Assembly (NCBI RefSeq): GCF_045679555.1
Contig: NC_092096.1
Location: 31,754,124 to 31,818,123, forward strand
Length of the DNA stretch: 64,000 nucleotides
From: Salvelinus alpinus
Lineage: Eukaryota > Chordata > Actinopteri > Salmoniformes > Salmonidae
Direction of reading: 5' to 3'
Shown: positions 1 through 64,000 of the stretch, piece by piece
How the letters are laid out: each line of letters starts with the position of its first letter
Position numbering within the stretch: position 1 is the first letter of the stretch
Translations under genes and position numbers: made by a program
The notes under the pieces: model-generated
What the model saw: only the letters and a program-made list of their open reading frames with translations
What the model was told of the DNA's origin: nothing
Databases searched by the model: none

Positions 1-416
<416 letters not shown>

Positions 417-509
417 ATGGGCCAAAATTCACCCAACTTATTGTGGGAAGCTTGTGGAAGACTACCCGAAAAGTTTGACGCAAGTTAAACAATTTAAAGG
501 CAATGCTAC

Positions 510-1143
510 TGTTGTGGTTCGTTTCCTTGTTCCTTGTCAATCATTGGCTCATTGGTAAAATTTGCATTATGACAATATCTTTAATTAAATCATTCAAAAA
601 CCTTTATTAATGCAATTGCAAACAGAAGTTGACAACAGGAACATAAAGCATGTTTCCGAGTCAGTTCTGCATCAAAGAAAAGGTCCCAAGTTATTTTATT
701 AAACCCAAAGTCCAGCCCTAGTGATGTCACTGCCTACGTCATTATCTTTTACTCATGAGACCAAAGACATGCCTACTCAACACTAAAACTTTTGTCTATA
801 TTGCTATCTAAAAGCTTAACAGTAAATGTCCAAGTTGATGTATAGTGGAATGTCTAACTAATCTCTTACACTCCCCTGCAGAGTTCTGTCTTCACAGTCA
901 CACATTTCTCAGAGGGGTCTCTTTATAAGAGAAAAAGAGACCAGAAAACAGCTGTGGAACAATTCTAAACCTCTATAATGAATATATATTGTTAATCTGT
1001 AGTCTAGGACCCTATAAATGTAAGGAGGGTGGGGTCTTATAACCCCTCCCCTTCTATTAATACAACATAAGCATAATCACTTATAATAATACATCAAACA
1101 CTTGGTACAGCACCTATCATGACCCCTAGGTGAACCCCCTTCA
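510..1143. mobile_element. Solo-LTR-like insertion inside the Tc1 element
   Basis: A 634-bp block that starts TGTTGTGG, ends CCTTCA (TG...CA) and is flanked by the 4-bp repeat 'ctac' (506-509 and 1144-1147). The sequence outside matches an uninterrupted Tc1 copy ('aatgctaccaaatact' at 46968-46983) exactly at the join. These are the marks of an LTR retrotransposon reduced to a solo LTR. No coding region is present and the family was not identified. Confidence 0.7.
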
Positions 1144-1383
1144 CTACCAAATACTAATGGGGTGTATGTAAACTTCTGACCCACTGGGAATGTGATTAAA
1201 GAAATAAAAGCTGAACTAAATCATTCTCTCTACTATTATTCTGACATTTGACAATCTTAGAATAGTGGTGATCCTAACTGACCTAAGACGGGGACTTTTT
1301 ACTAGGATTAAATGTCAGGAATTGTGAAAAACTGTATTTAAATGTATTTGGCTAAGGTGTATGTAAACTTCCGACGTCAACTG

Positions 1384-2221
1384 TATATTTGTAATGTTTA
1401 ATTCCTAATATGATTTTATTAAATTAGATATTCTTTCAATGGTTTTCAACAATGTGTGGTCTACGCGTTTCCATTCTATTTTCCCTGGTCTTCGCTACCT
1501 CTAACCCCCTGGGGACAGAGTGAACATCTGGTGATAGTGCAGCTGTTTTGGGACAAGCAGAACCAACCAGCCCTGTCTATGTAAATCTCAGTTTTACTCC
1601 CACAGCGACCAGTCTAGCAGTTGAACAGTTTTACTGCCTGAAATACCCTGGACTGGGCCAGAAGTGAGGGGGTCGACTGGTTTTAACCTCTATGGTGGAT
1701 TCAGGGGGGGGACATAACAGATATGCCACCATGTAATTAATGACAGATAACATGGATATTATACTTTATGATAACAGTGTGTGTCTCTACATCAATGTGT
1801 CATGTTTGAGCCCAGCATCATGTCTCACAGATCTAACAGCTCATGAAAAGGTTTTAATACATGCTAGATGATCACATCAATAACTGGTGGTGAAGTGCAT
1901 GTAGGGAATTGGTTTGGGGGGCTGATACTTTTCTTTTTACTTCTGTAGATCTTACTCTGCATATGGACTGGTATTATCATCCAAAACTACAAATAACTTG
2001 TATATACACTTTCAGTTCATGTCCAATAAAACAAGTTACAACCATGATGATGATAATGATGACGACGTTGGAGAACGTGTGATTTGTATGATACTTTCTA
2101 CCAATTTTCAAAGTTGACCTCCTCTACTGATCAGTGTTCCATGTCACTGTCTCTTCCCCCTCAGCACCTGCATTAGGTCCCAGCTGTAGCAGTACAGTCA
2201 CTGTGCTGTCTGACTGAGGGA
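1384..2221. other. Intergenic, no gene seen
   Basis: Flank between the Tc1 remnant and the VL segment. It is on the 3' side of the minus-strand VL, where a J segment would lie in a simple V-J-C cluster. No J motif (FGxGT) or 23-bp-spacer RSS was recognised. A short 'gatgatgataatgatgacgacg' run lies near 2045. Confidence 0.6.
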
Positions 2222-2249
2222 GGTTTTTGTACATCTCTGTATCACTGTG
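2222..2249 (-). other. Recombination signal sequence, 12-bp spacer
   Basis: Read on the minus strand, the V exon is followed directly by heptamer CACAGTG (2249-2243), a 12-base spacer (2242-2231) and nonamer ACAAAAACC (2230-2222). Heptamer and nonamer are at or next to consensus, so the site looks usable by RAG. A 12-bp spacer on a V segment is the kappa-type arrangement. Confidence 0.9.
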
Positions 2250-2752
2250 TGAATACTCCACCACTGTGGTAACTCTGACAGTAGTAATCTCCTGCATCTT
2301 CAGCCAGGACTCCACTGATGGTCAGAGTGAAGTCACTCCCAGATCCACTGCCACTGAATCTAGATGGAGTCCCAGACTGTAGGGTTTTAGACCAGTATAT
2401 TAGGAGTTTAGGAGCTCCTCCAGGTTTCTGTTGATACCAGTGCAAATAGTGTCCATTGCTGTTACTGTATACAGCACTGCTGGTCTTACAGCTGAGACTG
2501 ACTGAGTGACCCACTGAAACAGCTTTCACTGCAGGAGTCTGGGTCACTGTGACCTGGCCTCTGGACTCTGAAACAGAGATGCTATGTATTTTTAGAATGT
2601 AATTGTTCATTCATTTGTCCAGTACTGTATAAAATAATGACTTTATATTGTTAGGGTAATTTTCTGTAAATTATATCACCTTGAAAGCAGAGGGCAAGTG
2701 TCCAGATGAAGATGGTGATAGAAGTCATGGTTGTTGTGGGTTCTGTTGTCAT
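2250..2752 (-). CDS. Immunoglobulin light-chain variable segment (kappa-type RSS)
   Basis: Two-exon germline VL segment. The leader exon is 2680-2728 (ATG giving [16 protein letters not shown]) or, from an in-frame upstream ATG, 2680-2752. It ends CAAG|gtgata in phase 1. The V exon is 2250-2567 after acceptor 'tctgtttcag'. It holds the first Cys ('SVSLSCKTS'), the '[10 protein letters not shown]' Trp, a '[15 protein letters not shown]' strand D-E, and '[11 protein letters not shown]' with the second Cys. CDR3 runs straight into the RSS. There is no stop or frameshift, so it looks functional. The product would join J and C segments to form an antibody light chain in B cells. No J or C segment was found, so the segment is at a cluster edge or orphaned. 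Confidence 0.9.
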
Positions 2753-2792
2753 GAAGGACAGCTCTCAGTCATGAAGTGTTAAACTCACAAGG

Positions 2793-2856
2793 CTATAAAC
2801 ACTACCAGAGCACTGAAGCATGTGCTGGCTATGCAAAGTCTCCTCTCTATGCAAAT
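2793..2856 (-). promoter_or_regulatory. VL promoter: octamer and TATA-like element
   Basis: The plus strand reads ATGCAAAT at 2849-2856, which is ATTTGCAT on the coding strand: the immunoglobulin octamer in the orientation typical of kappa V promoters. It lies about 97 bp upstream of the farther ATG. A near-octamer (atgcaaag) is at 2831. A TATA-like 'gtttatag' (minus) is at about 2793-2800. Spacing fits a lymphoid V promoter bound by Oct factors. Confidence 0.75.
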
Positions 2857-3767
2857 GATGTTCCGAGGAACAGCTAACACCATCAATGAATGCTGAGAAC
2901 AGAATTTGTTTCAAAGGCTATCTCACCATGGTATCTAAAAATAACATATGAGTAAGCAAAAAGTAGGTGCCTGTGCTTCTAGAATTCAAGTGGCTTCTTA
3001 TTGTGAGGCTCTGCTACAGACAATCTGTTGAGGATAAAATAGGATTTGGTCTCAATCTCTCCCCAGTGGTTCGAGCTGGTAACAACAGAAACCTCAGTGT
3101 TTCGGTGAACCTAGATAGATGTTAAAACACATTAAGAGAAAGATATACCACAGTAACAGAAATGATACAGTAGCCAAACAGCAAATCAAACCCCACAAAA
3201 AGGAATTTAATCTAAAGTGACTCACTGGAAAAAATGCCTAAAAGCACAGAGTTTACTAAAACACAAATTTACATAAAATATACAAATATAGAGCCTTTTG
3301 TTTGGCAAATAATAACGAAAAAAATCTAGATGTTCAGAATGTCATGTGGTTTTGACCAATTCTCGTTAGAGGATTCACTCAATCCAATCCCTTTAAAATA
3401 TGTTGCTTCGTTAAGTTCAGTGAATAGGTCCTTATGTCACAACACGTGCACTTATAGTGAAATACATGACAAAAAACATTCTGTCCATTACACTTAGATT
3501 TAAGCACCGATACAAAGGTTAGTTACGTGTCTGTTTTCCGACAAAGAAAAAGTGGGATGGATGTTGAGTCTCTTCAGCAATATCCAACATAGCAACACTG
3601 CCTCTTTGATAGAATACAGTACCTCTCCGAAAACAACGCAGGAGACAGGAGACACAGGTCATTGTAATTGTTTATACACCTCTTTTCCAGAAGTCATTGT
3701 TGAGTCATTGCATCTTTCCTGTGGCTCTACAAAACTGTCTTCAGATGACACTAATGCTTCCTCGTGG
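2857..3767. other. Intergenic between VL and the TIN2-Myb gene 3' end
   Basis: No coding signal or recognisable repeat. It lies on the 3' side of the minus-strand TIN2-Myb gene and should include its 3' UTR. Open frames on the plus strand near 3552-3977 lie antisense to the last Myb exon and are not supported. Confidence 0.5.
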
Positions 3768-6700
3768 TCAGATTGGAATAATACTCAGGTTCAGTTGCGT
3801 CGTCCTCGTCTGACACTGCTCTGCTGTTTTCATGAAGCCCTGGTCAGCCATCATTTGAGAGATCTCTGTATAAATGTGTTCCAGTTCAGTGTTTCCCCTC
3901 AGGACCTCTTGGATTCTGTCACTGCCCCACATGTCAAGGAGGGCTTCAGTCTCCTCAATGCTCCAGGGGAGATCTAGTTCCCACGGTGATGGACAGCTGC
4001 CTGATTCTGGAGAGACTGAAAAAAAAAAATGTAAACAAAGGCCCAACGTTGATAGTATAACGTAAAAACAGTATTTACTATACAGAGATTAGGAGATTGT
4101 TTCTTTACCTGTTCCTTGGACTTGCCCACCTGGGACCTCTCCCATGTCTGTGGCGCCGTTTGATTCCTCAGCCAGAGAGTCACAGGATAGATACTTGTTC
4201 CCGAATATTTGCACAAACTGATCGTAGAATTTGCACTCCACTTCTTCCCCTCCAATCCTGGGAAAATAGAACATAACATTTGGTTGTTGATGCAATGCTT
4301 ATTCCTCATATCTGGTTAGTAATGAGCTTTGCTTATCTAACATGAGCATGGCAAACATCTGGCCATGAATACACAACTGTTCCATCAGTATGGAGTCTTC
4401 GTAATCAATTCACAATTATAAATAGTGGGTATCAATTTCAAATCCATATCTTTTCCCCCCATGGCTTACTGTTTGCTCTCGCAGAACTGGCGGAAGTTGG
4501 CCTTTAGCCGCTTCACTCTAGACTGGCACTGTTCGGCTGTCCTCAGGTAGCCCTCGTTGGCCATGGCCTGAGAGATCTCAGTGAAAATGTGTCTGTTTTT
4601 GGTGCAGCCCTTCAGATCCTCCTGGACCTCGTCACTCCCCCAGATACTGAGGAGGACCTGGGTCTCACTGTCGCTCCAGGGGAACTTGGAGCCGTCAGTT
4701 AAAGGACGGCTAGCTGAAGACAAAGACACCCAATGAACACATTGTTTACAATGGGAAGGGGGTTAGTTGAAGTAAGACAACTCATAGAACATTTAAAGGT
4801 ATGGTACGGCTTTGCTTTACCTTTCCTTTGGTCAACTTCAAGTGTAGACTCCCAGACAGCAGCTTCCTCATTGTCTAACGAATCTTCGGCCGAACTGTCA
4901 ACGTTGAGCTCCCTTGAGAAAATCTCCTCCATCTGGTCGTAGAACTTACATTCCCTTCTGAGGAAAGGGAAGATTAGACAATTTAATTTCAGTTGAATCA
5001 TCATATCCTCTGACCACATGTACTATGTAACAATAAGAGTGATAAAAACAAAACTGCAATTACATTGTTTACTAATGTGATGAAATTAAGTAAAGCATTG
5101 ATTTGTTGACTTAAAGATATTGCATCAATTTATATCCGATGATGTGGTGTAATTTATAAAGTAAATAACTAGACACGAAATGGTAGTTATAAATCCTTTG
5201 CATTCACTTGTCATGATGGAAGCTGGCCTTGAGTCGCTTGATGCGGGTGTGGCACTGCTCAGCCGTCCTGATGAACCCCTGGGCCGTCATCCTCCGTGAG
5301 ATGTATTCAAACACGTGTCTGTTCTTCAAGCAGCCGCGGAGGGAGAGCTGCACATGGTCCTCACCCCAGACCTCCAGCAGAGCCTGGGTCTCCCGATCGG
5401 ACCAGGGCATCTTTCTGCTGGACTCCGCCACAGCGTAACTGACTGAGCCCTGGCCTTCAAAAAAATATGTTTTTGGGAGGCTTTAGGTGGCTACTAAGTA
5501 CATTTTTGAAGATTGATTATGACTAGGGTCACGATTTTACCTGACCAAGATAAACAACTGTTGGCACTGACACAGGAAAAACACAGGGCCCTAATTACAT
5601 TAGACTTCAAGGGTAAGGATAATGAGGAGGCACCATACCCGTTTCCTGATCTGGTTCCTCAGTGGGATTTGGATTGAAGTCATCACACAAATCAACAATC
5701 TCTGCATTGAGGGAGAGCGTGTCGTTGCCTAGCACCGGCTCCAGGAACCTGTAGTATCTGAAGAGTAAGGGCTCCCCTCCGTTTCTGTAGGTACGACCAG
5801 AGGTAGAGGGAGGTGGAGAACAATGGGAGGTGAAGGGTTCATTTGTAACAGGTCCCAATTTAGGCACCATGACTCGCCTTACCCACAAATAATCTGTGCT
5901 TTCCACTTACGTCCTGCTGTGGAGACACCGTCGGTAGGTTTTCCTCAGTCGCTTAATCCTCGAGTGGCACTGCTCAGCCGTTTTGAAGTGCCCCATGGTG
6001 GCCAGCTTCTCTGCTATGTTGGCGAAAATGTGCCCGTTGCGGACGCAACCTCGGAGGCTCGCCTGGACCTCCTCGTTCCCCCACAGCTCAATGAGGGCCA
6101 GCGTCTCTGGCTCTGACCATGGGGTGTGTCTCATCCCATCAGCACCTGCTCCGGGAGACATATACATTGGAAACATCCAGTGTCTTCAGTGTTAACAGAT
6201 AACTGTCTGTATTACCACCGTACCTGTGTCCTGGTCTACTGTTTGATCGTCTCTTTCATCATACTCATCAATGGAGGCCGCTTCATGCCCAAGTATTCGC
6301 TCCAACTGATTGTAGAACTTGTATTCCAGTCCCTTTCTTCCACATCTAAGAAGACCAGACAGAAAAGGAAGCCATTTAAAAAATTGAGATGCAGAATTGT
6401 GGCTATGGGTTAGATTATACACTTATTTGTATGTTTCTGCAAATGAAAATCAACATAAAGGGTCCAATTTAAACCCGTTTTGTACACACATACTTTTTCC
6501 TGTCGTAGCACTGACGGAAGTTGTTCCTCATGGACTTGACTTTCCAACGACACTGCTCTGGGGTCTTGGAGTACCCTTGGTCATGCATCTTTTCTGATAT
6601 GTCCATGTAGATGGGGCCGTTGTGGACAAAGTCTCTCAGCACCCTCTGAACCTCGTCCTCCCCCCAGATGTCAATGAGGGCCAGGGTCTCAGGATCCGAC

Positions 6701-9033
6701 CACGAGCCTGGTGTGATCCTCTCAGAAGTGGTGTAGTTGTCCGCTTCTGTAGACTCTAAATACAAAACAGCCCAATAACATGAAAGTGTCCCTGTTAAGA
6801 CTTGGCAAAGGAACTTGTGTTGAAGGGACAGCAACTACAGTAGAACCAGTAGTTAAATACATAACAAACAGGGTTCAATCTGACATAGCCATGCTGGGTG
6901 TCATTAGAAAGTTTGCATAGTTTGAAATGAGCTGAACTCTTACCTTGAAGTGAGTCACTGTTTGATTCCTCTGATATGTCAATGGTCAAGTCTGTCACCA
7001 CTGTGCTGGTAGAGGGAGGCTGCCTCTCAAGTATTTGATCTAAAATATTGTAAAACTTAAAATCAACCTGCTCAGATCCAGATGAACTAGGAAGAGCACA
7101 GGTAGAGAGAGATTGCAAAATTAGAATCAAATCTGTAATCCAATTCACATTAGCAACATGACAAATGTATCAATAATAGAAGCTGAAATGCAATGACTAC
7201 CTGATGGTTTCCTGGCACTGCCGATAGCTGGCTTTCAATCGCTTTATCCTGGTGTGGCACTGCTCTGCAGTTCTGTAATAACCACGGATGTTGAGCTTTT
7301 CCGAAATCTCTGAGTATATGTGACCATTGTGAGGGCAGCGCTTCAGGTTCTGCTGCACAGTGTCGTCTCCCCAGAGCTCCAGGAGGATCACCGTCTCGCT
7401 GTCCACCCAGGGGATCTTCTTCCTGTCCTCTGGCACGCCCACTACAGCCTCTGGATGGATCAGAGTCAAAGGGAAAGAGTGTGTGAGAAAGATTGGCCCA
7501 ATCCCAAACCATCCACTCACCCTTATCCCTAAAACCTTGCTGACTTCGTATCACAGATATCAAAGAATGAGTCAGATATGCTAGGTTGAGTTTCTTCCCA
7601 GTCCTTCAAGTTGATCTTATTATAGTTTAGTAGTGAAAGAGGAACTGGTTAACCAGTAGAGAATGTGACCATACCCCTCTCCTGGGAAGAGTAAACAGAG
7701 CACTCGTTGTCTGCTGACCATGCTTCTCTAGACTCCATGTCAAGACAGTTTTCTGACACCTCCACGTATGAGGGAAGCTCATTCCCCAGTATTCTCTCCA
7801 GTAGGTCATAGAATTTGCATTCTACTTGCTCTCTGCCTTTCATGCTGCGTTTGGGGAAAGACAACAAAGCACATTTTCAAAACAAATCATTTTTCTGGCT
7901 CACATAGACAAAATGTAAGGCATCACAGGATATCAACCAAGAATGTAAAAGCCCGAGCATAGATCCATGTGGGACTCCCAATGCACAAAGAAAATGATTG
8001 TTAAACTATAACTGACATACTTGTTCTCGTAGCACTGTCGGAAACTCCGTTTCAGTCTTTTAACCCTCGTCTGGCACTGCTCTGCAGTCCGGATAAAGCC
8101 CTGGGCAGACATCTTTTGGGATATCACAGCAAAAATGTGCCCATTTCTATGCATACCCCTCAATTCCCTCTGCATTTTGTCATCTCCCCATATGTTGATT
8201 AGGGTGAGGGTCTCCAAGTCTGTCCAGGGAACACTTCTGGTTCCTTGAGTGGAAATAGAGACAAACACAAGAGCAGTGATCACTGATTATTAATCACTTG
8301 ATTGATTTAGATGAATCACATTGCACATTCCAAATGTAAAATCAGCTGTATTAATATTCAAGCAGGATGACCGCTTTATAAAGTGGAGGGCAACATGCTG
8401 CATGCAAACACACATTAGTCCCTTTCCCAAGAGCCAATATTATGTGATTTACCAAGAAAGGCACAATCGGACCATACCCATCTCTTCTAGACCAGAATGG
8501 CCAGGGAACTCCCAATCATCAGTGTCTTCTAGCTGGTCATCTGTCACCTCTTCAACATCATAGGTGACCTCAGGAACCGTTAAGGGGGACACATTCCCAA
8601 GTATTCGCTCTAGCTGGTCATAAAATTTACACTCCACTCTGTATATAGGGAATGGTTTCAGTGTGAGAATATAGACAAGCACATTCCAGGGATATTGTCC
8701 ATAACAAACAAAAATATAGAATAATTATAAATTATAAAGTATATATATATATTGCAAATGTTCTTCTGTAATGTACTCACTTCTGCTGGAGAGACTGACG
8801 AAAGCTGTTCTTCAATCGTTTGATCCTGGTCTGACACTGCTCTACAGTTCTCATGTAGCCTCTCTCAGACATGTTTTTGGAAATGAGAGTGAACACGTGG
8901 CGATTTTTGACACAGCCTTTCAGAACTCGCTGCACAGAGTCTTTTCCCCAAATGTCTATGAGGTTTAGAGTCTCATCATCCGACCAAGGGACTTTGGTGT
9001 CAATCGTCATGGGATAGGCAGCACCTTGGGGTT
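3768..9033 (-). repeat. Array of eight Myb/SANT-like exon modules with seven spacer exons
   Basis: Eight exons each encode one trihelix-type Myb/SANT-like domain (Pfam Myb_DNA-bind_4 class) with conserved Trp in 'PWSD' and 'WG'. Between them lie seven acidic spacer exons opening with variants of 'ECKFYDQLERILG'. Every Myb exon enters in phase 1 and leaves in phase 2; every spacer does the reverse. The pair is therefore a frame-neutral unit of about 500-950 bp. Module 4 has 'RWKVKSMRNNF' in place of 'TRIKRLKASF'. Module 8 loses the last helix and ends 'QTRTTQLNLSIIPI'. Confidence 0.85.
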
Positions 9034-11255
9034 CTGGACACAAAAGGGTAAGTAAAACTGTTATGCATTTTCTTTTACCATGTACTGTATTTCACATTTC
9101 ATTCAGAATGAACAGAGATTCCACACCTGTGTATTCTCCCCATATCGAGATGAGAGGAGAGTCACTAGAAGATTCGATATTCACTGGAGAATCACTGTAA
9201 AAGAGGAACACAGCAATGTACATAAAGCAGATTTAAAATTCCCTCCCCAAGGGGGAATGGAAAAATGGAATGACATCAAAGGCATGCAGGGAGACACCAA
9301 TATGAGCTACTTCAATATCAGTTCTTACTGAAACAGAGGTGAATCTGCTTGTCGTTTCCGGGGAACCTCCGAACTGTCGCTCATTTTCCTCTTCGAGGGC
9401 AGAGTCTGCCCTCTCCTACTCTCATTTGCTGAAAATGATGTTCCCTCCTCCACAATTTCATCTGTTTCAATTCTGTCCCTCTGTTCATTTCGCTTCTGTC
9501 TTGTTCTCTCAGATATCCTCCTCTTGCCAGTCTCCAGATTTGATTGGTCAATGGGAATCTCAATAATCTCTTCTTTATTTGGATGGTTTGAGATTGGTGT
9601 GGCCTCTTGCAGGTGTTTTTGAGTATGTTTGTCAGCAGTAGTCCCCAGTTTTGTGACCGGAGGGAGAGACAGAGAGGAGAGGATGCAGTCGTTCATAGGT
9701 AAAGAGCAAATGTCTGAGAGAAATAGAGAATGAGGCTTAGTAAATCACTGCGACTTCTCACCCGTTTAGTTACAGTCAAATAATACATTTATAATCAAAG
9801 CAAAGTGATACAGTAGCAAAGATCATTACTCATTAGTCATAATTATCTACTAAGCCAGCCTTACCTTTTACGTCAACGTGTCCAAGATTTCTGTGATGTT
9901 CAATTAAAGCCTTCATTTGCTCTGGCGGAGTCGCTGATTGCAAACACTCATCCAGAACTGAGGGGGCTCCATCAAGCCATGACACCATCTGAGAAAGAGC
10001 CCTTAGTCATTAGCAGTGGTAGGTCATTAGCAGTGGTAGGTTAAATTTTAATACAATACATGCTGTATTCTGAAGGCTAACTGAAGGCGATAGTCAAGGT
10101 GCGTATGTGAAATAAAATGTTGAGTTCAATGGTAGCACCTGTGCAAAGTCTGGTACAGGCAGCAGCTCCTCCAGTCTGGAGAGGAACTCCCACAGGAGAA
10201 TCTCCAGTGCTGTGTCATACTTCTGGCCGTACTGTACTGGGAACACCTCCTGGGGGAGTTAGAAGACATAGAAAAAAATGGAACCGTGAGTGAGAGGGGG
10301 GAGGGAGAGAGAGAGAGAGAGAGAGAGAAAATGAGGGAGAGTGTCATCATCTCACCAGGAAGAAGTGCTCTTTCACACCTGGGTCTTGTAGCAGGGTTTG
10401 GACCAGCTCCAAGAAATTGGCCCCGGAGTTTTCTACTTGTGCATCAGTCACCTGTAACATGCACACACACCGCGGGAGATGAATTACCCAAACTATGTGT
10501 GTATTTCTTCCTATTGATTAAATGTATTTTATGCACATGAGGCTGCTGAGGGGAGAACGGCTCATAATAATTGCTGGAATAAAGTGAATGGAATAACACA
10601 TGGTAACCATGTGTTTGATACCATTCAATTTATGCCATTTCAGACATTACTATGAGCCCGTTCTCCCCAATTAAGGTGCCACCAGCCGCCTGTGGGTTAA
10701 TGTGCATAGTAAATCACCCACACAGTGGTCCCTGGGTGTAGTAATGGAAGCTTTGATTCTGTCCAGGTGGGGCTGGATGGTCTCAGGGTCGACTTGGTGA
10801 TCACCACGACACAACTCCAGAACCAGCTATGGTCACAAAAAAAGTATTTCAACGCTATCATCTGCGCTCTTGATACACTATCACCAGTGCGCTACTGGTT
10901 TACTGGTTCAACTATCAACCACTGTTCGACAGATTGGAGGAAACTAATATGGTTGTTAGCAATAGCTAAATGTACAAAAATAAACTACATTTCAGTCACT
11001 AAACAAATCCATCTGCAGAAACCCATGCACACACATCCACACACGTGCTAACCCTGGCTCTCAGTCCCAGGATGAGTTGGGCCCTCTGCCGGTAACTCAG
11101 CAGCTCTGGAACCATCTCTGTCACCGAGGTGACAAACTCCTCCAGCATCCCATAATGCATGACAAGTCCTTTCTGCACAACTTGCCACATAGCAGCTGAC
11201 AGAAGTTGCAGGGGTGGGGCCAAAAGCCGTAAATAAGAAATTGATAGAAGGGGAT
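3768..11255 (-). CDS. TIN2 N-terminal domain protein with eight tandem Myb/SANT-like modules
   Basis: Minus-strand gene, 22 coding exons visible, about 1353 codons. Exons 5'-3': 11053-11255, 10722-10826, 10356-10451, 10139-10249, 9865-9988, 9329-9713, 9127-9194; then Myb exons 8781-9033, 8021-8243, 7201-7450, 6494-6755, 5911-6145, 5208-5442, 4470-4713, 3768-4006, alternating with spacer exons 8478-8638, 7675-7844, 6944-7086, 6224-6345, 5639-5784, 4821-4957, 4109-4257. All junctions keep frame. The first five exons resemble the TINF2 N-terminal TRFH-like domain ('AAMWQVVQKGLVMHYG', 'LILGLRARLVLEL', 'EILLWEFLSRLEELLP'). Exon 9329-9713 is basic ('GKRRISERTRQKRNEQRDR'), a likely nuclear signal. 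Each Myb module has 'PWSD.ET', 'IWG' and 'RTAEQC.TRIKRLK'. The start is unresolved: either an unfound upstream exon ending in phase 1, or an ATG at 11295 reading into this exon. Function at telomeres is inferred only. Confidence 0.8.
10139..11255 (-). other. TIN2 N-terminal (TRFH-like) domain exons
   Basis: Four consecutive exons give about 170 residues resembling the helical N-terminal domain of TIN2 (TINF2), the shelterin subunit that by established knowledge bridges TRF1, TRF2 and TPP1. Similar blocks, by recollection of human TINF2: 'WQVV...H' then a short helix and 'YR', a GL+A+.V.EL helix, and a late 'LL.E.L..LE..LP' helix. No internal stop. The resemblance is by eye and should be confirmed with the TINF2_N profile. 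Confidence 0.75.
10536..10694. mobile_element. Short hAT-type MITE, diverged copy
   Basis: About 159 bp with imperfect inverted ends ('catgaggctgctgagggg' and 'ccagccgcctgtg'). It is clearly related to the better copy at 37613-37780, sharing 'ggctcataataat', 'ccatgtgtttgata' and 'cccgttctccccaatta'. It sits in an intron of the TIN2-Myb gene. The target duplication is not clean. Confidence 0.65.
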
Positions 11256-12932
11256 CTGTGAGAGAGAAATAATTATACTCACACATTAAAAACACTACTA
11301 AGATCTACCAGCTCATTGGGTATTTGCTGTTTCAAAGACATTACGTCATAGGACTGACTGGCCAACATTAGTGTAAGGGAGCCCTCTACTGGCCCTTCAA
11401 GACAAAAACAATGCCACATTATTTATTTAGCCACCCCATGCTTATACTGTAATTTGAGAATATGAATTAGTAGTGAGCCTGTGTTTAGTGAACATATGGG
11501 ACACGTAATCTTAATTTTTGCCTTTAAAAATTGCACATAGCCTAAACTAAATATGAGCAGCAGGATAAACGTTCACGAGGATGGCACCAAAATGCAGATT
11601 CATTACAGACTCAACTCAATAATGCTGCATTCAGGTCGGCACGAGGAAACTCGGAAAGTTCCACTATATACACGCTGTATATAAAGCAATGATCGCAAAC
11701 AGATGTGTATAAGAAACGTAGGCCAAACACTGCCCAGGTGGTGAAAGAAAATCATTATTTCAATAGTCACGCACCTTTGTAATTTTCTGTACGGCTTCTT
11801 TCCATTGCTTGTTTCCAATTTTCAAAAAATATCCGACAGTGTCGCAAATATATCTAAATAACAATGTTATTTAGCTTGTGGTAGTAGTGTCAACGCAAAC
11901 CAAAATGCTCTGACGCTATCTTGGTCAAATGTGGATGTATTTCTAATAAAAAACGTGCAGAATTATCATAATCATTCTGCAGGACGAAGTAGATATCTTT
12001 GCGCGCATAAATCATTCAGGAATATTAGGAGAGACTGCTTCCCTCAGTTTGAACCTGGATGACCGAAAACAAAGATTCTGGTCTAATCCGCTTTAGTCCG
12101 GATCACATGAAGCCTGATTCCCCCAATGGTTGTGGAGAACCACAATAGCCCGATTTTGCTAATGAAGGCCACTAGGCGGAGTCACCGCCACTTCCGGGTT
12201 GATTTTAAGGCCTATGGAGATATAGGCCAAAACAGCCATATAGTTATCCATATATCATGTATCCATATTTATCCATATAATCATCCATATATGGCTAATC
12301 CCCTTTAAACAATCAGTTGTGTGTGTGAATTACACCCATGACACTCGAGGGGGGGGGGGGGGGGGGGGGTGTCCATTTACAAACTGTGATACTGTATTTA
12401 CTGTCTTTGTTTTGGCCTTCTCCCTAAATTTCGTTTTTCTTTCATCACAACTGAGGAGGAAGGGTGTAGCCACAGCAACATTGCCAGTCTTCAGGGGACG
12501 CTTGCGAAACAGACCAAACAGACCACGCCGAGGTTAGGGATTTGAGAAGTCAATGAGAGAAGTGAAAAATGATTCCTGAGTTGTTCATTTTCTCGAAATC
12601 TAAAGACACAACCTAGATTCGAGCCAATGCATTAAGTAGTTGAACATGTTATTAATCTAACCTCGTGAAATTCACAAACTGACACTATATATTGAAGGAA
12701 TGCCTTTGATTTGACTGCCCGCACCTGCGCAGTTTGGCACGAGTGACCGTGACGTCTTTCTAAGCATGCGCTTTGCTAGCCAACGTCGTCATGACATTGC
12801 CCAGTGCCGATCGGGGAATTCTATTGGAGAAGCAGTTTTAGCCTATCTTCATACTGTACTGTCTTTGTTGTAGCGGTAGCCTGTGGTCCACTTTCCTAAA
12901 CCAGGAACAACAGTCGCGCAAGTCATTGCGAG
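11256..12932. promoter_or_regulatory. Divergent spacer between the TIN2-Myb and PARP12-like genes, probable promoter near 12720-12775
   Basis: Head-to-head spacer of about 1.7 kb. It presumably holds the 5' end of the minus-strand gene and the promoter of the PARP gene. About 160 bp before the PARP ATG is a CpG-richer patch with a CRE-like TGACGTCT (12750-12757) and an NRF1-like GCATGCGC (12764-12771). A poly-G tract of about 20 bases lies at 12350-12370. A half-ISRE-like 'gaagtgaaaa' is near 12560; no full interferon-response element was recognised. Promoter status is inferred from position and motifs. Confidence 0.4.
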
Positions 12933-15900
12933 ATGGCTCAGCAATTGTTATTAAAAGTAATTTGCGATCATCAGGGAGCATTGGACTATGCACATCTGGC
13001 AGATGTTGGGGTTGGGGCAGATATGTTCTGCGCTCTTGATAAACTTGTTGAAAACGATTTATTTTCTATAGCGCTGTGCAATGGAAACAAACGCATTATT
13101 GCGAAAACGAAAGTTAGACGCTGCAAAGCGCAGCAATGTGATGGCTGCAATGATTTACACCTGTGTAAATTTTATCTATTTGGGGACTGCAAGAATAGTA
13201 GGGGAAGGTAAGCATAAAATATGTTTTATATGATGTGGGCTAAATAGGCTGCGTTTAGACAGGCAATCCAATTCGAAACTTATTTCCTATAATCTGATAT
13301 TTTTTTTTAGAGCTGATGTGATTTTTTCAGAGGACCAATTATTATTTTTAAATATCAGGATTGGGCTGCCTGTCTAAACGCAGCAATAGGACCAGAGAAG
13401 TAAAGTAAGACAGGTTGTTTTGCGTGGCCCGGTTTAAACTCTGCTCTTCCGGTGCACCAGGCCATGCAAAACGAACTCGCCCATTGTTTGACTGTGTACA
13501 TGTATCATTGAAACGGGTTATTATTATTACTATTTTTACATTTGAGGTATTTCAGCCCAAAACATGAAACTGCAACATTTTAGAGAAATTCTATGGGGTT
13601 TAGAAGTTGAATTAATTCAGCAAACTTTATTTTCTATGTTTATTAACCTGTTTCTTGATACTTTGACTCCCAGACGGACATGCCGCTTTGGCCATGACCT
13701 TCACTCCGAACACAACTCCAGAGTTTTGAGAGAGCATACACTTGAGACTCTGAGTAGACAGGAACTCCGGCAGCTATTATTACAGAATGACAACTCTCTC
13801 CTTCCACCGGTAAGAGCCAACCGTTTACCTCTAACTGCTGATGTGGATCAGTGGAATGTGTGTGTCTGTAGTGCCAGATCCAGACATAAGCGACATAAGC
13901 AATGGGGTGGGGGAGTCTATCAGGTCTCAACTTGTTGTTGAGAGTTAGAATAGTGTAATACACAAAGGTGCGAGTTCGAAATGTGTTTCTGTATCAGCAA
14001 TTTTTTCTTATTAGGTCATTCACTGACAGTCACTCAATTAGTCATGTCAGCTAACCATTTTTAGATAGGTAAATTAGTCTATCCAGGTATCTAAACTTGT
14101 AGTAATCATGGCCAATACTGACCAGGCATGCAGGGCACATGCCCAGGGCCACTGACCTCCAGAGGGAGGTGATTTTGTTAGTCACTTTCACTCAGATACC
14201 ATTAACATGGCAAAATGTGTGAGGTGGGGGGGCAACAAAATCTCGCTTAGAGGCCCCAAAAGGATAGAGCCTGCAATGTGTGTGTCTGTGTCTGTGACTG
14301 ATGAAGAGGTGCTGTCTGCACATATTAAAATCCATTTGAATTCAATCACTTTTTGACAGCATCCCTTTTTATGTCTAAAGTTACATTGATGCTGTTGACC
14401 CGGATCACTGGTTGCTGCGGAAAAGGAGGAGGTTGAAAGGGGGGTGAGTGTAACGGATGTGAAATGGCTAGCTAGTTAGCGGGTACGCGCTACTAGCGTT
14501 TCAATCAGTTACGTCACTTGCTCTGAAACCTAGAAGTAGTGTTGCCCCTTGCTCTGCAAGGGCCACGGCTTTTGTGGAGCGATGGGTAACGACGCTTCGT
14601 AGGTGACTTGTTGATGTGTGCAGAGGGTCCCTGGTTCGCCGCCCGTGTCGGGGCGAGGGGACGGTACTAAAGTTATACTGTTACACATGGAAGAGGTGGT
14701 CAGAAAGTGATATTTTGGACTTGAAAAGTAGGCTACCTGTGCATGTTCGTCCACTCCAAAATAATTCCAGCATTAAAACTGCATGTATACTCGTGCCATT
14801 GTAGTGGAATATTGACTCAGAAATATAACACTCTTACTGGAACTTGTGAATTAAAATGAGACTTTAATACAAAGTAGCAAAGCTGTGCTGATCCATGGAA
14901 CAACCAACTTTCTAAGCACGGAGCTCTGCCTTTATAGCTTTGCAGCCTCACATGCAGCATATGGGTACACCCCATATGTAAATGAAATAACACCCCTTGT
15001 ACTTTCACCACCATTATCTTTCCTCTGAGTTCTTGCTTGTTCACGCCCAGTAACGCCCACATCTGCTTCGGGTTTAGATTATAATGGTGGCAGGACCCCT
15101 TTATGTAATACAAAAAAGAATACATTTTATTGTATATGCGTATGTTTCACTTTTTGGTTATTCTACCATCATCCTGTCCCCGTGTTCCCTGACATCAGTA
15201 TGTCAGATGCATGAGCATTAGTTAATGTAACCATATACATTGGCTAATGGGATCTTTAACCTGAGCTTTCCCCAGAACCAGCTAATGCACTTGGTGACAT
15301 CATTTTTATCTTTAGTCAATCGATTTTTTTTCTCCCACACCATTTGATGAATGGAAATAGACATATGTTACAAAACACCAAAAAGTGTACGTAAAGATAT
15401 TCAGGGATGACCATTTATTAGACTACATCAACTGATGTGTCTTTCTGACAAATACTTTTTTTTGTAGCCTGAAAAGTCAGGACACCTGAAATGGGGCTGA
15501 AACTGTCCTGGGGAAAATGGGATGGTCATCCTAACACACACGGTCAACTTTACTAGACTAGGCTACAATGTGTATTACCATGAACTTCTAATAGGCCTAC
15601 CGGTGGCCAGTGATGTAGTGGTAAAAAATAGGTGGGTAAACTCTGATTGCCGGTCACAATGAAAAAAGTAACGCTCCCTATAATGAAAAGGGTGGGTAAA
15701 TGGCATTTACTTGCGTTTACCCTCCACTAGGCCTACACCACTGCCAGTAGCCTTCCCTGTCAGCCGAGGCAATTTTACACACATGAACATACGCAGAACA
15801 GGTAGCCTACATTCAATATAATAGGCCTATGATTTGAATCAAAACATGTTTACACCCTACAGTGCATTTGGAAAGTATTCAGACCCCTTGACTTTTTCCA

Positions 15901-18900
15901 CATGTTGCTATGTTACAGCTGGATACAAATTGTAAAAAATGTATTAAAAAAAATAAAACATCTCAAATCTACACACAATAACCCATAATGACAAGCAAAA
16001 ACGGGTTTTTAGAACATTTTGCAAATGTGTGTATATATAAATGAAATATCACATTTACATAAGTGTTCAGACCCTTTACTCAGTACTTTGTTGAAGCACT
16101 TTTGGCAGCGATTACAGCCTTGAGTCTTCTTGGGTATAACTCTACAAGTTTGGCAGACCTATATTTGGGGTGTTTCTCCCATTCTTCTCTGCAGATCCTC
16201 TCAAGCTCTGTCAGGTTGGATGGGGAGCATCGCTGCACAGCTATTTTCAGGTCTCACCAGAGATGTTCGATCAGGTTCAAGTTCAATAGGTTTCCTATGG
16301 AGGATTGACAGTATAATTTAAAACAACATATTTTCCCATTCAATTCAACATTCTCTGATATGTGCACCTCCAACAGTCTTTCTGGAACCATTTTGAAAGT
16401 AGACATTGCTATTGTATTCCCATTTTAGTACATTTATCAGCCAAAACATGATACCCACCGTGTATTCTAGAGCATGTTGTGTCTCAACGGATGGCGGACA
16501 CAACATAATAGGGTCTAAGCTCCAACATTTTTTAGATTTTTTTGTTGAGTTTATTTGTTGAGTTTGTTTTATTTGATAATTGTCGTAAAAATCTTAACCC
16601 TTTACACTCTTACCCGTATACAGGTTGAAAATGGCAGATTTGGGCACTCAGTGGCAGTACAGTAAGATGCTATACATGCTGTCAGACCTCATGTTGTCAG
16701 ATCTCATGTTGTCAGACCCCCTTGTCAGACCCCTTCGTGCTCCACAGTGCTGTATTGGTTTTGACTGACAGATGTTCTCAACTTGAGCACCGCGCACGAC
16801 AAGAAGTTGCCCCCATCTCTCCCAGTAATTCGGCAACTTTTGTAAATGTTTTGTTGACCGAGTGAGGGAAATGCTGTAAATTAAGAGGACTCAATGTACA
16901 GTATATTGAAATATGAGATGTTGAGGATTATAATAAATACTGCGTTGATGTCATACAAGCAAGCCAAACACCTGTGAGTCCAAATGTGCACGTCACATTT
17001 CCATATCATAAAACTCATATACTGTGTCAACGTTTATGATCACTATGTTTGATGTACAGTTACAAGATGACATGGCATCATACCCTGAACAGAATGAGCC
17101 TATGTTTGTCTACTGTGAAGAAGATTTGCCGCTGCACACTCACCTGAATGTACTCATGACTCCTTTTCTATGTGGACCAAAATTGCACTCTGTTTCCCTG
17201 AATTGCATTGTGAAAGCCTGACACTGTAATGTCATATTTTAGAATTTAGCTAGTCTTGTTGGCAATAGAACAACCTTTCAAATCATGCCCACCTGACCCA
17301 GATTGAGATTTATAAAGTTTTTGTATTACGTAAAGAATAACAGTAATTGTGTGATAGCAGGGCTTATGTTCCAAACAAATGAACTACAAGTGTGCTTTCT
17401 CTAGTTCCTCAACGGCACAGCAAGGAGAGCTCAAAAAAGCAACTTATAGTTGAAGACTCATCTTTGAGTCATACAAGAGTGTTAAAATCACTTAGGAACT
17501 GTGCACACTTTGGAGAGATGTGTGGTCACTTGGACACCAGTTAGTGCTCTCACTCAAACCCTTGTAATTTTTTGTTGTTTTATGTTGCACCGACCGCACA
17601 TTTTCCTGGAATAGTCTTATCATGTTACTGAATGTATCCAGAGTATTTTCAGATTTTGTTATCTAGTAAATGTAAAATGCATATAAAATCAACAGTGTAA
17701 TGTTTGGTTTCAGTCTTGACAGGTGCTGTTGTGTCCTCAACATTTGGTCTGATAATTTTCCCATAATCTCCAAACTTTCCCTTTCAATTTGTTATGCATT
17801 TCATATGTCTTCTGTAAGAAATAATTAAATGTCTTAATTGTTTATTATTATGATAATTTCATTTATTCTGATATTTCAGGGGGTGGTAGCACCCCTACTT
17901 CCTGCGGCTATGGGAATAACCAATGGCGATGCGGCATCGCAGGCTGTGAAATTTATAGCACGCTTCAGTCAACCACGGTGAATGTGACTGTACAGCAAAT
18001 GTTAGAAATGGTAAAACGTTTGATACAATTTTCGCCTGACACGATCACTCTTAATTGTTGCCTAATATGTTGGCATGCATAACATTTTTTATTTTTTACC
18101 AATTCCGATATTTTCAATAATGTGAAAGTCATTTTGAACTGATTCAAACAGTATGTTTTAAAAACTGCATTTGTATAATATGACCATTATATCTACGCAT
18201 GACCAATTTATGTATCTTTATTAACAATGTCATATTCTGCTTGAAATAACATGTAGGTTAATGAAATAATCAAAAGAAAAATGTGATTATTTATTACCCT
18301 AGTGGTAGGCATTATATCATGTGAATTAGGCCTCATGTGAAATCATTGTCAAAAGCGCAACAGGTACTGTTGCATGTAGGTGTAGATTATTTATGGGTTG
18401 ATCATATAGAAATATCAAAACATTCTTTCAACTCCAAAGCAATTGCCTGTCTATGATGCCGGATCCACTGACTCGCTACCTTTTTCTATAATCAAGACAC
18501 CTGCTGGTAACTCATAAATGGTTAGGACAGCTCATGAGGTGTCCTAAATATCTGTCGACTAGGTATGACTCTTACGACTAAAGAGGCTTCTTACATACCT
18601 TCTATTTTTACCCATAAGAGTAGGAGTAAAATGTCTCTATGCTCAGCACTTATGACCAATTGTCTACCCTGAGATGCTTTGTGGATACGGGCCCAGCTGT
18701 CAGATTCTCAAGGAAGAGGTTGTTTCCCTCATCAGTGAGATGCACGTAATCCCTAAGGTACTTCCCAGGGACACAGTGCTTTATGGCAGAATGGTGGATT
18801 GTGGGCATGTGCCTGTCACAGAGAAATGCAAACACCAGCTGGTTGACAGAGCACCGGGCCATCTCTATGTGCTTGTTGCTGTCCTCCTCCCACTGGAACT

Positions 18901-21900
18901 TCCAACTCCTCTACTGTGTGATGTCAGAGTAGATCATTGTTGTCCCGGGGAACATTTGGATGACTACGTCCAAATCAGCTCACATCTGACGCACCTTTGT
19001 GTGTCCCAAGTCGTTTCCGAGGTGGATGACTATGATACATTCACGGTCGCACCTTGCCTTGGTGAGAGAGAATATTTGAGAACCGCTCATCCATATTTCA
19101 CGCTCCTGTAGTCATTTAGCCAGCTACATTGTGTAATCTCATCGTAAATATTTGCTTCAGTCTTTGCTTCCTTGCTCTCACCAATTTGCTTAGAGCAATG
19201 ATCAGTAGGATTATGAGCTGGGATCTTGTCAAATTAGTAAAACGCACCACATTGTGAGAGTTCACAAGGATAGCATGTGTTAAGCTGTATTATAATGTTG
19301 TATAATAATGTTGCATAATCACCTTGAAACCATGGAAATGAAAAACAAAAACTACGTTTTAAGTCAGAATAGGCATTGGTCTGAAGCCGAAAAATAAAGG
19401 AAATTCACATGAGTACCACAATGCTTATTCCACCCATGCTCTACCAAGGTTTTCCAGCACATAGCTTTGCCCTACTACAGTAGCTATGTTGGTATTGTAC
19501 TTCAAACTGTGTAGGCTGGTTGCTTTGGATTCAAACCTTCTCAAACAGCCTAATTCATACTCTTCAGAGGGATAATGGACTGTACAGTGTCCTGCTATTG
19601 CAATTATATATAACGGTATAGATATACAGTACCAGTCAAAAGTTTGGACACACCAACTCATTTCAGGGTTTTTCTTTATTTTTATTTTTTTCTACATTGA
19701 GGAATAATAGTGAAGACATCAAAACCACAAAATAATACATATGGAATGTAGTAACCAAAAAAGTGTAAAACAATGCAGAGATCATCTGTTCACCTACTCA
19801 GCGTCTCACAAAGACACAGCGGTTGGAACTAAAAATCTCAAATTTGGACTCATCAGACCAAAGGACAGATTTCCACCGGTCTAATGTCCATTGCTCGTGT
19901 TTCTTGGCCCAAGCAAGTCTCTTCTTCTTATTAGAGTCCTTTTAGTAGTGGTTTCTTTGTAGTAATTCGACCATGAAGGCCTGATTCACGCAGTCTCCTC
20001 TGAACAGTTGATGTTGAGATGTGTCTGTTACTTGAACTCTGTGAAGCATTCATTTGGGCTGAAATCTGAAGTGCAGTTCATTTGTGGCGAACGTATCTTC
20101 TGCAGCAGATGTAACTCTGGGCCTTCCATTTCTGTGGCGGTCCCCATGAGAGCCAGTTTCATCATAGTGCTTGATGGTTCTTAAAAGTTCTTGAAATGTT
20201 CTTGAAATGTTCCATATTGACTGACCTTCAATGAGGTACTGTCATTTCTCTTTGCTAATTTGAGCTGTTCTTGCAATAATATGGACTTGGTCTTTTACCA
20301 AATAGGGCTATCTTCTGTATACCCACCCCTACCTTGTCACAACACAACTGATTGGCTCAAATGCATTAAGAAGGAAAGAAATTCCACAAATTCACTTTTA
20401 ACAAGGAACACTTGTTAATTGAAAAGCATTCCAGGTGATTACCTCATGAAGCTGGTTGAGAGAATGCCAAGACTGTGCAAAGTTGTCATTAAGGCAAAGG
20501 GTTGCTACTTTGAAGAATCTAAAATATATTTTGATTTGTTTTAACACTTTTTTGGTTACTACATGATTCCATATGTGTTATTTCATAGTTTTGATGTCTT
20601 CACTATTATTCTACAATGTAGAAAAAAGTTAAAAATAAAGATAAACCCTTGAATGAGTAGGTGTGTCCAAACTTTTGACTGGTACTGTATATCATTTGTC
20701 TGTATGTATTTTTTTAGATATAGGCCTATTGTAAATGTGTATTATTGTTGCATCAACGTCTTTATTATAAAAATAAATACAAGTACAATCATAACTTTAA
20801 GCTACACATTATTTTGCAAGAGGTAATGAACTGTCCATTGATCAGCAATTGATAAAACAGGATCATGTTTGAAACTCAAGTGCTTCTGCGCTTATGTCAA
20901 TATTACGCAGGGAAGCTAACAGTTACATAAATTAGGAATGCAGATAGATAAATCCTATCTGAGATACTGTGTCCAACACACCACCACCTGTTGGGCATAT
21001 ACAGACCAAAAAAGGATGTTATTTTTACAATGACATTTATTGCTAAAATAAACATTTTTTTAAAGCATGAAAAGGTAGCGTAATGGTATAATGTCCTACT
21101 ATGGTGTGAAGAATCCAATGCTTTACCTTGTATGTGGTACAAATCACATTATTGTGGAACCACCTCCTCTAAGAGTATGTCTGTTTTATTTTCACTGAAA
21201 ACAGTTTTTGATTTAAAAAATCTTGTATGTTTTGGCATTAAACTTCAAAAAGTGTAGCACTTGGAAGGGAAGGTTTTGTTCAAATCAATAGGGGTTCTGT
21301 CAAAAAAAAATTGAATTCAAATGGATCTACCCAATAGCTCTGTGTGTTCATCTCATGCTTTCTTGCACATAGAGTATGGTAAACAAGTATTTTAAAAGCC
21401 TTGTCTCTCACTCTTTCAGGTGTGCAACTCTTATAACAAAGGCACCGGGCCATATGGCAACTGCCCTGATCAGGAGGGGTGCAGGAGACTTCATGTGTGT
21501 GACAGGTACATCAGAGGAACCTGTTCCTCTGGAGCCGACTGCAACAGGTGTCATTACTTCTTCGAGCCCCACCCACGGAGGACCCTGCAGCAGAGGGGAG
21601 TGCCAAACGATCTAATGGCGTCCATGTTGTCCACCTACCAGAACATCCAGGCCATGAAAAGTGAAGGTGCCGGCGGTGCTTCTTCCATCAACAGGCCCCA
21701 GAGCTGTCCTCCGAGAAATACAGGTAGATGGCTGCAGAAGCAAACAACATGGTTGTGTTCAGTGGGGAATAATGTTTCAGAACAGTCGCTATAGTTACCT
21801 GCAAAACCTTACTTGGAAGTATTTCTCTATGGACTTGCTTGCCAGCCAGGGTTGGGGTCAATACCATTTAAATTCCAGACCAGTCAATTCAATAAGTACA

Positions 21901-24900
21901 CTGAAATTCCAATTTTCTTCAATGCTTTTCAATAACCAGGTTTCCATCCAACCTTTTTATGCGAGTAAAGTACATGTTGCGTGAAAATGAAAATTTCTTG
22001 GTAAACTTTCCAAATGTCGACAAAACAAAATACACTAGACAACGTGTGGTTTTTTGGGGGGTCAGTAAAAGTGATTATGCGAGAAATGGCTGTGGAAACG
22101 CTTATTCTCAAATATTGATATAATAACCATAATATTGAAGTAAAATTGGAGTCACGGGGTGACGTTGTGTGGTCCTCCTACTACAACTGGAAAAAGCGTA
22201 CAGTTTATTAGGCTACAGGTGAAATCAGTTATGATGAACTTCACAGGGTGCTGAAAGTGCACGGTGACACGCTTGATGCTCCTTTCCAATGAACATCAAG
22301 GGTCTTATTCTGATGACATGATCATAAATGCTTGGCTGCCATTTGACAAATAAAAATGATCTTGCTCTTTTGTCTATAGGATTTATGTATTTGTTTAAAT
22401 TTATTTCACCTTTATTTAACCAGGTAGGCCAGTTGAGAACAAGTTCTCATTTACAACTGCAACCTGGCCAAGATAAAGCAAAGCAGTGCAACAAAAAAAC
22501 AACACAGAGTTACACGTGGGATAAACAAAAGTACAGTCAATAACACAATAGAAAAATCTATAGAAAAATCTAGATACAGTGTGTGCAAATGGGTGTTCAT
22601 GTTAGCTATACCTGCACTGTATCTGCGAGCTGTTGGCTAGAGCGCACGTGCCAATAACAGTGGGCACATTCGCTATATAACGGAAAAACAATTATTCGGT
22701 ACTTGGGAATATAACCGCAAAAATAATTTTTATGTGCGCTATGTCATCATGCACAGCCTTTTATCCGCAACAAGTCAATTTGATGGAAACAGATCTCTGA
22801 TAGGAAAATGTGCATATAGTTTGGATGGAAACCTAGCTAGTGAGGAAAGGTGGAATTGGAATTTGATTTACTTTCTGAATTGACTGGAATTGAGATGGTG
22901 TTGACCTCAACCCTGTTACCAACTTTGATTTCATGTAACTAAATGTTTGTTTGTTTATTTGTTCTTTATTTACAGTGAGGAATGAGATCTGCCTGTTCTT
23001 TGTCAAGGGGGACTGCAAACAAGGAGGTACATTTAACGAGGGAGATATTGTGTGTGGAGGCAGAGTGTCTGGAGGATAGCTTTCCCATGTTTGCTTTGGC
23101 AGAACACCTGCAAGGGCCTTGCCCGATTTTTACTCAGGCAGAAGCTATGGCACCCGGCCGGATATGAGTTTATCTACAACTTTCAAGGTTGTCAGGAGAT
23201 ACACAATACAAACCCTGTGAAACCACAATTTAGGGACAAATCAGTCTGTTACCCAGGTGCAACAATGATACTCAGCAACATATCACATCTCACTGAAAAT
23301 GTATGACTTTCAGAGAAATGCTGGAGAGTCCACTTCAAAATGCCCTACAAGTGGGAAGTGAACAATGGACAGACTTGGTCAGCTCTGCCAGAAAATGAAG
23401 TGATCGAGAGAGACTTCTGTGACCCTTCTAAGATACACAGGTACAGTATGTTGTTATTTCATACTTAAAGATAGACTCAGCGATTTCCTCAACAACTAAG
23501 AGCGTTGGAGCACAAGACTCAACTTCCCCGCTGTTTTGGTCCCATGGATACCACGCTGTAACAGTGTGAAGCGAACCCGTGCACATGCGCATGATATAGT
23601 ACTGTGTGTGACTGTCTTGATTCTCAATATCTGCGGTGCTGCTTGTGGCAATATCATTTTGCTGAGTCTACCTTTAACTAGAAAAACTATGTCAAACTGT
23701 GAATAAGGTACAATATAGCCATTTATTATTTTTTTACCATTTACATTTGTCGTGCCTTCACAGTGAGGGATCTGAGCGTGTGCAGTTCAACTCCATGAGC
23801 CGCGGATTATGGGAAGTTCGCCGTCTCTCCACAGTTTCCTCTGTGACCCAGCCCACATACGTACTCACCACAGAGTGGGCATGGTTCTGGGAGGACGAGT
23901 ACGGCAAATGGGTCCAGTACGCATCCGTCGTAAGTGGTGTGAAACACTCAAACAGGCTGATGTGTTACGAGGACAATAATAGATATAGTAAACTGTTGTT
24001 CCCCTTGAATTTGAGTTTTTTTCTATAAATTACAGAAAGAGATGCACAGATTGTCATCCATCACCAGTGAAGACCTTGAGAAAAGGTTCCAGGAGGATCA
24101 AAGTGCTGTGGTGAAGTTCACTGCAGGCCAGCAGTCTTATGAGCTGAGTTTCAGAGGTAACACATCTCAAACTCTTGAAAAACAGCTCTCATGTGCAACC
24201 TTCTGTAATAATAATATATTTTAGTTATAAACGCTTAGCACAAGTTAGTTAGAGTCTGAAAGGCTACTCTTATACACTACCAGTCAAAAGTTTTAGAACA
24301 CCTACTCATTCAAGGGTTTTTCTTTATTTGTACTATTTTCTACATTGTAGAATAATAGCGAACACATCAAAACAATGAAATAACATATATGGAATCATGT
24401 AGTAACCAAAAAAGTGTTAAATAAATCAAAATATATCAAATAGCCACCCTTTGTCTTGATGACAGCTTTGCACACACTTGGCATTCTCTCAACCAGCTTC
24501 ATGAGGTAGTCACCTGAAATGCATTTCAATTCACGGGTGTGCCTTCTTAAAAGTTAATGTGTGGAATTTCTTTCCTTAATGCGTTTGAGCCAATCAGTAG
24601 TGTTGTGACAAGGTAGGGGTGGTATACAGAAGATAGCACTCCTCACTCTCCTTGTTGGCAAGAACAGCTCAAATACAGCAAAGAGAAACGACAGGTCCAT
24701 TATTACTGTTGACAGACATGAAGGTCCCATAAGTCCAAATCAGCGGATGACATTTGCACAGAAGCTTTTAACCAGTTTCTTCAAGTGCAGTCGCAAAATC
24801 CATCAAGCACTATGATGAAACTGTCTCTCATGAGGACCGCCACAGGAAAGGAACTGTGTACGGCGTACATGCTTTACAGTGGGAAATACACATGCAGAGA

Positions 24901-27900
24901 TAATCCGTTCACCCACTCTTTGTCTCACAAAGACACGGCGGTTAGAACCAAAAATCTCCAATTTGTACTCCAGACCAAAGAACAGATTTCCACTGGTCTA
25001 ATGTCCATTGCTCGTGTTTCCTGGCCCAAGCAAGTCTGTTCTTATTATTGGTGTCCTTTAGTTGTGGTTTCTTTGCAGCAATTTGACCATGAAGGCGATT
25101 CACACATTCTCCTCTGAACAGTTGATGCTGAGATGTGTCTGCTACTTGAACTCTGTGAAGCATTTATTTGGGCTGCAATTTCTGAGGCTGGTAACTCAAA
25201 TGAACTTTTCCTCTGCAGCAGAGGTAACTGGGTCTTCCATTTCTGTAGCAGTCTTCATGAGAACCAGTTTCATCATAGCACTTGATGTTTTTTGCGACTG
25301 CACTTGAAGAAACTTTAAAAGTTATTGAAATGTTCCGTATTGACCGACCTTCATGTCTTAAAGTAATAATGGACTGTCGTTTCTCTTTGCTTATTTGAGC
25401 TGTTCTTGCAACAAAGTAGGGCTATCTTCTGTATACCACCCCTACCTTGTCACAACACTACTGATTGGCTCAAACGCATTAAGAAGGAAAGAAATTCCAC
25501 ACATTAACTTTTAAGAAGGCACACCTGTGAATTGAAATGCATTTCAGGTGACTACCTCATGAAGCTGGTTGAGAGAATGCCAAGTGTGTGCAAAGCTGTC
25601 ATCAAGACAAAGGGTGGCTATTTGATATATTTTGATATGTTTAACACTTTTTTGGTTACTACATGATTCCATATGTGTTAATTCATAGTTTTGATGTCTT
25701 CACTATTATTCTACAATGTAGAAAATAGTAAAAATAAAGAAAAACCCTTGAATGAGTAGGTGTTCTAAAACCTTTGACCGGTAGTGTACGCCCCTCAAAT
25801 TCTATTACTAAAATCCAGCAGCAGATAGCCTAGATGTCAGAGATGTTGAACAGGAACTGTAAGGATACTGGTTCAAATAGTTCATCTTGTAATTACAGAC
25901 ATGACACAAAAAAACAAAACATATGGTACTGTAAGGATGGTCAGACGACGTCCTGTCTTTGTTTCAACTGTGGACGCACAAGCTGCAAGAAGCAGGTAAT
26001 GTATGAATGGGATTGGACTGAGACTGGGTATATGTTCTGAATCAAACCATTTCTATATTTACCTAATAGATGACATAGTTCTAATAATTTTTTCTTGTAT
26101 ATGAAGGTTATTTTTCATATGTCATTTCAGGAGAAATGGACCACGCAATTTCAGAGCTGTTCCTGGATCTTGGGACAAGTCTGCGATACCTGACATTGGA
26201 TACAAGGTTACTTGTTTACATGTGATTCTACGGCTTTGGATTGCAGGGAAGTTTAACATTGCCTTTCATTTGGTTTCAGCTGTGACAACCATTTTGTTTT
26301 CTCCTGCAGACAGTCACTCTTCTGAGTTCCGACAGGGACTATCAGAAGGTCCAGGAACTTTTCAACAAGACCATGAGGTGCGTCCAAATCACCAGCATCG
26401 AGAGGGTCCAAAACAGGGACCTCTGGGAAGTCTTCCAGTGGTATGTTTACATCAACTCTCACACACAATCCTAGCGTGTTACTTCCAAAATACTAAGTAA
26501 ACTCTGGGTTGAACAAGATTATGGGTAAGCAGTGTTAGGAATTTAAAACCTGGTCAGGGTGTGTAGCCATGAGATACAACATATAAGGTGACCATCTCCT
26601 ATATTTAAAGGTTTATTAGACAAAGAGAGACGTAGACAGACATATGCATATGAGAAGACAGACATATTCATGTAAGAGGTCTAGAGCAAATCAGAGGGGA
26701 GGGCTGACCTTAATACTCTTGCCTATCTTTGTTCACTGCCAAAGCATTAAATCAGGGCGGAGACCTTGGGGTTGAATAGACTATACATTTGAAACATCGT
26801 AATTGCTTAAAGACACCCATAAACGATTTTATGTCTCAGGGGCCCAGATACCAGTTACTGAGAGCTGCTTTAAGGTGACCTCTGGCCTTACAGAGGGTAC
26901 CTAGAGGCCACATTTCAATAGGGAATAACCATCTGAAAATATCAATCTTAACAGCAGCTAATGGTCAATTCTTAATGGTCATTTTTTCTTTCTCAGGAAA
27001 AGAGATTTAATGAAGAAAAACAATGGAGGTCAAAACAGCAAGGAGCTACATCTCTTCCACGGAACGGACCCAAAACACGTAGACTCCATTTGCAGAGATA
27101 ACTTTGACTGGAGACTGTGTGGAACCAACGGAACTGTGTACGGCGAAGGTACCTCATGTTAACCAACTGTCAGAAGTGTAGTCAGATTTTAAAAGCAGTC
27201 ATTATCTCACTATAGTCTGTCATTTTGTTTTACTGATGATCTTCTCTGTTTGTTTTAGGGAGTTACTTTGCCAGGGATGCCAAGTACTCACACAGCTACA
27301 CCAGCCACTCAGGAGTGAGGTCCATGTTTGCTTGTCAGGTGCTTGTTGGCGACTACACACAGGGGAACTCGGGGCTCCGTCGCCCCCCTCCAAAAGGCGA
27401 AGGAAGCCCGACTCTCTATGACAGCTGTGTGGACAATGTCCTGAACCCATCCATATATGTGGTGTTTGAAAGGCACCAGGTTTACCCAGAGTTCCTCATC
27501 AAATACAATGATAGCGTCATGAACTGGCCCACTTCGGCTCCAGCTCCACCCAAAACTGTCTCTATCCAATCCACTTCCTTAACCCCAACATCCAACCGGA
27601 TTCAAGCCACAGCTGCTGTCACCCCATCGAAGAGAGTTCCATCCACTTTGAATCCATCTAAAACTGCAGCCACCACTTCCTCAAATCCAACCCATTCTCG
27701 TCCCACTTCACGTTTTGTCCATCAGTCTCTCCCAAAACCTGCCCAAGCCCCATTGATATTCATTCAATCTCCAGTCCTCATGAAGCCAACCACAAGTTCT
27801 CAATTAGTGGATATCACCCTAGGCCCAGATTTCACTCCCTCATTTGCAAACCTCTCTCACACACTCACTACCCCAGCCAGTAACCTCTCTCGTACGCTCA

Positions 27901-29705
27901 CTACCCCAGCCAGTAATCTCTCTCGTACGCTCACTACCCCAGCCAGTACACCCTCTCGTACGCTCACTACCCCAACCAGTACACCCTCTCGTACGCTCAC
28001 TAGCCCAGCCAGTACACCCTCTCGTACGCTCACTACCCCAGCCAGTACACCCTCTCGTACGCTCACTAGCCCAGCCAGTACACCCTCTCGAACGCTCACT
28101 ACCCCAGCAAGTACACCCTCTCGTACGCTCACTACCCCAGCCAGTACACCCTCTCGTACGCTCACTAGCCCAGCCAGTACACCCTCTCGTACGCTCACTA
28201 GCCCAGCCAGTACACCCTCTCGTACGCTCACTAGCCCAGCCAGTACACCCTCTCGTACGCTCACTAGCCCAGCCAGTACACCCTCTCGAACGCTCACCAC
28301 CCCAGCCAGTACACCCTCTCGTACGCTCACTAGCCCAGCCAGTACACCCTCTCGTACGCTCACTACCCCAGCCAGTACACCCTCTCGTACGCTCACTAGC
28401 CCAGCCAGTACACCCTCTCGTACGCTCACTAGCCCAGCCAGTACCCCCTCTCGTACGCTCACTACCCCAGCCAGTACCATCTCTTATACGCTCCCTACCC
28501 CAGCCAGTACCCTCTCTTATACGCTCCCTACCCCAGCCAGTACCCTCTCTCATACACTCCCTACCCCAGCCAGTACCCTCTCTTATACGCTCCCTACCCC
28601 AGCCAGTACCCTCTCTCATACACTCCCTACCCCAGCCAGTACCCTCTCTTATACACTCCCTACCCCAGCCAGTACCCCCTCTCCTACACTCACTACCCCA
28701 GCCAGTACCCCCTCTCCTACACTCACTACCCCAGCCAGTACACCCTCTTATACACTCACTACCCCAGCCAGTACCCCCTCTCCTACACTCACTACCCCAG
28801 CCAGTACCCCCTCTCCTACACTCACTACCCCAGCCAGTACCCCCTCTCCTACACTCACTACCCCAGCCAGTACCCCCTCTTATACACTCACTACCCCAGC
28901 CAGTACCCTCTCTTATACATCAACGACCCCAGCCAGTACCCCCTCTCCTACACTCACTACCCCAGCCAGTACCCCCTCTCCTACACTCACTACCCCAGCC
29001 AGTGCCCCCTCTTATACACTCACTACCCCAGCCAGTACAGCCTCTCGTAGACTCGCTCCCCCAGCCAACACCGCCTCTCGAAGACTGGCTCCACAACCCC
29101 CCACCCCCTTTCCTACACTCACGCCCTCACCCAGTACCCCCTCTTATACATTCACTACCCCAGCCAGTACCCCCTCTCCTACACTCACTACCCCAGCCAG
29201 TGCCCCCTCTTATACACTCACTACCCCAGCCAGTACAGCCTCTCGTAGACTCGCTCTCCCAGCCAACACCGCCTCTCGAAGACTGGCTCCCCAACCCCCC
29301 AACCTCTCTCCTACACTCACTCCCTCAGCCAGCACCCCCTCTCGCACACTTTCCCCTTTAGCTGGCACCCTATCTCTGGCTCACACCCGCTTAACGACCA
29401 CTACTCGCACTCTCTCTGCCAGCAGTACCTCTCACCCACTATCCCCTTCATACTCATTGAGCACACCTTACCACACACTTTTTCACTCATCATACTCCCC
29501 CACTTACACACAAACTCCCTCACGCACTTCCCCCTCCTCGTCAAGCAATTCTCCAAGCACACTCTCCCCCTCAGCAAGCAACCCATCTCGGGTGTTCTCT
29601 CCCTCGACAGGTGCCTTCACTGGATCCCCTCCTGAGTCACTGTACAGTGTTCCAACAGCTGGAAGGAGGGACACCAAAGAAAAAAACAAGTGCCTTCTGC
29701 AATAA
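12933..29705 (+). CDS. parp12: PARP12-like mono-ADP-ribosyltransferase with CCCH fingers, WWE domains and a repetitive tail
   Basis: Twelve exons, about 1360 aa: 12933-13207, 13674-13809, 21420-21723, 22976-23026, 23314-23440, 23764-23929, 24036-24156, 25899-25995, 26131-26206, 26310-26440, 26997-27148, 27259-29705. All junctions have GT/AG and keep frame. Residues ~70-260 hold CCCH-type fingers (e.g. '[11 protein letters not shown]', '[11 protein letters not shown]', '[19 protein letters not shown]'). Two WWE domains follow (~262-393; '[11 protein letters not shown]', '[12 protein letters not shown]'). The catalytic domain (~452-650) has 'HLFHGTD' (His), 'GSYFARD' (Tyr) and 'VYPEFLIKY', matching the H-Y-I triad of PARP12-type mono-ARTs. 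Relatives PARP12 and ZC3HAV1 bind RNA and act in interferon responses. The ~700-residue Ser/Thr/Pro tail, largely a 33-bp coding minisatellite, is absent from human PARP12. Start: first ATG, aligning with the paralogue at 30491. Confidence 0.9.
14449..14685. mobile_element. Candidate MITE with TGTAACGG/CTGTTACA ends
   Basis: A 237-bp block bounded by 'tgtaacggatgtga' and 'gttatactgttaca', which are partial inverted repeats (TGTAAC/GTTACA). It is GC-rich inside relative to its AT-rich surroundings. I recall similar blocks from salmonid genomes but cannot verify a family name. No coding capacity. Confidence 0.5.
14800..15110 (-). mobile_element. Possible solo LTR (minus orientation)
   Basis: Read on the minus strand this block has a TATA-like 'ctataaaggcagag' (around 14930) and an 'attaaagtctcatttt' poly-A-signal-like run about 75 bases further on, an order typical of an LTR. 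Clean ends and a target duplication were not found, so this stays tentative. Confidence 0.25.
15860..16290 (-). mobile_element. Truncated Tc1-like element
   Basis: Starts after a TA with 'cagtgcatttggaaag' and 'tattcagaccccttgac', the terminal repeat of the element at 31183-32696. It carries the minus-strand end of a transposase gene ('gcagcgattacagcc', 'ttctctgcagatcc') and breaks off near 16290. Confidence 0.8.
18650..19070 (-). pseudogene. Relic of an SGNH/GDSL-hydrolase-like reading frame
   Basis: On the minus strand, around 19040-19010, the DNA encodes '[15 protein letters not shown]', resembling the block III G-ND motif of SGNH hydrolases. About 100 codons later comes '[17 protein letters not shown]', resembling the block V D-x-x-H motif with catalytic Asp and His. 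Two in-frame stops lie between the blocks, so it is dead. Such domains occur in esterase-bearing ORFs of some LINEs and in fish genes of unknown role; I cannot tell which source applies. It lies antisense in the PARP intron. Confidence 0.5.
19627..20687. mobile_element. Tc1-like element, internally deleted
   Basis: Terminal inverted repeats 'cagtaccagtcaaaagttt' and 'aaacttttgactggtactg' flanked by TA. Length 1061 bp against about 1.5 kb for a full element. The interior keeps a degenerate minus-strand transposase ('gaccaaaggacagatttcc'). The family is the same as the foldback element at 24275. Confidence 0.9.
22385..22590 (-). mobile_element. LINE 3' end, short fragment
   Basis: Contains 'cctttatttaaccaggtagg' and 'caacctggccaagataaagc', matching the 3' end of the LINE at 43731-46248. 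Severely 5'-truncated, minus orientation, in the intron between PARP exons 3 and 4. Confidence 0.8.
24275..25786. mobile_element. Foldback Tc1-like element with ~560-bp inverted arms
   Basis: The ends 'cactaccagtcaaaag' and 'ctttgaccggtagtg' are flanked by TA. Unlike an ordinary Tc1 element, the inverted similarity continues for roughly 560 bp from each end (24275-24845 against 25235-25786, complementary), leaving a loop near 24850-25235. The loop holds a minus-strand transposase remnant ('[20 protein letters not shown]'). It lies in the intron between PARP exons 7 and 8. Confidence 0.85.
27850..29350 (+). repeat. 33-bp coding minisatellite in the PARP12-like tail
   Basis: About 45 tandem copies of a 33-bp unit encode an 11-residue motif (consensus [11 protein letters not shown]). 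The first half carries '[16 protein letters not shown]' variants, the middle 'LSYTLPTPA', the last part 'PSPTLTTPA'. As 33 is a multiple of three, copy-number change cannot break the frame. Long open frames in other phases and on the opposite strand are by-products. Confidence 0.95.
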
Positions 29706-30490
29706 CTTGTCTTTGTCAGGTTGGAGCAGTAAGTTAATAGAACGTTTTGATGGCAAACTTCACATTTTCAAATGTTCAAAAACAGAAAATGTATTAAAAT
29801 GATGAATGATAATTCATTTGCACACGAAATATGTTTTATAGCTGTGTGTCTTTACCTTGTAGGGGCTTAACATTAGTAAAGCTGTTCACAACTAACCAGA
29901 AGTTGGTAATTTTGCACAAATATGAATTTGATGAGCATGTTTCCTTTACTCAGGTCTGCTGACACAGTCCATACATTTTGTAAATGAAACAAGTTTGATT
30001 TCTCTGTTTTAAACTGAATAAACTCAAAAAATCATTGATTGTTGTTTGTTTTTTTGGACAATCAAACTCTTTTCTAAGAGATTTTGAAACACTCAAATGT
30101 CAGAAACGTTATATTTTATGACAAATATCATCTTTATTGACTTTAAACGGAATCAATGATTAACTACTGCTGCTACTGTGTGTCTAACAGGCCTATTGTG
30201 ATGTAAATGAAGGTTCCACATGCCACTGGGACAGAGTTCAATGTGAGTATTTAAAAGGGTGTGTTCTGTCATTAGTGTGTTCTATTGCCTGTTTGTTATA
30301 CTTGGCTACCTTCATAATAGGGGAGTGGTTACATATGCTGTAGGTTTAATTTAGTCAGAAATGGTTTTGTCGCATGCTGGTCACCTGTTTGGCAGTTAAT
30401 GGAGAGCAAAGTTCTACTTCATATTTGACAATATATGTACAGTTCATGTAATTGCGAGGGCCAACAGTCATGTGTTGTACGGTAACGGAC
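29706..30490 (+). other. 3' UTR of the first PARP gene and spacer to the second
   Basis: About 0.8 kb between the stop of the first PARP-like gene and the probable ATG of the second. It contains a poly-A signal (30017-30022); no other gene is seen. It must hold the second gene's promoter or 5' UTR. Confidence 0.6.
30017..30022 (+). terminator. Poly-A signal of the first PARP12-like gene
   Basis: AATAAA in 'aaactgaataaactc', 312 bases after the stop codon. It is the first canonical hexamer noticed downstream. Confidence 0.55.
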
Positions 30491-33400
30491 ATGGATACAA
30501 CAGCTCTGATCTACAAGGTCCTCTGTGCCCATGATGGGTCCTTTGAGCTGGGAGAATTACGTGCCAACATTAGCACCATAGAAGATGACCTGGAAAGTGT
30601 TTTAGGGAATCAGGAGATGTTTACCAGGGCTGTCTCTAAGGGAAACAAACTGATCGTTGCCCAGACGAAGATGAGGTTATGCAGAGCTAAAGGATGTAGT
30701 GGCTGCAGCAATTTACACCTGTGTAAGTTCTACCTGTTTAGAACATGTCCATCCAATGAGAGGTAAACCTTTTTTACTTTTCTGTTTTGTTTTTACTCTA
30801 GCAGTTATTTACCTGTCATATTACTTCTATTCATTCTACTGTTTTATTTCTTCCATTTTCTAAATTCTTGTGGTCTTACAGAATGTGACATAGGTAATGC
30901 ACTACAGTATAAATGTCAATTGCTACAGGTTCATGGCAGTTTGTAGATTTGACATTTAAGCCATTTCAAAAAATAAATAGAAATTCAAGAGCTAAATAAG
31001 AAAACGCCTCTCGCTCTTCTTGTGATTTCCAGACAAGGATGCCGTCTCTGCCATGAGCTGACGTCAGAGCATAACATCAGAGTCCTGAGAGAGCATTATC
31101 TGGAGAAACTGGACAGGAAGGAGCTGTGTACATTACTGCTGCAGAATGACAATGCCCTTTTACCCCCAGTATGTGCGTCATAGGCATTCAGAAAGTATTC
31201 AGACCCCTTGACTTTTTCAAAATGTTGTTACGTCATAGCCTTATTCTACATTGGATAAAATATTTTTTTCCCCTCATTAATCTGCACCCAATACCGCATA
31301 ATGACAAAGTGAAAACAGGCTTTTAGAAATTTGTGCAAATGTATTAAACATAAAAAACAAATACCTTTTTTACATAAGAATTCAGACCCTTTGCTATGAG
31401 CCTCGAAATTGAGCTCAGGTGCATCCTGTTTCCATTGATCATCATTGAGATGTTTCTACAACTCGATTGGAGTCCACCTGTGGTAAATTCAATTGATTGG
31501 ACATGATTTGGAAAGGCACACACCAGTCTATATAAGGTCATACAATTGACAGTGCATGGCAGAGCAAAAACCAAGCCATGAGGTGTAGGAAATTGTCCGT
31601 TGAGCTCCGAGGCAGGATTGTGTTAAGGCACAAATCTGGGGAAGGGTACCAAAATATTTCTGCAGCATTAAAGGTCCCCAAGAACACAGTGGCCTCCATC
31701 ATTCTTAAATGGAAGAAGTTTGGAACCACCAAGAAAGACTTCCTAGATCTGGCCGCCCAGCCAAGCTGAGCAATCAGGGGAGAAGGGCCATGGTCAGGGA
31801 AGTGACCAAGAACCCGATGGTCACTCTGACAGAGCTCTAGAGTTCCTCTGTGGAGATGGAATAACCTTACAGAAGGACAACCATCTCTGCAGCACTCCAC
31901 CAATCAGGCCTTTATGGTAGGGTAGCCAGACGGAAGCCACTCCTCAGTAAAAGGCACCTAAAGACTCTCAGACCAAGAGAAACAAGATTATCTGGTCTGA
32001 TGAAACCAAGATTGAGCTCTTTGGCCTGAATGCCAAGCGTCACGTCTGGAGGAAACCTGGCGCCATCCCTACAGTGAAGCATGGTGGTGGCAGCATCATG
32101 CTGTGGGGATGTTTTTCAGGGGCAGGGACAGGGAGACTAGTCAGGATTGAGGGAAAGTTTAATGGAGCAAAGTACAGAGTGATCCTTGATGACAATCTGC
32201 TCCATAGCACTCAGGACTTCAGACTGGGTGAAGGTTCACCTTCCAACAGGACAACGACCCTGAAGCACACAGCCAAGACAACGCAGGAGTGGCTTCGGGA
32301 CAAGTCTCAATTTCCTTGAGTGGCCCAGCCAGAGCCCGGACTTGAACCCAATCTAAAATCTCTGGAGAGACCTGAAAATAGCTGCGCAGCGATGCTCCCG
32401 ATCCAACCTGACCGAGCTTGAGAGGATCTGCAGAGAAGAATGGGAGAAACTCCCCAAATACAGGTGTGCCAAGCTTGTAGTGTCATACCCAAGAAGAATC
32501 GAGGCTGTAATCGCTGCCAAAGGTGCTTCAACAAAGTACTGAGTAAAGTGTCTGAATAATTACGTAAATGTTTTTGCTTTGTCATTATGGGGTATTGTGT
32601 GTAGATTGATGAGGGGGAAAAATTATAATACATACAATACATAAGGCTGTAACGAATATATATATATTTTTAAGTCAATACTTTCTGAATGCACTGTTTA
32701 GTTCAGCCTCTTTACAATTTAAGTTGAATACAGTCATAAAGATGCAATGCCAGCAGGGAACACAAGCTGATTCTTACTTTTGATTCACAGGCATTGTATA
32801 TTCAATGTTTATTTCCCCATGTCCAAAATGACTAATGATGAATGCACAGACTTGGGGCTATCATCCAAGTATGTTGTCGTGTCTTTGGCTATGCCGGATT
32901 AAGTGATATGACATGCTATTCTATAAAATCCTTTCTCTGTAATTAATATTACCTGATTGAGCTAATCATGTAAATGTAATTAACTAGAAAGTCGGGGCAC
33001 CACGAAATAATATTTATAGAGCAGTTATCTTCCGAATAAACTCTTAAAGACCTAGTAATATTTTACATCAATAGCAGTCAATATTAATCGTCACCTTATT
33101 TCAGTCTCATCTGAAATTTGTAAATTCTTAGTTCACGAACCCTGGCTAACAAGTTGAATCAGCAATTGTTAGTGGAATTTTAATTCCTATGTATTCATTA
33201 ACCAATTAAATAAAAATACTCAGTCTGTACCCAGAGTTTGTAAGGTTCTGGGGGAAGTGAAACAGATGGAGACCAGTTTAAAATAGTCAGTGACGTTTAT
33301 TCTCGAGAGCTCTGATCATAATCACATATACCTTAGTTTATATATCACACATAGCGTCATAGCGTACGAAATGTCCCTCCTCTTGGACAATGACGAAGCT

Positions 33401-36400
33401 GCTTTTAAATTCCATTCCAACACATACATATTGCTTATCATATGCTACCACATGTTACATTATTCTACTGCAAGCCTAACGGTTTCTCCTCTCCCTGGGT
33501 GGGGAGACTTTCTTCCTGTTATCAGTTTAACAGTGGTCACAAGTTGTCTGTCACAAGCTGTCTGTTAACAGTTCCTCTTTGCCAACATTCTTCATCAGAC
33601 AGGGTAGAATTCTGTTAGTTACAATCCTGCGTTAAATGTATACATATTTTTGTCATTATACATAAAATCCATAACAGCAATACAAAATTGGGTAAAATTA
33701 TTTATTTACTAAATACCTAATTAATCACACAGAATTACATATACACAGAATGAATCATACCTTGATTACAAATTATGTCATGAAGGAAAACGTCCCTAGC
33801 GGACGGAACAGATATGACAGCTGGTTACACAAAGAAAATGAGGGTTGGGTTTGAGTGAAAGAGCGGGAAGACTGAAGAACAAAGGGAGAAGCGATGTCTC
33901 TATCGTAAATACAGGATCTTATGTATTCTAAATTACCGCCCATTTGGAAAAGGAAAATGCAATGAATATTTACTCTGAGCTGCGCTTCAATAGGTTGGTG
34001 GTAGATGGAAGGCCGTGTTGCCCAACAGAGTCCTTTGAAGAGTGTCTCTGGTGGTGAACGGGAAACATTGTAGTGTCGTCGTTGTGTGGTAGACGGGATA
34101 CTCTGTCTGTCCTCTCCTAGCCCAGTTTACAGCGGCCGCTGCTAACTCAACGGCTAGGAGGTATCACTTCTGTAGCGAATAAGAGTTCAAAGTTCATACC
34201 ATTCGCAACCAAAGCTCACGCTGAGGTTGGCTTCGTTCTGTAGTAATTATCTGAAACCTTCTGACATTGGATCGTCATCCTAATGTACCCGGAACAGGAA
34301 GTTATATTGTCGTCAAGGCTTTATATAGGAAGGGAGAGGAGGGCGTGTTTCATAGTTTATAACCAATGTCTCTTCATGTGGGCGGGCCACTGAGTCGGGT
34401 CTAATTCACTCATGAAAACCCAATTCTCACATTTTAGAAGCTAAAATCACATTTCATCCCCTCACAAATAATTTCATATTCAAACATTTAAATTGCACAA
34501 CAATTCCATGTGAATCTGATAACTATAATGTGTAGACTTTCCACTGTACCGTTTATGTCATCCTATCATTGATGAGAATGTCTCAGATGACAACCGAACT
34601 GACATCATATTCATGAAGTACCAACGCATATGTTCAACTGGTTGGATTACCAAAATATGGTTAATTTCCCCCCACCTTCTGATGTTCCCAGAATCTCTAT
34701 GTTAACCAAGGGATTTTCAATAGTCACAACAGTAGGGTAGAGAGAGGAAAAAAAGTGGGAGAGGTATTTATGACTGTCATAAACCTACCCCCAGGCCAGC
34801 GTCATGACAATGTGTACTAAACTGAGCATGCAGATATCTGTACAAATAATGAATTTGAATTGGGGCTGATGCACTTAAACAGAGTTTGCACTACCCAATG
34901 TCCTTATCAAGCCCTCATCAGGAGTGGTCTGTGTTTGTCTCCAGGTTTGCTTCACATACAACAAAGGTAGTGGAGAGTACGGCTACTGTCCTGACAAGGA
35001 GAGCTGCAGAAGACTCCACGTCTGTGAGCGCTACATCAGAGGAACCTGTGCTGCAGAGGTGGACTGTGACAGGTCTCACGACTTCTACGAACCCCACCCG
35101 CTCAACACCCTGCAGCAGAGGGGAGTACCTAATGAACTGGTGGCATCTATGTTGTCCACCTACCGCAACATCCAGGCAATCAGGGATACAACTGATGCTA
35201 GTGACAACTCACGTTGGTAAGAGACCTTGTAGAGTAGCCCACACTATCCTCGTCTCCGGGCTCAATTGCTATTGGATATAAATTCGTAGAGAGAGCTGCC
35301 AGGTGGTTGAGATTATACTGTACTGACTGTATTTTCTTATAATGCGGTCTAACTTTCTCTACTCATCCTCAGCAAAAAAGACTCTGGTAACCGCCTGCTG
35401 AAATCCAAAGCTTTACCCAGTCACTGGGATAAATCTTCAGTACCTGAAACTGGATTCAAGGTTCATAATAATTTTTTAACTCATAAGATCTTCCATCTGG
35501 TCAGAAGGCAGTGAAATATAAAGCTATTACATTGGTAAAATTAGGTGTTCTTTTCAAATGCATTCTCTCTAGAGGGTTGCTCTGCAGAGTTCCTCAGCTG
35601 AGCACAAGAATATTCTGGATCTTTTCCATCAAACTATGACTGGCTTCAGTGTGAAGACTATTGAGAGGGTGCAAAATCGGATCCTGTGGGAGGTCTTTTC
35701 GTGGTAAGAATCACAACTCCTCGTGCCAAATAAAAAATGTAATCTACCCAAGAAATATATTCATATTGTCTGCGTTAATCAAAGCAGTTACAACATAACA
35801 TATGCAAACAGATGTAACATGTTAATGGTAATTGGTACTTAGTTTTCTAGCAGCAAACGAGCAGACACATGCAAATGCTATGAGGTGACACGCCAATGAA
35901 GATACTGACAAATTAATCTGTTGTTCCTCTCCCAAGGCAAGAAGATGTGATGAGAAAGACAAACGCAGGGAAGGAGAATGAGAAGCAGCTGTTCCATGGA
36001 ACAGACTCTAAACATGTGGATGCTATATGCCTGCAGAACATAGACTGGAGGATGGGTGGAACACAAGAAACGCCCTATGGGAAAGGTGATTTCTGCATTT
36101 TAGATTTGAAAGTTTATATAAGAATTTGTTATGTTATGTGGAAATGGCATTGGACCACATCTTTTTTGCTATGCTCTTTCACGTCACATTGTGGAAATAC
36201 AGTGGAAAAGTTGACCAAACAAATGTCTTTGTTATGTGACACTGTCACTGTGATTGTTCTAACCCTAACCCATGTCTTTCCAGGAAGCTACTTCTCTAAG
36301 GATGCCAAGTTCTCCCACAGCTACACCAGCCAGTCAGAAGTCAGGTCCATGTTTGTTTGTCGTGTGCTGGTGGGAAACCACACACAAGGACACTCCAGCT

Positions 36401-37023
36401 ACCTCTGCCCCCCCTCAAAAGATGGAAGTCACACCATCTCCTATGACAGCTGTGTGGATGATATCTACAACCCCTCTGTATTTGTGGTGGTCGGGAAGCA
36501 CCAGGTTTACCCAGAGTACCTTATTCAGTACAGGGAAGGGTCCAGGCCTGGGACCTATGTTCCACCACCTAACTTTGTCCAAAACCAGAGCCACCACAAC
36601 ATGTACTGGCAACTTATTCCAGTCATGCTACACTCACAAGCCACCCCTGTGCTGCCCAACAATGCAAGGTTCAGATCTCCTTGCCCAACAGGACCTGCCT
36701 TTTCCCAGCCCACACTCAGTACCCAGCCACTATTTTCACATTACTCAAACCCACCCAGGCCTCCCTCCAATCCCTCTGTTTCAAACCCTTCAAGACAGAG
36801 AACCCCCAGACCTATCTTGACACATGCTTCTGCACAGTTTGGCTCCCTTAACTCCTTGACACATCCATCGTTTCAGCCAGGCCTGATGACTTACGTCCCT
36901 CATCCACTACCCTGGGTCGGCTCTATGACCTCCATACCACGCGCACCTCCACCCAAGACAAGATCACAGTTTGCTAAAATGAAAGCAAAAAGTAAATCTA
37001 CGGCATCACTAGATAATCTATAA
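30491..37023 (+). CDS. Short PARP12-like paralogue without WWE domains
   Basis: Seven exons, 595 aa: 30491-30762, 31033-31168, 34945-35216, 35373-35460, 35573-35703, 35937-36085, 36284-37023. All have GT/AG and matching phases. The N-terminus parallels the first PARP gene ('[20 protein letters not shown]', 'HVCERYIRGTCAAEVDCDRSH'). The finger exon then splices directly to the linker exon ('LPSHWDKSSVPETGFK'), so the last CCCH finger and both WWE domains are absent. The catalytic domain is complete: 'QLFHGTD', 'GSYFSKD', 'VYPEYLIQY' (H-Y-I). A Pro/Ser-rich tail of about 150 residues lacks the minisatellite. The chosen ATG aligns with the neighbour's start; an upstream in-frame ATG at 30452 would add 13 residues. 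Head-to-tail tandem duplicate of 12933-29705. Confidence 0.88.
31183..32696 (+). mobile_element. Tc1-like element, full length but decayed
   Basis: Inverted ends 'gcattcagaaagtattcaga' and 'aatactttctgaatgcactg', 1.5 kb. The plus strand holds the N-terminal helix-turn-helix region ('ELRGRIVLRHKSGEGYQNIS', 31578) and, in another frame, the catalytic part ('[17 protein letters not shown]', 32074). Stops and frameshifts separate them. It inserted just inside intron 2 of the second PARP gene, 15 bp after the exon end. Confidence 0.92.
32875..34809. mobile_element. Long solo-LTR-like element, 1.9 kb
   Basis: Starts TGTCGTG and ends CATGACA, a short inverted pair in TG...CA form. It is flanked by the 4-bp direct repeat 'atgt' (32871-32874 and 34810-34813). 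No protein-coding potential. The 1935-bp length is long for an LTR, so an unrecognised non-autonomous LTR element is possible. It lies in intron 2 of the second PARP gene. Confidence 0.55.
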
Positions 37024-37082
37024 TCCTTGGTAGTCTATTTTTATAAAAAATGTATTTAGAGGGAAATGACCTTTTATGTGTA

Positions 37083-37088
37083 AATAAA
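37083..37088 (+). terminator. Poly-A signal of the second PARP12-like gene
   Basis: AATAAA in 'gtgtaaataaattg', 60 bases after the stop codon, just ahead of a SINE. Confidence 0.55.
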
Positions 37089-37121
37089 TTGTATTTATGG
37101 ATTTTATTTTGAAATGTGTCC

Positions 37122-37266
37122 TTTTTAGCTCAGTTGGTAGAGCATGGTGCTTGTAATGCCATGGTAGTGGGTTTGATTCTCGGGACCACCCATACGTAAA
37201 GGGAATGCACGCATGACATTAAGTCACTTTGGATAAAAGCGTCTGCTAAATGGCATTTATTATATA
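37122..37266 (+). mobile_element. tRNA-derived SINE (salmonid HpaI-like)
   Basis: The 5' part reads like a tRNA: A box 'tagctcagttggtagagca', then a B-box-like 'gggtttgattctcggg'. The tail 'aaaagcgtctgctaaatggc' is typical of salmonid SINEs. It lies directly downstream of the second PARP gene. Confidence 0.85.
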
Positions 37267-37612
37267 ATGTGTAGTTCAGACAGTGTTGACAAAAGAATCA
37301 GAATTGGGCTGCCTGTTTAAATGCTGTCATAGTAGTTTCTGAATGCACCACTGCATAAAATAAAATGTAAATGTTTTTTCTACTTTTTAAGGCGTTTGCT
37401 TCCCCCTTGTGGTGATGTTGCTGAATTGCACCCTACTTATTCTACATTTCTCCTCACATCTAGTCAAACATCCAGTCAATTACTTTCTATTGGTCATTGA
37501 GTATATTTAGTTGAAAACACAAATCCAACTACTTTACAAAATGTGTCAGCAGACCATAAGTCCCAGAGTGAAGGAAACGTGCTCATCATATTCCTTGTTA
37601 CTAGTTGAACAT

Positions 37613-37780
37613 CACAGGAGGCTGATGAGGGGAGGACGGCTCATAATAATGGCCGAAACAGAGCAAATGGAATGTCATCAAACCCCTGGAAACCATGTGT
37701 TTGATATCATTCCACCAATTCCGCTCCAGTCATTACCACAAGCCCGTTCTCCCCAATTAAGATGCCATCAACCTCCTGTG
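37613..37780. mobile_element. hAT-type MITE with perfect 8-bp target duplication
   Basis: 168 bp with ends CACAGGAGG and CCTCCTGTG, flanked on both sides by 'ttgaacat' (37605-37612 and 37781-37788). The 8-bp duplication and CA-initial inverted ends indicate hAT mobilisation. No coding capacity. Related copy at 10536-10694. Confidence 0.88.
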
Positions 37781-37869
37781 TTGAACATCATTCTTGTTTG
37801 TTGCAAGGGTTTAACACACCAACTATGCATATTTGACATGAAAATTGAATTATCATTCAGAAACACTAC

Positions 37870-40800
37870 AAATTGTCAACAGGTTGAATTTTGACCGGCA
37901 AATTGTTTAACTCCTGCACTCTAGATGATGTGATAGTAGCAGATGTGTCAGAAGTAGTGCTCGATGTGGAGTGGTGAGACCCAGAGAGTGTGGAAGAGTC
38001 TGTGTAAGTGGGGGAGTATGATGAGTGAGAAAGTGTGTGGTAAGGTGTGCTCAATGAGGTTGAAGGGAATAGGTACTGCTGGCAGAGAGAGTGCGAGTAG
38101 CTCTTTCTGAGAGGCTGTGACCCTGAGAGGGTGTGTCAGTTGAACGGAAAGTATGCAAGAAGTGGTGCTGGCAGGGGTAGTGAGTGTGCAAAAGGGATTG
38201 CTGGAGCGAGTGAGTGTGCGAGTGTGGGCAGTGCCAGGGCTAATGAGTGTGTGAGAGGGGGCACTGGCTGAGGGAGTGAGTGTGCAAGAGGAGGCACTGA
38301 CTGAAGGAGTGAGTGTGCAAGAGGGGGCACTGGCTGAAGGAGTGAGTGTGTGAGAGGGAGCACTGGGTGAGGGAGTGAGTGTGTGAGAGGGAGCACTGGG
38401 TGAGGGAGTGAGTGTGCGAGAGGGGGCACTGGCTGAAGGAGTGAGTGTGCGAGAGGGGATGCTGGGTGGCCAAGTGGGTGTATAAAATGGGGTACTGGCT
38501 GTACGAGAGGGGGTACTGGCTGGGGGAGGGAGTGTAAGAGAGGGGGTACTGGCTGGGGTAGTGAATGTATAAGAGAGGCTGCTGGGTGGGGTAGTGGGTG
38601 TATGAGAGGGGGTGCTGGTTTGGGTAATGAGTTTATGAGGGAGTTTGCAGAATAAGGGAGTTTAAGACCAATTAGCTTGGCCTAGGGTGGTATCCAACAA
38701 CTGAGAACTTGAGGCTGGCTTCATGAGGACTGCAGACTGACTGAATCCCAATGGAGTTCGGGCAGGTTTTGGGAGACGTGAAGGGGGAAGAGAATCGGTT
38801 GGATTAGAGAAAGTGGTGGCAGCTTGAGATGGACTCAAAGTGTAGCAGCAGCTGCTGCTTGAATCCGGTTGGATGTTGGGTATTGGACTATGTAAGTGGA
38901 TTGGATAGAGACAGTTTTGGGTGGAGCTGGAGCCGAAGAGGACCAGTGCATGACGCTATCATCATATTTGATGAGGAACTCGGGGGAACACCTGGTTCGT
39001 TTTAAACACCACATATATGGATGGGTCCAGGACATTTTCCACACAGCTGTCATAGAAAGTGGGGGTTCCCTCGCCTTTTGGAGGTGGAGGTACGATGGAG
39101 GTACGAGTTCCCTCGTGTGTAGTCACCAACAACCACCCGACAACAAACATGGACCTCACTCCTGAGTGGCTGCTGTAGCTGTGTGAGTACTTGGCATCCC
39201 TGGCAAAGTAACTCCCTAAAACAAACAGAGAAGATCATCAGTAAAACAAAATGACTGACTATAATGAGATCATGACTGCTTCTAAAATCTGACTACACTT
39301 CTGACAGATGGTTAACATGAGGTACCTTCGCCGTACACAGTTCCGTTGGTTCCACACAGCCTCCAGTCGAAGTTATCTCTGCAAATGGAGTCTACGTGTT
39401 TTGGGTCCGTTCCGTGGAAGAGATGTAGCTCCTTGCTCTTTTAACCTCCATTGTTTTTTTTTCACCAAATCTCTTTTCCTAAAGAAACAGGGAGGAAAAC
39501 AGCTGCTTCCCCATAATCTTGTTCAAGCCAGAGTTTACTTAGCATTTTGGAAGTAACACGCTAGGATTGTGTGTGAGAGTTGATGTAAACATACCACTGG
39601 AAGACTTCCCAGAGGTCCCTGTTTTGGACCCTCTCGATGCTGGTGATTTGGACGCACCTCATGGTCTTGTTGAAAAGTTCCTGGACCTTCTGATAGCCCT
39701 TGTCAGAACTCAGAAGAGTGACTGTCTGCAGGAGGGGAAAACAAAATGGTTGTCACAGCTGAAACAAAAAATTTAAAACTAACCTTCCTATAAGCCTAAG
39801 CAGAATAACCACATGTAAACAAGTGACCTTGTATCCAATATCAGGCATGGCAGACCAATTCTGAGAGGGGTTGCATGGTCTATTTGTCCTGAGGATAAAT
39901 ATAAAAGAGAACATGACAGTCAACACTAAGAAAATAAGTAGCTCAGTTGAATACCTTTAGTTTTTTTGCGCCATGTCTGTAATTACAAGAATAACTATTT
40001 GAAACATGTCTGTTGCAAATTAAACATATTTTGCACAAGAGTGTTGTGTGTTACCTCTGAAACTCAGCTCATAAGACTGCTGGCCTGCAGTGAACTTCAC
40101 CACAGCACTTTGATCCTCCTGGTACCTTTTCTCAAGGTCTTCACTGGTGACGGACGACAGTCTCTGTTTGTGATTTATAGGAAAAAAACTCAAATTCAAG
40201 GGGAACAACAGTTTACTCTATATTGTCCTCGTAACACGTCAGCCTGTTTGAGTGTTTCACACCACTTACAATGGATGCGTACTGGACCCATTTGCCGTAC
40301 TCGTCCTCCCAGAACCACGCCCACTCTGTGGTCAGGACGTACATTGGCTCGGTCACAGAGGTGGATGGAAGGTGAACTTCACTGAATCCGTGGCTCATGA
40401 CTTCAAAATGTACACACTTGGATCCCTCACTGTGAAGCCATAAGAAAATGTAAATGGTAAAGCAATCAATCCCCATGACCAATTCCCATTACAAGAATGT
40501 ACTTCATTCACACTGCAAAATATTTGTATCTAGTTTAATATGACATAACATACCGCACCTTTGTATCTTAGAATGGTCACAGAAGTCTCTCTAGATTGCT
40601 TCGTTTTTCTGGCAGGGCAAACGAAGTCTGACCGTTCTTCACTTCCCAATTGTAGGGCCTTTTATAGTGGATGCTCCAGCATTAATCTGAACAGACATTA
40701 GGTTTATATAACAGACGTTACATTTATGTAACAGTCTGTCATGAGAGACTTGTGTTAGCCAGAAGGACAACAGAATATCCTGCCATGGCCTCCATTCACA

Positions 40801-41116
40801 AAATTGATGCTAGGCTTCTAGTGTTGCTTTGAAAGGTTTATCAAATGAAGCACAACATAGTGCATTATTGTTGTCCTATGAGGAGGATATGGTATTGTGT
40901 ATCTACTGACAATCTTTAGATCTAGATAAACTCATATTCAGCCAGCTATCCTGGATTCTGTCGGAGTAAGAAAAGGGGCAAAAAGTTCCCCTGATCTCAG
41001 GTGTTCTGCCAAAGAAAACGTGGGAATGTTAAACATCCCAGCAACGCTCTCCCTCTTAAAATTGACCTCCTTGTTTGCAGTGCCCCTTGACAAAGAACAG
41101 CCAGATCTCATTCCTC
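37870..41116 (-). pseudogene. Inverted, decayed copy of the first PARP12-like gene (exons 4-12)
   Basis: Minus-strand matches to the first PARP gene occur in the right order: fourth finger half (41068-41116), WWE exons (about 40553-40680, 40266-40432, 40055-40165), a truncated next exon (39957-39977), linker (39826-39900), catalytic exons (39594-39726, 39327-39478) and the last exon with tail (39225 down to 37870). The catalytic exon is frameshifted several times: 'VRSMFV' in one frame, 'PPPPKGEGTPTFYDSCVENV' in a second, 'SPEFLIKYDDSVMHW' in a third. Exons 1-3 are missing. Even the end of the tail ('[17 protein letters not shown]') is kept. Non-functional; a segmental inverted duplicate. Confidence 0.88.
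38120..38640 (-). repeat. 33-bp minisatellite of the PARP pseudogene tail
   Basis: Degenerate copies of the 33-bp unit of the first PARP gene (minus-strand unit like 'ccctctcgcacactcactcc'). There are about 16 copies against about 45 in the live gene. It shows the repeat existed before, or was carried by, the inverted duplication. Confidence 0.85.
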
Positions 41117-41229
41117 ACTGTCAACAAACAACTGATGTGTCATAAAAGAAATGCACCATCCTCCCCAATGTTAATATTTTCAATCGACCCTCCCCTTGTA
41201 CTGCAAAAAGAAGTGAACACCCTCTCCCC

Positions 41230-42724
41230 TTATAAACTCAGCAAAAAAAGAAATGTCCCTTTTTCAGGACCCTGTCTTTCAAAGATAATTCGTAAAAATC
41301 CAAATAACTAAACAGATCTTCATTGTAAAGGGTTTTAACACTGTTTCCCATGCTTGTTCAATGAACCATAAACAATTAATAAACCTGCACCTGTGGAACG
41401 GTCGTTAAGACACTAACAGCTTACAGACAGTAGGCAATTAAGGTCACAGTTATGAAAACTTAGGACACTAAAAAGGCCTTTCTACTGACTCTGAAAAACA
41501 CCAAAATAAAGATGTCCAGGGTACCTGCTCATCTGCGTGAACGTGCCTTAGGCATGCTCCAAGGAGGCATGAGGACTGCAGATGTGGCCAGTGCAATAAA
41601 TTGCAATGTCCGTACTGTGAGACGCCGAAGACAGCGCTACAGGAGACAGGATGGCAGCTGATCGTCCTTGCAGTGGCAGAACACGTGTAACAACACCTGC
41701 ACAGGATCGGTACATCCGAACATCACACCTGCGGGACAGGTACAGGATGGCAACAACAACTGCCCGAGTTACACCAGGAACGCACAATCCCTCCATCAGT
41801 GCTCAGACTGTCCGCAATAGGCTGAGAAAGGCTGGACTGAGGGCTTGTAGGCCTGTAGTAAGGCAGGTCCTCACCAGACATCACCGGCAACAACGTCACC
41901 TATGGGTACAAACCCACCGTCGCTGGACCAGATAGGACTGGCAAAAAGTGTTCTTCGCTAATGAGTCGCGGTTTTGTCTCACCAGGGGTGATGGTCGGAT
42001 TTGCGTTTATCGTCGAAGGAATGAGCGTTACACCGAGGCCTATACTCTGGAGTGGGATCGATTTGGAGGTGGAGGGTCCGTCATGGTCTGGGGCGGTGTG
42101 TCACAGCATCATCGGACTGAGCTTGTTGTCATTGCAGGCAATGTCAACGCTGTGCGTTACAGGGAAGACATCCTCCTCCCTCATGTGCTACCCTTCCTGC
42201 AGGCTCATCCTGACATGATCCTCCAGCATGACAATGCCAGCAGCCATACTACTCATTCTGTGCATGATTTCCTGTAAGACAGGAATGTCAGTGTTCTGCC
42301 ATGGCCAGTGAAGAGCCCGGATCTCAATCCCATTGAGCACATCTGGGACCTGTTGATCGGAGGGTGAGGGCTAGGGCCATTCCCCCCAGAAATGTCTGGG
42401 AACTTGCAGGTGCCTTGGTGGAAGAGTAGGGTAACATCTCACAGCAAGAACTGGCAAATCTGGTGCAGTCCATGAGGAGGAGATGCACTGCAGTACTTTA
42501 ATGCAGCTGGTGGCCACACCAGAAACTGACTGTTACTTTTGATCTTGACCCCCCCTTTGTTCATGGACACATTGTTGCATTTCTGTTAGTCACATGTCTG
42601 TGGAACTTGTTCAGTTTATGTCTCAGTTGTTGAATCTTATGTTCATACAAATATTTACACGTTAAGTTTGCTGAAAATAAACGCAGTTGACAGTGAGAGG
42701 ACATTTCTTTTTTTGCTGAGATAT
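41230..42724 (+). mobile_element. Tc1-like element with broken transposase
   Basis: Inverted ends 'actcagcaaaaaaagaaatg' and 'catttctttttttgctgag'. The transposase runs from about 41522 to 42430 on the plus strand: 'VRNRLRKAGLRACRPVV', then a TAG near 41935, then 'VFFANESRFCLTRGDG', 'MVWGGVSQHHRTELV' and 'LQHDNASSHTTH' (second Asp), a TAA in 'HDFL*' near 42275, and a catalytic '[12 protein letters not shown]' block. Two stops mean it is inactive. Confidence 0.92.
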
Positions 42725-42756
42725 AAATACAGTTAATGTCAGAAGTTTACATACAC

Positions 42757-43091
42757 TGAAACGGCTGTCGTCGGAATGAGACCCAAGCGCAGCGTGGAAA
42801 GTGTTCATGATTTAATGTTTAAAAAAAACACTCAAACAAAATTACAAAAGGTGAAAACGAACGCGCCCAGTTCTGTCAGGAAAAAACACTAAACAGAAAA
42901 CAACATCCCACAAAACCCAAATGGAAAATGACAACTTATATATGATCCCCAATTAGAGACAAAGATAGACAGCTGCCTCTGATTGGGAACCACACTAACA
43001 TAGAAATAAGGAAACTAGAATGCCCACCCTAGTCACACCCTGACCTAACCAAAATAGAGAATAAAAACCTTTCTATGGCCAGGGCGTGACA
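42757..43091 (-). mobile_element. Short solo-LTR-like insertion
   Basis: 335 bp, starting TGAAACGG and ending GTGACA, flanked by the 5-bp repeat 'tacac' (42752-42756 and 43092-43096). Removing it restores the Tc1 sequence 'catacacttaggttgg'. On the minus strand it starts TGTCACGCCCTGGCC and has an 'attaaatcatgaac' poly-A-like signal, so transcription would be minus. Confidence 0.75.
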
Positions 43092-43730
43092 TACACTTAG
43101 GTTGGAGTCATTAAAACTAGTTTTTCAACCACTCCACACATTTCTTGTTAACTATAGTTTTGGCAAGTCGGTTAGGACATCTACTTTGTGCATGACACAA
43201 GTAATTTATCCAACAATTGTTTACAGACAGATTATTTCACTTATAATTCACTGTATCACAATTCCAGTAGGTCAGAAGTTTACATACACTAAGTTGACTG
43301 TGCCTTTAAACAGCTAGGAAAATTCCAGAAAATGATGTCATGGCTTTAGAAGCTTCTGATAGGCTAATTGACATCATTTGAGTCAATCGGAGGTGTACCA
43401 GTGGATGTATTTCAAGGCCTACCTTCAAACTCAGTGCCTCTTTGCTTGACATCATGTGAAAATCAAAAGAAATCAGCCAAGACCCCCAAATGGTGAACCT
43501 CCACAAGTCTGGTTCATCCTTGGGAGCAATTTCCAAACGCCTGAAGGTACCACGTTCATCTTTACAAACAATAGTACGCAAGTATAAACACCATGGGACC
43601 ACGCAGCCGCCATACCGCTCAGGAAGGAGACGCGTTCTGTCTCCTAGAGATGAACGTACTTTCATGTGAAAAGTGCAAATCAATCCCAGAACAACAGCAA
43701 AGGACCTTGTGAAGATTCTGGGGGAAACAG

Positions 43731-46248
43731 TTTTTTATTGTACCTTTATTTAACCAGGTAGGCTAGTTGAGAACTTCTCATTTGCAACTGCGACCTGGCC
43801 AAGATAAAGCATAGCAATTCGACACATACAACAACACAGAGTTACACATGGAATAAACAAAACATAGTCAATAATACAGTAGAACAAAAAGAAAACAAAA
43901 AGTCTATATACAGTGAGTGCAAATGAGGTAAGATAAGGGAGTTAAGGCAATAAATAGGCCATGGTGGCGAAGTAATTACAATATAGCAATTAAAACACTG
44001 GAATGGTAGATGTGCAGAAGATGAATGTGCAAGTAGAGATACTGGGGTGCAAAGGAGCAAGATAAATAAATAAATACAGAATGGGGATGAGGTAGGTAGA
44101 TAGATGGGCTGTTTACAGATGGCCTATGTACAGGTGCAGGTAGTTTGACAGCTGGTGCTTAAAACTAGTGAGGGAGATATGAGTATCCAGCTTCAGAGAT
44201 TTTTGAGTTCGTTCCAGTCATTGGCAGCAGAGAACTGGAAGGAAAGAGAACCAAAGGAGGAATTGGCTTTGGGGGTGACCAGTGAGATATACCTGCTGGA
44301 GCGCGTGCTACGAGTGGGTGCTGCTATGGTGACCAGTGAGCTGAGATAAGGTGGGGCTTTACCTAGCAGAGACTTGTAGATAACCTGTAGCCAGTGGGTT
44401 TGGCGACGAGTATGAAGCGAGGGCCAGCCAACGAGAGAGCGTACAGGTCGCAATGGTGGGTAGTGTATGGGGCTTTGGTGACAAAACGGATGGCACTGTG
44501 ATAGACTGCATCCAGTTTGTTGAGTAGAGTGTTGGAGGCAATTTTATAGATGACATCACCGAAGTTAAGGATCGGTAGGATGGTCAGTTTTACGAGGGTA
44601 TGTTTGGTAGCATGAGTGAAGGATGTTTTGTTGTGATATAGGAAGCCAATTCTATATTTAATTTTGGATTGGAGATGCTTAATGTGAGTCTGGAAGGAGA
44701 GTTTACAGTCTAACCAGACACCTAGGTATTTGTAGTTGTCCACGTATTCTAAGTCAGAGCCGTCCAGAGTAGTGATGCTGGACGGGCGAGCAGGTACGGG
44801 CAGTGATCGGTTGAATAGCATGTATTTAGTTTTACTTGCGTTTAAGAGCAGTTGGAGGCCACGGAAGGAGAGTTGTATGGCATTGAAGCTCGTCTGGAGG
44901 TTAGTTAACACAGTGTCCAAAGAGGGGCCAGAAGTATACAGAATGGTGTCGTCTGCGTAGAGGTGTATCAGAGAATCACCAGCAGCAAGAGCGACATCAT
45001 TGATGTATACAGAGAAGAGAGTTGGCCTGAGGATTGAACCCTGTGGCACCCCCATAGAGACTGCCAGAGGTCCGGACAACAGGCCCTCCGATTTGACACA
45101 CTGAATCTGTCTGAGAAGTAGTTGGTGAACCAGGCGAGGCAATCATTTGAGAAACCAAGGCTGTCGAGTCTGCCATTAAGAATGTAGTGATTGACAGAGT
45201 CGAAAGCCTTGGCCAGGTCGATGAATACGGCTGCACAGTAATGTCTCTTATCGATGGCGGTTATGATGTCGTTTAGGACCTTGAGCGTGGCTGAGGTGCA
45301 CCCATGACCAGCTCTGAAACCAGATTGTATAGCGGAGAAGGTACGGTGGGATTCGAAATGATCGGTAATCTGTTTGTTAACTTGGCTTTCGAAGACCTTA
45401 GAAAGACAGGGTAGGATAGATATAGGTCTGTAGCAGTTTGGGTCAAGAGTGTCTCCCCCTTTGAAGAGGGGGATGACCGCGGCAGCTTTCCAATCTTTGG
45501 GAATCTCAGACGATACAAAAGAGAGGTTGAACAGGCTAGTAATAGGGGTTGCAACAATTTCGGCAGATGATTTTAGAAATAGAGGGTCCAGTTTATCTAG
45601 CCCAACTGATTTGTAGGGGTCCAGATTTTGCCGCTCTTTCAGAACATCAGCTATCTGGATTTGGGTAAAGGAGAAATGGTGGGGGCTTTGGCGGGTTGCT
45701 GTGGAGGGTGCCGGGCAGTTGATCGGGGTAGGGGTAGCTAGGTGGAAAGCATGGCCAGCCGTAGAGAAATGCTTATTGAAATTCTCAATTATAGTGGATT
45801 TATCAGTGGTGACAGTGTTTCCTAGCCTCAGAGCAGTGGGCAGCTGGGAGGAGGTGCTCTTATTCTCCATGGACTTTACAGTGTCCCAGAACTTTTTTGA
45901 GTTAGTACTACAGGATGCAAATTTCTGTTTGAAAAAGCTAGCCTTAGCTTTCCTAACTGCCTGTGTATATTTGTTCCTAACTTCCCTGAAAAGTTGCATA
46001 TCACGGGGGCTGTTCGATTCTAATGCAGAACGCCACAGGATGTTTTTGTGCTGGTCAAGGGCAGACAGGTCTGGAGTGAACCAAGGACTATATCTATTCC
46101 TAGTTCTACATTTTTTGAATGGGCATCCTTATTTAAGATGGTGAGGAAGGCACTTTTAAAGAATAGCCAGGCATCATCTACTGACGGGATGAGGTCAATG
46201 TCATTCCAGGATACCCCGGCCAGGTCGATTAGAAAGGCCTGCTCGCGG
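43731..46248 (-). mobile_element. 5'-truncated LINE with reverse transcriptase
   Basis: A 2.5-kb non-LTR retrotransposon inserted between 'gggggaaacag' and 'gtacaaaag' of the Tc1 element. Its 3' end ('taaataaaggtacaataaaa' on the minus strand) abuts the left join. No endonuclease domain is present, so it is 5'-truncated. The same 3' end recurs at 22385-22590. Confidence 0.92.
44363..45999 (-). pseudogene. LINE reverse transcriptase, frameshifted
   Basis: Two overlapping frames. The first (45999-44968) has 'YKSVGLDKLDPLFLK', 'WKAAAVIPLFKGGD', 'YRPISILPCLSKVFE', 'QSGFRAGHGCTSA' and 'AAVFIDLAKAFDSV'. The second (45142-44363) continues with 'VPQGSILRPTLFSVYIND' and the 'LYADDTILY' catalytic motif, then the thumb. 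A frameshift near 45100 separates them. Jockey/Rex-like RT by motif order; inactive. Confidence 0.9.
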
Positions 46249-47212
46249 GTACAAAAGTATCTATATCCACAGTAAAACGAGTCCTATATCAACATAACCT
46301 GAAAGGCCGCTCAGCAGGGAAGAAGCCACTGCTCTAAAACCGCCATAAAAAAGCCAGACTACGGTTTGCAACTGCACATGGGGACAAAGATCGTACTTTT
46401 TGGAGAAATGTCCTCTGGTATGATGAAACAAAAATAGAACTGTTTGGCCATAATGACCATTGTTATGTTTGGAGGAAAAAGGGGGAGGTTGCAAGCCGAA
46501 GAACACCATCCCAACCGTGAAGCACGGGGGTGGCAGCATCATGTTGTGGTGGTTCTTTGCTGCAGGAAGGCCTGGTGCACTTCACAAAATAGATGGCATA
46601 TGTGGAAGGAAAAATACGTGGATATATTGAAGCAACATCTCAAGACATCAGTCAGGAAGCTAAAGCTTGGTCGAAAATGTGTCTTCCAAATGGACAATGA
46701 CCCCAAGCATACTTCCAAAGTTGTGGCAAAATGGCTTTAGGACAACAAAATCAAGGTATTGGAGTGGCCATCACAAAGCCCTGACCTCAATCCTATAGAA
46801 CATTTGTGGGCAGAACTGAAAAAGCGTGTGCGAGCAAGGAGGCCTACAAACCTGACTCGGTTACACCAGCTCTGTCAGGAGGATTGGGCCAAAATTCACC
46901 CAACTTATTGTGGGAAGCTTGTGGAAGGCTACCCAAAACGTTTGACCCTAGTTAAACAATTTAAAGGCAATGCTACCAAATACTAATTGAGTGCATGTAA
47001 ACTTCTGACCCACTGGGAATGTGATGAAAGAAATAAAAGCTGAAATACATCATTCCCTCTACTATTATTCTGACATTTCACGTTCTTAAAATAAAGTGTT
47101 GATCCTAACTGACCTAAGACAGGGAATTGTTACTAGGATTAAATGTCAGGAATTGTGAAACTGAGTTTAAATGTATTTGGCTAAGGTGTATGTAAACTTC
47201 CGACTTGAACTG

Positions 47213-49349
47213 TATATGCACACACACACATTTTTTTTTTTAAATGTGTAATTTATTACTCCTGTTGACAGCACTGTATGAGCAGAGAAAAATACTTCCC
47301 CGCCCCTGTCAACAGCACCCCCAACCTAAAACATTTTCCCGCGGCCATGAACCTACGCAGAACATGTTGACAAACAGATTAAAAGGTTAATAACGTCACC
47401 TTCTGTGCAGAGCCCTCACTCCTTGCATCATGATCTCTGGTAGATAAAGTATAATTGATGACCGGATCAGGAGATCAGTTCAGGGTAGAAATACTCTGAT
47501 GAATCTTCAGAGGATAAGAGCTCTATGATAAAAGACTTAACGTTTCTAGAAAAGGAAGAGGATTTATTTTTGTTCTCATTTTAAAAAGTGTGTTTTGGAA
47601 AACCACAACCGGATTAAAACCAACAATGTGCAATGCTACTCCGAGGGGATAACATACCGGAATCTAGACACCGGAATTACAGTCCCTGGGCTGTGAATCT
47701 GGGATATGGCTCTCTCCAGACACAGAGAATAGATAGATTTATGATTTGGGATAGAGCTGGACCTCTGTGTAAATATCAATGGTTCAGGATATGACATACT
47801 ATACTACTCAAGGTGCCAACCAGCCACATAGAACCAACCCACATTTGGCTTTTTAAAGAGACAGGGACCAAAGCACAGAAAATATCAGATTTAACACAGA
47901 AGCTGCATTGAAAAGGCATTAGGCCTGGCCCCCATCATCATCATCATCACAGTGATAAGTAGCTCACAGAGTGGGTAGAGCCAGAGCTGCATCGTTCACT
48001 TCCCACCCCTCCCATCTCTGTCCAATCAGACGATAGCATCAAAGGCATTTAGAATGTTCATTTTGTTCTTCATTGTAAAAAGGCGAAAAATATGAACCAT
48101 TTCAAAGAAAACAAATAAAATGTGTTCAAATCTGTCTGAACCATTTGGTATAAGTCAATTCCTTTGTTCAGCCCACTCTGAACAGAGCTTAATTCCTATT
48201 TCACAAAAATGACATTATCATCAATATGAAAGGACGAATCACAAATGAGGTTTGTGTGTCAGGTCAGAGGTTACCTCCCCCCAGATCCATCAAAGACTGG
48301 CAGAGGATATCACTCACACAGTTAGCATGTTAGCGGCTCAAGGGTCAGTCTATGTATTTCCTATGGGAGAGAGAACACATAACTCTTGGGGTGAATTCAC
48401 CCCTTATAGCCTAGACCCGTGGCAGTTCCACTGTATCCGTTAATAGACTATATAAAGTACATAAGACACCATTTATCCACAAACCCGCATACCAGTACAC
48501 AGAAACAAGAGACAGTCCTGCAGTTCATAACCATTCCTTTGTAAAAAAAAAAAAAATGAACCACCCTTCACGGACACCCAGACAAATATTACACTTTAAA
48601 AAACAAACATTGTCCTTTGTATTTTTTTTTTTCAATTATAAAACATTTCATCACTTGACAGTACAGTACAGCTACACACAGACAAAGCACTCTCACATGG
48701 AGAACACTCCCACCCCCTGTACATACACAGACACACAAGTCACATTCCTCTCAGTGTGTGTGTGGATGAATGTGTATCATAGTGGCTTGGGGGGTGGGAG
48801 TGAGACTGTTTATGGATCAGAGCCAGAGGTCTTCTGGGAGAATGAGTTTTTAATACTGTCAGTGTGTTAGTGTAATTTAGGTGACGGAAGTACGACTCCG
48901 CAAAAGACAGGAAACCAATCGGGGGACCCCTTGTTTCCCCTATAAAGGTTATACATAAGCTTACCACCTGTATAGTGCAGTTCAATGTCCTATTGAGATT
49001 GACAACCACACAAAGATCAGTGTCCGCAATAATACCGTATGTGACTGGTCCTGCTTCCTCTGTAGCCACCATCTGATTGGTCAGTCTTGCTTTCCTGTAA
49101 TTTGTACTGTAGTGGCACACTGGCATCGATTTCCCTCAAGGAGTTCTGCCCAAACTCCAAAAGACAGAGAGGGGGAGAGACACGAGGGTGGTGGGGTGTA
49201 AGGCTACATTGTAAACACCGCCCCATTTAATCTATCGCTATGACAATGTCACAAAGTCCCAAGCTCGGTGTGGGTGGTGCCAAACCCACAGTGTGAGGGG
49301 GACAAACTCAGACTGGGTGGAGCCTAGCTTAACATGGGAGGAGTCTAGC
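47213..49349. other. 3' flank of the TMCC-like gene
   Basis: No coding region supported. A long minus-strand 3' UTR of the TMCC gene may occupy part of it; the poly-A site was not identified. Small A/T homopolymers lie at 48543-48556 and 48622-48633, and a (CAT) run near 47937. Confidence 0.5.
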
Positions 49350-52300
49350 TCAGTGTGGGAGGAGCATGCGTTCCAGGGCACACTGCAGGTGCTCCCAGTT
49401 CTTCCAGATGACCGCCAGTAGGGACAAACCCACGCAGGTGAGCGCCAGGTGCACGCGGCTCCGCAAGAGGGGCGCGGTGAACTTGGCCGCCGTGGAAACG
49501 CACACCAGGATCACCGTGACGATGGCCAGCATGATGTTGATGCATTTCCCCAGCAGCACCTTGACGTCTGTGTTCTCCACCTGTACCGTCTGCTGCTGCT
49601 GCTGCTGGAGCTCCAGCTTAGAGACACGCGTCTGACATGACTCCAGAGCCTCCTGTAAACACAGAAAAACACCCGCATTCAGTTAACATTTGACACACAG
49701 GCTTAGATAAAGTTACTGACTATATACAGCTTAGATAGATTTGCAGAGGGCATGTTTGTAGATGTGTGTGTACATACCTGGATGTCTCTAGCTCTCTCGT
49801 AGGCCTGGTAAGCCACCTTCTCTTCGATGCTGGCCAGCTCCTGCTTCAGGTTACTGGTCTCATGCTGGTGCAACTCTGTCAGGTCATTTAACTGGTCCTC
49901 TAACCGCTCAAACCTATTAGGGAGAGGGAGAAAGGAAGGGGGGATAGAGAGAGAAGAGGGGGGATAGAGAGAAAGGGAGAGAGAATGATGAGTCTTATTA
50001 TTGAATGCACAGCTTAAATTCCAAAGCAAACCTGTGTGTCCATCTCTTCCTTCACCAATGTGTGTATGGAGGATGTTGTTGGTGCGTCCGCATGGAGGAT
50101 GTTGTTGGTGCGTCCGCATGGAGGATGTTGTTGGTGCGTCTACATGGAGGATGTTGTTGGTGCGTCCGCATGGAGGATGTTGTTGGTGCGTCTACATGGA
50201 GGATGTTGTTGGTGCGTCCGCATGGAGGATGTTGTTGGTGCGTCCGCATGGAGGATGTTGATGGTGCGTCCGCATGGAGGATGTTGTTGGTGCGTCCGCA
50301 TGGAGGATGTTGTTGGTGCGTCCGCATGGAGGATGTTGTTGGTGCGTCCGCATGGAGGATGTTGTTGGTGCGTCCGCATGGAGGATGTTGTTGGTGCGTC
50401 CGCATGGAGGATGTTGTTGGTGCGTCCGCATGGAGGATGTTGTTGGTGCGTCCGCATGGAGGATGTTGTTGGTGCGTCCGCATGGAGGATGTTGTTGGTG
50501 CGTCCGCATGGAGGATGTTGTTGGTGCGTCCGCATGGAGGATGTTGTTGGTGCGTCCGCATGGAGGATGTTGTTGGTGCGTCCGCATGGAGGATGTTGAT
50601 GGTGCGTCCGCATGGAGGATGTTGATGGTGCGTCCGCATGGAGGATGTTGTTGGTGCGTCCGCATGGAGGATGTTGTTGGTGCGTCCGCATGGAGGATGT
50701 TGTTGGTGCGTCCGCATGGAGGATGTTGTTGGTGCGTCCGCATGGAGGATGTTGTTGGTGCGTCCGCATGGAGGATGTTGATGGTGCGTCCGCATGGAGG
50801 ATGTTGATGGTGCGTCCGCATGGAGGATGTTGTTGGTGCGTCCGCATGGAGGATGTTGTTGGTGCGTCCGCATGGAGGATGTTGTTGGTGCGTCCGCATG
50901 GAGGATGTTGTTGGTGCGTCCGCATGGAGGATGTTGATGGTGCGTCCGCATGGAGGATGTTGGTGGTGCGTCCGCATGGAGGATGTTGTTGGTGCGTCCG
51001 CATGGAGGATGTTGATGGTGCGTCCGCATGGAGGATGTTGATGGTGCGTCCGCATGGAGGATGTTGATGGTGCGTCCGCATGGAGGATGTTGTTGGTACG
51101 TCTGCATGGAGGATGTTGTTGGTAGGTCTGTATGGAGGATGTTGTTGGTACGTCTACATGGAGGATGTTGTTGGTACGTCTACATGGAGGATGTTGTTGG
51201 TACGTCTACATGGAGGATGTTGATGGTGCGTCCACATGGAGGATGTTGTTGGTGCGTCCGCATGGAGGATGTTGTTGGTACGTCCGCATGGAGGATGTTG
51301 TTGGTACGTCCGCATGGAGGATGTTGTTGGTGCGTCCGCATGGAGGATGTTGTTGGTGCGTCCGCATGGAGGATGTTGTTGGTGCGTCCGCATGGAGGAT
51401 GTTGTTGGTACGTCCGTATGGAGGATGTTGTTGGTGCGTCCACATGGAGGATGTTGATGGTGCGTCCACATGGAGGATGTTGTTGGTGCGTCCACATGGA
51501 GGATGTTGTTGGTAGGTCTACATGGAGGATGTTGTTGGTGCGTCTGTATGGAGGATGTTGTTGGTGCGTCTGTATGGAGGATGTTGTTGGTAGGTCTACA
51601 TGGAGGATGTTGTTGGTGCGTCTGTATGGAGGATGTTGTTGGTGCGTCTGTATGGAGGATGTTGTTGGTAGGTCTGTATGGAGGATGTTGTTGGTACGTC
51701 TACATGGAGGATGTTGTTGGTACGTCCGTATGGAGGATGTTGTTGGTACGTCTACATGGAGGATGTTGTTGGTACGTCTACATGGAGGATGTTGTTGGTA
51801 CGTCTACATGGAGGATGTTGTTGGTACGTCTACATGGAGGATGTTGTTGGTACGTCTACATGGAGGATGTTGTTGGTACGTCTACATGGAGGATGTTGTT
51901 GGTACGTCTACATGGAGGATGTTGTTGGTACGTCTACATGGAGGATGTTGATGGTACGTCTACATGGAGGATGTTGATGGTACGTCTACATGGAGGATGT
52001 TGTTGGTACGTCTACATGGAGGATGTTGATGGTACGTCTACATGGAGGATGTTGTTGGTACGTCTACATGGAGGATGTTGATGGTACGTCTACATGGAGG
52101 ATGTTGTTGGTACGTCTACATGGAGGATGTTGATGGTGCGTCCACATGGAGGATGTTGTTGGTACGTCTACATGGAGGATGTTGTTGGTACGTCTACATG
52201 GAGGATGTTGTTGGTACGTCTGCATGGAGGATGTTGTTGGTACGTCTGCATGGAGGATGTTGTTGGTACGTCTACATGGAGGATGTTGTTGGTACGTCTA

Positions 52301-54088
52301 CATGGAGGATGTTGTTGGTACGTCTACATGGAGGATGTTGTTGGTACGTCTGCATGGAGGATGTTGTTGGTACGTCTACATGGAGGATGTTGTTGGTACG
52401 TCTACATGGAGGATGTTGATGGTGCGTCCACATGGAGGATGTTGTTGGTACGTCTACATGGAGGATGTTGTTGGTAGGTCTGTATGGAGGATGTTGTTGG
52501 TACGTCTACATGGAGGAAGACTCATGGGCAGAAGTGTCTAGTGACAGGAGTCGCTAGTGCGCGATAAGACAGCGATATCCCTGCCGGCCAAACCCCCCCC
52601 TAACCCGGATTACGCTGGGCCAATTGTGCGCCGCCCCATGGGTCTCCCGGTCGCGGCCGGCTGCGACAGAGCCTGGACTTGAACCCAGAATCTCTAGTGG
52701 CACAGCTAGCACTGCGATGCAGCGCCTTAGACCACTGCGCCACTCGGGAGGCCCCAGATTAGGTTATTTTATACCCAGAAATGAGGGTGTGTTTGTGCTT
52801 GCTTGCTGTATTGATTTGTGTGTGTGTGGGTCTGTGTCTGTGTGTGTATATGTGTGTGTTTGTCATTGTGTCTGCACCAACCTGTATCTCTCTTCCTGCA
52901 GCGTCTGTGTGATGAAGCTGTAGTCACTCTTGAACTGGCTTTTCAGTGACTCCATGTCCTCGGCCAGCTGTGCCTGGGCCTCCCTAATCTCCCTGACCTC
53001 CTCCAGCACCTCCCCCAGCCTCCCCTGAGAGTCCGACCTCCCCGGCCCACCCCCTGACCCCAACCCCGACCCCCCCGCCGGGTTCCCGTTGGAGTCTGCC
53101 GACACAGAGGTCCCCGTGGAACATTCATCGTCGCTGGGGTACTTGGCCTTGGCAATCGTGGTGGCGCTGCCGCTCAGCGCCCGGGCCCCGGCTCCGCCTT
53201 CCGCCTGGAGCCCCGCCCCCGTCTCCATGGAACTCTTCATGTGGGCGATGTTGTCGGCGCTGCCGAACTTGTTGCGGATGAGGTTGGCGAACTCCCGCGA
53301 CTTGTTGAAGAAGAAGGGGGGCGAGAGGGAGACCCCGGGGCCGATGGTCTTGACCTTGTCCATTGCCGGGTTGCGCGCGCTGGCCGAGCTGACGTCCCGC
53401 AGGCTGCCGTCCTTTTGGCCCTCCTTGCCCCCCTCCCCCCGGGAATCCCTGGGCGGGTGCTTGGCCCCGTTGGCCTCCTCCTTCATACGGCGGTGGTACT
53501 GCTCCAGCTTCCTCTGCAGCTGGGCGATGCTGTGGGCAGACTTCTGGTTCTTCTTCTCAAACACCTGGCAGACCCACAGCAGAGGCAAAGGGTCAAATTA
53601 AAAGATACTGCTATAATTGCGGCATTTTCTTTAAAAAGTGGCTTGTAAACATTCAGCACACTTGGCAGATGCAGTTATGTAGCATCATAAAAGGACAAAT
53701 CAGTGGGATGTAATTGGACTGACCTGCCGTATGCGTGCCACCTGCTGCTTGTCAGCGTTGTTGACCAGTTTGAGGTACTCTGCCACGTTCTGGTCCCTGG
53801 CTGTCTGTTCCACCTTGATCTGCTCTGTCACCTTGGGGGAGATCAACGAGTCAACACAGAGACTAACACACAGGTGGGCCCGTGCTCTTGCTCTCTCTTT
53901 CTCCCTCTCACACACACACTCACCTTGAGTATCTTCTGCTGCAGGCTGTCGATGGCCAGACGGCCCTTAGTGAAGTCCAGGCCCACGCCCCCCTCGCCCC
54001 CGTCAGACACCAGGTTGGACTCAGAGCCCCCCCGCCGCATCGGTACCGGGAGGCTGAGGATGTTGTTACCATCGCTGCTGCGCTCCGC
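49350..54088 (-). CDS. tmcc3: TMCC-family transmembrane and coiled-coil protein, tmcc3-like, 5' end missing
   Basis: Five exons: 53924-54088, 53724-53831, 52882-53564, 49778-49913, 49350-49652; about 464 aa, all in frame. Opening coiled coil '[20 protein letters not shown]' and '[16 protein letters not shown]'; then '[20 protein letters not shown]', a Ser-rich linker, a second coiled coil ('[20 protein letters not shown]', '[19 protein letters not shown]') and two C-terminal membrane helices ('[19 protein letters not shown]', '[18 protein letters not shown]') before 'ALERMLLPH*'. By family knowledge TMCC proteins are ER-membrane proteins. The C-terminus fits TMCC3 better than TMCC1 or TMCC2 by recollection. 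The first exon here could start at its own ATG ('MRRGGSESN') or continue from an unseen exon. A 26-bp minisatellite fills the 3-kb intron before 49913. Confidence 0.88.
50055..52515. repeat. 26-bp minisatellite, about 94 copies
   Basis: Unit of 26 bp, 'ggtgcgtccgcatggaggat' plus 'gttgtt'. The first ~1.05 kb is mostly the 'gcgtccgc' variant, 51090-51660 is mixed, and the last ~0.85 kb mostly 'acgtctac'. A gttgtt/gttgat variant recurs throughout. It lies inside a TMCC intron. Since 26 is not a multiple of three and all frames lack stops, the long frames on both strands here are artefacts. Confidence 0.97.
52537..52754 (-). mobile_element. tRNA-derived SINE, minus orientation
   Basis: On the minus strand it begins 'ggcctcccgagtggcgcagt' followed by 'ggtctaaggcgctgcatcgc' and 'gggttcaagtccaggctc' (A and B boxes of a Leu-like tRNA), then a GC-rich body. 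It sits next to the 26-bp minisatellite. Confidence 0.85.
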
Positions 54089-54289
54089 CTAGACACACAC
54101 ACACAGACACACACGTAATATATTGAGAATGTCACTTCAAAGAGAATGTTGTCAATTCAATGTACACTACAGTAAATGACTCATGCATGTATGATAGGAC
54201 AGTATGAGCTCAGCCAAGTTTGTGGTAAATCTCATAGCAACGTATAGTTAGTAAGATAGATATTGATCATTTTATTTTATTTTATTGAA

Positions 54290-55112
54290 AATCTTGGCTC
54301 TCTCTAATTCTCTCCTTCTCTCTTTCTTTCTCTCTCTCTCGGAGGACCTGAGCCCTAGGACCATACGTCACGGCAAACCGGGCATGATGACTCCTTGCTG
54401 TCCCCAGTCCGCCTGGCCTTGCTGCTATTCCAGTTTCAGCTGTTCTGCCTGCGGTTATGGAACCCCTACCTGTCCCAGACCTGCTGTTTTCAACTATTTA
54501 TGATCGGCTATGAAAAGCCAACTGATATTTATTCCTGATTATTATTTGACCATGCTTGTCATTTATGAACATTTTGAAAATCTTGGCTCTCTCTAATTCT
54601 CTCTTTCTCTCTCTCGGAGGACCTGAGCCCTAGGACCATACGTCAGGACTACCGGGCATGATGACTCCTTGCTGTCCCCAGTCCACCTGGCCTTGCTGCT
54701 ATTCCAGTTTCAACTGTTCTGCCTGCGGTTATGGAACCGCCACCTGTCCCAGACCTGCTATTTTCAACTCTTAATGATCGGCTATGAAAAGCCAACTGAA
54801 AATTATTCATGATTATTATTTGACCATGCTTGTCACTTATGAATATTTTGAACATCTTGGCATAGTTCTGTTATAATCTCCACCCGGCACAGCCAGAAGA
54901 GGACTGGCCACCCCTCATAGCCTGGTTCCTCTCTAGGTTTCTTCCTAAGTTTTGGCCTTTCTAGGGAGTTTTTCCTAGCCACCGTGCTTCTACACCTGCA
55001 TTGCTTGCTGTTTGGGGTTTTAGGCTGGGTTTCTGTACAGCACTTCGAGATATTAGCTGATGTACGAAGGGCTATATAAAATAAACTTGATTTGATTTTG
55101 ATTTGAGGTGTA
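54290..55112 (+). mobile_element. L2-like LINE 3' end with internal duplication
   Basis: Ends in 'gggctatataaaataaactt' and a 'tgatttgattttgatttga' tail, preceded by 'ttcctctctaggtttcttcc' and 'tgtacagcacttcgagatat', typical of fish L2-like LINE tails. The segment around 54340-54560 is repeated at 54610-54850, so the copy carries a tandem duplication of about 270 bp. Confidence 0.7.
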
Positions 55113-55268
55113 ATTGTTTTATCACACTGTAATACACTGTCATCATAATCTCATCTCTTGTAATGTAAACACAAGCTCAATTTCTAGGACTGACTGACTG
55201 TCTGACTGACTGTGCACATGTGCCTGCTTGCGCACATTCTTGCGTGGCCGTGTGCCTGTGTGCACGTG
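55113..55268. other. Short spacer
   Basis: Contains a 'gactgactgtctgactgact' run; nothing else seen. Confidence 0.5.
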
Positions 55269-55606
55269 TGTCAGTCTGTGCGCCCTCTAACCCATTCCCC
55301 AGTCTGTGCGCCCTCTAACCCATTCCCCAGTCTGTGCGCCCTCTAACCCATTCCCCAGTCTGTGCGCCCTCTAACCCATTCCCCAGTCTGTGCGCCCTCT
55401 AACCCATTCCCCAGTCTGTGCGCCCTCTAACCCATTCCCCAGTCTGTGCGCCCTCTAACCCATTCCCCAGTCTGTGCGCCCTCTAACCCATTCCCCAGTC
55501 TGTGCGCCCTCTAACCCATTCCCCAGTCTGTGCGCCCTCTAACCCATTCCCCAGTCTGTGCGCCCTCTAACCCATTCCCCAGTCTGTGCGCCCTCTAACC
55601 CATTCC
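55269..55606. repeat. 29-bp minisatellite, about 12 near-identical copies
   Basis: Unit 'cagtctgtgcgccctctaac' plus 'ccattcccc', repeated head to tail with almost no differences. The uniformity points to recent expansion or active homogenisation. Confidence 0.95.
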
Positions 55607-56411
55607 GGCCTTGAGAAAAATAACTGGATAGGAGGATAGAGGACACAAGATGCATGAAACAGAGAGCTCTAAGTCTCCTCTCTCTGCAGACTTTGATGGC
55701 TCTACTGAGTGGCTAGAGAAGTTCGTAGCCTCTGGGTTTACAGGCGCAGCCTCTGATGCAGAAACGGCTTTGACTGTTAACTACAGGGACAGAGGATGAT
55801 TACGTAATAAACCAACCTGATATGCCTTCAGTACAACTGGACTGTCTGTATGTAACCTGACTATATAACTACACTGTTACCTTGGCAGCCAGCAAACAAA
55901 GCCAACACACACACAGACACATAACCACACACACAAGGCATAGCCAGCTTGTCCTCATCTATATTTTACAGGGCAGAGTCAGGGCCCCTTCTCATGTCCA
56001 ACAGTAACTGATGAGATTAAGAAAACAGGCAACAGCAGCTTTAGCCTACTGGTTCACACATCACACCCTACTCATTCACACATACACAGTCTCTCTCTCA
56101 GATTCCCCACACCTCTCCCTCCCTCCATCCTCAGATTCCCCACACCTCTCCCTCCCTCCCTCCCTCCATCCTCAGATTCCCCACACTTCTCCCTCCCTCC
56201 CTCCATCCATCCTCAGATTCCCCACACAACTCTCTCTCTCTCTGTCAGTCAGTCAGTCAGTGGCAGTTAACTAGGTCACAAACACTATCCTGTAGCACTC
56301 GGGCCCAGGGCACAGATGGCCCCACCAGTCCATAACCAGGCTATTCTGCCTGGGTTAGAACCTACACCCACACACACATTATTGAGTCAGTGTGGCCAGA
56401 GAATTAGCTGA
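55607..56411. other. No gene seen; pyrimidine-rich short repeats
   Basis: Holds a CT-rich run at 56090-56245 built on 'cagattccccacacctctcc' copies and short CA runs near 55905. No exon supported. Confidence 0.5.
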
Positions 56412-56612
56412 CCCTTTTTATTTTTTATTTTACTAGGCAAGTCAGTTAAGAACAAATTCTTATTTACAATGACGGCCTAGGAACAGTGGGTTAACTGCCT
56501 TGTTATGGGGCAGAACGAAAGATTTTTACCTTGTCAGCTCGGTGGTTTGATCAAGCAAACTTTCGGTTACTGGCACAACGCTCTAACCACTAGGCTATCT
56601 GCCGCCCCGACA
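56412..56612 (-). mobile_element. tRNA-derived SINE, minus orientation
   Basis: Minus strand: 'tagcctagtggttagagcgt' A box, degenerate B box, body 'actgttcctaggccgtcatt', and tail 'aataagaatttgttcttaac' ending in an A/T-rich 3' end. Confidence 0.8.
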
Positions 56613-56879
56613 GGCTACCCTTACATGACCCCAACAAGCCTGAGGGATGAGGAACAGCAAGCGCTGACATGTCGTCTGTCCAGTCTATCACACACAGACA
56701 CAGTACACACCACTTCCTGCCCACCTCATCAAATCTGGGAGATGGGGGAGATTCAAGTATGGTAACTAACAGTTCTGTGGTGTCTCAGCCAGTATTCCAA
56801 ACAAGAACAGGGTGGAAACTGAGTCTGAGAAAGGGAAGAGACACACACAGACACAGTATGTCACAAATCTACATATGGG
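56613..56879. other. Spacer without a supported gene
   Basis: Nothing recognised apart from short CA runs. Confidence 0.4.
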
Positions 56880-57392
56880 ATGTCCACCTGGCCGTGCTGC
56901 TGCTCCAGTTTCAACTGTTCTGACTGCGGCTATGGAACACTGACCTGTTCACCGGACGTGCTACCTGTCCCAGACCTGCTGTTTTCAACTCTCTAGAGAC
57001 AGCAGGAGCGGTAGAGATACTCTTAATGATCGGCTATGAAAAGCCAACTGACATTTACTCCTGAGGTGCTGACTTGTTGCACCCTCGACAACTACTGTGA
57101 TTATTATTATTTGACCATGCTGGTCATTTATGAACATTTGAACATCTTGGCCATGTTCTGTTATAATCTCCACCCGGCACAGCCAGAAGAGGACTGGCCA
57201 CCCCTCATAGCCTGGTTCCTCTCTAGGTTTCTTCCTAGGTTTTGGCCTTTCTAGGGAGTTTTTCCTAGCCACCGTGCTTCTACACCTGCATTGCTTGCTG
57301 TTTGGGGTTTTAGGCTGAGTTTCTGTACAGCACTTTGAGATATCAGCTGATGTAAGAAGGGCTATATAAGTACATTTGATTTGATTTGATTT
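56880..57392 (+). mobile_element. L2-like LINE 3' end
   Basis: Same 3' block as 54290-55112: 'tcctctctaggtttcttcct', 'tgtacagcactttgagatat', then 'tttgatttgatttgatttg'. The 5' part is divergent. No ORF. Confidence 0.75.
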
Positions 57393-58478
57393 GTGTTGAC
57401 TGTCCCCGGGCCAGTGCTGAACTCAGGTCAGTATTTGTCCTCCAAACTGGGCTGGTATTAAAGCCAGATTACAATTTCACATTTGTGTGCAGATGGGCGC
57501 GTGCACACACACACACATGCGCGCGCACACACACACACCCCCGCCTGTGCCCTCTCCCTCTCTACTCTGTCTAAACACCCAACTGAAAAAGAACACAACA
57601 CACACTGCAACACAACAAAACATGATGAGGCAGACACACTGCCTGGAGAGAAATATTTGTTAATTGTAGCATTGTGTGTTCTATGTAGGCCAGAGCTGCT
57701 CAGCTCAGCGTGTTTCACACAGTCACACACATCTGAACAACGTCTCGGTACAGGAAATCACAGTATGACCTGCCTGAGGGACAATACACACTGGCATCGA
57801 TGTACTGGATTTTTTCATAAAACGAGCACAAATCAGAACAGAAGAAAAGCCAGAAACAAAGTCATTGTCTGGAGATGAACAGTTCTAGAAGAGGCGTCAG
57901 TTGGTGTGGAATTCATGACCAGGAGGTGGTAATAGGATGTAGGCTATCAAACCCATTTGATAGGCCTAGCCCTAGCTAGCATGGATCGGTCATATCAGTA
58001 GAAGGGCGATTCCACGCCAGCGGGAGCAGAGTAGTTCCTGTAGATCTTTGACAAAAAAATTACAATTAAATCTAGTTGTATATCACCTTGTAACACAACA
58101 AAATGTGGAAAAAGTCAAGCAGTGTGAATACTTTCTGAATACACTGTATAGGTCTAAAAAGTCACACAGATAAGTGTGTGTGTGTGTGTGTGTGTCTGAA
58201 TGAGCTGATGATTGAATAAAAGTAGAGATGGAGAGTTGTAAAGAAAGACCGGGTGAGAGTCAGTGGATGAGTGAAGAAGCCGTCTTGACGTGTTTGTATT
58301 CTGTGGGTTATAGCCTATAGCCTGGCTGATCTAACCCAGATAGGACTAACATCAATTCATACATCAACCATTCTGCATTCAAATTTATTTTGTTCCCATA
58401 GAAACTAATATTCACACACCACCATTAATAGGCGATCCATTCTGACCCACATCAGACTGCAGCACACACACTCTAAAC
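57393..58478. other. No gene seen; Tc1 terminal relic near 58085-58148
   Basis: A short relic 'caatgtggaaaaagtcaagc'-like block followed by 'gaatactttctgaatacact' (58127-58147) is the end of a Tc1-like element of the 31183 family. CA runs occur near 57500. Otherwise unassigned. Confidence 0.5.
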
Positions 58479-59906
<1,428 letters not shown>

Positions 59907-60318
59907 AGAGCTCCAGGCTCTATGGGGGAAAGGGGAGCAGTAGGGACTGTGTACCCAGGGAGGGCAGCCTACTCTGGGGCAGACGAGCTATCAGGCTCCC
60001 TGGGGGAAAGGGGAGCAGTAGGGACTGTGTACCCAGGGAGGGCAGCCTACTCTGGGGCAGACGAGCTATCAGGCTCCCTGGGGGACAGGGAAGCAGTAGG
60101 GACTGTGTACCCAGGGAGGGCAGCCTACTCTGGGGCAGACGAGCTATCAGACTCCCTGGGGGAAAGGGGAGCAGTAGGGACTGTGTACCCAGGGAGGGCA
60201 GCCTACTCTGGGGCAGACGAGCTATCAGGCTCCCTGGGGGAAAGGGGAGCAGTAGGGACTGTGTACTCAGGGAGGGCAGCCTACTCTGCGGCAGACGAGC
60301 TATCAGACTCCCTGGGGC
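59907..60318. repeat. 78-bp tandem repeat, five copies
   Basis: Unit of 78 bp containing 'gggactgtgtacccagggag' and 'ggcagacgagctatcag'. Since 78 is divisible by three, one plus-strand frame stays open with a 26-residue period. There is no gene context for it and it is regarded as non-coding. Confidence 0.92.
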
Positions 60319-60577
60319 TCCTACGCAGAAGGTTGTGCTATTTCCACTGGGACGGATGCAACATTAAACAAACACACACTGCGCAAAGAAACGCGCACAC
60401 ACACACACACAGACAGTAGCCACACCCCCAAGCGTATATCTGCATAGCATAATCCAGTTTAGTGTGAAATGGTAGTTGATGAGTCGATTTGAGCAGAACC
60501 GGGTTTTGACCAGATCCCAGACCCAACCAAATGGATTCGCTCTGCAGTCCGCAAACCAGCACACACTTCAGGGAGAA

Positions 60578-60608
<31 letters not shown>

Positions 60609-61072
60609 ACTTCAGGGAGAACCCACCCCACACACACACACACTTCAGGGAGAAAAAAAAAAAACCTTTGGTTTTACACTCAACGAGCACTCACACACAC
60701 TTACTAGTAAATCAGGTCAACCCCTGGGCTGGGCTAATATAGGGCTGGGCTCCGGCAGTTAAACATACCTGGGTTACAGCTACATGCCCTGACCTGCAGT
60801 GCATACACTACACACACAGAGTGAATGCAGGTAACACAGGACAGGATAGCCACAGACTGTACCACATGATGGAAGAGTGTTTATGGTATTTATGCTACAC
60901 TGAGCTGCTCTCCTCTTGCCCACTCCCCTGTGTATGGGTGGAGAGAATCACCACTTGGACTTCTATATAACCAGCTCAGCACTGAAGTGACAGAGGATTA
61001 GGACGTGTGACTGTGTGTGTCAGGGAGTCATCCCTCCTGGGAAGCAGACTTTCTTTGACAATGTTCCAGCAG
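60319..61072. other. No gene seen; C-run and CA-rich
   Basis: Contains C-runs and CA repeats at about 60578-60645 linked to a thrice repeated 'acttcagggagaa', and an A run at 60653-60664. Confidence 0.5.
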
Positions 61073-61175
61073 AGAGAACGAGAAAGAAAACAAGCAAAGA
61101 GAACGAGAAAGAAAACAAGAAAGAGAACGAGAAAGAAAACAAGAAAGAGAACGAGAAAACAAGAGAATGAGAGAG
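61073..61175. repeat. Purine-only tandem repeat
   Basis: Short units built on 'gagaacgagaaagaaaacaa', nearly all purine on the plus strand; about 100 bp. Confidence 0.8.
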
Positions 61176-61568
61176 ACGGTGAGAAATAGAGATCAAAGTA
61201 TAAAAGCCCATTCCTAAGCTAGAGATAACAAACTCCTCCAGTTTCTCTCAGTCTTGTTAAGTGTACAGATAAATGATGAGCCTTTAGCGGGCCTGCAGTG
61301 GAACACATCAGCCCCAGAGGTCTCATTAGCACCGACTTGGACGCATCCCGGAGAGGAGTGTGCGTGTCGAATTAATAATTTAGGGTGGTTTAAAACCTAA
61401 TAAAGTGACCCTGCTAACAGGCCCTGAGTAAGTAGAGCACAGCCGTCAATATCTCACCGCTAAGGGCCAAGTACATTAACACACACTCGTATAGAGGGTA
61501 GAGTCCCCAAAGCCAGGCCAAGGACAGCACTCAGATGGAGGGAGATGGAGAGAATATGTCATATATAT
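61176..61568. other. No gene seen
   Basis: Unassigned spacer between two purine-rich repeats. Confidence 0.4.
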
Positions 61569-61692
61569 ATAAATAAATAAGAGAGAGGGAGAGAGGGAGA
61601 GAGGGAGAGAGGGAGAGAGGGAGAGAGGGAGAGAGGGAGAGAGGGAGAGAGGGGGAGAGGGGGAGAGGGAGAGGGAGAGAGAGAGAGAGACC
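61569..61692. repeat. GAGAGG-type purine tract
   Basis: About 120 bp of 'gagagggagagagggagaga', homopurine on the plus strand; a potential triplex (H-DNA) former. Confidence 0.9.
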
Positions 61693-62229
61693 CTAGAAAA
61701 ATCAATAGACTGTTAAGGGCCCAGTGAGGTCAAAAACAAGATTTTCCTGTTTTATATTTATTTCCAAACTGTGAGGTTGGAATAATACTGAAAATTATTA
61801 TTAATGTCCTTTTAGTGTAAGAGCTGTTTGAAAAGACCCCCTGATATTTCAGCCTGTTTTGGTGGGATGGAGTTTTGGCCTGACATGACATCACCAAGCG
61901 GTAATTAGTTAATAGACCAATAAGAAAGAATTCCAAACCTCTCTGCCAATAAAAGCTCATTTTCAGTTTTCCCCTCCCCAGAATTTGTTGGGGGGGGGGG
62001 GGCAATTTGAATTGAAAATAATCACAGTAAGGTATTTAATTGTTACCCAGAAATGAGTTGATATTGAGATGAAATGGCTGCACTGGATAACAACATACAC
62101 ACGCACTAATTAAAACACCGGCGGATAAATAAGGCTACACAGTACACAGACATCGAACAACACACATTCACAAATCCGGGAACACACACTACTCCTGTAA
62201 CATATGGGAGAGGTAAGGCTGGGAAGAAA
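61693..62229. other. No gene seen
   Basis: Includes a G run at about 61991-62002. No exon supported. Confidence 0.4.
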
Positions 62230-63150
62230 ATGTGTATGTGTACATGGTGTCTGTCTCTGTGTACGTGGTGTCTGTCTGTGTGTACGTGGTGTTTGTCTGT
62301 GTGTACATGGTGTTTGTCTGTGTGTACGTGGTGTCTGTCTGTGTGTACGTGGTGTCTGTCTGTGTGTACATGGTGTTTGTCTGTGTGTACATGGTGTTTG
62401 TCTGTGTGTACATGGTGTTTGTCTGTGTGTACGTGGTGTCTGTCTGTGTGTACGTGGTGTCTGTCTGTGTGTACATGGTGTTTGTCTGTGTGTACGTGGT
62501 GTCTGTCTGTGTGTACGTGGTGTCTGTCTGTGTGTACATGGTGTTTGTCTGTGTGTACGTGGTGTCTGTCTGTGTGTACGTGGTGTCTGTCTGTGTGTAC
62601 ATGGTGTTTGTCTGTGTGTACGTGGTGTCTGTCTGTGTGTACGTGGTGTCTGTCTGTGTGTACATGGTGTTTGTCTGTGTGTACGTGGTGTCTGTCTGTG
62701 TGTACGTGGTGTCTGTCTGTGTGTACATGGTGTTTGTCTGTGTGTACATGGTGTTTGTCTGTGTGTACATGGTGTTTGTCTGTGTGTACGTGGTGTTTGT
62801 CTGTGTGTACGTGGTGTCTGTCTGTGTGTACGTGGTGTTTGTCTGTGTGTACGTGGTGTCTGTCTGTGTGTACGTGGTGTCTGTCTGTGTGTACATGGTG
62901 TTTGTCTGTGTGTACGTGGTGTCTGTCTGTGTGTACGTGGTGTCTGTCTGTGTGTACGTGGTGTTTGTCTGTGTGTACATGGTGTTTGTCTGTGTGTACG
63001 TGGTGTCTGTCTGTGTGTACGTGGTGTCTGTCTGTGTGTACGTGGTGTTTGTCTGTGTGTACATGGTGTTTGTCTGTGTGTACGTGGTGTCTGTCTGTGT
63101 GTACGTGGTGTCTGTCTCTGTGTACGTGGTGTCTGTCTGTGTGTACGTGT
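62230..63150. repeat. 21-bp minisatellite, about 43 copies
   Basis: Unit 'tgtgtacgtggtgtctgtct' plus 'g' (21 bp), with two main variable positions (acg/aca and gtc/gtt). The variants are combined in recurring longer blocks, suggesting higher-order duplication. All six frames are open or nearly so and are artefacts of the repeat. Confidence 0.97.
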
Positions 63151-63696
63151 GTGAGGCCAGAACCTCCTCACCAAAAAAGCCTGAAAAGATGTAATCCTCT
63201 CCTTTCTGTAATCTGACATTTAATCTCTTTTTTAACCCCAGAGCCAAGATTACCCAGCAGCCACCACCCTCAACACACTCTTTTAGATGGAGAGAGAAGG
63301 ATGAGCACATAGAGATGGAGAGAGAGGTGGGTGAGGATAAAGAGAGAGAGAGAGGGATGGCTATAAAAAGAGAAAGTTGTGAGGGATGGATAGAGTAGGA
63401 GAAGAGTTGATCAGTGTAATCCTGTTGTAATGTGTCTTAACTCTACAGGGTTCAATCCGAGAGAGAACCCTGAGGCCTGGGGTTTTATACTGAGATTGTC
63501 ATCAGACGCTTTAGCAGCCAACACACACAGTGCTCAATCACCCTCCTCACACAGACAAGTATGTTCACTATCCTTTTGGAGAAAGACAGTGGGAGTGAGA
63601 AAGTTGAAGAAAGAGAGAGAGAGAAAGAAAGAAAGAGCGACAGGTAGTAGCAAAGCTCCATTCCACACCTCACAGACCCTCCATGGCAGGCACAGG

Positions 63697-63727
<31 letters not shown>

Positions 63728-64000
63728 TCAGAGTTCTTAGGAAAGCAGTTTACCGACTAGGCGTCCACATCTGAAAATGTGCCAGTGGAACCAACAGGCA
63801 GATAATTGATCTAGCTTGCTCTCTTTAACACACACGCCACTCCCCTGGGTGTTACGTAATCTACACTGATCTAGTCAACTCAATCTGTGAGCCTGGCTGT
63901 GTGTGTGTATGGTACAGTAACTGAATAGTACTGAATGTGTTTGTAGGTACAGTAGATTTCACACTCACACTCTAATCTAGTGGAAGTAGCTTGCTGATAT
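63151..64000. other. No gene seen
   Basis: Holds GA-rich stretches near 63300-63360 and 63610-63640 and an AC microsatellite at about 63699-63724. Possibly intron or upstream flank of the TMCC gene, but no exon was found. Confidence 0.45.

Follow-up and report, generated by a model that had tools for sequence, protein, structure and literature searches.

The window (the whole 64-kb stretch of Salvelinus alpinus DNA that was analyzed) holds a gene on the minus strand, 11805-3768, with 22 exons and 1335 codons in our sequence-based gene model. Its product is probably a fish nuclear protein with a TRFH-like head derived from TIN2 and a trihelix array on acidic linkers, and we predict that it acts as a DNA-binding recruiter rather than as a shelterin scaffold. 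Within an expanded fish TINF2_N family, this gene stands out as unusual.

Splicing of the 22-exon gene is predicted from sequence and homology, and the exons are listed in Table 1. All 21 introns are GT-AG with compatible phases, in agreement with a preliminary description in which a TIN2-type N-terminal domain continued in frame through a basic region into a Myb/SANT-like array. That description had the gene extend from 11255 to 3768; the latter position is indeed the stop, but 11255 is the start of exon 2, and an ATG exon that had been missed (11805-11775) opens the gene further upstream. This first exon is the least certain, because no profile covers it. Splice sites were scored with a leave-one-out model against the region's 465 GT and 582 AG sites; the median donor ranked in the top 4% of GT sites and the median acceptor in the top 4% of AG sites, with the weakest ranks at 24% (donor) and 42% (acceptor). 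Each complete Myb module is encoded by two exons, a Myb exon running from phase 1 to phase 2 and a linker exon from phase 2 to phase 1.

Table 1. Exons of the predicted gene, with positions in the window and the basis of each assignment.
Exon	Positions	Strand	Content	Basis
E1	11775..11805	-	ATG start exon encoding MERSRTENYK; phase 1 at its end, donor GTGCGT	Gene model
E2	11053..11255	-	TINF2_N / TRFH-like helices, first part	Gene model, Pfam, 5xyf match
E3	10356..10451	-	TINF2_N	Gene model, Pfam
E4	10139..10249	-	TINF2_N, contains W130-E131	Gene model, Pfam, alignment to human TIN2
E5	9865..9988	-	Last part of TRFH-like region; phase 1 at its end	Gene model, alignment
E6	9329..9713	-	DCILSSLSLPP, the family motif at the degenerate YxLxP place, followed by basic stretches	Gene model, motif comparison
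E7	9127..9194	-	Short linker exon	Gene model
M1	8781..9033	-	Myb/SANT-like module 1, helices 1-3	Gene model, Pfam
K1	8478..8638	-	Helix-4 segment and acidic linker 1	Gene model
M2	8021..8243	-	Module 2	Gene model, Pfam, predicted fold
K2	7675..7844	-	Helix-4 segment and acidic linker 2	Gene model
M3	7201..7450	-	Module 3	Gene model, Pfam
K3	6944..7086	-	Helix-4 segment and acidic linker 3	Gene model
M4	6494..6755	-	Module 4, most diverged helix 3 of M1-M7	Gene model
K4	6224..6345	-	Helix-4 segment and acidic linker 4	Gene model
M5	5911..6145	-	Module 5	Gene model, Pfam
K5	5639..5784	-	Helix-4 segment and acidic linker 5	Gene model
M6	5208..5454	-	Module 6	Gene model, Pfam
K6	4821..4957	-	Helix-4 segment and acidic linker 6	Gene model
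M7	4470..4713	-	Module 7	Gene model, Pfam
K7	4109..4257	-	Helix-4 segment and acidic linker 7	Gene model
M8	3768..4015	-	Truncated module 8 and stop codon	Gene model, Pfam

The joins between head and array bear on a quite unlikely alternative, namely two adjoining genes or separate isoforms, one giving a short TIN2-like product that stops at E6 and the other a product with the Myb array, initiated at an in-frame ATG present in M1. Read-through of the E6 donor does hit a stop at once (ORF 9325-9744), and two other loci (L039 and L040) have partial Myb arrays without TINF2_N matches; these loci, however, carry stops and lost exons and look decayed. Neither AATAAA nor ATTAAA occurs between 9340 and 9034, phases match at the E6, E7, and M1 joins, and in two further loci, L037 (C26) and L038 (C29), the E6 motif and two Myb_DNA-bind_4 modules lie within one ORF, all of which argues for a single gene.

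The TRFH-like domain of the head is complete. In the Pfam search that the preliminary description proposed, E1-E5 alone matched TINF2_N (E = 1.1e-40), while NCBIfam gave no meaningful match to this part. The human TIN2 structure 5xyf matches the N-terminal domain (E = 2.2e-12), with 21/57 and 22/66 aligned residues identical, and two splice positions agree between TIN2 and the window gene. In the alignment, W130-E131 correspond to human F152-E153; according to one study (PMC8262337), TPP1 and TRF2 no longer bind when these human residues are lost. Telomere pull-downs from several non-mammalian vertebrates, as described in another (PMC5309834), found TIN2 and TPP1 absent or not enriched, so that fish shelterin may be wired differently. 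These points would favor the window gene as the fish's shelterin TIN2, binding telomeric DNA via its array with no need of TRF1 or TRF2, which we nevertheless judge highly unlikely. Shelterin TIN2 has no DNA-binding domain of its own, whereas the window gene has eight Myb_DNA-bind_4 stretches. The W-E pair is kept in 13 of 22 fetched TINF2_N loci, zinc-finger loci included, and is therefore no marker of this gene, and the place of human A15, a further TPP1-contact residue (PMC8262337), is taken by L (the fetched TINF2_N locus L028 and others also differ there).

The TRFH-binding motif also speaks against a shelterin role. We take YxLxP to be a form of this motif in TIN2. No match to [FY]xLxP was found in all 1335 residues of the window gene, which has CILSS at the corresponding place where L028 has YLLSP (TIN2 itself is reported to have FxLxP; PMC5309834). 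No array was seen in the 10 kb fetched for L028, and since this locus also keeps YLLSP, shelterin TIN2 is more likely to be encoded there.

The window gene is also far from the only one with such a head. Among the matches listed for its genome, 125 TINF2_N exons were found, 60 of them first-exon places. Of 20 TINF2_N loci that were fetched, 19 have C2H2 zinc fingers further downstream and on the same strand, a count that can include a neighbor's fingers since several of the fetched stretches overlap a neighboring copy. In 9 of the 20, counted in each locus's own frame and including some near-copies, the zinc fingers share one open frame with the motif [IVL]LS[STPA]L, which follows the TRFH exons in 22/22 fetched loci and reads DCILSSLSLPP in the window gene. 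These genes thus have exons E2-E5 and the post-TRFH motif in common with the window gene, but a C2H2 array where it has Myb modules downstream on the same strand. The earlier view of a shelterin TIN2 that acquired DNA binding is not supported in light of these 60 places and the zinc fingers that follow most of those fetched. In one locus, L010, the zinc fingers are split over three short frames, and this copy may be decayed.

L037 and L038 resemble the window gene more closely: downstream of TINF2_N exons and E6 motif come two Myb_DNA-bind_4 modules and then zinc fingers. Both of their modules sit in one exon, in contrast to the eight modules of the window gene, where an intron interrupts each complete module and zinc fingers were not seen. 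A TRFH tree of 21 rows (identical rows L025 and L026 dropped) requires two changes of the Myb label, although a single Myb clade is not rejected (p-AU 0.27). Because exon structure differs, with intronless modules in L037 and L038, we lean slightly toward separate capture of the Myb arrays. A 548-codon frame of L038 also has YHLNP ahead of the motif, in a probable intron.

Myb_DNA-bind_4 matched the whole protein at E = 9.3e-141 (Pfam), with eight stretches. This fits the eight modules of the preliminary description in number, but M8 is missing the last part of helix 3 as well as its linker exon, and the array therefore consists of seven complete modules and a truncated one. The predicted fold of M2 has four helices (mean pLDDT 89.8). 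The Myb_DNA-bind_4 score is over the cut-off, and the best match is the plant trihelix factor GT-1 (2ebi, 2jmw; 28% identity), which is known from a plant, single-module context. The classical Myb family PF00249, to which we take the Myb domains of TRF1 and TRF2 to belong, scored 11.9 bits, below its cut-off of 24.4; as had been proposed, the modules belong to another Myb class than the domains of TRF1/TRF2, and this again disfavors a shelterin TIN2. The window gene resembles TRF1 and TRF2 in combining a TRFH-type and a Myb-type domain in one protein, but theirs is a single telobox Myb rather than eight trihelix modules.

The third helices of the modules are near-identical. For M1-M7 (M8 left out), pN is smaller than pS in 21/21 module pairs, with dS not computable for 10 of the 21 (saturation); the same holds for 7/7 pairs with M8. 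Judged from these sequence comparisons, selection has maintained the array, with the strongest constraint on the third helix, although module pairs speak for past selection and less for present. It is extremely improbable that the gene is decaying or not expressed: M8 is truncated and the sister copies L039 and L040 have degenerated, but there are no stops or frameshifts across the 1335 codons, the splice sites are sound, and the module pairs point to constraint.

With the two halves joined by in-frame splice sites, and with TINF2_N exons and E6 motif common to many genes of the same genome, mostly as heads of zinc-finger arrays, the recruiter reading suggests the following mechanism. The head would dock a peptide belonging to a partner or to the protein itself, the array, with its near-identical third helices, would grip closely grouped copies of a single short DNA motif, and the partner would thereby be brought to repeated DNA. 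Telomeric repeats may be one target among many, and any telomere link of this gene is putative. The mode of action would presumably be that of a SCAN- or KRAB-headed array factor, unlike that of a shelterin scaffold. ZSCAN20 and ZSCAN29 are SCAN-Myb/SANT-zinc-finger proteins in which a protein-protein head is combined with Myb/SANT-like and zinc-finger arrays. They differ from the window gene in their head, SCAN instead of TINF2_N, and SCAN is not among the 16 Pfam families listed for the window protein at E<=1.

Whether the head retains shelterin partners is a related question. It seems rather doubtful that the protein is a DNA-binding factor of the TIN2 family that has kept its binding to TPP1 or TRF2 and so carries components of shelterin to repeats that are non-telomeric or interstitial: its TRFH-like domain is complete, the TPP1-contact pair W-E is kept, as in L028, and near-identical third helices fit a repeated target, but the A15 place is changed (though also in L028 and others) and the lost [FY]xLxP place points to an altered set of partners. 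More broadly, we tentatively raise the possibility that in this fish lineage the TRFH-like domain of TIN2 became a general recruiting head for dozens of zinc-finger and trihelix array proteins, a counterpart of the mammalian KRAB or SCAN factors. Repeated DNA away from telomeres might in this way receive partners of TPP1-POT1 type or TRF2 type, or the head might associate with itself there, with the eight-module gene as the extreme case. If the family acts as its anatomy suggests, a supposedly telomere-specific domain has been reused many times in a vertebrate genome as the head of DNA-binding factors. This would open a direct test of what TRFH-like domains can recruit outside telomeres, caution annotators against equating a TINF2_N match in a fish with a TIN2 call, and supply a natural array of eight modules in which multivalent DNA recognition could be studied. 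Among the papers listed in our literature search, none dealt with a TINF2_N-Myb or TINF2_N-zinc-finger gene; work on metazoan shelterin evolution may treat fish TIN2.

Within the 64 kb there are no extra TINF2_N or Myb copies (83/83 tblastn matches fall inside the gene), and Rfam gave no match at gathering scores. The window protein has no match to LF.F, a loose pattern for the dyskeratosis-patch motif of TIN2. Relatives on viral contigs were not confirmed for either the Myb alignment or exon E2. The copy of M8 in L039 ends identically (248/248 bases aligned, 99.6%). SUMO-interacting motifs in the linkers were considered and rejected, with 0 matches to a strict pattern vs. 1.5 expected after shuffling; IVDLCDD in K5 resembles such a motif by eye only.

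The window gene is assembled from 22 exons that join into a frame of 1335 codons with no inner stops, and its 21 introns all have GT-AG borders and compatible phases, with splice sites of good strength for most and weak for a few. A Pfam profile search placed TINF2_N on exons E1-E5 (E 1.1e-40) and Myb_DNA-bind_4 on eight stretches of the protein, and the first part of the protein had one match in the PDB at E<=10, human TIN2 (5xyf, E 2.2e-12). The preliminary description of a TIN2-type N-terminus fused in frame to a Myb/SANT-like array is confirmed in its gene anatomy and in both profile matches; this is a real fusion of an unusual kind, and selection on its modules is evident.

Homology of the head to human TIN2 extends over two aligned stretches, with 21/57 and 22/66 identical residues. 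According to PMC7707837, c.604G>C in human TINF2 affects the donor site of exon 5, and a transcript that skips this exon is frameshifted at L170; human exon 5 therefore ends in phase 1, and the last codon of exon 4 is about 169-170. The E4/E5 join of the window gene falls at the residue pair aligned with human Q169/L170, and E5 also ends in phase 1. Because both join position and phase agree with human, descent of the head from TINF2 exons is supported. Human F152 and E153, described in PMC8262337 as required for TPP1 and TRF2 binding, align with W130/E131 of the window gene, and human A15 with L29.

The larger fact is a family: TIN2-type heads sit atop many array proteins in this one fish genome. 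Profile searching of the 2.37-Gb genome gave at least 125 TINF2_N exon matches over the cut-off (a lower bound, as 150 of 196 candidates were scored), at least 60 of them first-exon matches with the window gene counted in. All 20 other TINF2_N loci taken for comparison have several TRFH exons on one strand, and 19 carry 4 to 17 C2H2 zinc-finger patterns downstream on the same strand, against one hit in total on the opposite strands of the 20 loci and one in seven window tiles read on both strands. In 9/20 loci one open frame holds both the zinc fingers and the post-TRFH motif, [IVL]LS[STPA]L, which stands at the beginning of the exon following the TRFH domain, and Pfam confirmed zf-C2H2 in the two of these nine that were scanned (L015 and L011). 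No Myb match occurred in the stretches taken from the 20 loci. Two extra loci, L037 and L038, were picked for nearby Myb matches; in each, TRFH exons are followed by one open frame with the post-TRFH motif and two Myb_DNA-bind_4 modules, and then by a zinc-finger frame (6 and 13 patterns, respectively). The TINF2_N head is therefore joined to Myb modules outside the window too. At G000:C22:260000-280000, TINF2_N and Myb_DNA-bind_4 matches are intermixed; both lie on one strand, with Myb upstream of the TINF2_N exon. Searches of the literature, with the main shelterin-evolution paper lying outside them, showed no account of TIN2-type heads on array proteins; architectures of this kind may already be on display in protein databases.

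Zebrafish shelterin has been described with a TIN2 (PMC5425123). The post-TRFH motif is present in 22/22 loci compared. It starts with YLLSP, a [FY]xLxP form, in locus L028 and with CILSS in the window gene; in the other 21 loci compared, both anchor residues are absent at this place. Because of YLLSP and because its 10 kb gave neither zinc-finger nor Myb matches, L028 is a better candidate than the window gene for the shelterin subunit; the window gene would then be a paralog that lost its [FY]xLxP site. At the TPP1-contact place, the window gene and 13 of the 22 loci keep W-E; three loci have W-Q and six have G-G.

Two further arrays, L039 (C11:31725000-31734000) and L040 (on C37), correspond to modules M3-M8 and M3-M7, respectively, with about 90-98.5% DNA identity to the window array. 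Both start at the place of module 3 and contain stops and truncated exons, with no TRFH match in the part examined; they look like decayed partial copies.

Most likely, the window gene encodes a TRFH-like recruiting head plus a multivalent DNA-binding array formed by the Myb modules, with DNA binding, a shared motif and recruitment as predicted properties. Support for a telomere reading comes from the head, and the lost [FY]xLxP site and the Myb class speak against its simple form.

Elsewhere in the window, the PARP12-like pieces are probably tandem genes. Tc1-type repeats, an immunoglobulin V exon and the size of the genome would suit a bony fish, perhaps a salmonid.

Features of the window, with strand where assigned
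Feature	Position	Strand	Remarks
Window gene	11805-3768	-	
Start exon	11805-11775	-	ends in the phase required by the exon at 11255
Other frame directly past the M8 stop	3768-3660	-	~40 codons, acidic; by eye, could be chance
Immunoglobulin light-chain V-like exon	2242-2610	-	directly downstream of window gene; by eye
PARP12-like pieces (zf-CCCH_PARP12, winged helix, PARP)	12900-37020	+	several
33/99-bp minisatellite	27850-29350	+	~45 copies of 33 bp, within an 821-codon open frame whose first part is the tail of a PARP catalytic domain
Open frames like those of PARP12-like genes	38800-40490	-	opposite strand; by eye
Reverse transcriptase fragment	44366-45142	-	RVT_1, 7e-12
26-bp minisatellite	50066-52517		~94 copies with 96% matches; flanked by two exons of a minus-strand Tmemb_cc2 (TMCC-like) gene
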